Below, piece by piece: positions 1-64,000 of a stretch of 64,000 bases of DNA. A model generated the notes under the pieces. It was given only the letters and a program-made list of their open reading frames with translations. It had not been told where the DNA came from and ran no database searches. Position 1 is the first letter of the stretch; each line of letters starts with the position of its first letter. Position numbers and translations under genes: made by a program. Source of the stretch: Candidatus Venteria ishoeyi (GTDB lineage: Bacteria > Pseudomonadota > Gammaproteobacteria > Beggiatoales > Beggiatoaceae); assembly GCF_030378065.1 (NCBI RefSeq), contig NZ_JAUCGJ010000003.1:62001-126000 (forward strand), read 5' to 3'.

Positions 1-1
1 G

Positions 2-82
2 CGTTATAAAATCCAATATCAACCCCTGGAATTTTATCATCAGGGACATTGGGAATCCCAAGTACCCCAAAATTTAAAATAA
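2..82 (+). CDS. C-terminal end of an unidentified protein (5' truncated by window edge)
   Basis: An open frame enters from the window edge and runs for 26 codons to a TAA at 80-82. The residues read like an ordinary protein tail (aromatic, Gln and Pro rich, ending QVPQNLK). It lies just upstream of the tRNA-Gly promoter. The length is too short to identify a family, and it could be a chance open frame. Confidence 0.35.
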   Translation, partial: RYKIQYQPLEFYHQGHWESQVPQNLK

Positions 83-84
83 GG

Positions 85-114
85 CTGCCACAGTTAAAGC
101 TTTTATTGTATAAT
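85..114 (+). promoter_or_regulatory. Promoter of tRNA-Gly
   Basis: A perfect -10 hexamer TATAAT lies at 109-114, with a CTGCCA -35-like hexamer at 85-90 (4 of 6 to TTGACA, 18-bp spacer). Transcription would begin a few bases before the tRNA 5' end at 127. Confidence 0.55.
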
Positions 115-126
115 TCTAGCGCTTTC

Positions 127-201
127 GCGGGTGTCGTATAATGGTTATTACCTTAGCTTCCCAAGCTAAAGATGACGGTTCGATTCCGTTCACCCGCTCC
201 A
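127..201 (+). tRNA. tRNA-Gly (anticodon CCC)
   Basis: A full cloverleaf can be drawn. The acceptor stem GCGGGTG (127-133) pairs with CACCCGC (191-197). The anticodon stem TTAGC/GCTAA encloses the loop TTCCCAA, so the anticodon is CCC. The T arm contains TTCGATT. The discriminator is T, as is usual for bacterial tRNA-Gly, and CCA is encoded at 199-201. The 3' end is inside the 91-bp direct repeat that bounds the island, so this tRNA is the integration target and stays intact at the left junction. Confidence 0.95.
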
Positions 202-277
202 CAATCTCATTTCAGAACGTTTCATAATATCCCACAAGCAAAGCAATAAAAGGGATTCCCGCCTTTCTGTTGTTTCA
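187..277 (+). repeat. attL-type 91-bp direct repeat
   Basis: This stretch is identical over 91 bp to 15212-15302. It starts inside the tRNA-Gly T arm and continues past the CCA into intergenic sequence. A tRNA 3' end duplicated at the far side of an integrase-bearing segment is the usual signature of site-specific integration by a P4-type tyrosine recombinase. Confidence 0.9.
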
Positions 278-384
278 TTAGATACCATCTTGTATAGTGA
301 CATACCACCGCTTTTGCTGGTATTTATGTTGGCATTTTCATACCAGCAAAACTGCATACCATCAAATCCCCAAAAGGTGCAGTT

Positions 385-1617
385 ATGTCATTGACCGATA
401 TACAAATCCGTAACGCCAAACCCAAAGATAAGCCATACAAATTATCAGACGGCAAAGGGCTTTATCTGCTGATTAATAAAGCTGGGAAATACTGGCGTTA
501 TGGTTATCGCTTTTCAGGCAAACAAAAAACGCTGGCATTAGGTGTATATCCAGAAACTACCCTCCAACAAGCACGGCTAAAACTGGCAGATGCTCGCTTA
601 TTGCTGGCTGATGGCGTAGATCCAAGCACATACAAACAGGCGCAAAAACAGGCCAATAAACTGGATGCTGAAAACAGCCTTGAGATGGTAGCGCGTGACT
701 GGTTTGGACGAACCCAAAGCAAATGGACAAAGGGTTATGCAGACGCAACTATCAAGCGATTGGAAAAGGATATATTCCCTTGGCTGGGTAATAAACCAAT
801 TACCGATATAAAACCACCTGATGTATTACGGGTGTTGCGGCGTATTGAATCCAGAGGCGCAAATGAAACAGCACATAGGATGTTGCAAATCTGTGGTATG
901 TTTTTTCGCTATGCCGTGGCTACTGGGGTACTGGAAAGTGATCCTTGCCGTGATTTACGTGGTGCGCTTGCGCCTGTTAAACGCAAACACCATCCAAGCA
1001 TCACAGACCCCGCAAACATTGCCCCATTAATGCAAGTAATCCGGGATTATGAAGGTGAACTTGTCACCCGATGCGCCTTAAAACTGCTTCCCCTTGTCTT
1101 TGTCCGGCCTGGCGAACTTCGCCAGGCTGAATGGTCAGAAATTGACCTGAACGCGGCGCTGTGGTCGATACCGGGCAGTAAAATGAAAATGAAAGCCGAT
1201 CATCTTATCCCCCTGTCCAGCCAAGCTGTTAAGATTTTGCAAGAAATTCAGCCACTTACCCAGCAAACAAGCCGCTATGTATTCCCCTCTATCCGTTCTA
1301 ATAGCCGTCCAATGTCTGAAAATACCATCAATGCTGCTTTACGGCGTTTGGGATATACCAAAGAACAAATGACCGGTCACGGATTCAGGGCAATGGCTAG
1401 AACCAACCTTGATGAAGTGTTGAGATTCAGAATTGAAGTGATTGAAATGCAGCTTGCCCATGCGGTACGTGATGCCAATGGACGGGCATACAACAGAACC
1501 CAATACATTGATGATCGCCAGCGCATGATGCAAGCCTGGGCTGATTGGTTGGATGATCTGCAAGTGGGTGATGGTATCAATGGCAATAATATTGTACCAA
1601 TCAATAAGGCTGGCTAA
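385..1617 (+). CDS. P4-type tyrosine integrase
   Basis: This 410-residue site-specific recombinase would integrate and excise the island at tRNA-Gly. The N-terminal part (about 1-90) is an arm-type DNA-binding domain (DUF4102 type, with the SDGKGLYLLI segment typical of the family). It is followed by a SAM-like core-binding domain and a C-terminal catalytic domain. The catalytic set is visible: Arg in VFVRPGELR near residue 240, HGFR near 332-335, LAHAVRD near 357, and the Tyr nucleophile in the TQYIDDRQ segment near 373. Length is normal for the family. An AGGTG ribosome binding site precedes ATG 385. It lies directly downstream of the tRNA, the standard position for this type. Confidence 0.95.
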   Translation: MSLTDIQIRNAKPKDKPYKLSDGKGLYLLINKAGKYWRYGYRFSGKQKTLALGVYPETTLQQARLKLADARLLLADGVDPSTYKQAQKQANKLDAENSLEMVARDWFGRTQSKWTKGYADATIKRLEKDIFPWLGNKPITDIKPPDVLRVLRRIESRGANETAHRMLQICGMFFRYAVATGVLESDPCRDLRGALAPVKRKHHPSITDPANIAPLMQVIRDYEGELVTRCALKLLPLVFVRPGELRQAEWSEIDLNAALWSIPGSKMKMKADHLIPLSSQAVKILQEIQPLTQQTSRYVFPSIRSNSRPMSENTINAALRRLGYTKEQMTGHGFRAMARTNLDEVLRFRIEVIEMQLAHAVRDANGRAYNRTQYIDDRQRMMQAWADWLDDLQVGDGINGNNIVPINKAG

Positions 1618-1841
1618 GATGTTGTAACGATTAAGCCGGGGATAGGGCGGGAAGTCATGAACCTGCCTGATAAGGTGCTGTATCCCTTTCTATGGCACTT
1701 TCTTACCTGCTCCTATTTTTTGGTGAAAGGGAAATAATTGCTGGCACGCAGTTTTTTATTTGCCTTTACTTGTGTATCAGTGTTTTGCAAAAATAGGTGC
1801 GTAGTCTCATTTCACCCCAAACAATACCAGAGAGGTTAATT

Positions 1842-2024
1842 ATGGCAAATATGGAGTTACTACGCTTAAAACAGGTTTTGGAAATCGTACCAGCAAGCCG
1901 GGCAACAATTTGGCGTTGGACGCGAGACGGCAAATTTCCAAAACCTATCAAACTATCAGAACGCTGCACGGCTTGGAAAAAATCAGATATTGAATCCTGG
2001 ATTGATGAGAGGGCAGCAGCATGA
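1842..2024 (+). CDS. AlpA-like regulator / excisionase
   Basis: A 60-residue MerR-type winged-helix protein of the AlpA family. These proteins regulate the integrase or act as excisionases in P4-like elements. The features are LRLKQVLEIVPASRATIWRW (helix-turn-helix), then GKFPKPIKLSE and a closing W-x-SDIESWI segment. The open frame extends upstream to 1797, but ATG 1842 is chosen because GAGG sits 8-11 bases before it and the family starts at this point. Its place between the integrase and the primase fits control of excision. Confidence 0.85.
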   Translation: MANMELLRLKQVLEIVPASRATIWRWTRDGKFPKPIKLSERCTAWKKSDIESWIDERAAA

Positions 2025-2034
2025 ATTATAGGCA

Positions 2035-2069
2035 TAAAAAAACCAGAAAGGGTGCCAGCCCGATCTGGT
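2035..2069 (-). terminator. Possible minus-strand terminator after alpA-like gene
   Basis: An A7 tract is followed by ACCAGA (2042-2047) and TCTGGT (2064-2069). Read on the minus strand this is a hairpin followed by a T7 tract, the form of an intrinsic terminator. It could block antisense transcription into the integrase region. The stem is only 6 bp, so the call is weak. Confidence 0.35.
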
Positions 2070-2140
2070 CAATGTGTCTTTTGTAGTCGATAACACAAAC
2101 AGCATACACTTTGTTAAGTGCTTATATTATATCAATAAAT

Positions 2141-2149
2141 AGTGGTTAC
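2141..2149 (-). repeat. Iteron-like 9-mer upstream of the primase gene
   Basis: AGTGGTTAC is the reverse complement of GTAACCACT, the unit repeated inside the 3' end of the primase gene. It lies between AATAAATA and TTATTTATT arms in the 5' region of the primase gene. This suggests the protein that binds the array may also act at its own promoter. A single 9-mer could be chance. Confidence 0.4.
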
Positions 2150-2229
2150 AGCCATTATTTATTGGTACTTATAAGTATAACATGGTGTTTCATGCTGTTT
2201 ATATCTAACTTTTTATAGGATATAAATCC

Positions 2230-5200
2230 ATGACAACTGATAAATACATTCAATCTGCCATTGATGCAGAATTGGATAACATCAGCAGCAGCACTGGTGG
2301 GCGTAATAATGCCCTGAATAGTGCAGCTTTTGCGCTGGGAAGCTTATGTGCAGCTAACTGGAATGATTACACCCGACAACAGGCTGAAGATAATTTAATG
2401 CAAGCGGCGCTTGATGTTGAATTGCAGGAATCTGAAGCACGGGCAACCATTAAAAGCGGCCTGGATGATGGTGAACAAGAGCCACGGAAAAAGCCAGAAG
2501 CGCTGAACCAGCATCACAATAAAAAGCAGTTTTTCAAAACACCAGCAGATGCAGTGGGGGCATGGTCAACATTACCCGCTGCTGATTCCGATCACGCTTA
2601 TCTGCAACGTAAAAATATCCAGCCTTATATTGCCCGGCAAAATGGTGATGAACTCATTATCCCATTACAAACTGATTTTGCTGGTACGGTGACATCAGTG
2701 CAGCGCATTCTGCCAACCAGGAATAAATCAGGTACAGACAAGCTTTTTATTAAAGGAACGCAGAAAAAAGGCGCGTTTTGTCTAATCGGTGAAGTGGAGG
2801 AAGATAAGCCACTACTATTTTGTGAAGGTTACGCCACTGGCGCAAGTATTCATGAAGCCACCGGGCTGCCTGTTGTGGTTTGCTTTGATTCCGGCAATCT
2901 TCCAAGGGTTGCGCAGAAGTTACGCAATGAAACAAATCAATGCCCTTTTATTTATTGCGTGGATGCTGATGAAGCTGGGAAAAATGCAGCCAGGAAAGCG
3001 GTTAAAAAATCTGGTGGCCTTGATTGCATCCCTGATTTTTCAGGTATAAACAGCAAGGGAAATGATTTTAATGACCTGCATAATGTGGCAGGGCTAAATA
3101 CTGTTAAAAAACAAATCAGCGAAATGGTTGATCGTGTGGAATCTGGTTTGTTAAATGCTGGTTTTACGGGGCAATCAGATGATGATAAGCCCCAATTCAA
3201 GCTTGAAAACGGGAAATTGTACAGGTTACATTCTAAAAAAGATGAACTTGGCGTAAAGTCGGATTATATCTGTATTGGCAGCGCAATCCAGGTTAAAGCT
3301 GCCACTGTTGATATGCGCGGCGGCAATCACGGGCGTTTGTTGGTATTTTATGATCGTCAATATGAACGCCAGTTTGTCATGCCTATGGAAATGCTTGCCA
3401 GTGAAACTTCAAAGCTGGCAGGCGCATTATTAAATCGTGGTTATTGGTGTGTTGCTCCCCATCAAAAATTTATCCGTGATGGTATTGCAGAGTATGTTAA
3501 TTCAGTAAGACCACCGGAAACCTTGACCACAACTGAAAGCACTGGCTGGCATGATCATACTTTTGTGTTCACTGGCGGTGAAGTCATTGGTAATGATAAC
3601 AAGGTAATTTTTACCGGTGCGGATACCGATATTTACGCGGCACAAGGTACGCTTACTCAATGGCAACAAGCAGTAGCAGAGCTGTGTACAGGCAATTCCC
3701 GTTTACTGTTTTCAACCTCTCTTGCCTTTGCCGGGGTGTTGATGCCTTTGACTGGGGATGAAGGCGCAGGCACTAATATTTATGGTGATACCAGTACGGG
3801 CAAAACCACCACGCAACGTGCAGCGGCCTCTGTATGGGGCAGCCCTGAGCCGGGTGGTTTTATCTCAAAATGGAACGCCACGGCAACCGGGCTGGAAATC
3901 CAGGCAGTGCAACGCAATCACACGTTGTTTTGCATTGATGAACTGGGCGAAGTTGATCCGAAAATAGCGGGGCGTTTGATTTACCAGCTTGCCAGTGGCG
4001 TACAAAAAGGACGTGGACGGGCAGGTGATACCGGCATCGGGCTGGCGAATCTCAAAACCTGGAAAATGCCGTTTATATCCAGCGCGGAAAAAACCCTTGC
4101 CCAACATATTGAAGAAGCGGGGCAACGTCTATATGGCGGTCAGGCGGTACGCTGTGTAGATATTCCAGCGGATGCGGGTGCAGGACTTGGTGTGTTTGAG
4201 GATGTACACGGCACACCGGGCAACACAAAAGCGGCGGGGGCTGCTTTTTCAGAGCGCATCAAGGATGCCACGCATAAATTTTATGGCACTGCTGGACGCG
4301 CCTTTGTGCAAGCTTTATTAAAAATGGGAATAGCCAAAACCCTGGATTTTGTGACAAGTAAACGCACAGAATTTATGTTATGCCTACCAAGTGATGCCGG
4401 GAGCGTTCCCAGACGTGCAGCCAAGTTATTCAGTTTATCAGCAGCAGCTGGGGAACTTGCGATCCAGCTTAACATTTTACCCTGGCAACCCGGCACAGCA
4501 ATGGAAGCGGCAAAGCGTTGTTTTAATGACTGGCTGGCAGAAAATGGCACGGGCAACCCGGAAGAACAAGCGGCGCTGGCACAAGTGGCTTATTTTATCG
4601 AAACCAACCAGGAAAATTTCCGGCGCTGGAATGAAAAGGATGCCAGCAGCGGTGGACGTAATATATCGCACCAGGTGGGATACTTGTCTGAAGATGAAAA
4701 TGAATATTACATCATGCCCGAAATCTTCAAAAAAGATACCTGCAAGGGATACCGGCCTGAGTTTGTCTTAAAGCAATTAGATAAGCGCGGGATACTGGTT
4801 TATTCACCAAAGCGGCGGCAATTACAAATCAGGTTGCCAAATGCAAAAAAACCATCAAAGGTTTATGCAATTAAAACGGACTTTACAGAAAACGTACTGG
4901 ATACACTGGATACACTGGATACAACTATACATAAAGCTAATAATAACGGGGCTTCTAGCTGTAACCACCCTGTAGCCACTTCGTATCCAACGGGCGATTC
5001 TGTAACCACTGAAAGCCAGTCTTGTTCTGGACAGAACCATCCAGAGAAAAAATCTGTATCCACTGTAACCACTGCTGGAAATTCTGTATCCACAGAAAAC
5101 AGTAATGAAAACAATGTTGTACCCACTGTATCCAGTGTAACCACTATAAAAACAGGTTTGCCAAAAAAAACTTATCAAAAACCTTATGTGGGCAGCCCAA

Positions 5201-5262
5201 GCACTGCATTGGTTATGGATGAGGATTTTTATTCAGATAATGGTGGGGGGGCAATATCATGA
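2230..5262 (+). CDS. Toprim primase / DUF927 helicase replication protein
   Basis: This 1010-residue protein probably replicates the excised island. A Toprim-like domain is seen in LLFCEGYATGAS near residue 195 and YCVDADEAGKNA near 240, giving the E and DxD metal ligands. A DUF927 (phage/plasmid primase-helicase) module follows, with Walker A GDTSTGKTT near 518 and Walker B CIDELGE near 567. The C-terminal 100 residues are low in complexity (LDT and VTT/VST units) and correspond to a DNA repeat array. AGGAT lies 9 bases upstream of ATG 2230. The stop overlaps the next start (ATGA). This organisation is typical of replication proteins of P4-like islands. Confidence 0.85.
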   Translation: MTTDKYIQSAIDAELDNISSSTGGRNNALNSAAFALGSLCAANWNDYTRQQAEDNLMQAALDVELQESEARATIKSGLDDGEQEPRKKPEALNQHHNKKQFFKTPADAVGAWSTLPAADSDHAYLQRKNIQPYIARQNGDELIIPLQTDFAGTVTSVQRILPTRNKSGTDKLFIKGTQKKGAFCLIGEVEEDKPLLFCEGYATGASIHEATGLPVVVCFDSGNLPRVAQKLRNETNQCPFIYCVDADEAGKNAARKAVKKSGGLDCIPDFSGINSKGNDFNDLHNVAGLNTVKKQISEMVDRVESGLLNAGFTGQSDDDKPQFKLENGKLYRLHSKKDELGVKSDYICIGSAIQVKAATVDMRGGNHGRLLVFYDRQYERQFVMPMEMLASETSKLAGALLNRGYWCVAPHQKFIRDGIAEYVNSVRPPETLTTTESTGWHDHTFVFTGGEVIGNDNKVIFTGADTDIYAAQGTLTQWQQAVAELCTGNSRLLFSTSLAFAGVLMPLTGDEGAGTNIYGDTSTGKTTTQRAAASVWGSPEPGGFISKWNATATGLEIQAVQRNHTLFCIDELGEVDPKIAGRLIYQLASGVQKGRGRAGDTGIGLANLKTWKMPFISSAEKTLAQHIEEAGQRLYGGQAVRCVDIPADAGAGLGVFEDVHGTPGNTKAAGAAFSERIKDATHKFYGTAGRAFVQALLKMGIAKTLDFVTSKRTEFMLCLPSDAGSVPRRAAKLFSLSAAAGELAIQLNILPWQPGTAMEAAKRCFNDWLAENGTGNPEEQAALAQVAYFIETNQENFRRWNEKDASSGGRNISHQVGYLSEDENEYYIMPEIFKKDTCKGYRPEFVLKQLDKRGILVYSPKRRQLQIRLPNAKKPSKVYAIKTDFTENVLDTLDTLDTTIHKANNNGASSCNHPVATSYPTGDSVTTESQSCSGQNHPEKKSVSTVTTAGNSVSTENSNENNVVPTVSSVTTIKTGLPKKTYQKPYVGSPSTALVMDEDFYSDNGGGAIS
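4896..5145 (+). repeat. Array of 9-bp iteron-like repeats (candidate replication origin)
   Basis: At least 13 units of consensus GTA(T/A)CCA(C/G)T occur in 250 bp. Three head-to-tail ACTGGATAC copies (4896-4922) are inverted relative to the rest. Direct-orientation units start at 4961, 4972, 4983, 5002, 5056, 5065, 5086 and 5119, with three perfect tandem units filling 5119-5145. They lie within the primase reading frame, but the unit is kept in both orientations, which points to a DNA-level role such as binding of the encoded primase-helicase at an origin. Confidence 0.65.
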
Positions 5263-5459
5263 ACTTAACCCCAAAAGAACAGCGCAAATTAAACAGAGGG
5301 CGCATGTTGATTATGCGGAAAATTCATGTGGAGCGATTAAAGCGGTTTTTAGATCATGGCGGGAAACCACCTGGTGAATTAATGCCACACGAAAAAAAGC
5401 GTATTAATGCTTATATGGCTGTTGTTGAGCAAGATATTAAACAGCAGCGCTTACAGTAA
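5259..5459 (+). CDS. Small basic hypothetical protein
   Basis: A 66-residue, Lys/Arg-rich helical protein starting on the ATGA that ends the primase gene, so it is translationally coupled to it. No family is recognised. The charge and length suggest a nucleic-acid binding or accessory replication protein, but this is only inference. Confidence 0.6.
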   Translation: MNLTPKEQRKLNRGRMLIMRKIHVERLKRFLDHGGKPPGELMPHEKKRINAYMAVVEQDIKQQRLQ

Positions 5460-5564
5460 TTAACCAATGTCTGAACCTTGCATTTATGCGGGTTCAGGAT
5501 GCAGTCTGGCTAAATCAGCCAGCCTGCTTATATAGGTTTTATTGATTAGAACAAGGACAAAACA

Positions 5565-5960
5565 ATGCCATTCCAAAAAGGCCAGAGCGGAAACCCCAGC
5601 GGGAGACCACCGGGAATCCAGGATAAACGTGCAGCATTACGGGATTTGCTCGATCCCCATGCGGATGAACTGGTAAAGCAAGCTGTCAAGATGGCGCTGG
5701 AAGGTGACACGGCAGCATTAAAGCTGTGTCTTGATAGGTTGATCCCGCCAATGAAAACTGCACCAGTAAATATACCAGGTTTGGCTGTTGGCAGTCTGGC
5801 TGAACGCGGCGCGGCGGTACTGGATGCCCTGGGAGGTGGTGAAATAGAACCAGCCCAAGGTGCGGTGTTATTGTCTGCCTTGCAATCACAGGCACGGATT
5901 GTTGAGGTATCTGAAATTATTGAGCGGCTTGAGGTATTGGAAAATGAACGGCACAATTAA
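5565..5960 (+). CDS. DUF5681-type small protein
   Basis: A 131-residue protein beginning with the FQKGQSGNPSGRPPG segment diagnostic of DUF5681, a domain common in phage and island genomes and often near packaging genes. The rest is helical with a Gly/Ala-rich middle. No large terminase or portal gene is present here, so a packaging role cannot be supported from this locus. AAGGAC lies upstream of ATG 5565, and the stop is overlapped by the next gene. Confidence 0.65.
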   Translation: MPFQKGQSGNPSGRPPGIQDKRAALRDLLDPHADELVKQAVKMALEGDTAALKLCLDRLIPPMKTAPVNIPGLAVGSLAERGAAVLDALGGGEIEPAQGAVLLSALQSQARIVEVSEIIERLEVLENERHN

Positions 5961-6150
5961 AAGTAGGCTGGATGCCCTGGAAATAAAAAAAGGCACGGGT
6001 GATAATGCGCCGATCATCGTTTGCCTTAACCAGACTAAAGACCAGGCAGTAGCAGAATATGAAGCGCGTCACGGGGTTGTGGTTGGGGATAATGCTATTT
6101 GTATTCAATTCAAAGGCGTAGACGGGAGTGTGCATGAACAGCAGCATTAA
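5944..6150 (+). CDS. Small hypothetical protein, first of a tandem pair
   Basis: The 68-residue product starts at ATG 5944, inside the end of the DUF5681 gene and preceded by GAGG. The longer open frame back to 5860 has no site for initiation. Its N terminus MNGTIKSRLDALE matches that of the next gene (MNSSIKTRLKALE), so the two may be related by duplication. The C-terminal half resembles short phage proteins that bind unknown partners. Function unknown. Confidence 0.5.
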   Translation: MNGTIKSRLDALEIKKGTGDNAPIIVCLNQTKDQAVAEYEARHGVVVGDNAICIQFKGVDGSVHEQQH

Positions 6151-6406
6151 AACCCGGTTAAAGGCTTTGGAAGGAGAACAAGGTCAGTTCCTTGATATAT
6201 GGCTTAAACTCGAAGGTATAGTTATCTCAATCTCTTATTTTGACGGCGCAGACTTTGGCAAAGAAGCAGCACGGCAGCGCGTGAGCAAGTTAAGGACTCA
6301 GGAAGAATTCAGCGAGTTTATGCGCGATACTCTAAAGCTGGACACGATAAGTGCTGACCACAAAACCACCGCACTGGCGGTGCTTGCCAACAAGTTGCCG
6401 GGATAA
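6134..6406 (+). CDS. Small hypothetical protein, second of a tandem pair
   Basis: A 90-residue acidic helical protein. ATG 6134 is preferred over GTG 6128 because GGGAG lies at 6124-6128. It overlaps the preceding gene by 17 bp. The first 13 residues mirror those of the preceding protein and then the sequences diverge. It is the last plus-strand gene before the convergent restriction operon. Function unknown. Confidence 0.5.
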   Translation: MNSSIKTRLKALEGEQGQFLDIWLKLEGIVISISYFDGADFGKEAARQRVSKLRTQEEFSEFMRDTLKLDTISADHKTTALAVLANKLPG

Positions 6407-6591
6407 CCTCCCTTCAAATTAGCTTTATTCAATGGCACTAAGGCCTCTGCTTTGATGTTGCTGGCTTTATTAACAATGATTTAATACAGTCCATAATCTA
6501 TTTCAGAGTAGAATGGATTGCTTAATGGGTATAAAAAACCTATAAAAAATAGGTATAAAAAAATCAATTTCTTGCACATATCAAGCAGGAC

Positions 6592-6625
6592 ATGTATAAA
6601 TTTTTGGTATTTTTATACATATTTT
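6592..6625. terminator. Convergent (bidirectional) terminator
   Basis: ATGTATAAA (6592-6600) and TTTATACAT (6612-6620) form a 9-bp AT-rich hairpin with ATTTTT after it on the plus strand. It lies between the end of the plus-strand accessory genes and the end of the minus-strand fic gene. The surrounding 6407-6632 is AT-rich and holds no other gene. Confidence 0.45.
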
Positions 6626-6632
6626 TCACTGA

Positions 6633-7703
6633 TTACCTGATAAAAATTTTATATAAAGGTTTATTCAGATAATAGTTGCTTCTACCTATTTTCAACTTCT
6701 CCAAAAATCCAGCTTCGACCAATTTATCCAGATAACTGGTGGCTGTCGCACGGGAAACCCGCAAATCATCCATGACAAATTCTATTTTGGTGTAAGGATG
6801 CTTAAACAGATTATTTAGTAAATCCTGACTGTATACTTTAGGCAGTTCAGCGCGAATTCTATGCTTATAATCCTGCATGAGCTGCTTAATATCATGCACC
6901 AGGTGGATGGTTTTCTGTGCGGTATCGGCAATGCCCTTTAACATAAACAAAACCCATGATTCCCAATCATTGGCATCACGCACTTGCTGCAAGTATTGAT
7001 AATAATCGTCTTTGTTTTCTATTACATAACGGCTCAGATATAAAATAGGAAGTTGCAGCAAATCCTTACAGACCAGATACAAAACATTGATAATCCGCCC
7101 TGTTCTGCCGTTACCGTCATAAAACGGGTGGATGCTCTCAAATTGATGGTGAATAACCGCCATTTTAATCAGCGGATCAACGTCCGATAATTCATCATTA
7201 TTGATGTACTGTTCCAGATTATCCATTAAGCGGTTGATGTCATCGGGATGCTGCGGCGGGGTGTATACCGTTTCCCCGGTTCGCTGATTTTTCAGTGCCG
7301 TTCCCGCCTGCCTGCGAAAGCCTGCGTTATTGCCTTCCAGTTCAGACTGAATTTGCTTGATGTGGTTCAGCGTCAAAATTTTACCGTGGCGCACCAGTTC
7401 AAAGCCGGTTCTCAGGGCATTGGCGTAGTTTTGCACTTCCTTGGTGGCGGTGTTGGCAAATACTTCGGTTTGCAGTTCAGCCCTGAATAACGCATCCTGC
7501 GTGGTGATGATGTTTTCCACGGCTGAGCTATCCCGCGCTTCCTGCAAAGTCAGGGTGTTGATTAAGATAGTCTCATTGGGGATGGTTGCCCCAACGCCTT
7601 TTAATTCCGCCAGATAACGATGCGCCAGCGCTGCCTGTTTCAACACCGCTTTGGTTTCGAGTTCCAGAGCTGGGGGCAGTGCTGCGGGTTGCCAGTCAGA
7701 CAT
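6633..7703 (-). CDS. Fic family protein (class II, self-inhibited) in the R-M operon
   Basis: This 356-residue Fic enzyme would transfer AMP, or another nucleotide moiety, from a nucleotide to a protein hydroxyl. The catalytic motif HPFYDGNGRTGR lies near residues 190-201 and has the essential His, Asn and both Arg. The N-terminal helix carries SSAVEN (59-64), matching the (S/T)xxxE(G/N) inhibitory motif of class II Fic proteins. The C terminus is a winged-helix segment (LFKHPYTKIEFVMDDLRVSR) of the kind found in DNA-associated Fic proteins. The gene starts 3 bases after the stop of the Type ISP enzyme, so the two are co-transcribed. Fic genes often sit in restriction loci, but the target is unknown. 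Confidence 0.9.
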   Translation of the reverse strand: MSDWQPAALPPALELETKAVLKQAALAHRYLAELKGVGATIPNETILINTLTLQEARDSSAVENIITTQDALFRAELQTEVFANTATKEVQNYANALRTGFELVRHGKILTLNHIKQIQSELEGNNAGFRRQAGTALKNQRTGETVYTPPQHPDDINRLMDNLEQYINNDELSDVDPLIKMAVIHHQFESIHPFYDGNGRTGRIINVLYLVCKDLLQLPILYLSRYVIENKDDYYQYLQQVRDANDWESWVLFMLKGIADTAQKTIHLVHDIKQLMQDYKHRIRAELPKVYSQDLLNNLFKHPYTKIEFVMDDLRVSRATATSYLDKLVEAGFLEKLKIGRSNYYLNKPLYKIFIR

Positions 7704-7706
7704 GGC

Positions 7707-10700
7707 TTAAACCTGCTCATTCAAAGGCGGCAGACTTTCCACAATCCGCACGCTTTCCAGACTCACCCGCACGATACGTTTAACCAGATCGATAATATAA
7801 CGCGGGTCTTCCGACCAGTCATTAGGGTCATTTTTGATGCCGCTTTTTTTATCGATGGTGACCTGGTAGCGGTCTATGAGCCATTCCAATGCCGGTTTGC
7901 CGTTGACGATATAGTCATAAGCCTGCAAGGGAATATTACTTAAAATGACACGGCTGTTATAGATAAGCGTGGTTTTATCCTTTTCCTTGCCTTTTTTGGC
8001 AAACTGCATTTTCTGGACGCGGTAAAAACTGGTTTTATCTTCCAGCATATCCGCTGCACTTTCCTGCACCGGGTACGGGTCTATGCTTTCATAGTTGAGA
8101 TGCCAGTCGGCTAATTCCTGACCTGCCTTGCTGAATGCCCAAAAATCCTGGGCAAAGGGAATACGCGGCAGTTCTTTTTTGAGATTGGCGGCAAAACGGG
8201 TTTTGTATTCAGGGGAATGCATTAGCCCATAAACATAATAAAAAATGTCTTTTTTGCTGATGCTGGTGTCGGTATAGGTTTTTTGGAATTCAGCCAGAAT
8301 GCTGTCGGGGATGGCATCCTGTTTGACGTATTCATCAGCAATGCCAAACAGATCACCGCTACTTTCTATTTTTTCGTAGGTGTAGAGGGGGAAACCCTGA
8401 CCGCCAGAATGTTGCATATTTAAATCTGGTAATGTATCTACTATCAGTGCTGAAGAATCTTTTCCACCTGCCCCAATACCACTAACATAAATCACAAGAT
8501 TTTTTAATTCAGGCTTTGGGAAAATCCGAGGCATTTGATAACGTCTATCATTAAAATTTTTATCAAAATAAACCCATTGTTTGCAATAAGGGCGGTACAT
8601 ATCACATACGACTGATGATTTATTCAATGAATGGGTTATTTCTTTTCCTAAATTATTTTTTAAACTAACTGACCAGCTTATTTTAGTCGCATCGGTATTA
8701 ATGAATTTATCAACAGAAATACTCTTATTCTGCAAGGCTTTGTATTCAGCGACCTGTGCATTATAAAAATCAATCATTTGTTGCATATTATTTTCAAGTT
8801 GTTGCTTATTAAAATGATATGTCCAGGTATCACGACTTGTTGCAATCCCTCTTGAATAATCACTAAATATAACTTTTCCCGCTTTATCTTTTTTATCTCC
8901 CAATGATATGAATTTATCAAATGCAGGATCGCGCTGATTAATCCAGTCATGGGCAGCATTGGGCTTTAAGGTTTTCCAGTCAATCCCCTGTATGCTGTGA
9001 AAATCATCAATAATATTCAGCTTTTCTTTTTGACTGAGATAATCACCAATATCATGGTAAAACAGTTGGCAGTTTTTGCCTTTTCCTGGATTTTTGACCA
9101 ATAAAGTAATGGCAATAGGGGCGCGACTGCCTGAACCAAAAATTTTGCCACCTTCTTTGCGTGATGTTTCGCCTGATGTACGTTGATTACCCCGCAAGTT
9201 AAAACAATAAATGCTATTAAATTCATCGGTTAAAGACTGGCGCAAACCATCCATTGCGTTGCTGTCAATAAATGATCCATTGGTGACAAAGCAGACTATG
9301 CCTTTATCCGCAATCCGATCACTTGCCCAACGAATTGCCCGGATATAAGAATCATACAAACTATTTTTATTGGTGGCGCTGGAACAGGCAGCGTAAGTAT
9401 CCCGAATACCGCTATCCAAATTGGGATATTGGAGATTTTTATTATTGTCATTTTCGCTGGTTTGCTTTGCTGAATAGGGCGGATTGCCCACAATCACCTG
9501 TATCACTTGTTTATTTTGCTGTTTGGCGCGGTCGCTGTTGGCTGGCAGCATGGCATCAACCCAGCCCTGCATATCACCCCGGCCTTCCGTCATCTGGAAG
9601 GTGTCGGTTAAGACGATGCCGTTAAACGGCTGGTAATCTCCCCCCGCCACGCCATGATAAGCCGCTTCAATATTTACCGCCGCAATGTAATAAGCCAGCA
9701 ATACCAGTTCATTGGCATGGAGTTCTTGCTGATATTTGCGCTGTAAATCTTCAGGTTTGATTAAGCCGCTTTGCAGCAGACGCACCATAAACGTGCCCGT
9801 ACCAGTGAAGGGGTCGAGAATATGTACGCCTTCATCACTTAACCCCTTGCCAAACTCTTGCTGTAAGGCAGCATCGGTGCTGTGAATAATGAAATCCACC
9901 ACTTCAGTGGGGGTGTAAACAATGCCCAGACGTTCCGCCATGCGCGGGAAGGCAGCGCGAAAAAACTTATCATACAGTTCAACAATGATTTTTTGTTTGC
10001 CAGTGGCGTTGTCAATGCCTTTTGCGCGCATTTTGACGCTGGCATAAAATCTTTCCAGGGTGGCGGTTTCCTTGCGTAAAGATTGTTCGTGCAGCACGTC
10101 CAGCATGGCTTGCATGGCCTGGGATACGGGGTTGTGTTGGGTAAAGTCGTAATCTTCAAACAGGGCATCAAATACGGGTTGGGTAATCAGGTGTTGTGCC
10201 AGCATTTCTATGGCATCATCGGTGCTGATGGCGGGGTTCAGATTGTTTCGCAGACCTTGCAAGAAGGTATCAAAAGTGGCTTTGTGTTGGGGCAGGCTTT
10301 CCAGTAAGGCTTTAATGCGGCTGATGTGGCGTTCGGCAATGGCGGCAATATCCTTTGCCCAGTCTTCCCAATAACGGCGCTGTCCACATTTTTGCACGAT
10401 TTTGGCATAGATGGCATCGCGCCATTCGTCAATATGGGGAAAGTTCAGCACACCTTGCTGGCCTGTATCATTGCTTTTATTTGTATCGTTTTCTGATGGT
10501 GTGCCGCCGTCATCATCAGCATCCCCACCCGTTACGCCAATCACCTGGATATTATCAGGTTTGCTTTGGTTCAGTTCCAGTTTATTAACCGTGGCATTAA
10601 AGCGGTCATCATGGGCGCGTAAGGCTTGCAGCACCTGCCACACGACTTTGTATTTTTTATTGTCTCTTAAGGCTTCTTCCGGCGTTAAGTCTGCGGGTAT

Positions 10701-12554
10701 GCCAATGGGCAGAATAATATAACCGTATTGTTTGCCATCGGCTTTACGCATCACCCGGCCTACAGATTGCACCACGTCCACAACTGAATTGCGCGGGGTC
10801 AGGAACATAACGGCATCCAGCGCGGGTACGTCTACCCCTTCCGATAAACAACGGGCATTAGAGAGTATACGGCAGGTATTGCCTTGTGATTCCGCTTTAA
10901 GCCAGTCCAGGCGTTGATTACGCGCCAGGGCGTTAAAGGTGCCGTCTACGTGGTCAACTTCGCAGTGTAACAAGTTATCATTGTCTTCATGGGTCTGGTG
11001 GTATTCGCTGACTATATCGGCAAACTGGCTGGTAATTTGTTTGGATGCCTTGATATTTTGACAAAAAGCCACGGCGCGGCGCATGGGGCTGTTATCCCCT
11101 GCCAGCACGTTACCGTCCAGGTCACGCGCCATGCGTTTGGATAAGCCGTTCCAGCAGCCGGTGATTTTAACCGCGTCTTCCAGGTTTAATTGGTTATCGT
11201 CATCCGCCAGTTGCGTTTGAAAAGTTTTGCTGACATATTTTTCATCAACTGCCAGTACCATGACCTTGTAATCCGATAATAAGTTGCTGCTGACCGCTTC
11301 AGAGAAGCCTAAACGGTGGAACTCTTTACCATACAGGCTTTCATCATCCATAGAACACAGGCTGGCATTATTTTCCTGGGCTTTGCTTTTGGCGCTGTCA
11401 TCATACAGGCGCGGGGTTGCCGTCATATACAGGCGTTTTTTGCCCCGGACATAGTTTTCATCGTGAATGCGCACGAATTTGGATTCTTCTTTATCCGCCA
11501 GGGTTGCGCCTGTGGTGCGGTGGGCTTCATCGCAGATAATCAAATCAAATTCAGGGGTGTCGTATTGTTGCTGGGATTCAGCAATCACCTGGATGGATTG
11601 GTAGGTTGAAAACACAACATTTAACTGGCGTTTGCCTGCCTGTTTTATGTGGCTTGCCAGTTTTTCCGGGTCGGTGGTGGCTGGTAAGGCTAAATCATGG
11701 GTTTTAATATCTTCCTGGGTTTTACCGACTTTGGTATCAGAACACACGGTAAAGTTATGCAGGCTTAACTGGCATTCCGCTGACCATTCACGCAGGGTTT
11801 GCGATAACAGGGAAATGGACGGCACCAGAAACAAAACAAAGCCGTGATCCCCTGTACTTTTTGCCATTTCTTCGGCAATTTTTAATGAAGTAAAGGTTTT
11901 TCCCGTGCCACAAGCCATAATCAGCTTACCCCGGTCGGCCTGTTCAAAACCCGCCACCGTATTATCAACTGCTTTATGCAGGACTTCATTTTGTTTGCTG
12001 AAACCTGCTATCACCTTTTCCAGTGCACTTTGCTGGTGGGGGCGTAATTGTTTTTTGGGCTTTAAGCTCAGGTGACCAGGCTTTTCCCAGATAAACTGTT
12101 CCCAGTCTATAGGGCTTTGGGCTAAATCCTGAACGCGCAGGCGATTTACGGCAATTTGCTGGTTTTCCAGTGCTTTTTCTGCATTTTTGCCCCATTTATC
12201 TGTGGTGGAAACAATCAAACGGCTGCTGAACGGGGCTTTGCCGGATGCAGTAAAAAAGGAGTCTATATCTGATTTTTGCAGGCTGTGCGCAGGATCGTAA
12301 AACTTGCACTGGATGGCGCAATATTCCCCGGTATCCCGTTCCTGTGCCACTAAATCTATGCCGGTATCTCCCCCATCGCGTCCAGGCCAATCTGACCATA
12401 GCCAGACATCGCTGTATTTTTCCTGATACAGCGGATCGGTTTTTAAGTAGGCCAGCATTAAACGCTCGAATTTATCCCCCTGGTTGCGGGTGGATGTGGC
12501 TGTTTGCCGGTAGTCTTCCAGAACGTTGTGAATTGTGGTCATTTTGCGTGGCAT
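7707..12554 (-). CDS. Type ISP single-polypeptide restriction-modification enzyme (LlaGI-like)
   Basis: This 1615-residue protein combines restriction and modification in one chain. An Mrr-like PD-(D/E)xK nuclease is at the N terminus (GIDLVA with Asp near 67, then IQCKFY with Lys 84). A superfamily 2 helicase/translocase follows, with Walker A ACGTGKTF near 213-222 and IICDEAH near 337. After a coupler comes a gamma-type N6-adenine methylase with DPFTGTGTF near 908 and NPPY near 1023, then a C-terminal target-recognition region. Known Type ISP enzymes (LlaGI, LlaBIII) have the same order and are about 1580 residues long. All catalytic motifs look intact. Starts at 12554 or 12542 are possible, and neither has a strong ribosome binding site. 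Confidence 0.9.
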   Translation of the reverse strand: MPRKMTTIHNVLEDYRQTATSTRNQGDKFERLMLAYLKTDPLYQEKYSDVWLWSDWPGRDGGDTGIDLVAQERDTGEYCAIQCKFYDPAHSLQKSDIDSFFTASGKAPFSSRLIVSTTDKWGKNAEKALENQQIAVNRLRVQDLAQSPIDWEQFIWEKPGHLSLKPKKQLRPHQQSALEKVIAGFSKQNEVLHKAVDNTVAGFEQADRGKLIMACGTGKTFTSLKIAEEMAKSTGDHGFVLFLVPSISLLSQTLREWSAECQLSLHNFTVCSDTKVGKTQEDIKTHDLALPATTDPEKLASHIKQAGKRQLNVVFSTYQSIQVIAESQQQYDTPEFDLIICDEAHRTTGATLADKEESKFVRIHDENYVRGKKRLYMTATPRLYDDSAKSKAQENNASLCSMDDESLYGKEFHRLGFSEAVSSNLLSDYKVMVLAVDEKYVSKTFQTQLADDDNQLNLEDAVKITGCWNGLSKRMARDLDGNVLAGDNSPMRRAVAFCQNIKASKQITSQFADIVSEYHQTHEDNDNLLHCEVDHVDGTFNALARNQRLDWLKAESQGNTCRILSNARCLSEGVDVPALDAVMFLTPRNSVVDVVQSVGRVMRKADGKQYGYIILPIGIPADLTPEEALRDNKKYKVVWQVLQALRAHDDRFNATVNKLELNQSKPDNIQVIGVTGGDADDDGGTPSENDTNKSNDTGQQGVLNFPHIDEWRDAIYAKIVQKCGQRRYWEDWAKDIAAIAERHISRIKALLESLPQHKATFDTFLQGLRNNLNPAISTDDAIEMLAQHLITQPVFDALFEDYDFTQHNPVSQAMQAMLDVLHEQSLRKETATLERFYASVKMRAKGIDNATGKQKIIVELYDKFFRAAFPRMAERLGIVYTPTEVVDFIIHSTDAALQQEFGKGLSDEGVHILDPFTGTGTFMVRLLQSGLIKPEDLQRKYQQELHANELVLLAYYIAAVNIEAAYHGVAGGDYQPFNGIVLTDTFQMTEGRGDMQGWVDAMLPANSDRAKQQNKQVIQVIVGNPPYSAKQTSENDNNKNLQYPNLDSGIRDTYAACSSATNKNSLYDSYIRAIRWASDRIADKGIVCFVTNGSFIDSNAMDGLRQSLTDEFNSIYCFNLRGNQRTSGETSRKEGGKIFGSGSRAPIAITLLVKNPGKGKNCQLFYHDIGDYLSQKEKLNIIDDFHSIQGIDWKTLKPNAAHDWINQRDPAFDKFISLGDKKDKAGKVIFSDYSRGIATSRDTWTYHFNKQQLENNMQQMIDFYNAQVAEYKALQNKSISVDKFINTDATKISWSVSLKNNLGKEITHSLNKSSVVCDMYRPYCKQWVYFDKNFNDRRYQMPRIFPKPELKNLVIYVSGIGAGGKDSSALIVDTLPDLNMQHSGGQGFPLYTYEKIESSGDLFGIADEYVKQDAIPDSILAEFQKTYTDTSISKKDIFYYVYGLMHSPEYKTRFAANLKKELPRIPFAQDFWAFSKAGQELADWHLNYESIDPYPVQESAADMLEDKTSFYRVQKMQFAKKGKEKDKTTLIYNSRVILSNIPLQAYDYIVNGKPALEWLIDRYQVTIDKKSGIKNDPNDWSEDPRYIIDLVKRIVRVSLESVRIVESLPPLNEQV

Positions 12555-12589
12555 TCCGTTGATAGGGGGCTGACAATGTAAAAAATTAT

Positions 12590-12847
12590 TTATTTGTTTG
12601 TAGAAACAGGTTTGTTTTTCAGTATCTCAATACCTGCACTTATTACCGCTTCAATCGCTTTTTGCATATTTGGTTTGCCTGCTCCGCGTCCGCTGACATT
12701 TACCCAGCCTCTATCTTTGGCGATAGCCTCAAGCTGTTTTATATCGTCTTGCGCAAGCCAGCAATTAAATTGCTTCTTGTTATCCGCGTCTTTGCGCTCC
12801 CGATAACGCGCATGGCGTTCTTTGCCTGTTGCTGCTGTCTTTTTCAT
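12590..12847 (-). CDS. Small DNA-binding-like protein upstream of the R-M operon
   Basis: An 85-residue basic protein (KERHARYRERK, then DDIKQLEAIAKDRGW, then AGKPNMQKAIEAVISAGIEIL). I chose the ATG at 12847; a longer frame reaches 12865. The protein is a paralogue of the divergent gene at 12952: both share an xLxxDIKxLExxAKxRGW helix and a GRxAGxxNxQxAI segment. The fold could be ribbon-helix-helix-like, and the position suggests a regulator of the restriction operon. A 12-bp box matching those in the divergent promoter overlaps its last codons, just before the Type ISP gene. Function inferred, not recognised. Confidence 0.6.
   Translation of the reverse strand: MKKTAATGKERHARYRERKDADNKKQFNCWLAQDDIKQLEAIAKDRGWVNVSGRGAGKPNMQKAIEAVISAGIEILKNKPVSTNK
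12596..12607 (+). promoter_or_regulatory. Operator-like box before the Type ISP gene
   Basis: GTTTGTAGAAAC at this position is identical to the box at 12899-12910. It lies 42 bp upstream of the Type ISP start codon at 12554 and overlaps the 3' end of the small regulator-like gene. This placement would allow the same protein to control the divergent promoters and the restriction gene. Confidence 0.5.
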
Positions 12848-12872
12848 CCGCACATTATCCAACATTCAGTCT

Positions 12873-12939
12873 GTTTATAGAAATATTTAATTGAAACTGT
12901 TTGTAGAAACGACTATTATTTAATTTTGTTTCTATAAAC
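12873..12939. promoter_or_regulatory. Divergent operator region with three 12-bp boxes
   Basis: Three related 12-mers lie between the divergent small genes: GTTTATAGAAAT (12873-12884), GTTTGTAGAAAC (12899-12910) and GTTTCTATAAAC (12928-12939). The last is the reverse complement of GTTTATAGAAAC. Each box is nearly symmetrical. This is the pattern expected for operators of a small dimeric repressor, most simply one of the two flanking gene products. Confidence 0.6.
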
Positions 12940-12951
12940 GAGGTATTTCAC

Positions 12952-13176
12952 ATGGCAACAGAACGAAAAATTCTGAATGCTCGACACCGCGCCAAACGCA
13001 GCACAGATCACACCTTAAAAAATGTTTGGATACCAAGCGTAGATATTAAGCGACTGGAAAAGCTTGCAAAAAAACGGGGCTGGCTGGCAGCAACCGGGCG
13101 CAATGCCGGACAAGTTAATTTCCAGCAGGCAATTAATGAAGTTTTGAAGGCTGGTTTATCAGCTTTGAAGGCATAA
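12952..13176 (+). CDS. Small DNA-binding-like protein, paralogue of the divergent gene
   Basis: A 74-residue basic protein (ILNARHRAKRS, then VDIKRLEKLAKKRGW, then NAGQVNFQQAINEVLKAG). It aligns over most of its length with the minus-strand protein encoded at 12590-12847. AGG lies upstream of ATG 12952, directly after the third operator-like box. It may be a regulator or antagonist of its neighbour. The family is not recognised. Confidence 0.65.
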   Translation: MATERKILNARHRAKRSTDHTLKNVWIPSVDIKRLEKLAKKRGWLAATGRNAGQVNFQQAINEVLKAGLSALKA

Positions 13177-13216
13177 AAAAACGGCGCTGTCATCCGACCA
13201 AAGACCGACAGCACCG
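13175..13216 (-). terminator. Minus-strand terminator between island genes
   Basis: CGGCGCTGTC (13182-13191) pairs with GACAGCACCG (13207-13216), with one G-T pair on the minus strand. On that strand the hairpin is followed by T7. It has the same layout (stop codon, A7, hairpin) as the structure at 2035-2069. It could stop antisense transcription or act as an RNA leader for the gene at 13248. Confidence 0.45.
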
Positions 13217-13247
13217 CATCACTCAAACCCAAGAAAGGTATAGAGCA

Positions 13248-13496
13248 ATGAATAGTATAACAAAAAACAGGCAGGCTATTAAGCAGGCAAATAAATGGCG
13301 CACAGACTACAACCGGCACGGGCATGGCGGTGTTGTTGTGGTATTTAATGGTGTTGTGAATGGCTGGGTAAATAAGTTACGTAACCCTGAACAATGGCAG
13401 CCAGGCTGCATTGCTGTGGATGAACAGCAAGATACCTGGATTGCTTGTGGTGGTAATGCCCAAAGTGGTGCAGAACGCTGGGAGGCTGTGCAATGA
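13248..13496 (+). CDS. Hypothetical protein
   Basis: An 82-residue protein with a basic N terminus (KNRQAIKQANKWR) and a beta-rich remainder (GGVVVVFNGVVNGWV, WIACGGNAQ). GAAAGG precedes ATG 13248. Its stop overlaps the start of the membrane protein gene at 13493 by 4 bp, so the two are coupled. No family is recognised. Confidence 0.6.
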   Translation: MNSITKNRQAIKQANKWRTDYNRHGHGGVVVVFNGVVNGWVNKLRNPEQWQPGCIAVDEQQDTWIACGGNAQSGAERWEAVQ

Positions 13497-15043
13497 ATAC
13501 CATTTACGCATGGTTTTATCAGGCAATGCCGTTTATTTTAGCCGGTCTGTTTATATTGGGGCTTTATGCCTTCATGCGCACCAGAAAGCCGGGTAATGAA
13601 GCCATGCCCAGCAGCGTGGTAACTTTAACTGGTGTGGCTGGCGCATTGGCGGCGCTGGTCAGTATGGCGTTTTCCTATTCCTTTGCTGTCAGCCTGGGCG
13701 ACTCACTGTTTATGAAGCTGGCAATGGTGTTTCTATTCTTTTCCTGGCAGATAGCAGAATTTACAGCAGCCTTTTGGTTTGGGCATAGTCTCAATTCATT
13801 GAGCGTGTCAAAAACCATCATTGCTATGATCCTGTTTTTGGGTGGCGTGACTATCAACTGGACGGCGGGACAATCTTTTCTATCAGGGCGCATAGATGAT
13901 ATTGAATCTGAAAGATTACGCCAGAGTGATGCTTACCAATCAGCACAGGTGCAACGCCAAAATGCGCAGAATAAAGCCGCAAGTCTGGCAATTTCCCCAG
14001 CACAATATCAGGATGCAGCAACAGCAGTGCAGGCACTTGAATCAGACTTAAACCAATACAAAAACAGTCAGGCTAAAAACTCAGGCGGTGCCAGCGTGGG
14101 AACTGTCCAGGCAGTGGTTGCCCGGTATGGTTGCAATGGGTATTACAGTAAATACTGTGTCGAGCAAGAGCGCATAAAATCGGAAATGATCCAGCACCAG
14201 AAAACAATCCAGCAGTGGCAAGCGTACCAAGCGGCACAAAGTCACGCGCAGGGATTGGCAGCGCAACCACTACCCAGCGGCGCGACGGATGCAACCTTGC
14301 CTGGCATCAGAAACTTATCAGAAACGCTGGGGATTCCAGTTGCTACTGTGAAGGCATATTTCAACTCATTACTGGGCGCGGCTTGTGAGGTGGCGGCATT
14401 AGCCATGCTTTGGTTATTTGGCGGTTTTGTGGCGCAGATTCGCCAAGATGAAGGCCAGCAGATGCCACCGGCAACAGTCACTAGGCCGGGTGATCCTATT
14501 CCAGCCATGAGCAGTGGTGGCAGAATCAACACAGACGGGCTAATAGAAGGCCATGCCGGGGAATGTGTATTAAACGCCATGGCAACAAGCTGGCTGGATG
14601 TTAATTATCCTGACTGGTTGGATAACTTAAACCTGGGCGCATTAGCCTTGCCCGTAGTCAATGACTATAAGCCAATGCCTAAAGGCAATGACTCCAGTTC
14701 AATGCCTAATAAGCCAATGACTAAAGGCAATGAGTTAAGCCAAGCCGATGCTGAATTGATAGAAGATTATTTCCCAGGGATACTGGACAATTTAAGAAAG
14801 CAAGGCGGGGAAGCTGCAATACCTGGCTTTATTGAAGTTGCCAGACAAAAGAAAGCAGAAGGCAAGCCCATATCGGCACAAGGCTATGATTCTAAAGATA
14901 AGCGTACAGTAGGCGGTACTTATAACTGTGAGTCATGTGGTGATGAATTCAAGGCAAAAACAACCTGGCACCGTTTCTGTGCAGCGTGTGGCGCTGAACG
15001 TAAAAAAGGCGTTTTAAGAGCAAAGGCAAAAGGGAATAAATAA
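13493..15043 (+). CDS. Membrane protein with coiled coil and C-terminal zinc ribbon
   Basis: A 516-residue protein of unknown function. Three to four membrane helices occupy about residues 10-130 (for example MPFILAGLFILGLYAF and AMILFLGGVTIN). A Gln/Ala-rich helical region with a Cys pair follows (YGCNGYYSKYCVEQ). One more membrane helix lies near 290-315 (ACEVAALAMLWLFGG). The C-terminal third is soluble, contains short PMPKGN/PMTKGN repeats, and ends in a zinc ribbon (CESCGDEF, then CAACG). The architecture recalls phage or plasmid membrane proteins with DNA-contacting tails, but no family can be named. A terminator follows directly. Confidence 0.7.
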   Translation: MNTIYAWFYQAMPFILAGLFILGLYAFMRTRKPGNEAMPSSVVTLTGVAGALAALVSMAFSYSFAVSLGDSLFMKLAMVFLFFSWQIAEFTAAFWFGHSLNSLSVSKTIIAMILFLGGVTINWTAGQSFLSGRIDDIESERLRQSDAYQSAQVQRQNAQNKAASLAISPAQYQDAATAVQALESDLNQYKNSQAKNSGGASVGTVQAVVARYGCNGYYSKYCVEQERIKSEMIQHQKTIQQWQAYQAAQSHAQGLAAQPLPSGATDATLPGIRNLSETLGIPVATVKAYFNSLLGAACEVAALAMLWLFGGFVAQIRQDEGQQMPPATVTRPGDPIPAMSSGGRINTDGLIEGHAGECVLNAMATSWLDVNYPDWLDNLNLGALALPVVNDYKPMPKGNDSSSMPNKPMTKGNELSQADAELIEDYFPGILDNLRKQGGEAAIPGFIEVARQKKAEGKPISAQGYDSKDKRTVGGTYNCESCGDEFKAKTTWHRFCAACGAERKKGVLRAKAKGNK

Positions 15044-15047
15044 AAGC

Positions 15048-15075
15048 AAACCGCCTGTAATCGTGGGCGGTTTTT
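15048..15075 (+). terminator. Intrinsic terminator after the membrane protein gene
   Basis: AAACCGCC (15048-15055) pairs with GGCGGTTT (15066-15073) and is followed by a T tract. It ends the 13248-15043 transcription unit near the right end of the island. Confidence 0.85.
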
Positions 15076-15089
15076 CAAGGTGAAATATC

Positions 15090-15323
15090 ATGTATAAAAA
15101 AACACAATCTCAAGCTTCACAAAAAAAATTGATGGTATTTATGCTGGTACTTTATTTATTTGAAATAACTTTATACTTTGTAAACAGTGCATTACCGTTG
15201 CTTTTCGGATTCGTTCACCCGCTCCACAATCTCATTTCAGAACGTTTCATAATATCCCACAAGCAAAGCAATAAAAGGGATTCCCGCCTTTCTGTTGTTT
15301 CACTCGACTATCAAGGATTTTAA
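15090..15323 (+). CDS. Small membrane peptide running through the right attachment repeat
   Basis: A 77-residue open frame with AAGGTGA well placed before ATG 15090. It has a hydrophobic helix (MVFMLVLYLFEITLYFV) followed by a tail encoded by the attachment repeat and the first bases of the insertion sequence. The tail is therefore produced by the junction and would differ in the excised circle. It could be a real island gene with a junction-dependent C terminus, or a chance frame. Confidence 0.35.
   Translation: MYKKTQSQASQKKLMVFMLVLYLFEITLYFVNSALPLLFGFVHPLHNLISERFIISHKQSNKRDSRLSVVSLDYQGF
15212..15302 (+). repeat. attR-type 91-bp direct repeat
   Basis: Exact copy of 187-277, including the last 11 bases of the tRNA-Gly acceptor and T arm plus CCA. 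It marks the right end of the island. The identity stops where the adjacent insertion sequence begins, so the original repeat may have been longer. Confidence 0.9.
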
Positions 15324-16187
15324 ATTTGACAATTTTCAGTAAATGAGCATCTAATTTATAGATAGTCCTGCCTGATTCAGGAGAAAACAGATGCTCTTTA
15401 CCAAACCACTACCCTTCATCAGCAAATTTATTAGGGTGAACTGGCTGGCGATGATACGGATAAAAAACATGCTAAAGTTACCACGCGGATCTACAAAGCA
15501 TACAAAATTTTTGATAAGAAGACAGGTGGATACTTCAATGGTTAAACGGTTGTTTTGCTGTACTTGATCACACCTAAAATAAGTTTGCCGGTAGGATTTC
15601 GGTTTTATGAGCCAGACCCGGTGATGAGGCAGTGGAAGAAGAATGATGAAAAGCTGAAAAAGCAGGGTATCAAAAAATCTGAGCGACCAGTGGAACCTGC
15701 AAAAAATCCAAAATATCCGAGCAAGCTGGCTTTGATGCTGGAATTACTGGAAGAATTCAAGTTTTACCATCTGCATATCCGCGTTAAAGCAATCCTGGGT
15801 GATGCGCTGTATGGAAGTGCTTGGTTTATGAATCAGGCAACGAAGGTTTTTACTGATACACAAACTATCAGTCAATTACAAAAGTCACAAATTGTCCAAT
15901 ATCGCAATCGGGAAATGTCGGTAGCTCAATATTTTGGTAAATACCACGGATACGTGGCAAAGAAGTGAAAGTTATGATTGGTAGTGCGCGATTACATGTT
16001 TCAGAAATTGGATGAAATCATCGCAGTTGCCAAAAGGCTTTTTCCGCTCAGGGATTCCTCAAAACATATGAATGATAGAGACTTGGGTAGGCTTGAGCCA
16101 ACGCCATCGTTGGTATATAGGGCGAAAGATTGTATGTCTTAAGCATAAATTTTGTTTTTGTCAAAAATAAAAACTTGAGAGTCGAGT
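15302..16187 (+). mobile_element. Decayed DDE insertion sequence (886 bp)
   Basis: Imperfect terminal inverted repeats of about 28 bp bound the element: left 15302-15330, beginning ACTCGACT, and right 16160-16187, ending AGTCGAGT. Inside are pieces of a transposase with deletions, a stop and frameshifts. The left end touches the right attachment repeat. No clear target duplication is visible. Confidence 0.8.
15391..16056 (+). pseudogene. Broken IS4-like DDE transposase
   Basis: A start with GGAG upstream (ATG 15391) encodes a short N terminus (MLFTKPLPFISKFI) that breaks off. The message then resumes in other frames: GELAGDDTDKKHAKVTTR, then a long piece from 15555 to 15968 containing ILGDALYGSAWF, which fits the second catalytic Asp region of DDE transposases. 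A further frame change near 15950 continues as RGKEVKVMIGSARL. Internal deletion, a stop near 15545 and the frameshift make it inactive. The IS4-type assignment is by general resemblance. Confidence 0.75.
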
Positions 16188-16212
16188 AATACCTAAAATT
16201 TGATCGGTCTTT

Positions 16213-16254
16213 TTATCCTCGTTCCTAAATCTGGCAGGTCTTTAAGACCTGCCA
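16213..16254. repeat. MITE end fragment and 12-bp palindrome
   Basis: ATCCTCGTTCC (16215-16225) equals the end of the 158-bp MITE-like elements in this window, so this is a remnant. Next to it, CTGGCAGGTCTT and AAGACCTGCCAG (16230-16254) form a perfect 12-bp hairpin with a 1-base spacer. The hairpin lies after the end of the DUF1015 gene and could serve as its terminator structure. Confidence 0.55.
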
Positions 16255-16267
16255 GGTTGATGTGTAA

Positions 16268-17503
16268 TCAATCCAATATATGTGAAACCAACCCATCAGC
16301 CAGTTTGGGTTCAAACCAGGTTGATTTTGGTGGCATCACCTGATTGGCATCAGCAACATCCATCAAATCGGACATGCGGGTGGGAAATAAGGAAAATGCC
16401 AGTTTCATCTCGCCGCTGTCTACCCGCGCCTGTAAGCCTTCCAGGCCACGGATACCACCGACAAAATCAATACGCTTATCACGGCGCGGATCGGTAATGC
16501 CCAGGATGGGGGCAATTAAATAATCACTGAGCAGACTGACATCCAGTCGCGCCACGGGATCATCTTTAGGAATACACTGGCTGTGAATATCCAGACGGTA
16601 CCAGCGGTCATTAAGATACATGCCAAATTCACCTGGATGAGAGGGTTTGAAAGGTTCAGTTTCCAGTTGCACCTGGAAGTTTTCTTCCACCCGTTGCAGG
16701 AAGCTTGTCTCATCCAGGTCGTTAAGATCTTTAATTACCCGGTTATAATCCAGAATTTTCATGCGCGTGTCCGGGAACATCACCACCAGAAAATAATCAT
16801 GCGCGTTATCTTGTGGCGCTTGCTCGCCATTGCGCATTTTTGCCACCCGTGAAGCGGAAGCTGAGCGATGATGACCATCGGCAATATATAAGGCAGGCAT
16901 GGCATCAAAAGTGTCAGTAATCGTCTGGATATGGGTATCTTCTTCCACCAGCCAAAGCCGGTGAATAATGCCATCATCCGCAGTGACATCAACAATCGGC
17001 GTGCTGCTGGTCAATTGATCAATCAAACCCTGGATGGTGTCATCCTGTTTATAGGTTAATAAAACCGGGCCGGTCTGCGCGTCTAAGGTATCAATTTGAC
17101 GTACCCGATCATCTTCTTTGTCCGGGCGGGTAAATTCGTGTTTACGAATCCGGTTGCTGTCATAATCAACCACGGATGCTGCGGCAACCAAACCGATTTG
17201 GCTGTGATCATCCATCACCAGTTCATACAGATAATACAAGGATTTGGCATCCTGCTTTAAAACCCCTTGCGCAATCATCTTTTGCAAATTTTCCGCGCCT
17301 TTGGCATAAACCGCAGGATCATAAGGGCTGATGCCCTTGGCAAGATCAATTTCCGGGCGGGAAATATGTAAAAAACTCCAGGGACGCCCCGCTGCGCGCT
17401 GTCGCGCTTCTTCGGTATTGAGGACATCATAAGGCGGAGCAACAACCGCTTCGGTATATTCCGGCGTCGGGCGTAATCCTGCAAAGGGGCGAATTAATGA
17501 CAT
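16268..17503 (-). CDS. DUF1015 family protein
   Basis: A 411-residue cytoplasmic protein of the DUF1015 family, conserved in many bacteria and of uncertain function. The N terminus LIRPFAGLRPTP and VVAPPYDV, and the central ADGHHRSAS motif, are characteristic. The start is ATG 17503 because AAGGAAG precedes it. The open frame extends to 17710, but that part reads as intergenic sequence. It is a single gene facing away from the large ATPase at 17821. Confidence 0.85.
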   Translation of the reverse strand: MSLIRPFAGLRPTPEYTEAVVAPPYDVLNTEEARQRAAGRPWSFLHISRPEIDLAKGISPYDPAVYAKGAENLQKMIAQGVLKQDAKSLYYLYELVMDDHSQIGLVAAASVVDYDSNRIRKHEFTRPDKEDDRVRQIDTLDAQTGPVLLTYKQDDTIQGLIDQLTSSTPIVDVTADDGIIHRLWLVEEDTHIQTITDTFDAMPALYIADGHHRSASASRVAKMRNGEQAPQDNAHDYFLVVMFPDTRMKILDYNRVIKDLNDLDETSFLQRVEENFQVQLETEPFKPSHPGEFGMYLNDRWYRLDIHSQCIPKDDPVARLDVSLLSDYLIAPILGITDPRRDKRIDFVGGIRGLEGLQARVDSGEMKLAFSLFPTRMSDLMDVADANQVMPPKSTWFEPKLADGLVSHILD

Positions 17504-17820
17504 GATGCTTCCTTGTATTAAAAACTTAAATAGAGTGTGTATTTTAACAAAAATACACGATATATTGAGTCTCAGGCAATGGAACTTGTAGTGAATTTTA
17601 ACGAATATCAAATGATATTGCTGAAATTGTATTGAGTTGTCTGAAGAGCAAACCATGTCCTGATGAATAAACCCTAGCCACTTTGAGCATGAGGCGAAAG
17701 CAATTCGCAAGCGTGTAACGGATGAAAGAAGCTTACATCAAATTCAGGTCAATTTAAAAAAATGGCATTTTGTCCCAATCCTGAACAAAAAAAAACCTGG
17801 ATTTTGTTATCCTAACTATC
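17504..17820. other. Divergent intergenic region with a dispersed repeat
   Basis: This 317-bp stretch separates two divergent genes and must hold both promoters, though no strong -35/-10 pair stands out. At 17721-17755 lies a segment (GATGAAAGAAGCTTACATC and on) that recurs with about 80 percent identity at 33355-33390. Confidence 0.5.
17721..17755 (+). repeat. Dispersed repeat, copy 1
   Basis: The segment GAAGCTTACATC followed by AATTCAGGTCAATT matches 33355-33390, which has one inserted A and a few substitutions. Both copies lie in non-coding DNA upstream of genes. The family is unnamed and resembles a REP-type intergenic element. Confidence 0.5.
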
Positions 17821-20800
17821 ATGAAAACACCACCTTCACCTCATTTATCTGCTTTTTGCAAGCCGCAGGCAAAAGTCATTTTTGATGATCAGATAACAGC
17901 GGCTGCAAGTTGGAAGTCCTGTCCAGTGGATATTCGCAGCTTACACAGTGAAGCGCGCAGTCAGTTTCAGGCCATGTATCACAACTTGTGTCGCCCGGAA
18001 ATCAACCCGCAGATATTGGCCTCAAACCCCAGAATATTGTATTTATCTGGTCAGGCCGGGGTAGGTAAAAGTCATTTATTACAGTATTTTCGCCAGCAGG
18101 TGCATCAACAGGGACGCGGTTGTTGCGTTAACATGTCCTTGCCGCTGCTAATGCAAAATCCTGATGATTATTTGTTGAATCAGGTGATCGAGGGTCTGGA
18201 AAAACCCTGGCAGGAAAGTGCGCAGACCTCTGCTTTATTGCGGGTATCCCATGCGCTGTTGGAAAATTATCAACGTATTCCAACCAGTGCTTTGCAGATT
18301 TTCCGCCAGGGACAGTTTAATGATCACAGTTTGGGGCTGGCAACCCAGGCTTTGTGTCAACAGCTTTGCAAACACCCGGAGTTCCAGGATTTAGAGCCAG
18401 AATTATTACGTGTGTTGTTGTATTTACAACGTCATGAGCCACGCTATCGGCGGCGGGCCTTAAAATATCTGCGCTGCGAGCCACTGAATAAAACTGACTT
18501 AAAAATTCTGGGTGGTATGCCTGCCACAGCCCTTAAAACCAAACCCGGTATACGCCTGGCACAATTAAGTCAGGTAATTTTTCAAGTCAGCGGCGGACCT
18601 TTGGTGTTATGCCTGGATGAACTGGAAAATATCAGCAGCCCGGTACCGCTCAGTGCTTTTATGCAATCTTTGTTGCTGTTGGCACAGCAGGCACCGCGTG
18701 TATTGCTGCTACTTAGCTGTCTGGAGAAGGCTTATTTGGAAACTTGTCCGGCGAGTCTGCGCAAGTGCTTACACAGCCATATGACAAGCCTGGATTTGTT
18801 ACCGGGTTGCTCAGAACAGGAAGCCAGGGACTTGATTGCACAACGTTTAAAAACCTATTTTAAGCACTTGCAACTGCAAACCAAGGCCAATGATCCGTTT
18901 TACCCGCTGAATATTGCAAATCTGGTGCTGACATCAACGCAAACACCGCGTGATATTCTGCAAGCCTGCCAACGGCAACAAGGAAAACATCAAACGGGAC
19001 AACAAGCAGCGTCACTATCACAAAAACCGCTGCAATATCCACCTGAACAACAAGCACTGGAAAAACAATGGCAGGATTTTATTGCGCGTTTACATCCCGT
19101 CTTATCACGCTCCCTGCCGGAGCAAGCGACTGGCCTGCAAGCATTATTACTGCACAGCCTGTCGCAATACCTGCAAGAACAGCGTTTAACAAAACAATGT
19201 CAGGTACAAACTCAAGACAGTGACATACTGCTGCTGCGTGGTGAGCAGAATACGCCTTTACGCCTGCGTTTATGTAATCAACGCCTGCAAAACGGTGACT
19301 TGACACGCCAATTACAAAATTTACTGGATGATGCCAGTTTGCCTATAGCAAATCAGGATGACAGTATCCCGATTGCAATACGACATAGTATTTTCAGTCG
19401 CAGCGCCAGTAACAGCGTGGCCTTAAAACTTGGTGAAATCCGTCGCGCCGGGGGCATGGTGGTCATCCTGGAAGACAGTGACTGGCGCACCCTGTGGTTT
19501 ATGCGGCAGTTTTATCAGCAAAAATACCAGCAAAAAGGATTTCAATCCTGGCTGCAACACCGGCAACCCCTGTCACAACTGCCAGGATTACAACGTTTAA
19601 CCTCATTTTTTGAGGATTTAAATCATGCAGTCGTTTCTCAGCCAGAAGCAGCGCATAAAACCAGCAAGCCGGTTATGCCATCACCCGCACCTGCTTCAAC
19701 GCAACAAGACATACAAAGACCTTCCCAATTTTTAAAACCTGGAAGCACTGCAATAAAAACAAAACCGGAAAAGTTATTGGTAAAGCCTCATGAACCAAGG
19801 CAGAGCAAAGCACCCGCGACAGAAGCCCAATTATACCTGCCCAGCACCAGTGGCGAGCCACTCAGCGTACAACTGGGGCGTAGCGCCGATAAAATGCAAC
19901 AACGACAAGTTGATCTGCGCGCGCATATCGGCATTCTGGAAGAAAATGGACACAGCGCCTGGCAACTCTCTGCCAGCTTGATGGAACAACTTTTATTACG
20001 TGATATTCCGGTCTTGCTGGTTGATACGCAGGGGCGTTTTAAGCATTATGCGCAGCCAGCGCAGTGGCAACAGCCTGCTGATCCAGTGCAAGCGCAACAA
20101 TTTCAGGCTTTGCGTGATCATCTGCAAGTACAATATTATGCGCCCGGTCAACACCCGGATAACTTACAGGACATCAGTCTGCCCGTGCAGGTTGCCGGAT
20201 TAGGGCGCTTGCCGCGTAATGAGCGCATTGATTATTGTCGGGCCAACAGTGCCATGCTGGTTGCCTTAATACGCGAGCAAGGCCAATCGATTGCAACGGC
20301 GGCACAAAAATGGTTAAGTCAGGCCTTGTACGCGCTGACGGAATATTATCATGATGAAGCGGTGACGCTGGTGCAATTAAAAGTTTTTTTACGCCAGCAC
20401 CAAACACGTCAGGCATTGCCGGAAGCTGATTTTATTAATTTATTGCAAGGGTTGAAACAACTCCCTGTCAATATTGGTTTAATGACATCCGAGCACGCCA
20501 GCAGCACCGGCTCCACAACCTTGCGCAGTCAACTTAACCAAGGTCAGGCCGCCAACCTGATTTTACTGGATTTACAGCACTGCACGCCCGCCCAGCAAAA
20601 TTACTGGGTGTGGCACAGTCTGCTGAGTCTGAATAATCACGCAGAGCAATTTCCCGGCACGGCCTTGCGCCAGGTCTGCATACTTGATGATGCGATAGAT
20701 GGGTTGTCACCTTACCAGCAGATACGCCAGAGCGGCTTATTAACGCAGCTATTAAAACGCAGTCGCATGGCTGGCGTCAGTCTGGTTTTTAACAGTGTAT

Positions 20801-21096
20801 TTAGCAACCACAGGGCAGAAAGCTGGGGGCTGTTATTTGAGCAGCAGGAAGCTGTAGAATTAGGCAGTTGGTTTATTGGCAGCATGTCTTTAGCCAAAAA
20901 TCTGGAAAAATTACATACCTTGTTTGTAGGGACGGGGCTTGACCCCAAGCGGATTTTGCCAGGCTTGCAAACCCATGGTTTTTATATCCGCAAAGCAGGG
21001 GAAACCTTACGCTTTACGGGTAAACCGGCGCTGGTTAAACCAGCGTTGATGCAAAGTACACTGACTGCGACATCAATAAATGCAGCAAATAGATAA
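17821..21096 (+). CDS. AAA ATPase fused to a degenerate HerA-like domain
   Basis: A 1091-residue protein. The N-terminal half is an Orc/STAND-like AAA ATPase with Walker A GQAGVGKS (77-84) and Walker B LVLCLDELEN (about 260-269). A Pro-rich linker spans about 600-665. The C-terminal part follows the HerA/FtsK pattern: strand DIPVLLVDTQGRF, later NLILLDLQHCTPAQQNYWV, QVCILDDAIDGL and KRSRMAGVSLVFNS. However, the expected P-loop (GxTGSGKS) reads EENGHSAW and the DEAH-like box reads DDAI, so this half should not hydrolyse ATP. It is followed by an OLD-like ATPase on the same strand. I do not recognise the pair as a named system. Defence or DNA repair roles are plausible. Confidence 0.75.
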   Translation: MKTPPSPHLSAFCKPQAKVIFDDQITAAASWKSCPVDIRSLHSEARSQFQAMYHNLCRPEINPQILASNPRILYLSGQAGVGKSHLLQYFRQQVHQQGRGCCVNMSLPLLMQNPDDYLLNQVIEGLEKPWQESAQTSALLRVSHALLENYQRIPTSALQIFRQGQFNDHSLGLATQALCQQLCKHPEFQDLEPELLRVLLYLQRHEPRYRRRALKYLRCEPLNKTDLKILGGMPATALKTKPGIRLAQLSQVIFQVSGGPLVLCLDELENISSPVPLSAFMQSLLLLAQQAPRVLLLLSCLEKAYLETCPASLRKCLHSHMTSLDLLPGCSEQEARDLIAQRLKTYFKHLQLQTKANDPFYPLNIANLVLTSTQTPRDILQACQRQQGKHQTGQQAASLSQKPLQYPPEQQALEKQWQDFIARLHPVLSRSLPEQATGLQALLLHSLSQYLQEQRLTKQCQVQTQDSDILLLRGEQNTPLRLRLCNQRLQNGDLTRQLQNLLDDASLPIANQDDSIPIAIRHSIFSRSASNSVALKLGEIRRAGGMVVILEDSDWRTLWFMRQFYQQKYQQKGFQSWLQHRQPLSQLPGLQRLTSFFEDLNHAVVSQPEAAHKTSKPVMPSPAPASTQQDIQRPSQFLKPGSTAIKTKPEKLLVKPHEPRQSKAPATEAQLYLPSTSGEPLSVQLGRSADKMQQRQVDLRAHIGILEENGHSAWQLSASLMEQLLLRDIPVLLVDTQGRFKHYAQPAQWQQPADPVQAQQFQALRDHLQVQYYAPGQHPDNLQDISLPVQVAGLGRLPRNERIDYCRANSAMLVALIREQGQSIATAAQKWLSQALYALTEYYHDEAVTLVQLKVFLRQHQTRQALPEADFINLLQGLKQLPVNIGLMTSEHASSTGSTTLRSQLNQGQAANLILLDLQHCTPAQQNYWVWHSLLSLNNHAEQFPGTALRQVCILDDAIDGLSPYQQIRQSGLLTQLLKRSRMAGVSLVFNSVFSNHRAESWGLLFEQQEAVELGSWFIGSMSLAKNLEKLHTLFVGTGLDPKRILPGLQTHGFYIRKAGETLRFTGKPALVKPALMQSTLTATSINAANR

Positions 21097-21290
21097 TGTG
21101 GTTTCCAATTTTGCCGGAGATGGATTTGCAGTCTTACATTTGGAACATTTCATTTCATTCTCCGTAAGCTTATAATGAAAACCAGCGTGAAGAAAAAGCG
21201 GTTTTTTCGTATTTCAAATCTCTAAAACCTACGAAACAGAAGCTTTTGCATAACACCAATTCATCCTATCAGTTTATTATTATCTCTTCT

Positions 21291-23258
21291 ATGCAACTAC
21301 TTAATTTCCAGGTTTCCAATTATCGCTCAATTAATGACAGCGGTTTAATTGATGTCAACCCCCGCACCATGCTGGTGGGGCGTAATGAAAGCGGCAAAAC
21401 CAACTTACTGTTGGCGCTGCAAAGTCTCAATCCGCCAGCAGGCATTAAAAAGCTGTCTTATGTTAAAGACTTTCCTCGCTGGCGTAATATTTCAGCGTAT
21501 CAGGATAGTCTGATTGTGGTGAAAACCCGCTGGGCTTTATCCACTGCGGAACAACAACAATTACTGGAAATTTTCCCCAGAACCGGATTTGGCGCAGAAC
21601 CCGTTACAGAACTAGTCATCAGCCGTGATTATACGACTAAACGTCAGATTCATTTTGTAAATCTGCCGCCACTGGAAATCGACAGCGCGGCAAGCGACAG
21701 GCAGCGCCGCAGCATTGAGCGCAGCATTAAAAACGCGCTGAAAGATGCGCTGGATAAACGCAGCATAGAAAAAGCTGGACGTGCCTTAAATGTGTTGAGT
21801 CATGAAATTGCAACCGGACAAGATGATCCTGCGGAGTGGGCGCTGCGGGTGTTGAAGGTCATCGGCGTGTTTCAGCGCTCCTTCGATAGCTTAAAATTGT
21901 CCTTGCCAGACAGTAGCAAAACGCAGTTGCAGGCGTTGAGCAAACATGCCGAGCAAATTGCGGCGGATGCCCCGCAACAAAAACAGGCGCGGATTTGGGT
22001 CAGTACAAACCTGCCGGTATTTGTGTATCTGAATGAATATCCAAAACTGGCAGGACATCAGAACTTAAAAGTTTTTCTGCAACACGCTGAGCAAAGTCGT
22101 ATGAGCGAGGCGGAGCAGAACTTTGCGCGTTTGTGCAAAGTCGCTGAACTGGAACCGGCAAAATTATTAAAATCGCTGCACAGCGATCATCAACAGCGAC
22201 AACTGCTGACCAACCGCGCCAGCGCAATTGTTACCCGCAAACTGCGTAAACTCTGGCGTGATCGTCCGTTAAAAGTACGCTTTCACGCCGATGCCGAACA
22301 TTTTGACACGCTGATTTCAGAACCTGATGATGTGTATGATGTTGAGGTCAATTTAGACGAGCGCAGCCGTGGTTTTCGCTGGTTCTTCTCCTTTTATATC
22401 ACTTTTGCCGCCGACACCACTGAGGGGCTGGCCAGTAATGCCATTGTGTTGCTGGATGAACCAGGTATGCATTTACACGCCCACGCACAGCGTGACTTGC
22501 TGGATCATTTTATTCACGATTTTGATTTACCAGTTTTATTTACCACCCATTCTCCATTTATGATTCCGCAGGAAGAAGTGAGTAGTGTACGCACCGTGGA
22601 TATTGATCCAGAGCACGGCACCTGGGTCAGTAATCAACCCCAGGCACGTCCTGCGCATTTAAAGCATGACAGTCGCACCCTGTTTCCCTTGCAGGCTGCG
22701 CTGGCTTATGAGCAAATCAACGCTTTGTTTGCGCAACGCCCGTGTTTATTGGTGCCTTCACTGGCAGAAGCGATCATGCTGGAAGCGATTTATGTCTATT
22801 TGCAGGAGCAAGGTAAAAGACTGCCAGCGCTGGACATCATACCTGGCGCAGGTACGCATAAAATCGCGCATATGGCCGCCTTATTAGGCGTACAAGCCGC
22901 GCAATTACGCATACTGGAAACCCACAAAATGGATTTAGCCCCAGACCATGTGGCTTTGCCCGCAAAGGCTAAGAATATTGCAGCCTTACTGCCTGATGAG
23001 TTATTGCATGAATGGGTTTGCCAGGCCCATAAGCAACTGCCGGGTGAACCGCCACCGCTATTGTATAAAGAAACCAGCGCAGACGGTTATCTGGATGCCT
23101 TAACGCCTTATGTACGGTTTTACCATGAGCGTGAGCAGGTTTTTCAGCATTTACAACTGGCAAAAATCTTTATGTTGGTGCTGGGGCAAAATCCACAGCA
23201 GGTTTTATCTGAAACAAATATCCAGTTATTTGAAAAATTTTTTCATATTGTCATATAA
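21291..23258 (+). CDS. OLD-like ABC-type ATPase with degenerate Toprim
   Basis: A 655-residue protein of the OLD/RecF type. The ATPase core is complete: Walker A GRNESGKT (30-37), a signature-like ERSRGFRWFFSF, Walker B VLLDEPGMHLH (about 385-395) and the H-loop TTHSPF near 417. The C-terminal part aligns with an OLD Toprim (CLLVPSLAEAIMLEA, then DIIPGAGTHKI). The metal-binding Glu of the usual LVEG is replaced (LVPS), which predicts loss of nuclease activity. ATG 21291 is chosen because the family starts there; a TTG-initiated frame reaches 21246. No clear ribosome binding site is present. A TATAAT at about 21171 may give it its own promoter. Confidence 0.8.
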   Translation: MQLLNFQVSNYRSINDSGLIDVNPRTMLVGRNESGKTNLLLALQSLNPPAGIKKLSYVKDFPRWRNISAYQDSLIVVKTRWALSTAEQQQLLEIFPRTGFGAEPVTELVISRDYTTKRQIHFVNLPPLEIDSAASDRQRRSIERSIKNALKDALDKRSIEKAGRALNVLSHEIATGQDDPAEWALRVLKVIGVFQRSFDSLKLSLPDSSKTQLQALSKHAEQIAADAPQQKQARIWVSTNLPVFVYLNEYPKLAGHQNLKVFLQHAEQSRMSEAEQNFARLCKVAELEPAKLLKSLHSDHQQRQLLTNRASAIVTRKLRKLWRDRPLKVRFHADAEHFDTLISEPDDVYDVEVNLDERSRGFRWFFSFYITFAADTTEGLASNAIVLLDEPGMHLHAHAQRDLLDHFIHDFDLPVLFTTHSPFMIPQEEVSSVRTVDIDPEHGTWVSNQPQARPAHLKHDSRTLFPLQAALAYEQINALFAQRPCLLVPSLAEAIMLEAIYVYLQEQGKRLPALDIIPGAGTHKIAHMAALLGVQAAQLRILETHKMDLAPDHVALPAKAKNIAALLPDELLHEWVCQAHKQLPGEPPPLLYKETSADGYLDALTPYVRFYHEREQVFQHLQLAKIFMLVLGQNPQQVLSETNIQLFEKFFHIVI

Positions 23259-23334
23259 AAACAAATAATAAGGTTTGTTTATCACCGTATTCCGTTTAAA
23301 ATGATCTGTTTTTTCCTTGTAACAGACCTTTTAC

Positions 23335-24879
23335 ATGAAAATACTATATATCAATTGGGCACCTTTATGGTTAGGTGCTGAAATCGGCGGCGGCGTTAAT
23401 GTGTATGCCCAGAATATGGCGCTTGCTTTGCAGGCGCGTGGGCATCAAATGTACTCGCTGTCAGCGGGATACGCTTATAATTTTGCCGGTGGCACGTATT
23501 TAAAGCGTGGCCCGGATTATCAGGGCGTGATTAATTATGAAGTGATCAATGCCCCGAATATTTCACCAGGTTATCTGCTCAAACCCAACCCGACAGCGGA
23601 TTTGCGCGAACCGGAAATCGAGCAGATTTTTCAGAAACTATTACAAGACTTAAAGCCGGATTTGGTGCACTTTAATAATATTGAGGGCTTTTCCGGTCAT
23701 TGCATTGAACTGGCTAAGGCCAGCGGCGCGCGGGTGGTGTTTTCACTGCATAATTATCACCCGGTGTGCAATCAGGTGTATCAACTGTATCAAAATCAGG
23801 AAATCTGCGAGGATTTTCAGGACGGCGCAAAATGCGTCAACTGCTTCAGCCCGCCGCCGAAAGATAAGGAAATTTTCAAACGTAAGCTGGGTTATCACAT
23901 TCACTTATACCCCGAAGGTCATTTATTCTGGGGGCCTATCCATTTTCTGAAAAACAGCATCAAAACGCTGCTGCTGTGGAGCAAGCTGGCGCGTTCCATT
24001 ATTGGCGTCTGGCGTGAGCGCAAGCGTTTAAATCAGCAGCCGGTGGATACCCAGCCGCAACCTGAAGCGACAACAGAAACAACCTTCACCTTACACCGCA
24101 CTGAACCGGTAACTATCTCAGTACGAGAAAAATCAGCGGGTCTGGCTTATAAACAACGCCGCGAAACATTGGTTGCCGCAATTAATCAGGCCGACTTGGT
24201 GTTATCGGTCTCCACCTGGGTGTCACGGATTTTTATCGGCATGGGCGTGGATAAAACCAAGCTGGAAACCTGCCATATCGGTAATCGTATTGCAGAAATG
24301 GGACGCCATTACACCCATCCACAGCCGGATTACAGTGATAATAAACGCCCCATCCATCTGGTATATATCGGTCTGGCTTCGCAGCCCAAGGGGTTTCCAT
24401 TTTTTCTGCGCACCCTGGCGAACCTGGAAAGTAAAGATTTAGCCCGAATTCATTTACATATTTATGCCAAGGGTGTACATAATTTCGGGACTTTGCTGGA
24501 GCCGTTAAATGCTCGACTGGCGGGGCTGGAAACCCATGATGGCTACCGTAATACTGACTTGCCGCAGATTCTGCAAAAAATGGATGTTGGCATCGTGCCG
24601 CCCATCTGGTGGGACAATGCGCCGCAAGTGGTGTTTGAGATGATGGCTTTGGGCGTGCCTTTGATTGGCGCGGAAATTGGCGGTATACCGGATTTTGTGA
24701 CCCATGATAAAAATGGCCTGTTATTTAAGCCCGGTGATGCTGAGGACTTACAAAAACAGTTGCTGGCAATTGTGTCTAAGCCTCAGAAAATTGCCGATTT
24801 CCGTGCTGCCCTGCCGCCAATGAAAACCATTGCAGAACATGCCGATGAGCTTGAAGCTTTTTATCAAAATAATCATTAA
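23335..24879 (+). CDS. GT4 family glycosyltransferase
   Basis: A 514-residue retaining glycosyltransferase (GT-B fold). The N-terminal domain has GGGVNVYAQNMALAL, PDLVHFNN and VVFSLHNYHPVC. The C-terminal domain has a typical nucleotide-sugar region (VYIGLASQPKGFPFF, GIVPPIWWDNAPQVVFEMMA, GVPLIGAEIGGIPD) with the E-x7-E-like spacing of GT4. A Cys pair (CVNCF) near residue 165 is unusual. The product is cytoplasmic or membrane-associated, for surface polysaccharide or glycan synthesis. It is the first gene of a three-gene operon and the next gene overlaps its 3' end. Confidence 0.88.
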   Translation: MKILYINWAPLWLGAEIGGGVNVYAQNMALALQARGHQMYSLSAGYAYNFAGGTYLKRGPDYQGVINYEVINAPNISPGYLLKPNPTADLREPEIEQIFQKLLQDLKPDLVHFNNIEGFSGHCIELAKASGARVVFSLHNYHPVCNQVYQLYQNQEICEDFQDGAKCVNCFSPPPKDKEIFKRKLGYHIHLYPEGHLFWGPIHFLKNSIKTLLLWSKLARSIIGVWRERKRLNQQPVDTQPQPEATTETTFTLHRTEPVTISVREKSAGLAYKQRRETLVAAINQADLVLSVSTWVSRIFIGMGVDKTKLETCHIGNRIAEMGRHYTHPQPDYSDNKRPIHLVYIGLASQPKGFPFFLRTLANLESKDLARIHLHIYAKGVHNFGTLLEPLNARLAGLETHDGYRNTDLPQILQKMDVGIVPPIWWDNAPQVVFEMMALGVPLIGAEIGGIPDFVTHDKNGLLFKPGDAEDLQKQLLAIVSKPQKIADFRAALPPMKTIAEHADELEAFYQNNH

Positions 24880-27800
24880 ACGCTGGTTTGATGCAGTTGC
24901 TGACTCTGGCAGTGGACGGTTTATCCGTGCCAGCATCCAGCGCAGGCGCATCCAATGGCATATCTGGCAGGCAGCGCGCCGGGGCAATACTCACAATGAA
25001 GGCTTGAGACAACAGCTTTTAGCTTTACGCACCTCAGATTCTGGCTATTTTATCTGGCTGTTGTTACATAAGCTGTACATCCCCCGCTTATTAAGCGCGA
25101 AAAACAAATACGGGGCGCAACAGCCTTATTTTTCAATTCTGGTGCCGGTGTATAACAGCGATCCCGTCTGGTTGCAGCGCACGGTCGATTCTGTCATCAG
25201 TCAGCACTATCCACGCTGGGAATTGATATTATGCGATGATGCCTCGCCTCAGGAAGACACGCGCCTTTTGCTAAAGCAATTAGCCGGGTGCGACAGGCGC
25301 ATACGTCTGGCATTTAATGCGCGTAATCAAGGTATATCCAGAGCCACCAATCATGCCGCCAAGCTGGCGCAGGGGGATTGGCTGGTATTGCTGGATCATG
25401 ATGACACGCTGTATGCTGATGCCTTGGAAAAACTAGCTGAGCATATCGGGCAGCAGCCGCAGGCCAGTGTGTTTTATTCTGATGAAGATCGGCTTTCTGC
25501 CCAGGGCTTTTGTTATCAACATAATTTTAAACCCGGCTTTTCGCCCTCATTGCTGGAAACCCAGAATTATATTTTGCATCTGGTGTGCGTGACTAAAACT
25601 GCTTTTGAAGCGGTGGGCTGCCTGCGCAGTGGTTTTGACGGCTCTCAGGATTATGATTTGTTACTGCGTCTGCTCAGTGCCAAACACACGTTTTTCCATA
25701 TTCCTCAAGTACTGTATTCCTGGGGCGAAAGTGATACCTCCATGGTGGGCGGTCAGTTAAAACCTGCGGTATTTGATGCCGGTCGCCGTGCTTTAATCGA
25801 ATATTTTGCCCGTACCCAGGCGCGTATAGATCACATCAGCGCTCAAGCAGGCAGTGGTGAATACCATGCCCATTTTAAGTTGCCCACGCCGTGCCGGGTG
25901 TTGTGGGTAAAAACCCGACCGGATGCCGCGCCGCTGGACTTACCCTTACCGACTTTCAGCGTAAACTGGCAAGTCGATGAGATTATTGCTTATGATGGCA
26001 TTTCCCCAATTGTTGCCGCCTTATCACAGCTATCCGCGCAAGCCGAGCCTTATGATTTTATTTTATTTTGCCGTGCAGGTCTGGATGCCGTCGATTTTGA
26101 GTTGGTTTTGTCCGAATTAGGCGGTTGGGCCTTACGCCCTCAAGTTGGCATGGTAGCCGGTTTAATTGTCAATCAGCAGCAGCAAATTTTACACGCAGGC
26201 TTTTCCTATCTGCCATCCGGGCGCTTGCAGGCGGATTTTCAGGGCAGAAAACTTAATGATACACCGCTGGCGAAGCGGGTACGTGATTGCAGCGTGGTTT
26301 CTGGTGACTTGTTAGCCATGCGCCCGGATGTATTGCAACAGCACCAGGAAATTCAGGGCATCAGCCACCCGGACTATTGGTTTGTGGCTTTGTGTCTGGC
26401 TGTGCAACAACAGCAGCAACGTGTGGTGTACCTGCCTTGGGCTGCCATGGAAGCACGCGCGCGTGGGCTTGGGGATTTCCCTGTGCCTGCAAGACCTCCC
26501 CGATTGTTAAAATCTGGAAGGTCTAAAATCCATCACCCCACAGAACTTTATCTGAACCCGAATTTGATTTCTCCCTGGAATGACTGGCGCTTGCCAAATC
26601 CATTGCCTGATGAGCCACAATTGGCACAGACTATAGATAACAATACAAGTCTGTCATTTATGCCTTATCGGCAGGCATCGCCCTTATCAAATAATAAGCC
26701 TCCTCAGTTTTCAATTATTCTGACCACCTGGAATAGTCATCTGGGCTATTTACGGGAAATGCTGGAATCCATCCATGTTCAGCAATGGAGCGATTTTGAA
26801 GTCTGTATTGCCGATGATGCTTCAGATAAGGCGCGTTTGCGTGACTATTTAAAAAATCTGGGGCAGCAAGATAGCCGTTTTGTGGTGCAACTGGCAGATA
26901 CGCGTTTAGGCATTGCCGGTAACACCAATCGCGCCTTAGCAAAAGCCCGTGGTGAATGGCTGCTATTTTGTGATCATGATGATGTACTGGAATCCCACGC
27001 GCTGCAAACGCTGGCGGATTATATCCAGCAACATGCCAGCGTGGATTTGGTATACAGTGATGAAACCCTGATGGATGAACACAGTGTCCGTCACAATCCG
27101 CACCATCGTCCCGACTGGAACCCCGACATGTTTACCAGCCAGATGTATTTCCCGCATCTGGTGGCAGTGCGCCGCAGTCTGGTGGAACGTGTAGGCCAGC
27201 TAAATCCTGCCCTGGACGGCGCGCAGGATTATGATTTTCATTTGCGCACCACCGAGCAAGCGCGCGCAATAGGCCATATTCCCGAAGTGTTATATGCCTG
27301 GCGTATGCATCCTGATTCGGTGGCAATGGATGCTGCCAGTAAGCTCTATGCTTATGAATCAGGACGGCGGGCGCTGGCGAATGCCATGTCACGGCGCGGC
27401 GAAACTGTGAATGTGTTGAATGCACCGGGTACGGCATTGGGTGTTTACCGGGTTAAACGCAAAGTGCAGGATTGCACAATTTCCCATATTCTGGCGGTGG
27501 ACAGCGCGCAGGCGATTAACAGCATTCGCAGTATCCGTCAATGCAGTCGCCGTCCAGTGGAAATTATTGCGGTGCTTTCCGGTAAGGATGCCAAGCTGGC
27601 AATCGCTTTGCGTCAGGCTGATGCGCAGCTACAAACGCTGATTGTTGCTGATGACCACAATCGCGCGCAACGCTATAATGCAGGCGCACGCATTGCCCAG
27701 GGGCAGCAACTCATTTTTTCTCCCGATAGCGTGGAACTGGTGGACAGCGATTATCCTGATGCGCTACTGGAACACAGTCAGCGTAGTGATATCGGCGCGG

Positions 27801-28249
27801 TGGCCGGTAAACTGATTTATCCTAATGGTTGTTATTATCACACGGGTTTGTTACTGGGCGTCAATGGCTTTTGTGGTTATGCCCATCGCAATATCTGGCA
27901 AGGCCCCGGTTATTGGTATTATGCTTTAGTCATTCGTAATTATACTGCGCTGTCCTGGGACTTTATGGCAGTATCCCGCCCCCATTGGCAGGAAGTTGAT
28001 GGTTTTGATGAACAACTGGCACAGTTTGCCGATGTTGATTTTTGTCTGAAACTGGGGCGTTTGGGTTTGCGTCAGGTGTACACACCTTATGCCAGCGGCG
28101 TGTTCAAACGCGCTGTTCATCATCTGGAAGCACTGCAAAATGAAACCGCAGCTGATATTTTGATTCAGCGTTATGGCGTGGAAATATTACAAGATCCACA
28201 ATATCACCCACGTTTGTCAAAACAATTTGAGGACTTTTCTGAATGTTAA
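24839..28249 (+). CDS. Multi-domain GT2 glycosyltransferase
   Basis: A protein of about 1136 residues with two catalytic GT2 modules, each followed by a degenerate GT2-like tail. Module A (about 97-330) has SILVPVYN, CDDASP and DHDDTLY. Its tail (about 380-560) keeps only GMVAGLIV-like and VVSGDLLAM segments. Module B (about 620-880) has SIILTTWN, ADDASD, DHDDVLE and NPHHRPDWNPD. Its tail (about 880-1130) has IGAVAGKLIYPNG and FADVDFCLKLGR. The architecture suggests internal duplication and a role in building a repeating glycan. TTG 24830, ATG 24839 and ATG 24845 are all possible starts. The gene overlaps the GT4 gene by 41 bp. Confidence 0.85.
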   Translation: MPMSLKLFIKIIIKRWFDAVADSGSGRFIRASIQRRRIQWHIWQAARRGNTHNEGLRQQLLALRTSDSGYFIWLLLHKLYIPRLLSAKNKYGAQQPYFSILVPVYNSDPVWLQRTVDSVISQHYPRWELILCDDASPQEDTRLLLKQLAGCDRRIRLAFNARNQGISRATNHAAKLAQGDWLVLLDHDDTLYADALEKLAEHIGQQPQASVFYSDEDRLSAQGFCYQHNFKPGFSPSLLETQNYILHLVCVTKTAFEAVGCLRSGFDGSQDYDLLLRLLSAKHTFFHIPQVLYSWGESDTSMVGGQLKPAVFDAGRRALIEYFARTQARIDHISAQAGSGEYHAHFKLPTPCRVLWVKTRPDAAPLDLPLPTFSVNWQVDEIIAYDGISPIVAALSQLSAQAEPYDFILFCRAGLDAVDFELVLSELGGWALRPQVGMVAGLIVNQQQQILHAGFSYLPSGRLQADFQGRKLNDTPLAKRVRDCSVVSGDLLAMRPDVLQQHQEIQGISHPDYWFVALCLAVQQQQQRVVYLPWAAMEARARGLGDFPVPARPPRLLKSGRSKIHHPTELYLNPNLISPWNDWRLPNPLPDEPQLAQTIDNNTSLSFMPYRQASPLSNNKPPQFSIILTTWNSHLGYLREMLESIHVQQWSDFEVCIADDASDKARLRDYLKNLGQQDSRFVVQLADTRLGIAGNTNRALAKARGEWLLFCDHDDVLESHALQTLADYIQQHASVDLVYSDETLMDEHSVRHNPHHRPDWNPDMFTSQMYFPHLVAVRRSLVERVGQLNPALDGAQDYDFHLRTTEQARAIGHIPEVLYAWRMHPDSVAMDAASKLYAYESGRRALANAMSRRGETVNVLNAPGTALGVYRVKRKVQDCTISHILAVDSAQAINSIRSIRQCSRRPVEIIAVLSGKDAKLAIALRQADAQLQTLIVADDHNRAQRYNAGARIAQGQQLIFSPDSVELVDSDYPDALLEHSQRSDIGAVAGKLIYPNGCYYHTGLLLGVNGFCGYAHRNIWQGPGYWYYALVIRNYTALSWDFMAVSRPHWQEVDGFDEQLAQFADVDFCLKLGRLGLRQVYTPYASGVFKRAVHHLEALQNETAADILIQRYGVEILQDPQYHPRLSKQFEDFSEC

Positions 28250-28722
28250 AAATCTTATTTGTCTGTATGGGAAATATCTGCCGTTCACCAACAGCCCAGG
28301 GTGCTTTTGCAGAACTGGTCAAACAGCAGGGCTTGAATGCTAAAATCCAAATCGATTCTGCTGGTACCCATGCTTATCATATCGGCAAAGCCCCAGACCA
28401 GCGCGCGCAGGCAGCAGCCCGTAACCGTAAAATTGATTTAAGCGACCAGCGCGCACGTCAGGTTCAGGCGAGTGACTTTGAACAATTTGATTATATTCTG
28501 GCGATGGATAAGGATAATGAAGACAATCTACGCCACATTTGTCCATCTGAACACCAGGATAAGATCCATTTATTTCTTGCGTTTGCTCCTGAGCATAAAG
28601 AACAGGAAGTGCCTGATCCTTATTATGGCGGCACGCAGGGGTTTGAACATGTATTGGACTTAGTGGGAGCTGCTGCGCAGGGGTTGTTAAATAATATAGA
28701 GGCAAATTATGGGTTTGCCTAA
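28243..28722 (+). CDS. Low-molecular-weight protein tyrosine phosphatase
   Basis: A 159-residue enzyme with the CX5R nucleophile loop CMGNICRS at residues 8-15 and the general-acid loop DPYYGG. It would dephosphorylate phosphotyrosine on proteins, typically tyrosine kinases controlling polysaccharide export. No such kinase is visible here. The start overlaps the glycosyltransferase stop by 7 bp, which ties it to surface glycan synthesis. The TAA stop is followed at once by a decayed MITE-like element. Confidence 0.9.
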   Translation: MLKILFVCMGNICRSPTAQGAFAELVKQQGLNAKIQIDSAGTHAYHIGKAPDQRAQAAARNRKIDLSDQRARQVQASDFEQFDYILAMDKDNEDNLRHICPSEHQDKIHLFLAFAPEHKEQEVPDPYYGGTQGFEHVLDLVGAAAQGLLNNIEANYGFA

Positions 28723-28785
28723 GGAATGGGAATTAAATAACTGGTACAGTTGGCACAGGATTTTTTTTCATATTCAAGAGTAAGT
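28720..28785 (+). repeat. Decayed MITE-like element, left half
   Basis: After the phosphatase stop codon TAA, GGAATGGGAATTAAATAA, then CACAGGATTTTTTTTCAT and TATTCAAGAG follow the left half of the 158-bp element with many substitutions. The right half is not recognisable. The rest of 28723-28915 holds no gene. Confidence 0.55.
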
Positions 28786-28915
28786 GTTCAGTCTCTCCCA
28801 GGGCCAGCAGAATGCCAGCGTTCCCAGGAGAAGTAAACGGATACATTCAAGACACGAAAATTAGAAATATGGTGCCGGATCATAAAATATCCGGGTTAAA
28901 TACGAGTACCAATCG

Positions 28916-29380
28916 TTATTTCTTGGCATCTTTCACCAAAACATCACCAAATGGCGTTCTGACACGGTGGTGACCTGCGGGTACATCTTCATCGGCAATG
29001 GTGCGGGGTTTGAATTTGGGTGCAGTTGCTGATGAGGTTTTGGCTGCGGGTTTTGCGCCAAAAGGCATGGGTACTGCGGGTTTGGTTTTAGCAACGGGTT
29101 TGCTTGTATGTTCCGTCATGCGACTTTGCAAGGTCAGTTCCTGTAATGGCATATCCGGTTTGTTCTGAGATTTGATCTGTACGGTACGTGGTGCAATTTT
29201 TTTAATTTGCCACTCACCAATCGTCCCCCCCTCTCTGCGTTTAAACGTTTTACCCTGGAAACTGATAAAGGCATATTTTTTTTCTCCAATCGTACTGACG
29301 CCCTGCAAAGCAATGGTGTCGGCTGCCAGTACCGGGTGTACGAAGAGTCCTAAGCAAATTAGTAGTAAAGAATATTTCAT
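28916..29380 (-). CDS. Exported small protein
   Basis: A 154-residue protein with a signal peptide (KYSLLLICLGLFVHPVLAA, cleavage after about residue 19). A small beta-rich domain follows (YAFISFQGKTFKRREGGTIGEWQIKKI), resembling the homology region of GspC/PilP-type periplasmic proteins. The C-terminal half is Pro/Lys/Ala-rich and probably disordered. It lies 15 bp after the start-distal end of dsrS on the same strand, so they may be co-transcribed. The GspC-like resemblance is weak. Confidence 0.65.
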   Translation of the reverse strand: MKYSLLLICLGLFVHPVLAADTIALQGVSTIGEKKYAFISFQGKTFKRREGGTIGEWQIKKIAPRTVQIKSQNKPDMPLQELTLQSRMTEHTSKPVAKTKPAVPMPFGAKPAAKTSSATAPKFKPRTIADEDVPAGHHRVRTPFGDVLVKDAKK

Positions 29381-29395
29381 TTCTTTTATCCAGGG

Positions 29396-30532
29396 TTAGA
29401 TATTAATGGGTTGGCGTAATTGCTTTAATTGTTCAAAAATCGGGCTTGTGACAGGTTTGAGTTTTTTACGCATCAGGGAGCCTATGGAGCTTGTGCGTGA
29501 GAAAATCGGGCGCAATACGCCATAATCCAATGCGGCTAATGTCATCATGGCTTGCAAATAGGCTTGTAACTCAGGTGCTTGTTTAAGCACAGCGTTTAAG
29601 CCTGTCACCATGCCGGGGTTTTCCATGCAGCAGGCTTGCGCAACATTGGGTAACAGGCTTTCAATCGCCTGATTGTCCATATTATCCGGTTTTAAGCTTG
29701 TAAAGTACTGCGCCAAATAGACAATAAAGTGATTGACGATATCCTGATTAATTGGTTTTTTTAATACCCGCTCGCACAGTTGGATAAAACTTTGCCCCTC
29801 TGGAGAAAGTATCTTTAACACCAATAAAGCCACCGGGTTGTTTTGTTCTGTCAGAGGTTTAAGCTTGGCAGCAAGGCTTGTGTAAGCATCATGCGCAGCT
29901 TGTTGTTCTGGCAACAGACGCATATCACTGCGCAAAAAACCCAATAAATAACTATTTTTATGCTGACCACGATGCCATAAATCTTGTATTTCCGCTGTGT
30001 TTAATAAACCGGGCTGTAATATCCGCTGCACAGATTCGGCCTGCATCATCGGCTCTTCTTCAAATGGCAGAAACTCCAGTATATGCTGAGCCAGTTCCTT
30101 GCCCAGTTCACTGTTGATGATATTACTTTTTTGCAGCATCTGGCGGGCATTGTCTGTTTCCTGCGCTGCCCACCAGGCCCGTTTTGCCAGTTCCGGCGTT
30201 AACCCTGGCGCATGTACAACGGCAATCACCGCTTCAGGCTCTCCCAGTTTCAGCAACTGTTCCAGGCTTTCATCCCGTGCTTGCCCCATGCGGATCCAAC
30301 GGCTGATATATACGGGATAACCTTCCGGGGAACCCAGAATCACAGCGGAAATCAGTTCCCGCACCTGACGCAGGTATTGTTCATCCCGGCAATTGGCATT
30401 GAGTTTGACCTTGGCTTCGCCACGCGGTGTCAAGGCATGAACAGTCATGCTCGATTCATTAATCCGAATGGCTTTGACTTCACCTGCCAGCAAAACATTT
30501 AAGCGTAAGTTGTCTTCGTTGGATAAGCTCAT
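29396..30532 (-). CDS. dsrS: DsrS-like sulfur metabolism protein
   Basis: A 378-residue protein whose N terminus (SLSNEDNLRLNVLL), CRDEQYLRQVRELI and PGLTPELAKRAWWA segments match my memory of DsrS, the last gene of the dsr operon in Allochromatium-type sulfur oxidisers. The biochemical role is unclear. It is helical, soluble and has no cofactor motif. No other dsr gene is in the window, so here it stands alone, downstream of DUF484 and dapF on the same strand. The identification is from recalled family pattern, not from a search. Confidence 0.7.
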   Translation of the reverse strand: MSLSNEDNLRLNVLLAGEVKAIRINESSMTVHALTPRGEAKVKLNANCRDEQYLRQVRELISAVILGSPEGYPVYISRWIRMGQARDESLEQLLKLGEPEAVIAVVHAPGLTPELAKRAWWAAQETDNARQMLQKSNIINSELGKELAQHILEFLPFEEEPMMQAESVQRILQPGLLNTAEIQDLWHRGQHKNSYLLGFLRSDMRLLPEQQAAHDAYTSLAAKLKPLTEQNNPVALLVLKILSPEGQSFIQLCERVLKKPINQDIVNHFIVYLAQYFTSLKPDNMDNQAIESLLPNVAQACCMENPGMVTGLNAVLKQAPELQAYLQAMMTLAALDYGVLRPIFSRTSSIGSLMRKKLKPVTSPIFEQLKQLRQPINI

Positions 30533-30533
30533 T

Positions 30534-30597
30534 GTTTACGGTTTACGGTTTAATGCGAAGGCATGTTTGTCAACTAATAACTGATAACTGATAACTG
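30534..30597 (+). repeat. Short tandem repeats between dsrS and the DUF484 gene
   Basis: GTTTACG occurs twice in tandem (30534-30547) plus a partial unit. ATAACTG occurs three times in tandem (30577-30597). The 74-bp gap has no other feature. Confidence 0.7.
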
Positions 30598-30606
30598 CAA
30601 ACTGAT

Positions 30607-31317
30607 TCATACTTGCCAGCGCCTTAACATCTGACTGACTAGCTTGCCCATATAACTGAGTAAATCGGTACTCATACCCGCATAAAACCGTGCCACATCA
30701 AGACTACCCAGTGCCAATATCCCTTGCGGTTTTGGAGTGCCCAGTGGTATTAACACCGCAGAGCCAAGTTTTAACTCGGGAAATAAATACGCAGCCTGGG
30801 CATTCGTCAGCCGACCACAGAGTGGCGTGCTGGTATTTAATACATTTTCAAACAGGTTAAATACTTGCGCATCATATTCTGTCAGTTCCTGGCGCAAGGC
30901 CATTTCTGCTTGTATCTGCGGTTCTTTCAGTGACACATCAAACAAACGCACGATAACAGCATCGGTGTTAAATTCTTCATTTAAGCTTTGATACAAAGTA
31001 TCAAAAAATGCATCCAGGTCGGTTTGTTCCAGTAAAGCAGTCACTAAATGCTGAATCTGAACATTTAATACTTCATTACGCTTGGCTGCCTCAATCATGG
31101 TATTAATCTGGCGCTGCAACTGCTGATTCTCATCGCGCAGCACCCGTACCTGACGCTCAACCAATGAAATGGCGGCATCTGGCCCATGCGGAATATCCAT
31201 TTTAGTCAATAAAGATTCGTGATGGATAAAAAAATCGGGGTGTTGTTGCAGATAAGCGGCAACTTTTTCCTCGGGTAATTGTTCTAAACTCGCACCACTA
31301 AAAGGATCGCTATTCAT
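30607..31317 (-). CDS. DUF484 family (GAF-like) protein
   Basis: A 236-residue protein with the family start ([15 protein letters not shown]), a coiled coil ([21 protein letters not shown]) and a C-terminal GAF-like domain ending in [15 protein letters not shown]484 genes commonly lie between dapF and xerC in gammaproteobacteria. The dapF link is preserved here, but no xerC follows. The start overlaps the dapF stop by 4 bp. Confidence 0.9.
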
Positions 31318-32144
31318 AATTCAATTGTTCCTTCAAAAACACGTATCGCAGGGCCGGTCATCCAGACTGGCTGTGTTATATCATCCCAACGTATTTGTAA
31401 TACACCGCCGGGTAAGTCAACCTGCACCTGACTATCCAGCTTATTCCACAGGCGACCAATCACCATTGCTGCGCAAGCACCGGTACCACAGGCCAGGGTT
31501 TCGCCACTGCCACGCTCAAATACCCGCAACCGGATACGCTGGCGATTAATAATCTGCATAAAACCGACATTGACCCGCTGCGGGAAACGCGGATGAGATT
31601 CCAATAATGGGCCAATTTTAGCCACAGGCGCATGATCCACCGAAGGAATTTCCAGCACGGCATGGGGATTACCCATAGATACTGCACCAATACGCAGTTT
31701 TTGCTCACCCACTTGAATCTCGTATTCAAGTGCTTGTTGCTCAGCTTCAAACGGCAGTTCCAGCGGCTCTAGTAGCGGCACCCCCATATTCACTCGCACT
31801 TGATCATCGGTTTCCAGATACAGACGAATAATACCGGAATGGGTTTGTACCACCAACTCATCTTTGTCAGTTAAGCCCTGTTCCCGGACAAAACGGGCAA
31901 AGCAACGCGCACCATTGCCGCATTGCTCAACTTCCCCACCATCAGCATTAAAAATACGATAATTAAAATCCACTTCAGGAATACTGCCAGATTCCACCAG
32001 CAATACCTGATCGCAACCAATGCCGGTATGCCGATCCGCAATTTTGCAGATTTGCCCGGCAGTCAGCACTAAAGGATGGGCAACGGCATTAAACACCACA
32101 AAATCATTGCCTAAACCATGCATTTTAGTAAAAGAACGTTTCAT
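31314..32144 (-). CDS. dapF: Diaminopimelate epimerase
   Basis: A 276-residue cytoplasmic enzyme converting LL- to meso-diaminopimelate for lysine and peptidoglycan synthesis. Both catalytic cysteines are present: [13 protein letters not shown] and [11 protein letters not shown]. The start [11 protein letters not shown] is characteristic. Length is normal. It forms an operon with the DUF484 gene. Confidence 0.97.
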
Positions 32145-32281
32145 CGTGATTACGCCCCTTCAGGGCTTGTTTTGCAAAAAACATTTTAAAAAGAACACAA
32201 AGAGCGCTTTATTTTTTTAGCAGCCATCCTTTATTGTCTGGCATCTTTGCGTGAAACTTGTTTTTGCTTAAGTTAATGACT

Positions 32282-32298
32282 TTGGGGCGTTGCCCCAA
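32282..32298. repeat. GC-rich 7-bp hairpin upstream of dapF
   Basis: TTGGGGC and GCCCCAA with a 3-base loop lie in the gap between dapF and the LysM gene. The role is unknown. It could lie within the untranslated region of either gene. Confidence 0.4.
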
Positions 32299-32331
32299 GA
32301 AATCCAAGCCCAGGCTTGGCCTCCTTTAAAC

Positions 32332-32495
32332 TTAGGAGTGAGGATAAAATAAATACAGAAACTGGGCGCAGGATTTTTATTCATTTTCAAGGCGTGAAAA
32401 CAGGCGCATAGCAAGCTATGTAACTGTTTTCACAACGCAGAAAATGGAGAAAAAGACCAGCCAAGTTGCTGAAGTTATAAAATTCTCGCTCCTTA
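32332..32495 (+). repeat. 158-bp MITE-like element, copy A, with TTA target duplication
   Basis: The element spans 32335-32492 with ends GGAGTGAGGAT and the complementary ATTCTCGCTCC. It is flanked by TTA at 32332-32334 and 32493-32495. It differs from copy B (58541) at about 4 of 158 positions and encodes no protein. The right TTA is, on the minus strand, the TAA stop codon of the LysM gene. Confidence 0.8.
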
Positions 32496-33293
32496 TGGCG
32501 CAACCCGCAATTGCTGACCAATACGTAAACTCGTTGAGCGTAAGTTATTTAAGGACATCATCTGACTCACCGTACTACCATAACGCCGGGAAATGCTGTA
32601 CAAGGTATCACCAGGTTGTACAGTATGGTATTTCACGCTGCCATAGCTGGGTGCCACAGGCGCAGTATTGGGATAAGCCGGTACGCTGGTAGCACCAAGA
32701 CGCAGTTGCTGACCAATACTTAAAGTCGCTGAACGCAGGCTATTGGCTGCCATTAATTGCTCAACACTTAAACCATAACGGCGGGAAATGCTGTATAAGG
32801 TTTCGCCAGGTTGCACGCTATGCACTGCACCATAGGCGGGTGTTGCAGGAGCAGGTGTATAAGTGGGTGCTGGGGTATAGGTTGGCGGCGGAGTATAGGT
32901 TGGCGGTGGGGTATAGGTTGGTTGTGCAACTGGCATTGTGGGACTGCCGCTAACACGCAATTGCTGGCCAATACTTAAGGCCGTCGATTGCAAACTATTT
33001 AAGGCCATAATCTGATTGACGCTAGTGTTATAGCGGCGTGAAATACTGTATAAAGTTTCCCCCGGTTGTACCACATGCATACCCGCTGGCACGCCGGTAT
33101 TAACTGGCGGTGTCATCGTTGGCGGCGCACCTATTGGGCTACCAGGTTGTACCACTACCGTACCCGGTGGCGTCATACCTGGCCCCGTACCTGAGACTGG
33201 CGCAGGGATTTCCGGCACCACTTCAGTGCGACTGCAAGCAGCCAACAAAGAAATTGCAGCTACGCCAATGAGAACTTGAGTGGGTTGCTTCAT
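32493..33293 (-). CDS. Triple-LysM lipoprotein
   Basis: A 266-residue lipoprotein with a type II signal peptide and lipobox LLAAC (Cys near residue 20). Three LysM domains follow, each containing VQPG(E/D)TLYSISRRY and IGQQLR, which would bind peptidoglycan. A YTPPP/YTPAP tandem linker lies between domains 1 and 2. NlpD-like proteins normally add an M23 peptidase domain; it is absent here. The stop codon coincides with the target duplication of MITE copy A, so the insertion did not truncate the gene. AGGAG lies close before the ATG. Confidence 0.85.
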   Translation of the reverse strand: MKQPTQVLIGVAAISLLAACSRTEVVPEIPAPVSGTGPGMTPPGTVVVQPGSPIGAPPTMTPPVNTGVPAGMHVVQPGETLYSISRRYNTSVNQIMALNSLQSTALSIGQQLRVSGSPTMPVAQPTYTPPPTYTPPPTYTPAPTYTPAPATPAYGAVHSVQPGETLYSISRRYGLSVEQLMAANSLRSATLSIGQQLRLGATSVPAYPNTAPVAPSYGSVKYHTVQPGDTLYSISRRYGSTVSQMMSLNNLRSTSLRIGQQLRVAP

Positions 33294-33354
33294 AAGAAAA
33301 CTCCTAGATCAATAAGTCGGGCATGAGATGTAAGCGACTTTCAGTAGCGAAGCG

Positions 33355-33390
33355 AATGAATGAAGCTTAACATCGAATTCAGGTTAATTA
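33355..33390 (+). repeat. Dispersed repeat, copy 2
   Basis: This is the second copy of the intergenic element at 17721-17755 (GAAGCTTAACATC followed by AATTCAGGTTAATT). A nearby upstream GATGTAAGC could pair with GCTTAACATC to form a stem-loop. It lies in the 226-bp gap between the LysM gene and tRNA-Arg. Confidence 0.5.
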
Positions 33391-33519
33391 ATATTATCTA
33401 CCAATCATACACGGTATTTTATTGGTATTGAAGTGGACATTATGCGCTAAAACGGGTATGCTTTGCCGCCTTTATGTGTGTGGTATGACATGATTATCTA
33501 TAAATAATGTCATGATTAT

Positions 33520-33596
33520 GCGCCCGTAGCTCAGTTGGATAGAGTGCAGGCCTCCGAAGCCTGAGGTCACAGGTTCGATTCCTGTCGGGCGCGCCA
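33520..33596 (+). tRNA. tRNA-Arg (anticodon CCG)
   Basis: A complete cloverleaf is present. The acceptor GCGCCCG (33520-33526) pairs with CGGGCGC (33586-33592). The D arm contains AGCTCAGTTGGATAGAG. The anticodon stem CAGGC/GCCTG encloses CTCCGAA, giving CCG. The T loop is TTCGATT. The discriminator is G and CCA is encoded. No integrase is adjacent. Confidence 0.96.
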
Positions 33597-33626
33597 TTTC
33601 CCCCCAGCTTTTTATAAATTCTTTTC

Positions 33627-33654
33627 TTGACATCGTTAGTAAAGTCTATATGCT
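33627..33654 (+). promoter_or_regulatory. Promoter of the cold-shock gene
   Basis: A consensus -35 TTGACA (33627-33632) is followed after 16 bp by TATGCT (33649-33654). This implies a 5' leader of about 150 bases before ATG 33811, as is usual for cold-induced csp mRNAs whose leader folds with temperature. Confidence 0.6.
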
Positions 33655-33810
33655 GCTGTTCCAGCTAGAAAAGAAAGAATCTTGTTTGAATCTACTGTTT
33701 CGTTGTTTTATTCGTAATTCCTCGTCCTGTTGTTTCTTAAGTGTCAATCTCATTTCCCGCTATTCAAGCCTCTTGAAGGCTCTCTTATATTTAATTTTCA
33801 GGATGTTATT

Positions 33811-34020
33811 ATGTCTAATACTGTTAATGGAACCGTTAAATGGTTCAACGAAGCTAAAGGTTTTGGTTTTATCGAGCAGGAATCCGGCCCGGATTTATTT
33901 GCTCACTTTAGTGCCATTGTGAGTTCCGGATTTAAAACCCTGGCAGAAGGCCAGAAAGTTGAATTTACCGTCACTCAAGGCCCAAAAGGCCCACAAGCTG
34001 AGAATATTGTCGCTATTTAA
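33811..34020 (+). CDS. Cold-shock domain protein
   Basis: A 69-residue CspA-type protein binding single-stranded RNA and DNA. The core [16 protein letters not shown] contains RNP1 (KGFGFI), and DLFAHF is RNP2. ATG 33811 is chosen because AGGA precedes it and the protein starts as in the family. A long leader and a strong terminator give a monocistronic unit. Confidence 0.96.
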
Positions 34021-34081
34021 ATTGACAGCAATGTCGTTGCTTCGGTGTAAGTGATTGGCATTTATCTGTACTTTTAAATAA

Positions 34082-34115
34082 AAAAAGGTAAACCATTTGG
34101 TTTACCTTTTTTTTT
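34082..34115 (+). terminator. Terminator of the cold-shock gene
   Basis: AAAAAGGTAAACC and GGTTTACCTTTTT form a long stem with an ATTT loop followed by a T tract. It is a textbook intrinsic terminator. The following 34116-34307 holds no recognisable gene. Confidence 0.92.
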
Positions 34116-34307
34116 GCAACAAGGATGGGGATTGCTCAGAGCATGAGCAGACGGGGAAACGATTGGGGCAATGCCATAACTTAAAAAAATAGATTAACAG
34201 TCGCCCCCATATCAGCAAAGCTATAACGCTAAACTAGCAACAAAAATATAAAAGTCGTGTATCGTTACATAAAATAATATTTTTTAGTATCCATAAAGGT
34301 TTACCTT

Positions 34308-37300
34308 GTGTTTTTTATCCAAATATTTTTATTGATGATTTTGCTCTGCTCACCACTATTGGCAGCACATAAAGAATCTCAGAATCTAATTTTTCATCAC
34401 CTGTCTATAGAGCAAAGTCTATCGCAAAATACCATTTATGCCATTGCCCAGGATGATTTAGGCTTTATGTGGTTTGCAACCCGGGATGGATTGAATCGTT
34501 ATGATGGTACGGATATTAAATCATATCGTTATGATGCAGAAAATGCGAATACGCTGGGTAATCATAAAATTCACAGTTTGTATTATGAGCCGGGTGGTTT
34601 GTTATGGATTGGCACGAAATCGGGTCTATTTGCTTATGATCGCAGCGCTGAGCAGGATAAAGATAAAAAGGAATTTATTCGCTATTGGGGAGAAAAAAAT
34701 AATAAAAAAAATGCTAATTATGATATTCGAGCAATTTATGCCACGCAGGATAAACATCTGTGGTTCAGCACCGATGGCAATGGTTTGTATGAATTCAATC
34801 AAGATAAAACTTTTTTAAAGTCCTATCGGCATGATCCCGATGATCCCAAAAGTTTGAGTAATAATGCAGTCTGGTCGATTGTTGAAGATGATCAAGGTTT
34901 TATTTGGGTTGGCAGCGATGAAAACGGGCTAAACCGTTTGGATCGTGCCACCGGCAAATTTACACATTATTTATCGAACCCCAAAACAACGCCTTATCGG
35001 CAAAATCATATTACCCATTTAATTAAAGATCACCGGGGCATGTTATGGATAGGCACTGTCGGTGGTTTATTACATTTTGATCCGGTATCACAAACAGTAA
35101 TTAAAACCTATACCCATGATCGGGAAAACCCAAACAGCTTGGCTAAGGATGAAGTTTGGACGATATTGGAAGAGCAAAATGGTTTTATCTGGATAGGTAC
35201 TGATGGCAACGGTCTGGATGTTTTAAATCCCAAGACAGGTCAGTTTCATCATTATACTCATGATCCTTCAAATATCAGAACTCTCAGTCATAATGAGGTT
35301 ATCTCGTTGTATAAAGACAGGGAGGGTGCTTTATGGGTGGGGACCGATGGTGGTGGCATTAATTATGGTCAGTTAGCGCCATTTCAACATTGGCATCACC
35401 GGGCGGACTCTCAAAATAGTCTGGCAGGTAATCATGTGCGCAGTTTGTTGCAGGATAAAGATGGTAGTCTTTGGGTTGCTACGGATGGATTTGGGCTTGA
35501 TCATTTTTCCACCGATTATCAAAAGGTTGAACATTATCAATATGATAAAAATGATCCTTTCAGTTTGCCTGATAATAGGGTTCACAGTTTGCACCAGGAT
35601 GCCAATGGTCAGATTTGGGTTGGAACGGACAATGCCTATTTAAGTTATTTTGATAAGGTACGGCAAGGTTTTGTCTCCTATGCTTATCAACCCGGTATGA
35701 AAAAAAACAATAATGCCATTCAGGCAATTACCAGTGATGTCGATAACCGCCTCTGGATTGGTACCCACCAAGGTTTAAGTGAATTTGATCGCCAACAGCA
35801 AAAATTTATTAAACACCCGCTATTAGTGCAGGAAAAACCACATGAACGGGATGAACTGTTATCAATTTCCGTTATTTACCCTGATCAACAAGGCAATCTC
35901 TGGATTGGTTCCCAGACGCATGGCCTGTTTCGTTTTAATCCAAAGCAACAAAAGTTACACCATTTTTCTGAAAATTATAAAAAAAAGGGGAATCTGACTG
36001 ATCCTAATATCCTGACAATTTATCAGGATAGTGATTTACGATTATGGATAGGCACTGAAGGGGGTGGTTTAAATCTGTTTAAACCAGAGCATGAAAGTTT
36101 CCAGGCTTATCGGGAAAGTTCTTCTCCCCCACTGGCAAATGACTTTATTCATTGCATTTTAGAGGATAATGCCGGTTTTTTGTGGCTCAGCAGCCACCAG
36201 GGTCTGATTCGTTTTAATCCAAAAACTGGAGTCAGCAGTCGCTATAGCGTATTTGATGGATTGCAGGGCAATGAATTTACCTTAGCCTGTACCACAGGTA
36301 TTGATGGTTATTTATTATTTGGTGGTCGTAATGGTTTTAATCGCTTTAACCCGCAAAACTGGGAAGCCGCTAAAACAGCCCCTAAATTATTAATTACAGC
36401 AATTGATGTTAATTCAGAAGGCAAAACCATCACATTATTAAAACAACCCAGTCCAACACCGGATGCTGTGCAGCTAGCTAGGCAGGAGAGTAGGCTTTCC
36501 GTTACATTTATGGCCCCCAGTTTTTTCCAGCATGAAAAAAATTATTACCGTTATCGTTTGAAGGGTTTGCATGCTAAATGGCTTAATATTAAACAAAACC
36601 GGGTAAACTACAGTTATTTACCACCTGGGAACTATACTTTTCAGGTAGAATTCAATTCACCTGCTTATGCAACAAAAAGTCGGGCTGAATTTGAACTGGA
36701 AGTACCTGAACCCTGGTGGTTATACCCCCCTTTTATTACATTAAGTACCTTTGTGTTAATTATCCTGATTACAGGTTTGTTATATTGGCGACATCAACGC
36801 CATCATCGATATCAGAAACAAATTTTAAAAAATCAGCTTGCAGATAAAAACCAGATATTACAAAAAGTTAATAAGAAACTACAACAAGAAGTCATGGTTC
36901 GGCGTCAATCTGAGAAACACTTATTGGACGCTAAATTATTGGCAGAACAAGCGCAGCAACAAGCGCAACAGGCCAATAAAGCAAAAAGTACCTTTCTGGC
37001 AAATATGAGTCATGAATTACGCACGCCCTTAAATGGTATTATGGGATATGCACAAATTCTGGAAATATCTTCCTCTCTGACCACTGAACAAATGGAGAGT
37101 GTACATACCATCTATCAAAGTGGTAATTATCTGCTGACTTTAATTGCCGATATTTTGGATTTATCCCGTATTGAAGCGGGAAAACTGGAATTTCATCCGC
37201 ACTATTTTAAGCTGAGTAACTTTCTTGCAGGTATTAAACAAATGCTGCAGATCCGCGCCCGTCGTAAAGGACTTAAGCTAGAGTTTAATGCCAAGGCAGA

Positions 37301-38174
37301 AACCCTGGCCTTACAGGTATATTTTGATGAAAAGTGTTTACAGCAGATTTTATTGAATTTATTAAGTAATGCGATTAAGTTTACTGAAAAAGGCAATGTA
37401 TCACTCAAAATCCAACAATATAATAAACAATTACGCTTCAGTGTGCGCGATACCGGTATTGCTATTCCACAACAGGAATTATCAAAAATTTTTGAACCCT
37501 TTCAACAACTTGCTAATCAAGGCAAAGTAAAAGCAAATGAGGAAGGTACGGGATTGGGTTTATCAATTACCCGTAAACTTATTGAGCAAATGGGGGGGCA
37601 GTTACAGGTTGAAAGTCAGGAGGGGGTAGGCAGCCATTTCTGGTTTGAATTAGCCTTGTTATCAGATGCAAGTTCTCTTAATACGGAGCGTGATAGATTT
37701 AATCATCAGCAAGCTTTCAGTAATGAGAAAAAAGTCATTGCTTATCGTCCACTATATGTTTCGTCTGAAAATGCTAATACACGGACAATTTTGGTGGTTG
37801 ATGATCAAATCAAAAATCGTAACTTATTTCATCAGCTACTCATACCGCTGGGCTTTAAGGTGATGGATGCAGAAAATGGAAAACTGGCATTGAGCCTATT
37901 AGAGCGCTTATATGACAAGCATGAACTACCCAGCATAATCTTTATGGATCTCAAAATGCCGATAATGGACGGCTTAAGCTGTATTCGCACTATAAGAGCG
38001 GATCAGCGTTTTAGTGAATTAGCCATCGTTGTGCTGTCCGCTAATGTACTTGAACAACAAAAAACTGAAAGTTTCAGCGCAGGTTGTAATCATTTTATCA
38101 CTCATCCTGTACAATTTTCAGAACTCTTGGACAGCATAGAAACTTATGCAGGCATTGAATGGATAAGAGAATAG
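34308..38174 (+). CDS. Beta-propeller hybrid sensor histidine kinase
   Basis: A 1288-residue membrane sensor. A signal peptide (IFLLMILLCSPLLAA) precedes a large periplasmic part with repeated two-component-propeller units, such as MLWIGTVGGLLHFD and FIWIGTDGNGLDVL, between about residues 40 and 690. A Y_Y_Y-type domain (about 710-795) and one membrane helix (about 800-825) follow. The cytoplasmic part has a coiled coil, HisKA with SHELRTPL (His near 901), HATPase (N box LLNLLSNAIKF, GTGLGLSI) and a receiver with FMDLKMP (Asp near 1213). There is no output domain. GTG 34308 is the start, with AAAGG upstream. The ligand is unknown. Confidence 0.92.
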   Translation: MFFIQIFLLMILLCSPLLAAHKESQNLIFHHLSIEQSLSQNTIYAIAQDDLGFMWFATRDGLNRYDGTDIKSYRYDAENANTLGNHKIHSLYYEPGGLLWIGTKSGLFAYDRSAEQDKDKKEFIRYWGEKNNKKNANYDIRAIYATQDKHLWFSTDGNGLYEFNQDKTFLKSYRHDPDDPKSLSNNAVWSIVEDDQGFIWVGSDENGLNRLDRATGKFTHYLSNPKTTPYRQNHITHLIKDHRGMLWIGTVGGLLHFDPVSQTVIKTYTHDRENPNSLAKDEVWTILEEQNGFIWIGTDGNGLDVLNPKTGQFHHYTHDPSNIRTLSHNEVISLYKDREGALWVGTDGGGINYGQLAPFQHWHHRADSQNSLAGNHVRSLLQDKDGSLWVATDGFGLDHFSTDYQKVEHYQYDKNDPFSLPDNRVHSLHQDANGQIWVGTDNAYLSYFDKVRQGFVSYAYQPGMKKNNNAIQAITSDVDNRLWIGTHQGLSEFDRQQQKFIKHPLLVQEKPHERDELLSISVIYPDQQGNLWIGSQTHGLFRFNPKQQKLHHFSENYKKKGNLTDPNILTIYQDSDLRLWIGTEGGGLNLFKPEHESFQAYRESSSPPLANDFIHCILEDNAGFLWLSSHQGLIRFNPKTGVSSRYSVFDGLQGNEFTLACTTGIDGYLLFGGRNGFNRFNPQNWEAAKTAPKLLITAIDVNSEGKTITLLKQPSPTPDAVQLARQESRLSVTFMAPSFFQHEKNYYRYRLKGLHAKWLNIKQNRVNYSYLPPGNYTFQVEFNSPAYATKSRAEFELEVPEPWWLYPPFITLSTFVLIILITGLLYWRHQRHHRYQKQILKNQLADKNQILQKVNKKLQQEVMVRRQSEKHLLDAKLLAEQAQQQAQQANKAKSTFLANMSHELRTPLNGIMGYAQILEISSSLTTEQMESVHTIYQSGNYLLTLIADILDLSRIEAGKLEFHPHYFKLSNFLAGIKQMLQIRARRKGLKLEFNAKAETLALQVYFDEKCLQQILLNLLSNAIKFTEKGNVSLKIQQYNKQLRFSVRDTGIAIPQQELSKIFEPFQQLANQGKVKANEEGTGLGLSITRKLIEQMGGQLQVESQEGVGSHFWFELALLSDASSLNTERDRFNHQQAFSNEKKVIAYRPLYVSSENANTRTILVVDDQIKNRNLFHQLLIPLGFKVMDAENGKLALSLLERLYDKHELPSIIFMDLKMPIMDGLSCIRTIRADQRFSELAIVVLSANVLEQQKTESFSAGCNHFITHPVQFSELLDSIETYAGIEWIRE

Positions 38175-38285
38175 GAACAGATATGACCCAATTTCGATAT
38201 CTTCGCTGTTTTTTTGCCCATTTTCCGCGTTCCTAAAGAAAAAGCTGGATTAAAAAAGATATATTAGAATATAATAATATAGATT

Positions 38286-39224
38286 GTGAATACAGAAACC
38301 ACCATCCAACAATCCCCCCCTGCAATTTTTTTAATGGGGCCAACCGCTTCTGGTAAAACAGATCTGGCAGTCACATTAGTGCAACAGTTTTCCTGTGAAA
38401 TTATCAGTGTAGATTCTGCGCTGGTGTATCGCGGTATGGATATTGGCACAGCAAAACCAGATGCACAAACCTTGACCGCTGCACCGCATCGTTTATTGGA
38501 TATTCGCAGCCCGTTGGAAAGTTATTCTGCGGCTGAATTTCGGGCAGATGCATTACAAGCAATGCACGAAATCACCGCACAGGGAAAAATCCCTTTATTG
38601 GTGGGGGGGACGGGTTTGTATTTCCGGGCTTTGCAACAAGGTTTAGCCAAACTGCCAAAAGCTGATCCCAAAATACGGGAAGCATTACTGAGCGAAGCGG
38701 AACAATGTGGTTGGATAGCCATGCATCAAAAATTGCAGGCTTGCGATCCACAATCAGCGCAAAAAATACATCCCAATGATCCGCAGCGTATACAAAGGGC
38801 ATTGGAAGTGTATGAACTGACAGGGCAGCCCATGAGCGCTTTAGTGGCAGCGTCACAACCGCCACCGTTGCCATGGACAGTTATAAAAATGGTGTTGGCC
38901 CCGGATAAGCAAACGGTATTACACCCACGTATTCACAAACGTTTTGAACAAATGTTAGAACAGGGCTTGATTGAAGAAGTACGGGCCTTATTTCAACAAA
39001 CAGAACTGAATTTACAATATCCAGCCATGCGCGCAGTGGGTTATCGTCAAGTCTGGTTATATCTGGAAGGCCAATTGACTTATGATGAAATGATTGCCGA
39101 TGCGACTACCGCCACACGCAGACTGGCTAAACGGCAATTAACCTGGCTGCGCAAAGAACAAAACGCACATTGGTTTAAAAATGCAGAACAAGCACTGCAA
39201 TGGTTGCAAAATTGCTTGACATAA
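38286..39224 (+). CDS. miaA: tRNA dimethylallyltransferase
   Basis: A 312-residue enzyme that adds a dimethylallyl group to A37 of tRNAs reading UNN codons. The P-loop is GPTASGKT near residue 18, followed by SVDSALVYRGMDIGTAKP and the characteristic RRLAKRQLTWLR near the end. The GTG start has no clear ribosome binding site. It precedes hfq and hflX, the order usual in gammaproteobacteria. Confidence 0.96.
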   Translation: MNTETTIQQSPPAIFLMGPTASGKTDLAVTLVQQFSCEIISVDSALVYRGMDIGTAKPDAQTLTAAPHRLLDIRSPLESYSAAEFRADALQAMHEITAQGKIPLLVGGTGLYFRALQQGLAKLPKADPKIREALLSEAEQCGWIAMHQKLQACDPQSAQKIHPNDPQRIQRALEVYELTGQPMSALVAASQPPPLPWTVIKMVLAPDKQTVLHPRIHKRFEQMLEQGLIEEVRALFQQTELNLQYPAMRAVGYRQVWLYLEGQLTYDEMIADATTATRRLAKRQLTWLRKEQNAHWFKNAEQALQWLQNCLT

Positions 39225-39280
39225 TTTGAGTTAAACTCAATCACAAATCACAATAAATAACTTTAATAAGGGGAAACTCC

Positions 39281-39526
39281 ATGAGTAAAGGACAAACCTT
39301 GCAGGATCCATTTTTAAATGCGCTTCGTAAAGAACGTGTTCCCGTATCCATCTACCTGGTTAATGGCATCAAATTACAAGGACAAATTGAATCATTTGAT
39401 CAATTTGTCATTTTATTAAAAAATGCCGTCAGCCAAATGGTATACAAACATGCTGTTTCTACTATCGTACCTGCGCGTAATGTAAAATATCTGCAAGATG
39501 ATGAGGAAATTGATGCAAATCATTAA
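39281..39526 (+). CDS. hfq: RNA chaperone Hfq
   Basis: An 81-residue Sm-like protein that assists small RNA and mRNA pairing. The Sm1 part ([18 protein letters not shown]) and the Sm2 motif [12 protein letters not shown] are intact. The C-terminal tail is short compared with the 102-residue Escherichia coli protein. AAGGGG lies before ATG 39281. Confidence 0.97.
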
Positions 39527-39620
39527 TCCCTTTTAAAACATTACAATTCCTGTTTATAATGTTTTCTGTTGATATAACAAATTAAGGCTTTTGCAGTCCA
39601 TAAATATAAATTTTTAGCCT

Positions 39621-39639
39621 CCCCTCCTTCCAGGAGGGG
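39621..39639. repeat. Hairpin between hfq and hflX
   Basis: CCCCTCCT and AGGAGGGG form an 8-bp stem with a 3-base loop inside the 207-bp gap. It has no T tract, so it is more likely an intergenic palindrome or an RNA processing site than a terminator. Confidence 0.45.
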
Positions 39640-39733
39640 ATTGAGGGTGGTAATCTAATACCGTCCCTTATCAACAGACGATTCACCATGAAGTATTCAA
39701 CCTGCAACACTAAAAAATACAGGAGCAAGCAAT

Positions 39734-41059
39734 TTGTTTGAACGCCCCCATAGCGGTAAGCAACAAGGCGAACGCGCCATTTTAGTATCCATCCGTTTTG
39801 ACAACGAAGACTATAGCCCTGATGTTGAAGAATTTACGGAACTGGTCGCCGCAGCCGGGGTTACTCCCAGTATTATTCTGACCGGAAAACGCAGACATCC
39901 CGATCCCGCTTATTTTGTAGGCGGTGGCAAACGTCTTGAAATTGAAGCCGCAGTTGCTCAAGGCGAAGTGGATGTCATCTTATTTAATCACAGCCTTTCG
40001 CCTGCTCAATCCCGTAATCTGGAACGTGATCTCAATTGTCGTGTACTGGATCGCTCAGAAGTCATTCTCGATATTTTTGCGCAACGCGCGCGTTCCTTTG
40101 AAGGTAAGTTACAAGTTGAGCTGGCGCAACTGCAACACCTGTCCACCCGCCTGATTCGGGGCTGGACTCACCTGGAGCGGCAAAAAGGCGGCATAGGTTT
40201 GCGCGGCCCAGGGGAAACCCAGTTAGAAACTGATCGGCGTTTGATTGGTGATCGCATCAAGCAAATCCACCGCCGCCTGGAAAAAGTGCGTAAACAACGC
40301 GAGCAGGGCAGGCGCTCCCGACAAAAAGCGGAACTACCCGGTATTTCTCTGGTTGGTTACACCAACGCCGGTAAATCCACCTTATTCAATCGCCTGACAG
40401 AAGCAACCGTGTATGCCGCTGACCAACTTTTTGCCACGTTAGATCCCACTTTACGCCGTTTGGACTTACCCAACAAAGCCCCAATTATTCTGGCGGATAC
40501 GGTAGGTTTTATTCAGCAGCTACCCCATGATTTGGTCGCCGCTTTTCGTGCAACGCTGGATGAAACTGTACAGGCCAAAGTTTTATTACATGTGGTGGAT
40601 GCCAGTGATCCGGAACGACTGTTACGTATCGAACAAGTCAACGAAGTATTGTTGGATATTGGCGCAGACAAGGTGCCTCAGATTCTGGTCTACAACAAAA
40701 TTGACAATCTGGAACAGGGCAAAGCCGCGCTGGAACGCGATGACGAAGGCCGTATTCGTAAGGTCTGGTTATCGGCGATTACCGGCGAAGGCATTGATTT
40801 ACTGCAACAGGCATTGATTGAATGTGTTGCGGTGCATCGTGCGCGCCACCAGATTCGTATTCCGCTGGCTCATGCCAGGATTCGCGCCCGCTTCCATGCC
40901 TTAGGGCAGGTATTGAGTGAAGAATTTAATGAGCAAGGGGATTGCCTCATGGAAGTTGAAATCGAAGAGCGGCATTTTGCACCATTTAAGGATCAAGTTC
41001 AGGAATATAAACTGAGTCCAGAAGTCACTATCGACACCGCCGAGCATAAGTTCACATAG
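39734..41059 (+). CDS. hflX: Ribosome-associated GTPase HflX
   Basis: A 441-residue GTPase that splits stalled ribosomes. The N-terminal HflX domain (DPAYFVGGGKRLEIE) and the GPGETQLETDRR segment are present. The G domain has GYTNAGKST (about 206-214), DTVGFI and NKID. The start is a TTG at 39734 with AGGAG ideally spaced; no ATG is available near the conserved N terminus. It is downstream of hfq, but hflK/hflC do not follow. Confidence 0.95.
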   Translation: MFERPHSGKQQGERAILVSIRFDNEDYSPDVEEFTELVAAAGVTPSIILTGKRRHPDPAYFVGGGKRLEIEAAVAQGEVDVILFNHSLSPAQSRNLERDLNCRVLDRSEVILDIFAQRARSFEGKLQVELAQLQHLSTRLIRGWTHLERQKGGIGLRGPGETQLETDRRLIGDRIKQIHRRLEKVRKQREQGRRSRQKAELPGISLVGYTNAGKSTLFNRLTEATVYAADQLFATLDPTLRRLDLPNKAPIILADTVGFIQQLPHDLVAAFRATLDETVQAKVLLHVVDASDPERLLRIEQVNEVLLDIGADKVPQILVYNKIDNLEQGKAALERDDEGRIRKVWLSAITGEGIDLLQQALIECVAVHRARHQIRIPLAHARIRARFHALGQVLSEEFNEQGDCLMEVEIEERHFAPFKDQVQEYKLSPEVTIDTAEHKFT

Positions 41060-41154
41060 AGGGTTCTTTGACCGTGCGACACGGGCCGATGGATGGTGGC
41101 GTGAGCTGCCTTTAGCGCGGCGCTCTGGTAAAACAAGTTATGGAGACCGATTAA

Positions 41155-43554
41155 ATGTTTAAGAAACTTTTTTTAATCCCATTACTGGTCATTACCATGC
41201 CCCATATCCAAACAGTTACCCAAGCCGCCACCCACCCCGGCGCTACTGCCTATCCAGATGCCTTGCAGCAAAAATTACAGCAGCGTCTGCAAGTCCTGGG
41301 TTCTGACTATAAACCCCGCACGGAACATCTGGAAGAAAGTGGTCAAGCCCAGTTCAATAATCGTTTATTGCTGGAAGACTCGCCCTATCTCCAGCAGCAT
41401 GCGCATAATCCGGTAGACTGGTATCCCTGGGGGAAAGCGGCATTTGCACGCGCTAAAGCAGAAAATAAACCAATTTTTCTGTCCATTGGTTATGCCACCT
41501 GCCACTGGTGTCATGTCATGGAAAAAGAAAGTTTTGAGGATTTGGAGATTGCACATTTTCTGAATCAACATTTTATTGCCATCAAAGTTGATCGTGAGCA
41601 GCGCCCGGATATTGATGATATTTATATGAATGCGGTGTTAATCGTCAATGGCAGCGGCGGCTGGCCCATGTCCAGTTTCCTCGCCAGCGATGGCAAGCCG
41701 TTTTATAACGGTACCTATTTTCCACCTCAACGCTTTTTAGCAATTTTGCAACAAATTCAAAAACTCTGGCTAGAACAACAACCTCAATTGCTGGCGCAGG
41801 CAGAACAAATCAGTGCACGGGTTGCGCAGTACATGGGGGCGGAACACAGTGCGCAGGCATTAGGTGAGCAGGTCTTTCCCGCCGCCATGCGTGAAATTTT
41901 GCAGCGTCAGGATAACTTTCAGGGTGGCTTTGGACAAAGTCAGAAATTCCCACATGAGACCTGGTTATTTTTTCTGCTTAAAGCCGCAGAATCTGAAAAC
42001 AATGCTTTGGCGCTGGATGCTGTAAAAACAGCCCTGGATGCCATGCAGCAAGGTGGGATTCATGATCAAATCGGTGGTGGTTTTCACCGTTATACTGTAG
42101 ACCCGGAATGGCTCACCCCGCACTTTGAAAAAATGCTGTATAACCAGGCGCAACTGGCGCAGGTTTACTTATTAGCTTATCGCTTGACGGGGAATCAGTT
42201 ATATGCGCGCACTGTCCGGCAAATTCTGGATTATGTGCTACGTGATATGACCGATAGTCATGGCGGCTTTTATTCCGCCACCGATGCAGACAGTCGCTTA
42301 ACCCCTGAAAGTGAAGCCGAAGAAGGTTTATTTTTTTTGTGGACACCTGCACAGATAAAAGCTGCTTTACCGGCTGATTTAGCAAAACTGACAATCGATG
42401 TTTATGGTCTGACTAAAAACGGTAACTTTGAAGGCCGTAATATTTTATATCTTGAACAAGACTGGGCAACAATCGCCAAACAACATCAGCAGGATTTGCC
42501 TGTCTTGCTGAAAAAAATTGATGCCATTCGGGAAACGTTGTATCAGGTGCGTCAACAACGTCCTAAGCCCTTGCGTGATGAAAAAATTCTCACTGCCTGG
42601 AATGGACGCATGATTATGGTGCTGGCGAAAGCTGCGTTGTTATTGGAAGTGCCGCATTATCTCAGTGCCGCGCAAAAAGCCGCACAATTTTTGTTATCAC
42701 GCAGCGAAGCAGGGCAGTTATGGCGGGTTTCCCTGCATGGGCAGGACTCCATCCCCGGCAACCTGGAAGATTACGCCGGTCTGATTGAAGCCTTAAACAC
42801 CCTGTATGACGCTGATGGCAACAAGCAATGGCTACACCACGCGCAGCAATTAGCCGACAGCATGATAAAACAGTTTCAAGATTCAGAGCAGGGTGGTTTT
42901 TTTCTCAGTATTGCCGATGAACACTTGATAATACGCCCGAAAAGCCCGGAAGATGGCGCGGAACCATCCGGCAATGCCACCGCTTTACGCGCTTTGGTGC
43001 AATTGGCGGCGCGTAGTGGCGAAACCCGTTATCTGGAAACCGCGAGAAATAACTTAGCCGCTTTTGCCGGTCAGATTCAAGCGCAGCCTGCCAGCTTTGG
43101 TTATTTATTGGTTGCTGCTCAGGAATTACTGCGGGGTAGCAGTGCCGCGCTGCGTTATCTGGCGCAAGGCAACATTAAAATACACCTGCAACGTGATTTT
43201 AATGGTGATGACATACAAAATAAAGCCCGTTTGAGCATTACCATGCAACAAGGCTGGCACATTAATGCCAATCAACCGCTGCAAAAGTCTTTGATAGCCA
43301 CTGAAATCTTTTTGCATTCGGAAACAAAACCAGATAAGACACTGCCGGTAAATGTATTGTATCCGGTTGCGGTAGAAGCGCGTTTAGGTTTCAGTCAGAA
43401 ACCGTTACGCTTATATCAAGATACTGCTGTGTTTGAAGTGAGCTGGGTGCAAGACATCAAACCGCACACATTGGAATTGGTTTTACAAGCCTGTAATGAT
43501 AAACACTGTCTGCCACCAGAAAAACTGTCATTTTTTCTGGATGTAGGTTCTTGA
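41155..43554 (+). CDS. Exported DUF255 thioredoxin-fold protein with DsbD-alpha-like C terminus
   Basis: A 799-residue protein. It has an N-terminal signal peptide ([16 protein letters not shown]) and a DUF255 thioredoxin-like domain of the YyaL/SPATA20 type with CHWC near 115-118 ([27 protein letters not shown]). A central alpha/alpha barrel follows ([17 protein letters not shown]). The last 130 residues resemble the periplasmic alpha domain of DsbD, ending in [12 protein letters not shown] with a Cys pair. Most family members are cytoplasmic and lack the last domain, so export plus this fusion suggests periplasmic redox work. GGAG lies before ATG 41155. Confidence 0.82.
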
Positions 43555-43890
43555 GTTCAGCGCAAGTTTCTTTCAGCACTAAATGTACTGAAAACTGCCT
43601 CCACCTCACGCTAAATTATTGATAGCAGATGCCAGATTTAAGATAATAACTATTCTGATGCAGAGGATCTAAAAACAGCCGTATATTCCTTTGCATTAAG
43701 CCAGGTTATAGTTTTCTTAATGCTGTCACAGTTTTTAATACCATATATTATTGTTCAATGTATAAAGATTTTGGAGGGGATTTATTAATTTGTAAAGAGG
43801 GAATTCAAACCCAGTTTACTAATGGAATAGCTTATAAAATTGATTTAAAGTAGAAAAACGCATAAGGGGGGGGATAAATATCAGAGCAAC
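43555..43890. other. Intergenic region without a clear gene
   Basis: This gap separates convergent units. A 31-codon frame from ATG 43757 has GGAG only inside itself and no supported function. A run of eight G lies at 43866-43873. No promoter is needed here and I see nothing else. Confidence 0.5.
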
Positions 43891-43927
43891 AAAAAACGCC
43901 GCAATACACTCTCGTAATACTGCGGCG
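43891..43927 (-). terminator. Terminator after napC
   Basis: CGCCGCAATA (43897-43906) pairs with TACTGCGGCG (43918-43927) with one mismatch. On the minus strand the stem is followed by T6, 20 bases after the napC stop. Confidence 0.88.
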
Positions 43928-43947
43928 CTTTTGTTCAAAGCATATGA

Positions 43948-44544
43948 TTATTCTTCTGCTGGCATTTCAACTTTGAGTAAAGGATCAGCATCAACCGCTT
44001 CTTCCCAGCCTTGAGGCAGAGAGTGCGCGATACCTTTGTGACAGTCGATGCAGGTCATGCTGGGTTCTTTACCATCCTGCACTTCCCATACATGAGGATC
44101 ATGACGTTCGGCACTGCGTTCTTCTTGTTTATCCAGATTCATGGAACCAAAGTTATGACAGTTACGGCATTCACGAGAGTTGGTGGATTTCATCCGCTTC
44201 CATTCACTCATAGCCATCGTCAGGCGGTATTCTTCAAATTTCTCTGGGGTGTCGATGGTGCCCATGAGTTTATGCCAAATCTCATTGGAAGCCTTGATTT
44301 TACGAATAATTTTATGTATCCATTCTTTTGGTACGTGGCAGTCAGGGCAGGTTGCGCGCACACCGGTACGATTAGACCAGTGGATAGTCTCTTGCAACTC
44401 TTGATAAACATTGTTTTCCATTTCATGGCAAGAGATACAGAATTCTTCAGTATTAGTGAGTTCCAGGGTCCAGTTAAACCCCCCCCACATTATGATACCT
44501 AATATAATACCAGTGACGAGTGTACCAGATATAAACTTAAACAT
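43948..44544 (-). CDS. napC: Tetraheme c-type cytochrome NapC
   Basis: A 198-residue NapC/NirT quinol dehydrogenase that passes electrons from the membrane quinol pool to NapB/NapA. One N-terminal membrane anchor (GTLVTGIILGIIMWGGF) precedes four heme motifs CISCH, CPDCH, CRNCH and CIDCH. All four are intact. It lies 332 bp after napB and behind a possible terminator, so it may have its own promoter. Confidence 0.95.
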   Translation of the reverse strand: MFKFISGTLVTGIILGIIMWGGFNWTLELTNTEEFCISCHEMENNVYQELQETIHWSNRTGVRATCPDCHVPKEWIHKIIRKIKASNEIWHKLMGTIDTPEKFEEYRLTMAMSEWKRMKSTNSRECRNCHNFGSMNLDKQEERSAERHDPHVWEVQDGKEPSMTCIDCHKGIAHSLPQGWEEAVDADPLLKVEMPAEE

Positions 44545-44876
44545 AACTATTCCACTTTAATAAATGTAACTAATGTGACGCAATCCGAATTGACTTTGGT
44601 TTGAACCTTAGGTTTTTTCAGGCTAATCAATATAGCATGGTGCAAAAAACAGTTTTTTTATCTCTTATTCAAAAAATAAAAATGAAGCTTTTTCGTAACG
44701 CCAGAATGTAAATTTAAGGAAGCTAAAATTAGCCCCTTATACCCTTAAAAAAAGCCTCATATTATAACTTAAAATGAATTATTAATATATTAATAACTTA
44801 TAATTTACTGTTATATTTATGAAGCATATAGCGCAAAATACCCCCTTCTGATAGAAGGAGGTAAGGCATTTATTCC
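44545..44876. other. Gap between napB and napC
   Basis: These 332 bases hold no gene. A terminator-like hairpin is at 44841-44861 near napB. The napC-proximal half is AT-rich and would carry any napC promoter. No FNR box is visible in it. Confidence 0.5.
44841..44861 (-). terminator. Possible terminator after napB
   Basis: On the minus strand CCTCCTTCT and AGAAGGGGG pair over 9 bp (one G-T pair) around a 3-base loop and are followed by TATTTT. It begins 16 bases after the napB stop. Confidence 0.55.
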
Positions 44877-45293
44877 TTAAAAGTTATTTTCAACTAAAGG
44901 TTGTGCGTTGACTTGTGGTGCATGACACTGACTACAGAAATAACGGCGTGCTGAAGGTGCTTCTAACTTCTTGCCATCACGATCTAAATAGTGACTTTCA
45001 CCAATTGCTGGCGCTTTTTCCTTTTTATGATTTTTTTGGCTATGGCATTTCATGCAGCTATTATTTTTCAAGCTGATTTTTTCTTTCTCAATGCCATGTG
45101 GGATCATGGGAGGTTGCAACTTATAGCTACGCTTAATCCCGCCTTTTATCTTCTCTTGTTTCTTTTTATCGAACATTTCAGCACCTTTGTTGAGATCATG
45201 AGCACCTCGCAAGGATTGAACTTCCGCAGTTGCCGTAAGAGACAACATTGATGCCACGATGCCTACCATTAATGCTTGAATCATTTTTTTCAT
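44877..45293 (-). CDS. napB: Periplasmic diheme cytochrome NapB
   Basis: A 138-residue exported subunit of the periplasmic nitrate reductase. A signal peptide (MIQALMVGIVASMLSLTATA) is followed by PPMIPHGI and two heme motifs, CMKCH and CSQCH. ATG 45293 is chosen because GGAGG lies 7 bases upstream; a GTG at 45305 is in frame but overlaps that site. It transfers electrons from NapC to NapA. Confidence 0.95.
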   Translation of the reverse strand: MKKMIQALMVGIVASMLSLTATAEVQSLRGAHDLNKGAEMFDKKKQEKIKGGIKRSYKLQPPMIPHGIEKEKISLKNNSCMKCHSQKNHKKEKAPAIGESHYLDRDGKKLEAPSARRYFCSQCHAPQVNAQPLVENNF

Positions 45294-45325
45294 GATGCCC
45301 TCCACCAGGCTAAATATGTCAGACG

Positions 45326-46216
45326 CTAATGCGCCTTATCTTTAACTACACTCACTTTGATTTGGTTTTCAAAACGCAAACCGAATTTGAAGACGTCTTC
45401 CGAGCAGACATCAATACAGCGACCACAATTAGTGCATTCTGCCGCTGAAATCACCGGCCCGATACCCTTACCCGCACCTTTCAGTGCAGGTTTTATCACT
45501 TGCGGCTCAGGACAAACAACAAAGCAGTCCATACAATCATTACAAGCTTCACGCTTATCAGCGCGCACCCGCAATGGACTAAACCGCCCTAATAAACTGT
45601 ATAAGCCCCCCATAGGACAGAGATGACTACACCAGCCACGTTTGGCAATCAGCAGGTCAAACAGGAAAATAGCAATCACTACCGCCCAGGCCAGACCGAC
45701 ACCAAAGATGATTCCCCGGTGTAAAATGGACACCGGATTAAACATCTCGTAAGCCATGCTGTTGGTCATTGCCGCCAGGATAAGCACCATTGCCAGCATC
45801 CAGTAACGCAGATTTCTGGAAAAACGTGCACCGCCACGAATACCTAAATACCTTCTCAGCCAGAAAGCGGCATCGGTAATCAGATTTACGGGGCAAACCC
45901 ACGAACAATAAACCCTGCCGCCAACGAGCAGATAAAACAGCACAACAATCAGAAAACCGATAATGGCATCCACCGCAGGCACAAAACCTGTTGCCAGTAT
46001 TTGCAAAAATAGAATCGGTTCCGTCATGGGCACAGTATCAAACAATAAGCTGGATGACAGATTACCTTTGATAATCCAGATACCGGCTAAAGGCCCAAGC
46101 AGGAATAACAGCATGACTGCCACCTGACTGAAGCGTCTTAGCAACAACCACTTATGTGCACCCAGCCAGCCTTTGGCTTTAATAGCATCCCGCCCAATTT
46201 CGCCAGACTTAATCAT
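45326..46216 (-). CDS. napH: Membrane quinol-oxidising iron-sulfur protein NapH
   Basis: A 296-residue protein with four to five membrane helices, the conserved CSWVCPVN and CSHLCPMG loops, and a C-terminal pair of 4Fe-4S motifs (CNDCMDCFVVCP and CTNCGRCIDVC). NapH works with NapG to feed electrons from quinols to the reductase. It starts 2 bases after the napG stop and is followed by napB after 32 bases. Confidence 0.95.
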   Translation of the reverse strand: MIKSGEIGRDAIKAKGWLGAHKWLLLRRFSQVAVMLLFLLGPLAGIWIIKGNLSSSLLFDTVPMTEPILFLQILATGFVPAVDAIIGFLIVVLFYLLVGGRVYCSWVCPVNLITDAAFWLRRYLGIRGGARFSRNLRYWMLAMVLILAAMTNSMAYEMFNPVSILHRGIIFGVGLAWAVVIAIFLFDLLIAKRGWCSHLCPMGGLYSLLGRFSPLRVRADKREACNDCMDCFVVCPEPQVIKPALKGAGKGIGPVISAAECTNCGRCIDVCSEDVFKFGLRFENQIKVSVVKDKAH

Positions 46217-46218
46217 GC

Positions 46219-47085
46219 TTATTCTCCCAATCCACGGTTCAGTGCATCAATCGCACTATTAGGATCGGGCGATTCGGCATCATCTATAATCAGACCTTCA
46301 CCATCATGCTCATAACGCACCCCTTCAGGCAGGTTATAACGGTGTTCGGTATCCGGCGTCACCAGGGCTTGACCAGCCTTGGATTTTTCTTCCCAGCCTT
46401 TACGGTAGTGCGAACCTAATTCACCTTGTACCAGAGGGTTGGGCAGCACGCGAATTGCCGATTCTTCAAGAATACAAACCTCTTCACATTTGCCACAGCC
46501 AGTACAGGCATCAGAATGCACCACCGGAATAAACAGGGCATGTTTACCAGAACGTTCGTTATGCCGTTTTTCCAGCGTTATTGCCTTGCCTCGGATAGGA
46601 CAGATGTTGAAACAGACCTCGCAGCGCAAACCTAGAAAAGCAATGCAGGTTTCTTCATCAGAAACCACCGCCAGACCCATTCTAGCCTCATTAATATCAG
46701 TCAGCTCATGGCTGAGCGCGCCAGTGGGACAGACCGGTATGCAAGGAATGTCTTCACACATCTCACAACCGGCTTCACGGGCGTAAAAGTAAGGCGTGCC
46801 CATCGGCAGATCATCCCCCATCTTAGCCAGATGAAGCATGTCATAGGGGCAATCACGCACGCACAAACCACAACGGGTACAGGCAGCGAGAAAGTCCATT
46901 TCCGGTAAAGCACCTGGCGGACGCAATGCATTTGCGGGCAGAGCACCTGCACGCTGCGAATAAACGCCAATACCAAGTCCCAGCAGACCAACGCCGCAAG
47001 CGGTTCTGGCACTATCGACCAGAAACTGCCTGCGGGTTGTTTGCTGTGAGTCACCTTTTACTTTATTCCTGTTTTGGTCGCTCAT
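46219..47085 (-). CDS. napG: Periplasmic ferredoxin-type protein NapG
   Basis: A 288-residue protein with a twin-arginine signal (RRQFLVDSARTACGVGLLGL) and four 4Fe-4S binding groups, including CTRCGLCVRDCP, CEMCEDIPCIPVCP, CEVCFNICP and CTGCGKCEEVC. It forms an electron relay with NapH. It lies 77 bases after napA, separated by a strong hairpin. Confidence 0.95.
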   Translation of the reverse strand: MSDQNRNKVKGDSQQTTRRQFLVDSARTACGVGLLGLGIGVYSQRAGALPANALRPPGALPEMDFLAACTRCGLCVRDCPYDMLHLAKMGDDLPMGTPYFYAREAGCEMCEDIPCIPVCPTGALSHELTDINEARMGLAVVSDEETCIAFLGLRCEVCFNICPIRGKAITLEKRHNERSGKHALFIPVVHSDACTGCGKCEEVCILEESAIRVLPNPLVQGELGSHYRKGWEEKSKAGQALVTPDTEHRYNLPEGVRYEHDGEGLIIDDAESPDPNSAIDALNRGLGE

Positions 47086-47123
47086 GACAATTTACTCTAA
47101 GGCCAGTGTTCCATCACCAACAA

Positions 47124-47153
47124 AATACTGATATGCGAAGGCATATCAGTATT
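47124..47153. terminator. Hairpin between napA and napG (possible attenuator)
   Basis: AATACTGATATGC and GCATATCAGTATT form a perfect 13-bp stem with a 4-base loop (GAAG on plus, CTTC on minus). On the minus strand it is followed by TTG after the A-T end (TATTTTG), so termination would be partial. It may alternatively stabilise or process the upstream napFDA message. Confidence 0.65.
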
Positions 47154-47162
47154 CTTCCATCT

Positions 47163-49700
47163 TTACGCCTTCACAACCTTGACCGCACACTTTTTGTAAT
47201 CCGTTTCTTTAGAAAGCGGATCAGTCTGGTCAAGCGTGACCTTATTGATCAAACGACCAGCGTCAAACCAAGGCACAAACACCAGTCCCTCTGGTGGACG
47301 GTTACGACCACGGGTCTCTACGCGGGTGGTGATTTCACCGCGACGGGAAATTACTTTGACCTTGGAGCCATCACGCAGTCTGCGTTTTTTGGCATCTTTA
47401 GGATGCATATAGACCAAAGCATCAGGCACGGCACGATACAACTCAGGTACACGACGGGTCATGGAACCTGAATGCCAGTGCTCTAATACGCGACCGGTAC
47501 ACAGCCACATATCGTATTCAGCGTCCGGTGGCTCAGCTGCAGGTTCATAAGGCGCGGTAATGATATTAGCCTTGCCGTCTGGTTTGCCATAGAACTGGAG
47601 GCCGGAACCTTTGGCGACATGAGGATCATAACCTTCACGGAAACGCCACAGGGTTTCTTTACCATCAATAACTGGCCAGCGAATACCACGCGCTTTATGA
47701 TAGGCATCAAAATCAGCCATTTCATGACCTTTTTTAGGCTTATCGTCTGCGGTATTAAACATGCGATATTCTTCAAACAAGCCTTTTTGTGGATAAAAAC
47801 CGAAGTGTTTGGCTTCGTCATTATCATACTTGTTGCCCCGATCATCAGTCACTTGTTCCGCTGGGAACTTGTCGATCTGACCATTGGTATACAATATGTC
47901 ATATAAGGTCTTATCGGCATATTCCGGCTTTTGTGCAATCAGGTCTTCTGGCCAGACATCTTTGACTTTGACGTACTTGGCAAATTCCATCAACTGCCAC
48001 AAATCGGACTTGGAATCACCTGGTGCAGCAACCTGTTGACGCCAGAACTGGGTACGGCGCTCGGCATTACCATAAGCACCTTCTTTCTCAATCCACATTG
48101 CGGTGGGCAGCACTAAATCGGCACCCATCGCAGATATGGTTGGATAGGGATCACTGACGGCAATAAAGTTATCAGGATTACGCCAACCCGGATAAGACTC
48201 GTCATTGAAGTTAGCGGCTGCCTGGAGGTTGTTATTACACATGACCCAGAAGGTATTCATGACCCCATCTTTTAAGGCGCGGTGCATGGCAACAGCGTGA
48301 ATCAGGGTTTTACCCATTTTCGGATCATTGGCGCGAGGAATCGTGCCTTCTGGCAGTTTCCATACTTTTTCAGCAAATTTACAGTGTGCTTCTTTTTTAA
48401 CCACTAAATCTGCTGGCAGGCGGTGAGTAAAGGTACCCACTTCGCGTGCAGTACCGCAGGCAGAAGGTTGACCGGTCAGTGAGAATGGGCTGTTGCCAGG
48501 CTCAGAGATTTTACCCATCAATAAGTGGATATTGTAAACCAGGCCATTGACCCAAACGCCACGGGTATGTTGATTAAAGCCCATAGTCCAGAAGGAAGAG
48601 ACTTTCTTTTTAGGATCGGCATAGGCTTTGGCCAGACGTTCCAGATTTTCCTTAGGCACACCGGATAACTTGCTGGTGTATTCCAGGGTGTAAGGTTCTA
48701 AGGACTTGGCATATTCTTCAAAAGTGATGCCGGACAGCTTGCCTTTACCTGGGTTCTTCGCCGCTTTTTCAAGTGGATGCGTTGGACGCAGACCATAACC
48801 AATATCGGTCGGGGTCTTTTTGAAATTAACGTGCTTATCGATAAATTCCTGGTTATACGCCTTGTTTTGAACAATATAGTTGGCAATATAGTTGGCAATC
48901 GCTAAGTCGGTCTGTGGTACGAAGGTGACTTCGTTATCAGCCAATTCATAGGAGCGGTGCTCATAAGTTGACATCACATGCACTTCACAACCGGGTTTGG
49001 TCAGACGGGTATCTGTCAGACGTGACCACAGGATTGGGTGCATTTCTGCCATATTCGCGCCCCACAGCACAAATACATCGGCGTGTTCCAGATCGTCATA
49101 ACAGCCCATAGGCTCATCAATGCCGAAACCACGCATGAAAGCGCCTACCGCTGAAGCCATGCAATGACGCGCATTAGGCTCTAAGCTGTTGGAACGGAAA
49201 CCGGCTTTCATCAATTTAGATGCGGCATAACCTTCCCATACGGTCCATTGACCAGAGCCGAACATGCCCACGCCTTTAGGGCCTTTTTTACGGGCTGCAA
49301 TCCATTTTTCTGCCATGGTTTTGAAGGCTTCATCCCAGGAAACCGGTTCAAATTTACCATTTTTATCGTATTTGCCGTCTGTTTTACGCAGCAAAGGTTG
49401 GGTCAGGCGATCTTTTCCGTAAAGAATCTTCGGCAAGAAGTAGCCTTTAATACAGTTAAGACCACGGTTAACCGCTGCATCAGGGTCACCCTGAGATGCA
49501 ACAACTTTACCGTCTTTCACGCCCATTAATACACTGCAACCGGTGCCGCAATAGCGACACGCCGCCTTATCCCAGCGAATGCCGTCATCCTGCTTTTCCG
49601 CAGCAAGTGCTTCTTTGGCACCGGGAATGGTTATCCCTGCGACAGAGGCCGTTGCTACAATGGCATTGGTTTTAATAAAATCCCGCCGTGTTTGTTTCAT
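47163..49700 (-). CDS. napA: Periplasmic nitrate reductase catalytic subunit NapA
   Basis: An 845-residue molybdoenzyme reducing nitrate to nitrite in the periplasm. The Tat signal ([19 protein letters not shown]) precedes the 4Fe-4S motif [13 protein letters not shown] with the fourth Cys in GLNCIKGYF. The molybdenum-ligating Cys is in NARHCMASA. Length matches the family (828 in Escherichia coli). The start overlaps the napD stop (ATGTCATGA) and GAGG lies upstream. Confidence 0.98.
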
Positions 49701-49957
49701 GACATAGTTTCCTCTTTGGTTGGTTCTTCATCTTCACGCTGATGGTAAATCATTGATGCCGATAGCACACCTTCCAGTCGCTGTATAGCGAGCATGGAAT
49801 CCGCCATTTGATCTTCATCATCCTCTTCCAAGGTAACCACCGCACGTCCTTCTTCACTAATTCCATGGACTTCCACACCCGGTATGGCAAGCAATCGTTG
49901 CTCTACGGCTGCAAACCCTTCTGGATGCGCATGAACCAGAATCCCGCAAATATTCAT
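49697..49957 (-). CDS. napD: Tat proofreading chaperone NapD
   Basis: An 86-residue ferredoxin-fold chaperone that binds the NapA signal peptide. The start [13 protein letters not shown] and [16 protein letters not shown] segment are typical. It overlaps napF by 4 bp and napA by 4 bp. The Asp/Glu-rich tail is usual. Confidence 0.93.
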
Positions 49958-50508
49958 GCAATCTCCTCTTGTTGATCCCGATCTAATGGTGATTCGGGCT
50001 GCTGCTCAAGCATGTGACTCACACTTACCGCATCAACTGGACAAACGGAAACACAAGCACCACAGCCTGTGCATTTATTATTTTCAATAGAAAGATCAGC
50101 ACGACCGCCGACCTTGAGTTTGAAACGGATAGCACGGGTATCACAAACATCGCCGCAACTACGACAGGTGATCCCCTTTGTTGATAGGCACCGATCATTG
50201 ATTTGCGCAACCATTGACCATGGCGGGTCAATTTCGCGACTCAATGCCCCGGTTTTGCAGACGGTAACACAATCACCACAGAAACTGCATTCTCCCTGCT
50301 TAAAATTAACACCTGGAAATCCGCCATCAGTCATCACAATAACATGTTCTTCACAGCTTTTAATACAATCGCCACAGCGAGAACAAAGTGTGTGAAATGA
50401 AGATAAAACTGCCCAGGGTGGACGTAATGGCAATTGGCCTAGATCACGAACACGACCTCGGAGCAAATTTCGGCGGCTAATATCCACGGTAGTTGAATGC
50501 ATTCCCAT
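49954..50508 (-). CDS. napF: Ferredoxin-type protein NapF
   Basis: A 184-residue cytoplasmic iron-sulfur protein thought to help mature NapA. It starts with ISRRNLLRGR and has Cys groups CSRCGDCIKSCEEH, CSFCGDCVTVC, CRSCGDVCDTR and CTGCGACVSVCP. ATG 50508 is used; TTG 50511 and ATG 50502 are alternatives and none has a good ribosome binding site. It is the first gene of the operon, behind an FNR-type promoter. Confidence 0.92.
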   Translation of the reverse strand: MGMHSTTVDISRRNLLRGRVRDLGQLPLRPPWAVLSSFHTLCSRCGDCIKSCEEHVIVMTDGGFPGVNFKQGECSFCGDCVTVCKTGALSREIDPPWSMVAQINDRCLSTKGITCRSCGDVCDTRAIRFKLKVGGRADLSIENNKCTGCGACVSVCPVDAVSVSHMLEQQPESPLDRDQQEEIA

Positions 50509-50533
50509 CAAAATTGTAATGATAATCGGGCTT

Positions 50534-50575
50534 AGTGTAGCTTAACGCTAAGTAATGATAATTGATAAAGATCAA
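50534..50575 (-). promoter_or_regulatory. FNR-dependent promoter of napFDAGHB
   Basis: TTGATAAAGATCAA (50562-50575) is a perfect FNR consensus (TTGAT-N4-ATCAA). On the minus strand a TACACT hexamer at 50539-50534 fits a -10 box placing the FNR centre near -41.5, the class II position. This predicts induction by oxygen limitation. The start codon is about 20 bases past the predicted start site. Confidence 0.8.
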
Positions 50576-50856
50576 TGCGTCTGGAGTTCAAACGATGCAG
50601 CTACCCTAAACCTTTCAAGGTTTTTTTTCAAAATTTTTTTACCTAGTATTACAAAGATTAATATAGATTATAAAAACCAGGTATCTTTACGTATATTCAT
50701 TGGCAAGTCAATTGCTGTAGTCTTTAATAAACCAAATAAAATTTGTTTACAAACAATATATTAGAATCTTCTGATAAAGGAATTAACAAGATTCTGCTAT
50801 CAATCACCCACTCACTACCCTGAATACGCCAGGAAATTTCATATTGGGCCTTGCTT

Positions 50857-50967
50857 ATGAAAACATTACAAAAAATACTCGCTACCCCTATCGGTATCTT
50901 GCTGATATACGGCGTTTTATTCGCAATAGGATTTGGCAGCGGCCTATGGAGCTTCACCCAGTTTTAG
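50857..50967 (+). CDS. Possible 36-residue membrane peptide divergent from nap
   Basis: ATG 50857 opens a 36-codon frame: a basic start (MKTLQKIL) and one hydrophobic helix (GILLIYGVLFAIGFGSG), ending before TAG 50965. It is shaped like small NapE-type proteins, but I cannot assign it. Ribosome binding is weak. The stop overlaps the 3' end of the convergent marR-type gene. The rest of 50576-50856 holds no clear feature. Confidence 0.4.
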   Translation: MKTLQKILATPIGILLIYGVLFAIGFGSGLWSFTQF

Positions 50968-51434
50968 GATGTTGATAATCGTGCCAGTCTTTGCTGTATA
51001 TCCTGCAAAGTCTGGCTACTCTGTTGCAGTGCCTTGGTATCCAGGTTTTGTCCCAGCAACTTAATCAAACGCTCGATTTTCCCGGATAAAATACTTAACT
51101 GCTTTTCGCCCTGCGGCGTTAAACTCAAAAAGGCTTCTCTTGGATTATTGAGATTTTTGGCCGTGGCAACTGCACCTTGCTCAATAAGTTGTTCTACCAT
51201 CTTTTTGACACTTTCCTGTGGCAGCGCACGTTCTGCTGCGAGTTGTGAGACATGTGCCTCACCACCAGCGGCAGCAATGCTACGCATCAGATTCCACGCC
51301 CCCAGACCCTCGTCAGAAACCATGCCTAAGTTTCTACCGATACCTTGCAGGCGAAAAAAAGTCTGAAAAACATCCCAGATCAAGGTTTCCAGGGCGCGTT
51401 CTGATTCCGAAAGGTTACTTGCTGAAAAATTCAT
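50964..51434 (-). CDS. MarR family transcriptional regulator
   Basis: A 156-residue winged-helix protein: helix-turn-helix in HVSQLAAERALPQESVKKMV, then a wing (NPREAFLSLTPQGEKQL), flanked by dimerisation helices. The start overlaps the stop of the malic enzyme gene, so the two are co-transcribed. The ligand is unknown. It may regulate the malic enzyme, but no operator is evident. Confidence 0.88.
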   Translation of the reverse strand: MNFSASNLSESERALETLIWDVFQTFFRLQGIGRNLGMVSDEGLGAWNLMRSIAAAGGEAHVSQLAAERALPQESVKKMVEQLIEQGAVATAKNLNNPREAFLSLTPQGEKQLSILSGKIERLIKLLGQNLDTKALQQSSQTLQDIQQRLARLSTS

Positions 51435-53113
51435 TACACATAACTCCGATAATGAGGTTCATACATTCTCTGCTGGATATCTGCCAGCAAATCATCTGGT
51501 TTTGCCGCACTCGCAAGCCCCTGCTCATAGGCTAACTGCGCAACAGCAACTGCAATTTGTAAAGAAACAGCGCGAATACTGCTTAATGCCGGGTAAATCC
51601 GGCCTTTTTCCAAATCAGTTTCACTCACTTGCTCTGACAAGGTTTTGGCGGCAATAAAAAACATTTGATCCGTTACCCGGGTGCTTTGCGCGGCAATCAC
51701 ACCTAAACCGACACCGGGGAAAATATAGGCATTATTACCCTGTCCCGGCACAAATTGCCGACCTTTGTAATCCACTGGGGCAAAGGGGCTGCCACTGGCA
51801 AAAATTGCGCGTCCTTCAGTATGCTTATAGGCTTGTTCAGCAGTACACTCTGCTTTAGAGGTTGGATTAGAGAGTGCAAAAATAACTGGGCGTTCGTGAT
51901 AAGTCGCCATTGCTTCCAAGACTTCGGAAGTAAAACTCCCGGCCTGCCCGGATACACCGATAATTGCTGTGGGCTTTAAGTCGTGTACTGCCTGTAAAAA
52001 GCTTTCCGCTGGCGGATGTTCATGGGCATATAAGGCCTTATGCTTGTTTAAGCCATCACGCCCCGCGATAACCAGCCCCCTGGAATCTACGAACCAGCAG
52101 CGCTTTAAGGCTTCAGTTTCACTCATGCCTTCTGCAATCATCGCGGTGCAAATCATATGGGCAATACCCATACCAGCCTCGCCTGCCCCCATAAACAAGA
52201 CTTTTTGCTCAGCGATGGATTTTCTGGAAATGCGCAATGCCGCATAAAGCCCTGCCAGCGCAACCGACCCCGTACCTTGAATGTCATCGTTAAAGCTGCA
52301 AATACGGTCTTGATATTTTTCCAGCATACGAAAAGCATTATGATTGGCAAAATCTTCAAACTGTACCAATGCGTGTGGATACAACGCCTGTACTGCCTGA
52401 ATAAATTCTTCAACTAATGCATCATAAGCCTCACCTGTTAAACGCGCCTGCGGCAAACCCGTATAAAAAGGATCGTCTAATAATTTTTGATTATTGGTAC
52501 CAACATCCAGCAATACCGGCAAACAATGATCGGGCAAAACGCCAGCACAAGCAGTATACAAAGATAATTTACCCACCGGAATGCCCATGCCAAAAGCACC
52601 CAGATCGCCTAAACCCAGGATACGTTCGCCATCAGTCACCACAATAACCCGCACATCTTTAATCGGCCAGTTTTGTAATAAGTTTTTAATGTCGCCTTTA
52701 TCTGCCGCAGACAGATAAATGCCTTGTGGATCCTGAAAAATATGTCCATATTTTTGACAGGCATAACCTACAGTCGGGGTATAAATAATCGGCATCAATT
52801 CTTCAAGGTTTTCAATGATTGTACGATAAAACAGGGTTTCATTCCGATTATGCAAAGCCATCAAATAAACAAACTGATCCAGCGGCGAAGCTAAGTCTCT
52901 GACCCGTCGCAAAATACGTTGCATCTGATCATCTTGTGCATAAATGCGGGGGGGAAGCAGACCACGTAAATTGAGCACATCCCGTTCTTCAAGCGTAAAC
53001 GCCATACCCTTATTGAGTCGGGGGTTGTTGATAATTGCACAGCCTGTCGGTAATTCTTCAACAGACAGGGCGATGCCAGTATGGGTCGATAACGCATTCT
53101 CAAAAACGGTCAT
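51434..53113 (-). CDS. maeA: NAD-dependent malic enzyme
   Basis: A 559-residue decarboxylating malate dehydrogenase (malate to pyruvate). The features are GLLPPRIYAQ, MPIIYTPTVG, VTDGERILGLGDLG (substrate and metal region) and the NAD fold LFMGAGEAGMGIA. FNDDIQGT is the classic malic enzyme motif. Length matches the 560-residue class. AGGAG lies before ATG 53113. Confidence 0.95.
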   Translation of the reverse strand: MTVFENALSTHTGIALSVEELPTGCAIINNPRLNKGMAFTLEERDVLNLRGLLPPRIYAQDDQMQRILRRVRDLASPLDQFVYLMALHNRNETLFYRTIIENLEELMPIIYTPTVGYACQKYGHIFQDPQGIYLSAADKGDIKNLLQNWPIKDVRVIVVTDGERILGLGDLGAFGMGIPVGKLSLYTACAGVLPDHCLPVLLDVGTNNQKLLDDPFYTGLPQARLTGEAYDALVEEFIQAVQALYPHALVQFEDFANHNAFRMLEKYQDRICSFNDDIQGTGSVALAGLYAALRISRKSIAEQKVLFMGAGEAGMGIAHMICTAMIAEGMSETEALKRCWFVDSRGLVIAGRDGLNKHKALYAHEHPPAESFLQAVHDLKPTAIIGVSGQAGSFTSEVLEAMATYHERPVIFALSNPTSKAECTAEQAYKHTEGRAIFASGSPFAPVDYKGRQFVPGQGNNAYIFPGVGLGVIAAQSTRVTDQMFFIAAKTLSEQVSETDLEKGRIYPALSSIRAVSLQIAVAVAQLAYEQGLASAAKPDDLLADIQQRMYEPHYRSYV

Positions 53114-53425
53114 GCAGTTCTCCTATAGATAAAAAAATGGATGACAAAGGTTTTACCTGCCACTATCAAAGGTGTCAAGTTACAGCGTATTACGTTGGTT
53201 ACAAATTTTTTACACGGTAGGGCAGAGGTGAGCTGCTAAGTCAGCATATTTATCCTTATAGTGTAAGTTTTTACCTACTTAATATCACTTTAAGCATAGC
53301 TGTGCTGAGCAATTAATGATAATATTTCCATTTTATTACTCAAGAAACAAAATTTTCATAATACCTGAATATTATGCAAAAATAGTTTTTACGTAATACC
53401 AATAAATCATAGAGGTTACTCAAAT
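53114..53425. other. Divergent intergenic region
   Basis: This 312-bp region must hold promoters for both flanking genes. An inverted repeat CATAATA and TATTATG flanks 6 bases near 53358-53378 and could be an operator. No gene is seen. Confidence 0.4.
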
Positions 53426-54412
53426 ATGTTCGCGCGCGTGGCGATTATTATCACTGTTTATTTGTTCACCTGCTTTACACCGGCGGTTTATGCACAAAAT
53501 GCTAAAAAGATTTTATTTATAAATTCTTACCATCAGGGGTATGCCTGGAGTGATGGTATTATCGAAGGTGTCCGCTCGGTATTAGATAATCCCACACTTA
53601 AAACCCAATTTAAGCAGGGTCTTAAATTGGAAATGATCGAGATGGATACAAAACGCAATCATGATGAGCAGTTTCGCCAGAAAGCTGCATTAAGGGTAAA
53701 AAATAAAATTGAAAGTTTTCAACCTGATGTGGTCATTGCAGCGGATGATAATGCCTCCAGATATGTGATCAAAGCTTATTATCAGGATTCTGACTTACCT
53801 TTTGTATTTTGTGGGCTGAACTGGGACTCCTCGATTTATGGTTTTCCCTACAAAAATGTTACAGGCATGGAGGAGGTTTCACTGCTGCCACAAGTATTAA
53901 ATCATTTGAAAACCTATGCCAAAAATAAAAAAAGCATTGGTTTTATCGCCGGGAATGCAGAAACTTCCAGGAAAGAACTTAAATATCACCACAAACTATT
54001 TAATATACAATACGATAAGGTATATTTTGTCAATAGCTTTGCACAGTGGAAAGAAAAATACCTGCAATTACAAGATGAAGTGGACATGTTAATGATGCTT
54101 AATCACGCCGGTATTAATGACTGGGATATTGAGGCAGCCAAGCATTTTGTAGAAAAAAATACCCAAATTCCCAGTGGTACCATGAACAAATGGGATATGC
54201 CTTATGCCATGCTGGGCATTACCAAAATTGCACAGGAACAGGGGCGTTGGGCGGCACATGCCAGTTTGAAAATTATTCAGGGCATTAAACCCAGGGAAAT
54301 TGCCATTACTCAAAATACAGAAGGCAAACTCATCTTAAATATGCGTATTGTGAACAAATTAGGTATTCATATTGCTTTACCCTTATTACGGATCGCAACT
54401 TTTGTTAAATAA
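53426..54412 (+). CDS. Periplasmic substrate-binding-like protein
   Basis: A 328-residue protein with a signal peptide (VAIIITVYLFTCFTPAVYA) and an ABC_sub_bind-type (PF04392-like) fold. The features are KKILFINSYHQGYAWSDG, PDVVIAADDNASRYVI and DLPFVFCGLNWD. No transporter genes are near. The next gene is a sensor kinase, so this protein probably presents a ligand to it. AGAGG precedes the ATG. The ligand is unknown. Confidence 0.8.
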   Translation: MFARVAIIITVYLFTCFTPAVYAQNAKKILFINSYHQGYAWSDGIIEGVRSVLDNPTLKTQFKQGLKLEMIEMDTKRNHDEQFRQKAALRVKNKIESFQPDVVIAADDNASRYVIKAYYQDSDLPFVFCGLNWDSSIYGFPYKNVTGMEEVSLLPQVLNHLKTYAKNKKSIGFIAGNAETSRKELKYHHKLFNIQYDKVYFVNSFAQWKEKYLQLQDEVDMLMMLNHAGINDWDIEAAKHFVEKNTQIPSGTMNKWDMPYAMLGITKIAQEQGRWAAHASLKIIQGIKPREIAITQNTEGKLILNMRIVNKLGIHIALPLLRIATFVK

Positions 54413-54504
54413 TTGATTATGCAAGCCGATTTATTTGCCTGATCATTTTTACTTTGAATCTGATTTTATTCATACCTTATAGCCACTGAAAAACTGCCAG
54501 ACAC

Positions 54505-56034
54505 ATGAAAATACAGACTAAATTATTTTTATTGATTTTTATTATTTTAACCGCCTTAGGGGTACCCATTGTTTTGGCAGGTTATTATGTGATGAATCAA
54601 TTGATCTATACTGCGCATCAACAGGGATTCAGCCGGGAAATCACCCATATTAAAACTAAAATTGAGAAAGATTATCAAACCCTGAAAGATGCTGGTGTAG
54701 CCGACATCAAGCAATATCATGAAGAAGCGCAGGAAACCTTATTAAATGCGTTGAAAAATTATGAATACGGTGAAACCGGACATTTATATGTTTTAACTAC
54801 TGATGCCAAGGTGTTATTACATCAGGGGCATCAACGGGGCGAGACTTTTTCTCCTGATTTCGTACAAGATATGCTGAACAAACAGGAAGGTTTTACGGAA
54901 TATGAATACCAGGATAAGGATTTTATTGCTGCCTACCTCACCTCAAAAGAATGGAACTGGTTGATCGTACTTGAAATTACCAAAGATGAAATATTTGCGA
55001 TAAGAAGCTTATATATTAATTTTATTGGTGCCGTCAGTACGGTTATTTTTCTTGTATTATTATTGCTGTCTTATGTCATCACTCGCCGTAGCAGCTTACG
55101 CATTAAAGGCACTTTAAATTATTTAAAACATGTGGAGAGCGGTCATATTCATGCCCAATCGCCTGAAATTGCAAAAGATGAGCTGGGTGTAATTCAACGT
55201 GGCATCAATTCCATGGTGGAAAAAATAACGGCTGTCAATTTATCCATGCATCATGAAATTGCACAACGGCGTATTGCTGAAGATGATATGCGTCAGGCAA
55301 AAGAAGAAGCGATTCAAGCAAATCTGACAAAAAGCCGCTTTATCGCCAATATGAGTCACGAACTGCGTACCCCGCTGAATGCAATTATCGGTTACAGCGA
55401 AATGCTCATGGAAGACCTGGAAGAAAATCTTGAGATGGCAGGAGATGCTGAAAAAATTCATAATTCAGGGCGACATTTACTGGGGCTGATTAACGATGTG
55501 CTGGATATATCCAAAATTGAAGCGGGGAAAATGGAAATTCACCCAGAAAAATTTGATCTTAATAGTGTGTTACATGAGATTTCTGACACGGTAGCGCCTT
55601 TGATTGCTAATAAAGATAATACGCTGGAACTAAAATTTGACGATAATCTGGGTGAAGTGTATACCGATCTCACCAAGTTACGGCAAATTCTACTAAACCT
55701 GCTGAGTAATGCTGCAAAATTCAGCGAACAGCACCCGATTATTTTCGAAGCCAAGCGACTGATTAACAGTCACTCAGATAATATACAAATCAAAGTTATT
55801 GATACTGGCATTGGTATGAACGCTGAGCAGCAAGATAAAATCTTTAAGGCATTCACCCAGGCTGATACCTCAACCACCCGTGAATACGGGGGTACTGGTC
55901 TGGGTTTAGCCATTAGTCGCCAGTTTGCCATTATGATCGGGGGCGATATCCACGTAAACAGCGAAGTCGGGGTGGGCAGCACCTTCACCCTGGAAATGCT
56001 TTCCAATCTTCAATCCCAGCAAACCCTGCAATAA
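54505..56034 (+). CDS. Cache-domain sensor histidine kinase
   Basis: A 509-residue membrane kinase. Membrane helices at about 5-30 and 168-192 enclose a Cache-type periplasmic domain (ETGHLYVLTTDAKVLLH). A linker, HisKA with SHELRTPL (His near 285) and HATPase (LLNLLSNAAKF, DTGIGM, GTGLGLAI) follow. There is no receiver in the protein, and the partner regulator is not adjacent. It lies 92 bp after the binding-protein gene. Confidence 0.92.
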   Translation: MKIQTKLFLLIFIILTALGVPIVLAGYYVMNQLIYTAHQQGFSREITHIKTKIEKDYQTLKDAGVADIKQYHEEAQETLLNALKNYEYGETGHLYVLTTDAKVLLHQGHQRGETFSPDFVQDMLNKQEGFTEYEYQDKDFIAAYLTSKEWNWLIVLEITKDEIFAIRSLYINFIGAVSTVIFLVLLLLSYVITRRSSLRIKGTLNYLKHVESGHIHAQSPEIAKDELGVIQRGINSMVEKITAVNLSMHHEIAQRRIAEDDMRQAKEEAIQANLTKSRFIANMSHELRTPLNAIIGYSEMLMEDLEENLEMAGDAEKIHNSGRHLLGLINDVLDISKIEAGKMEIHPEKFDLNSVLHEISDTVAPLIANKDNTLELKFDDNLGEVYTDLTKLRQILLNLLSNAAKFSEQHPIIFEAKRLINSHSDNIQIKVIDTGIGMNAEQQDKIFKAFTQADTSTTREYGGTGLGLAISRQFAIMIGGDIHVNSEVGVGSTFTLEMLSNLQSQQTLQ

Positions 56035-56055
56035 AAAATGGGGTTCCGAGACAAT

Positions 56056-56086
56056 TCAACACTTCTTAAACAAGCGTTGAGTTTTT
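56056..56086 (+). terminator. Terminator after the histidine kinase
   Basis: TCAACACTT (56056-56064) and AAGCGTTGA (56072-56080) pair over 8 of 9 positions and are followed by GTTTTT. Confidence 0.75.
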
Positions 56087-56211
56087 AACACTTGACCCAA
56101 ACACAATAAAAAGTTACTGTTTGCGGTTCTTTGTTGTTGTGGATATTCATTGTTGCTTAAGCACATTTTATCCATGTTTTCATGTTTTGTTTTTTTAGGG
56201 ATGCCGGTTAA

Positions 56212-57969
56212 ATGGCCAACGAAACGGAAGCCCTGACGGGTGCAGAAATTCTTGTCCGCTGTTTTGAAGAAGAGGGGGTCGAATATGTATTCGGCTATCC
56301 TGGCGGCTCAGTGCTGCATATTTATGACGCGTTGTTTAAACGCGATCATAATAATAAAATCCAGCATATTCTGGTACGCCATGAACAGGCTGCCACTCAT
56401 GCCGCAGATGGTTATTCACGCGCGACCGGAAAACCCGGCGTGGTGCTGGTCACCTCCGGCCCTGGCGCGACCAATGCGGTCACAGGTATTGCCACTGCCC
56501 ATATGGACTCCATTCCTATGGTAGTGATTACCGGTCAGGTACCACGCAGCCTGATTGGCAATGATGCCTTTCAGGAAGTTGACTCAGTGGGCATTACCCG
56601 TCCTTGTGTCAAACACAACTTCCTGGTTAACAAGGTTGAAGATCTGGCGGAAACGGTTAAAAAAGCCTTTTATATTGCAACCACCGGTCGCCCCGGCCCG
56701 GTTGTGATTGATATTCCCAAAGATGTGACCGCCGATCAGATTGCATTTCATTATCCGCATCAGGTCGAAATGCGCTCTTATAAACCCAGTTCTTCAGGGC
56801 ATCCGAAACAGATTAATAAAGCTTCGGAGCTGCTGCTAGGTGCCAAACGCCCGATGATTTACAGCGGTGGTGGCGTGGTACTGAGCGAAGCCTCCAAAGA
56901 ACTGACGGAATTAACCCGCATGTTAGGTTTTCCGATTACCAACACCTTAATGGGTTTAGGCGCGTATCCCGCCAGCGACAAACAGTTTGTTGGTATGCTG
57001 GGGATGCACGGCACTTATGAGGCCAATATGGCCATGCATGAGTGTGACGTTCTGCTGGCAGTCGGCGCACGCTTTGATGATCGCGTAACCAGTGATATTA
57101 ACAAATTTTGCCCGCACGCAAAAATTATCCATATTGATATTGATCCGTCTTCAATTTCTAAAAATGTCCGGGTTGATATTCCGATTGTGGGTGATGTGCG
57201 AGAGGTCTTACACGATCTGATTAAAACCCTTAAAGGCACAAAACAGCAGCCTGACAGCCAAGCCTTAGCAGATTGGTGGGTACAGATTCAGAATTGGCAG
57301 GAAAAAAACTGCCTCTATTATGATCGGGGCAGTAATTTAATTAAACCCCAGTTTGTCATTGAAACGCTGAGCAAATTGATGGGGGATGATGGTTACGTCA
57401 CTTCTGACGTTGGTCAACACCAGATGTGGGCAGCGCAGTATTTTAACTTTAATCACCCACGGCGTTGGATTAACTCCGGTGGTCTTGGCACTATGGGTTT
57501 TGGTCTGCCCGCAGCCATCGGCACACAATTAGCGCACCCGGACAGCCCGGTGGTTTGTATTACCGGTGAAGCCAGTATCCAGATGTGCATACAGGAACTG
57601 GCAACCTGTAAACAATATGATCTGCCGATTAAAGTGGTTATGCTCAATAACCGTTATATGGGCATGGTACGTCAGTGGCAGGAAATGTTTTACGATAAGC
57701 GTTATTCCCACTCTTATGTGGATGCTTTGCCTGATTTTGTCAAACTGGCAGAAAGTTACGGACATGCCGGTATGCTGATTGAAAAACCAGCCAATGTTGA
57801 ACAGGCATTAAAAGATGCCTTAGCGATTAATGATCGTCTGGTATTTATGAACTTTATTACCGATTCAGCGGAAAATGTATTTCCAATGGTTGCAGCCGGT
57901 AAGGGACAGCATGAAATGGTATTATCGCCACTGTCCCCCGGCATGCCGATTGACAGGGAGCTTACCTGA
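56212..57969 (+). CDS. ilvB: Acetolactate synthase large subunit
   Basis: A 585-residue thiamine diphosphate enzyme of branched-chain amino acid synthesis. The catalytic Glu is in VRHEQAATHAADGY near residue 57, the flavin region has GMLGMHGTYEAN, and the cofactor motif runs from ITGEASIQM to NNRYMGMVRQ. The usual GDG/GDA of the cofactor motif is GEA. The stop overlaps the start of ilvH. No leader peptide rich in branched-chain residues is visible in 56087-56211. Confidence 0.96.
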   Translation: MANETEALTGAEILVRCFEEEGVEYVFGYPGGSVLHIYDALFKRDHNNKIQHILVRHEQAATHAADGYSRATGKPGVVLVTSGPGATNAVTGIATAHMDSIPMVVITGQVPRSLIGNDAFQEVDSVGITRPCVKHNFLVNKVEDLAETVKKAFYIATTGRPGPVVIDIPKDVTADQIAFHYPHQVEMRSYKPSSSGHPKQINKASELLLGAKRPMIYSGGGVVLSEASKELTELTRMLGFPITNTLMGLGAYPASDKQFVGMLGMHGTYEANMAMHECDVLLAVGARFDDRVTSDINKFCPHAKIIHIDIDPSSISKNVRVDIPIVGDVREVLHDLIKTLKGTKQQPDSQALADWWVQIQNWQEKNCLYYDRGSNLIKPQFVIETLSKLMGDDGYVTSDVGQHQMWAAQYFNFNHPRRWINSGGLGTMGFGLPAAIGTQLAHPDSPVVCITGEASIQMCIQELATCKQYDLPIKVVMLNNRYMGMVRQWQEMFYDKRYSHSYVDALPDFVKLAESYGHAGMLIEKPANVEQALKDALAINDRLVFMNFITDSAENVFPMVAAGKGQHEMVLSPLSPGMPIDRELT

Positions 57970-58463
57970 TGCGTCATACTATTTCAGTTTTAATAGAAAA
58001 TGAAGCCGGTGCATTGTCACGGGTTGCCGGACTATTTTCTGCACGCGGTTATAATATTGAGTCATTAACCGTTGCCCCTACCGACGATGCTTCTTTATCC
58101 CGTATGACCATTGTTACTTACGGCTCGGAAGCGGTGATTGAGCAGATTACCAAACAGCTGAACAAGCTGGTGGATGTAATCAAGCTGCTGGATTTAAGTG
58201 ATGGCCCACATATTGAACGGGAGATGCTGCTGATTAAACTCCATGCCAGCAAAACCAGTCAAGCCGACGAAGTGAAACGTTTAAGTGATATTTTCCGTGG
58301 GCATGTGGTAGATGTCACTGAATCCAGTTATACCATTGAATTAACCGGTACGGCAGAAAAACTCGATGCCTTTATTAAAGCCGTTAATTCTAAATGGATT
58401 ATTGAAACTGTACGCTCCGGTGTCTCTGGAATTGCCCGGGGTGATCGCGCTTTGCGGGTTTAG
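57969..58463 (+). CDS. ilvH: Acetolactate synthase regulatory subunit
   Basis: A 164-residue ACT-domain protein (TISVLIENEAGALSRVAGLF, RGYNIESLTVAPTDD) that confers valine feedback on IlvB. It is translationally coupled to ilvB through a 1-bp overlap (TGATG). In most gammaproteobacteria ilvC follows directly; here a MITE-like element and two defence genes intervene. Confidence 0.96.
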   Translation: MRHTISVLIENEAGALSRVAGLFSARGYNIESLTVAPTDDASLSRMTIVTYGSEAVIEQITKQLNKLVDVIKLLDLSDGPHIEREMLLIKLHASKTSQADEVKRLSDIFRGHVVDVTESSYTIELTGTAEKLDAFIKAVNSKWIIETVRSGVSGIARGDRALRV

Positions 58464-58537
58464 TTGGTAGATACTAATCTGACAGACTGTTTTGGGAACA
58501 AGTGATAGCAACTTCCCGGAACTAGTACAGCGAACAC

Positions 58538-58701
58538 TAAGGAATGAGGATAAAATAAATACAGAAACTGGGCGCAGAATTTTTATTCATTTTCAAGGCG
58601 TGAAAACAGGCGCATAGCAAGCTATGTAACTGTTTTCGGAACGCAGAAAATGGAGAAAAAGACCAGCCAAGTTGCTGAAGTTATAAAATTCTCGCTCCTA
58701 A
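58538..58701 (+). repeat. 158-bp MITE-like element, copy B, with TAA target duplication
   Basis: The element covers 58541-58698 (ends GGAATGAGGAT and ATTCTCGCTCC), flanked by TAA on both sides (58538-58540, 58699-58701). It is about 97 percent identical to copy A and lies 75 bp after ilvH. Confidence 0.82.
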
Positions 58702-58709
58702 GTTCACAT

Positions 58710-58767
58710 AATAACTTTAAGCGTAGGACTGGCAGTCCTTTAATGACTGCCAGTCCTGAAGTTATTA
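58710..58767. repeat. Long inverted repeat upstream of ptuA
   Basis: AGGACTGGCAGTC (58725-58737) and GACTGCCAGTCCT (58745-58757) form a perfect 13-bp stem. An outer AATAACTT/AAGTTATT stem extends it. T-rich sequence follows, so it could terminate ilvBH transcription. Its GGCAG core recalls the palindrome at 16230-16254. Confidence 0.65.
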
Positions 58768-58838
58768 TTTATTTTTACCCGTTACTGTACTAGTTTGTTG
58801 GTGATAAGCGTAATAGCATATAGAGAATTTCTTGGAAC

Positions 58839-60131
58839 ATGGGTATAAAATTAACACAACTCAGCCTGAAATATGTTAAAGGTTTTCAAGAGATAGACCT
58901 GCATTTTCACAAGCGCTTGACTGTATTAATTGGTGATAATGGTTCAGGAAAAACAAGTATTATGGATGCTTTGTCTATAATACTTGGCAAGATACTGATG
59001 AAATTTATTGACCAGGATAAATCGAGAGCTATAGAAAAAAACTTAACCTATATATATTCCGAACATGAATATCAAAATATTGATGAGACATGGCATAACC
59101 TGCAATATAATAAAGAGCATACCGCAATTGATTTAGCCTTTAATTTAAATGAAAAAAAATATACCGCTATTTTAGATAGAGTCCAATTAGGCCCAGGTCA
59201 TACTATTCAATTAAACAAGGGCTTTATCGCTGAAGATTTTGAATATGAGGATAGTGATCGGACATTCCTACCCTTATTTATTTATTACCCTGCTTACAAA
59301 ATGCCGATTGGCTTTTATGAGTTTTCAAAGTCAAATGAAGCCATTGATCCTGATAAATCTTTTTTATTAGCATATTTATCAGCACTGAGCAGTCAGCCAT
59401 TTGATATGAATATTTTTTTAGAATGGTTTCAATGGCAGGAAAATATTGCAGGTCAAACAGGAAAAAATCATATTTTAAAAGTTATTAAAAAAGCGATTTA
59501 TAAATTACTCAGCGATAAAAAAAATAAGTTTGACAATTTGTATATTAATTGGCTACATAGTTCCGCTGGTGACTTATGCATTCATAAAAATGATATTTCA
59601 TTGAGTATTAACCAACTTTCGTCTGGTGAAAAAAGTTTACTGGTATTGGTTGCCGATCTCGCTCGTCGGCTTGCAATGGCAAATCCAACACAGCAAAATC
59701 CTTTACAGTGTTCTGCTGTTGTATTAATTGATGAAATTGATTTGCATCTACATCCTTCTTGGCAGCGTATGATTATTCCTAAATTAATGGAAATTTTTAG
59801 TAATTGCCAATTTATAATAACAACACATTCCCCACAAATATTAAGTTCTATTGAAACAGGTAAGGTGTGGCGTATAGAAAATTTTGAACTGGAAGCAGAA
59901 AATAATACTTATGGGCAAACCAGTAATGCGATATTAGCAGATATATTAGGAGACAGAGAACGTCCTGAGGAAATACAGGGTAAATTCAGAGAAATTTACC
60001 AGGCAATTGATAATAATGATTTTGCTAAGGCTAAAGATAAACTCAGTCAATTAGAAGATGCAATAGGTATAGATGAAACAGGTATTGTTGAAGCAAAAAC
60101 ACATCTGACATTTATAGAATCTTGTGTATGA
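58839..60131 (+). CDS. ptuA: Septu defence ATPase PtuA
   Basis: A 430-residue ABC/SMC-type ATPase. The features are Walker A GDNGSGKTS near 34-42, signature LSSGEKSLL near 262, Walker B VVLIDEIDLHLHP and H-loop TTHSPQIL. The gene is followed, with a 4-bp overlap, by an HNH protein of the TIGR02646 type. That pairing defines the Septu anti-phage system, in which PtuA regulates the PtuB nuclease. The region is visibly more AT-rich than ilvBH and ilvC, which supports recent acquisition. Confidence 0.88.
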   Translation: MGIKLTQLSLKYVKGFQEIDLHFHKRLTVLIGDNGSGKTSIMDALSIILGKILMKFIDQDKSRAIEKNLTYIYSEHEYQNIDETWHNLQYNKEHTAIDLAFNLNEKKYTAILDRVQLGPGHTIQLNKGFIAEDFEYEDSDRTFLPLFIYYPAYKMPIGFYEFSKSNEAIDPDKSFLLAYLSALSSQPFDMNIFLEWFQWQENIAGQTGKNHILKVIKKAIYKLLSDKKNKFDNLYINWLHSSAGDLCIHKNDISLSINQLSSGEKSLLVLVADLARRLAMANPTQQNPLQCSAVVLIDEIDLHLHPSWQRMIIPKLMEIFSNCQFIITTHSPQILSSIETGKVWRIENFELEAENNTYGQTSNAILADILGDRERPEEIQGKFREIYQAIDNNDFAKAKDKLSQLEDAIGIDETGIVEAKTHLTFIESCV

Positions 60132-60781
60132 AGCATATTATTAAAGATGTTGAACCGGATGTGCTTACAGGGTATAAATTAAATAGTACGAATCCCTCAT
60201 ATATAAACTTTTGTAAAAAATCACAAAGAAAATTAAATTTAAACGATGCCTTATTAGACGAGCAAGGTTATTTGTGTTGTTATTGCATGGGGGAGATTAA
60301 TTCTGAAAATATGCAAATTGAACACTGGAAACCACAATCTAAATATCCTAAATTGGATTTAGACTACAATAATTTATTTGCTTGTTGTGAGGGAAATAAG
60401 CATAACCCTAAGCGTAAGAAAGGGAGTGAAAATATACATTGTGATAGTAAAAAATCAAGTTTAGAACTAACAATTAATCCGCTTAATAAGGATTGTGAAA
60501 CTGAAATCAGCTATTTTGGTGACGGGACAATCAACGCTAAAAATAGTGTTTATAACAAAGATATTAATGATTATCTTAATTTAAATTATGAAAACTTAAA
60601 AAGAAACCGTAAATCTGCCTGGATTAAGGTATTAAGTAATTTAACAAAGAATCGTGTTAAAAATAATGAAATTAATAAACTGATAAATGTTTTTTCAGAA
60701 AAAAATAAAGATGGAAAATATCATCCATACTGTCAGATTATTGTATTTTTTCTTAAAAAACGCCAAGTAGCTGGCACCTAA
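60128..60781 (+). CDS. ptuB: Septu HNH nuclease PtuB
   Basis: A 217-residue HNH endonuclease (TIGR02646-like). The zinc and active-site pattern is CCYCMGEI, then MQIEHWKPQSKYP, then YNNLFACCEGNKHN. ATG 60128 overlaps the ptuA stop (ATGA); the TTG at 60122 is less likely. It would degrade DNA on phage infection. No reverse transcriptase or retron RNA is next to it, so this is plain Septu rather than a retron effector. Confidence 0.88.
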   Translation: MKHIIKDVEPDVLTGYKLNSTNPSYINFCKKSQRKLNLNDALLDEQGYLCCYCMGEINSENMQIEHWKPQSKYPKLDLDYNNLFACCEGNKHNPKRKKGSENIHCDSKKSSLELTINPLNKDCETEISYFGDGTINAKNSVYNKDINDYLNLNYENLKRNRKSAWIKVLSNLTKNRVKNNEINKLINVFSEKNKDGKYHPYCQIIVFFLKKRQVAGT

Positions 60782-60812
60782 TTTCCCAAAACATATCAGC
60801 CTATAAGGATAA

Positions 60813-61832
<1,020 letters not shown>

Positions 61833-61903
61833 TTGAGCATTATCCCAATGGGATTACAGTCATAGTCCGGGAAAGCTTTTACAGGCAATACCGGGCTATT
61901 GAC

Positions 61904-62067
61904 TTAGGAACGAGGATTTTATAGTTCCCGAAACCAGGCTGGCCTTTTTCTCCATTTTCTGCGTTATGAAAACAGTTACATAGCTCACTATGCGCCTGTT
62001 TTCATGCCTTGAAAATGAACAAAAATCCTGCGCCCGGTTTCGGTTCTTATTTCATCCTCGTTCCTTA
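61904..62067 (-). repeat. 158-bp MITE-like element, copy C, with TTA target duplication
   Basis: The element covers 61907-62064 in the opposite orientation to copies A and B. Its ends are perfect complements (GGAACGAGGAT at 61907 and ATCCTCGTTCC ending at 62064), flanked by TTA on both sides. It is more diverged from A and B than they are from each other. Confidence 0.82.
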
Positions 62068-62423
62068 ATAACTTTTGCCATCCTAAAAAATACACTTTAA
62101 ATCGCACTTTCGCATAAAATTATGGTAAATTAATTATCCTGATAATCCGGGGAAAATTGATGAATGCAGCATCTTTATTATAATAACCGCAGCAATATAG
62201 CTCTTCTTCACAGCATTCTGGTACCTGCCTGCTCTCCCCCTGATTTTGCTTGTTATACCAATTTCTGACCATAATTTATAAATACACCACTCAACATTTA
62301 GAAAAGTAACTGTGTTGGTGGTAAAACTGATGGCAGCCCACACGGATCATTTGTTGCGCTAATGACAGTTTCTGACAGTTTCATATTTATGTCATAAAAA
62401 TAAAAATCAACAGGCTGACAATC
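62068..62423. other. Intergenic region before the terminal histidine kinase
   Basis: This AT-rich stretch contains no supported gene. GACAGTTTC occurs twice in close tandem (about 62365-62384) before the kinase start and could be a regulator site. Confidence 0.35.
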
Positions 62424-64000
62424 ATGAGAACCAGCGTCAAACGCAGACTGACCGTGTCCTATTTAGGGGCGGCATTTTTTGCGATTATCTCAACCTGCCT
62501 GGCGCTTTATACCTTTCTCCTGCTTAAACAAACCTTATTGACTATTACAGAATTTCATTTGCCATCTATGACTTTAGCTCAGCAACTGGCTAGTCATAGT
62601 GAACGTCTGATTGCCACTGCACCAACGCTGATGGTGACTGTACAAAAAACCAGGCGCAAAGCTGTGATGATGCAACTTCAGGAAGAAGCACAGGCACTTA
62701 AGCAACTTATTGGAAAAATTGAATACTACGACTATGATGACAATGCGATTGTGGCGCTGAAAGCAATTTTCAAGCAGTTGGAAACTACATTGCATGAACT
62801 GGATAAGCACACACAACAAAGAATTCATATCATTACACAAAAAAAATACAGTCAGGATAATTTACTCAAAACCTACCAACAATTCCAAAATTTCATCAAT
62901 CCTGCAATATCTACTGCCAGACAACCACTAGATGCGTTAAAAGCTTATCACTTTAATGCAAATACCATGATAAATGGCAATCACCCAATACAGATTGACC
63001 GCAACTCACAGGCACTGCCAAAACAAACTGAAATATTTTTAGCACTGACTGAAATTCACCAATTGGGTCATGAGCTGACCATGTTATTGCGCTCATTGGA
63101 AACAGTGCAACAACTTGAAGCATTACCGCTGTTAGCACTAAAGGTACAAAGGCTCATTGCTGATATGGAGCTGCAAAAAGTTCATCTCAACTCTGTTATG
63201 CTCAAGCAATATAGTAACTTAAACAGTCAATTCAGAACCTATGCCAGCATCTTACCTAAACTTCAGCATCAGGAAATTGAAAGTATCGCTGATGCGCATA
63301 GGCTACTGGAACAATGCCGTATTCTGGATGATGAATTACAAACCCTGGTAGCAAGCCTAATTACGCATACTACAGAAAATATTCACCAGGCCACTGCGCA
63401 GGCGGTACATACACAACGCCAGGTATCGTGGCTTTTAATCACTTTTACTGGCGCTGGTTTAATATTCTCCATATTACTGGGCTGGTTATATGTCGGGCGT
63501 CACGTAATTTCACCTATTTCTGTGCTTGCCGAGGTAACCCGTGATATTCAGTCTGGTGCAGTGGAACGGCGCGCGCCAGAGAATGATGGAGACGATGAGC
63601 TCAGTGAGCTGGCGCATGCTTTCAACAGTATGATGGATAGTCGGCAAATTATGGATCTGGAACTGGAGCACCACCAAAATCACCTTCAGGAATTGGTGGC
63701 CCAACGCACACTGGAGTTGGAACATGCCAAACAACGGGCTGAAGAAGCTAATCATGCCAAATCTTTATTCCTTGCCAATATGTCTCATGAATTACGCACT
63801 CCACTGAATGCCGTGCTGGGATTTGCCCAGTTATTACAGCGTGATCCAGAATGCTCCGGCAACCAGCAAAAACATCTTGAAACAATTAACCATGCAGGTG
63901 AATATTTACTATCAATGATTAATGATGTGCTGGATTTATCTAAAATTGAAGCCGGAAAAACCGAGTTGAAAGAAGAGACCTTTGACTTACATTATCTGCT
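62424..64000 (+). CDS. TorS-like membrane histidine kinase (3' end outside window)
   Basis: The frame is open from ATG 62424 to the window edge (525 codons). A membrane helix ([21 protein letters not shown]) is followed by a long helical periplasmic domain. A second helix (about 335-360), HAMP ([16 protein letters not shown]), a coiled coil and HisKA with SHELRTPL (His near 455) come next. The all-helical sensor plus HAMP resembles TorS, but no torCAD genes are visible. The catalytic domain and any receiver lie beyond the window. AGG lies upstream of the ATG. Confidence 0.88.

What the first reader, a model, noticed from the sequence alone, without database searches (positions are those of the whole stretch)
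17821..23258. Unnamed two-ATPase module: AAA/pseudo-HerA fusion plus OLD-like protein with inactivated Toprim
Two large adjacent plus-strand genes encode an AAA ATPase fused to a HerA-like domain that has lost its P-loop (EENGHSAW) and acidic box (DDAI), and an OLD-type ATPase whose Toprim has lost its metal-binding Glu (LVPS for LVEG). HerA and OLD proteins each occur in defence pairs (HerA with Sir2 or NurA, OLD with UvrD in Gabija), but a pair with degenerate cores in both is not one I know. It could be a sensing or loading complex that needs another effector, or a DNA-repair module.
Basis: partly seen in the sequence, partly recalled or inferred. Interest (0 to 1): 0.62.

Follow-up and report, generated by a model that had tools for sequence, protein, structure and literature searches.

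The report
Orc-HerA fusion beside eroded OLD gene
Two neighbouring bacterial genes that look derived from anti-virus machinery have each kept one ATP-using engine but lost the working parts of their DNA-pumping or DNA-cutting half; they come from two separate known families and, in the genomes checked, do not travel as a pair.

Summary
Gene A (17821-21096, 1091 aa) has an intact Orc/Cdc6-type AAA+ ATPase, a middle domain shaped like an inactive nuclease plus winged helix, and a HerA/FtsK domain whose P-loop and sensor motif are gone; the Walker B Asp survives. Twelve full-length relatives from Alphaproteobacteria-like genomes all have intact HerA motifs and all sit directly behind a ~380-aa winged-helix-like gene that A lacks. 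The architecture matches the published Orc/Cdc6 'HerA/FtsK capture' class (PMC10853773); a dead HerA half is the new twist. Gene B (start ATG 21291, 655 aa) is a Class-1-like OLD protein with an intact ABC ATPase and a Toprim that lost its metal ligands. Its nearest intact relatives are stand-alone prophage genes. Toprim erosion began before B split from its sister gene in another genus, and happened independently in a third.

The interpretation as one new two-ATPase module is not supported: A and B homologues were never found together outside this window. Best reading: two independently derived anti-invader ATPases, each stripped of its DNA-processing half, kept in frame with host-like codon usage, probably acting as nucleic-acid sensors or scaffolds. 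Gradual decay is the main rival.

The parts
17821..21096 (+). Gene A, 1091 aa: Orc/Cdc6-type AAA+ ATPase - middle inactive-nuclease-like/winged-helix region - degenerate HerA/FtsK domain
17929..18870 (+). Active-looking AAA+ ATPase, aa 37-350, Orc/Cdc6-like
   Evidence: Pfam AAA_16 3.2e-08; structure match to yeast ORC/Cdc6 7tji Z 13.9 and human ORC 7jpo Z 13.5
18049..18072 (+). Intact Walker A GQAGVGKS of the AAA+ domain, aa 77-84
   Evidence: alignment with 12 relatives
19042..19632 (+). Middle domain, aa 408-604: helix-3 strands-helix-strand-helix-strand then helices, as in an inactive PD-(D/E)XK nuclease plus winged helix (inferred)
   Evidence: secondary structure of the model; no E-x-K motif seen; not searched as a separate domain
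19888..21045 (+). HerA/FtsK-like domain, aa 690-1075, with a four-helix insert about aa 799-876
19939..19965 (+). Lost HerA P-loop: EENGHSAWQ in place of GGSGSGKTT
20686..20691 (+). HerA Walker B: D956 kept, catalytic Glu replaced by D957
21291..23258 (+). Gene B, 655 aa, Class-1-like OLD protein; ORF listed from TTG 21246
   Evidence: PADLOC Old 3.4e-18; 28-sequence alignment; model pLDDT 85.6
21378..21401 (+). Intact Walker A GRNESGKT of B, aa 30-37
22449..22463 (+). Intact Walker B LLDEP of B, aa 387-391
22740..23015 (+). Eroded Toprim core of B, aa 484-575: E489P, DxD first Asp lost, E564A/D565A

Best explanation
A is a derivative of the lineage of Orc/Cdc6 - inactive nuclease - HerA fusions (HerA/FtsK capture class) whose DNA-pump domain has lost its ATP-binding P-loop and whose usual winged-helix partner gene is absent. 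B is a Class-1-like OLD ATPase, of prophage-cargo ancestry, whose Toprim nuclease has eroded. They are independent neighbours. Each most likely works as a nucleotide-switched nucleic-acid or invader sensor/scaffold: the AAA+ part of A, or the ABC ATPase of B, binds and hydrolyses ATP and changes shape, while the dead HerA or Toprim half serves as docking surface or is vestigial. Shown here: ancestry, intact ATPase motifs, selective loss of the second catalytic domain, absence of co-occurrence in the sampled loci. Inferred: anti-invader role, sensor/scaffold mode, ATP hydrolysis.
For: Full-length homology of A to fusions with intact HerA and a fixed upstream partner. HerA match to the DndH C-domain and AAA match to ORC. 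Published class with the same domain order, a four-helix HerA insert and multi-wHTH partner genes (PMC10853773). B: Old is the best PADLOC family; 23 viral-contig relatives, several beside an integrase. Window B and G006 are sisters (support 1.0), joined to prophage genes with an intact Toprim. Window-G006 identity is 55.7% in the ATPase but 29.8% in the Toprim, against 56.5% and 59.6% in the intact pair L082-L085. No co-occurrence. Host-like codon usage in both genes and in both dead domains. Precedent: E. coli YbjD keeps its phage phenotype with the Toprim deleted (PMC13261556).
Against: A has no close relative, so constraint on it cannot be measured. HerA is the most conserved domain in the active family (69-76% against 52-60% for AAA) but not in the window (about 24% against 23%), which also fits relaxed selection. 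The middle domain and the partner-gene type were not tested by separate structure searches. A role in defence rests on family context only.
Confidence: 0.55

Rival explanations
1. Both genes are decaying relics of defence genes: catalytic halves lost, partner gene lost, frames still open.
For: Selective erosion of catalytic positions; missing winged-helix partner near A and none detected in the genome (weak test); Toprim evolving faster than the ATPase; A found in no other genome of the class sample.
Against: 1091 and 655 codons remain open despite about 50% (B) and 75% (A) divergence from the nearest relatives; ATPase motifs are intact in both; codon usage of the dead domains equals that of the live ones; Toprim loss recurs independently in G009 with its ATPase kept.
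Confidence: 0.25
2. A and B form one functional two-gene complex: a sensing or loading complex that lost both effectors and needs another.
For: Same strand, adjacent, no terminator-like site listed between them; both lost the DNA-processing half.
Against: No co-occurrence in any other sampled locus; 150-195 bp gap; each family has a different usual context.
Confidence: 0.13
3. A is a housekeeping chromosome-maintenance protein rather than a defence protein.
For: In several alphaproteobacteria-like relatives the locus recurs beside the same CAP-domain and cell-wall genes, like a conserved chromosomal locus.
Against: Patchy: 17 of 130 genomes in that order, no full-length copy in the class of the window beyond this genome; the nearest described class is anti-invader.
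Confidence: 0.12

Closest known systems
Orc/Cdc6-HerA 'HerA/FtsK capture' systems (PMC10853773)
   Same: Orc/Cdc6 AAA+ first, an inactive nuclease-like domain, then HerA with a four-helix insert; relatives carry a separate winged-helix-type gene
   Different: HerA P-loop and sensor lost; no winged-helix partner gene; no active nuclease next door
Class 1 OLD proteins (P2 Old, Thermus OLD 6p74, E. coli YbjD)
   Same: ABC ATPase plus C-terminal Toprim; stand-alone gene family; no UvrD helicase beside it
   Different: Toprim metal ligands replaced (E489P, first Asp of DxD, E564A/D565A); 655 aa, longer than Thermus OLD (528 aa)
DndH C-terminal HerA domain (7es4)
   Same: HerA/FtsK fold, Z 21.5
   Different: Different domain architecture; window copy lacks the ATPase motifs
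SIR2-HerA (Nezha), HerA-NurA and HerA-DUF4297
   Same: HerA fold
   Different: No SIR2, NurA or DUF4297 gene beside it and no working HerA

Membership tests
Orc/Cdc6-HerA capture class | Orc/Cdc6-type AAA+ with Walker motifs | tested here: met
   motifs intact; ORC match Z 13.9, rmsd 3.7, 163 residues
Orc/Cdc6-HerA capture class | Inactive nuclease domain between AAA+ and winged helix | tested here: inconclusive
   strand/helix order fits but the domain was not searched alone
Orc/Cdc6-HerA capture class | HerA/FtsK fold present | tested here: met
Orc/Cdc6-HerA capture class | HerA with working P-loop and sensor Gln | tested here: not met
   EENGHSAWQ and FNSV
Orc/Cdc6-HerA capture class | Multi-winged-helix partner gene (subset of systems; fixed in the 12 closest full-length relatives) | tested here: not met
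   no such gene beside A; none found in the genome with profile A3 (which lacked a positive control)
Class 1 OLD | ABC ATPase with Walker A/B and H-loop | tested here: met
Class 1 OLD | Stand-alone gene without UvrD-like helicase | tested here: met
   no helicase gene beside B in the window (and Pfam on flanking genes); relatives mostly alone
Class 1 OLD | Toprim metal ligands (Ts OLD E377, D431, D433; D381, S478, E480) | tested here: not met
   E to P, first Asp lost, later Glu to Ala; only the ligand four residues on (E493) kept
Gabija (Class 2 OLD) | GajB helicase immediately downstream | tested here: not met
   downstream gene is a glycosyltransferase
SIR2-HerA / HerA-NurA | Active HerA plus SIR2 or NurA partner | tested here: not met
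   HerA motifs lost; neighbours are DUF1015, OLD and a glycosyltransferase

The most novel reading that the evidence does not exclude
A and B are a true pair in which both the DNA pump and the nuclease have been converted to non-catalytic platforms, giving a two-ATPase sensor that acts without cutting or pumping DNA and signals to an unlinked effector.
Probability: 0.1. Interest if true: 0.65.

Novelty: new variant of a known kind. Interest (0 to 1): 0.36.

Why it matters
If the genes are functional, they show that HerA-type pumps and OLD Toprim nucleases can be discarded while their partner ATPases are kept. That would make nuclease-free and pump-free action directly testable, in line with the YbjD result that the OLD Toprim is dispensable. 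The repeated Toprim loss in one bacterial family is a natural experiment for what the OLD ATPase does alone. The 12 intact Orc-HerA fusions with a fixed partner gene offer a conserved, apparently little-studied locus.

Tried and rejected
Pfam on the HerA half of A alone gave no HerA hit; homologues and structure were needed. Two genome-contig scans with single proteins found nothing, as did plasmid and phage record searches with A and a viral-contig scan with A. Search for another HerA motor in the genome that could work in trans: no PF01935 match. Empty-site test through the neighbouring DUF1015 gene: synteny around it is not conserved in the family, so uninformative. Promoter and terminator scan: no more sites than in shuffles. 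Idea that A-B belong to the integrative element on the left: rejected, the att repeats end at 15307. The paper library gave no description of a dead Orc-HerA fusion with the terms tried. VIA-align on A tests mainly the HerA part; the middle domain is untested by structure search.

Full report
Observation. Gene A (17821-21096) and gene B (ORF 21246-23258, likely start ATG 21291) are real, same-strand and separated by 150-195 bp. Pfam gives AAA_16 for the N-terminus of A and AAA_15/AAA_21 for B; no HerA or Toprim family is recognised. PADLOC gives Old as best family for B (3.4e-18) and only weak hits for A, including the HerA-like mad8 (0.0023).

Ancestry of A. A single-sequence search of 398 genomes spread over the phylum found two full-length relatives of 1133 and 1188 aa. 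In these, Pfam recognises both AAA and HerA domains (DUF87 2.6e-13, HerA_C 7e-13 in L049). The three align end to end at about 25% identity. A profile search of 130 genomes in the order of one of them found 17 with the family. In the 12 full-length copies I read, every HerA domain has GGSGSGKTT, DRKGDL, MFDEADLYIP and LATQSPGD. The window has EENGHSAWQ, DTQGRF, ILDDAIDGLS and FNSVFSNH. Surrounding structural residues such as EQLLL-x-IPV, LLKR-x-R-x-AG and SWFIG are kept. All 12 copies lie directly downstream of a gene of about 365-430 aa (alignment A3) that I call winged-helix-like from its sequence pattern and the literature, not from a test. Shorter Orc-only relatives (G472, G432, G476) also sit next to a shorter gene of that kind. 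The window has no such gene beside A, and profile A3 found none in the genome.

Structure of A. The AlphaFold2 model has pLDDT 65.5 overall with good parts at about aa 40-340, 410-600 and 700-1040. VIA-align places aa 677-1067 on VirB4, the DndH C-domain (7es4, Z 21.5, rmsd 4.2, 311 residues) and HerA structures, and aa 39-330 on ORC/Cdc6 (7tji, Z 13.9). Four helices are inserted at aa 799-876. The middle region has the strand and helix order of a PD-(D/E)XK nuclease core followed by helices. This is the layout described for the Orc/Cdc6 HerA/FtsK capture systems: Orc/Cdc6 ATPase, inactive nuclease before a winged helix, HerA with a four-helix insert, and in a subset a separate protein of 2-4 winged helices (PMC10853773). 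A is therefore a derivative of that class with a dead pump. PF01935 finds no HerA anywhere in the 98.8%-complete genome, while all 14 control genomes ring, so an active HerA of this family is unlikely to help in trans.

Ancestry of B. Profile A2 found 23 viral-contig loci and several genomes of the class. Most copies are single genes; several lie next to a phage integrase (L082, L084, L092, L100, L102). In family f1, relatives occur in G006 (52%) and G009 (33%), each without A. The family consensus is LLVEG-x-x-D, P-x-GG, VL-x-D and IEDLF, matching the Class 1 ligands mapped on Thermus OLD (PMC7049728). Of the window residues, E489 is P, the first Asp of DxD is lost, and E564 and D565 are Ala. 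G006 keeps E489 but lost the Asp; G009 keeps E489 and E-D but lost the Asp. The tree joins window and G006 (support 1.0), then the prophage genes L082/L085 with intact Toprims; G009 lies elsewhere, so its loss is independent. ATPase identity window-G006 is 55.7% but Toprim 29.8%, against 56.5% and 59.6% for L082-L085; G009-L088 shows 54.0% and 39.6%, against 46.8% and 52.2% for the intact pair L088-L103. Toprim constraint was thus weakened twice while the ATPase was kept. The B model (pLDDT 85.6) matches PtuA, GajA and Thermus OLD.

Are they a pair? HMMs of both families run over every ORF of all fetched loci find both only in the window itself and its own overlapping copies. Flanks were 3-10 kb and some contigs ended early, so rare linkage cannot be excluded. 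Neither family's usual context contains the other.

Function or decay. Both frames are open and codon adaptation of the AAA, HerA, ABC and Toprim stretches (0.73-0.76) equals that of core genes in the window (0.72-0.78), so the genes look long-resident and are not obvious pseudogenes. HerA is the best-conserved domain among active relatives (69-76% identity against 52-60% for AAA), but the window copy is equally distant in both (about 24% and 23%), which shows the HerA half lost extra constraint. I favour a retained sensor or scaffold role for the ATPase halves, helped by the YbjD precedent in which the Toprim is dispensable (PMC13261556), and give decay a quarter.

Context. A and B lie about 2.5 kb outside an integrative element at tRNA-Gly (104-nt repeats), between DUF1015 and glycosyltransferase genes. 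Around DUF1015, gene order is not conserved among relatives.

Noticed in passing
window 58839-60781: A Septu ptuA-ptuB pair (PADLOC PtuA 2.6e-106, PtuB 7.7e-65) sits between an acetolactate-synthase-type TPP enzyme gene plus a small 164-aa ORF (56212-58463, ilvI-ilvH by position) and ilvC (60816-61832), i.e. inside an ilv gene cluster.
   Followed up: partly
window 127-15307: Integrative element at tRNA-Gly with 104-nt direct repeats 179-282 and 15204-15307 (95%), carrying an integrase, a SoFic gene (6633-7703) and a Type IIG/ISP restriction-modification gene (7707-12554).
   Followed up: partly
L128-L137, L049, L050: Orc-HerA fusions with an intact pump recur in Alphaproteobacteria-like genomes behind a winged-helix-like gene, often beside the same CAP-domain gene: looks like a conserved chromosomal locus rather than a mobile island.
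   Followed up: partly
L056, L057, L059: Relatives of the A AAA+ domain about 795 aa long in the window's own family start with what looks like a DEDD 3'-5' exonuclease domain.
   Followed up: no
L082:7520-7993, L084:7520-7993, L085:7482-7991: A 157-169 aa gene lies about 7-9 bp upstream of the prophage OLD genes closest to B; absent in the window.
   Followed up: no
L005:1021-2883 (G009): A second, independently eroded Toprim in an OLD protein of the same bacterial family, with the ATPase intact.
   Followed up: partly
G000 whole genome: No DUF87/HerA (PF01935) match in the genome although all 14 control genomes ring.
   Followed up: no
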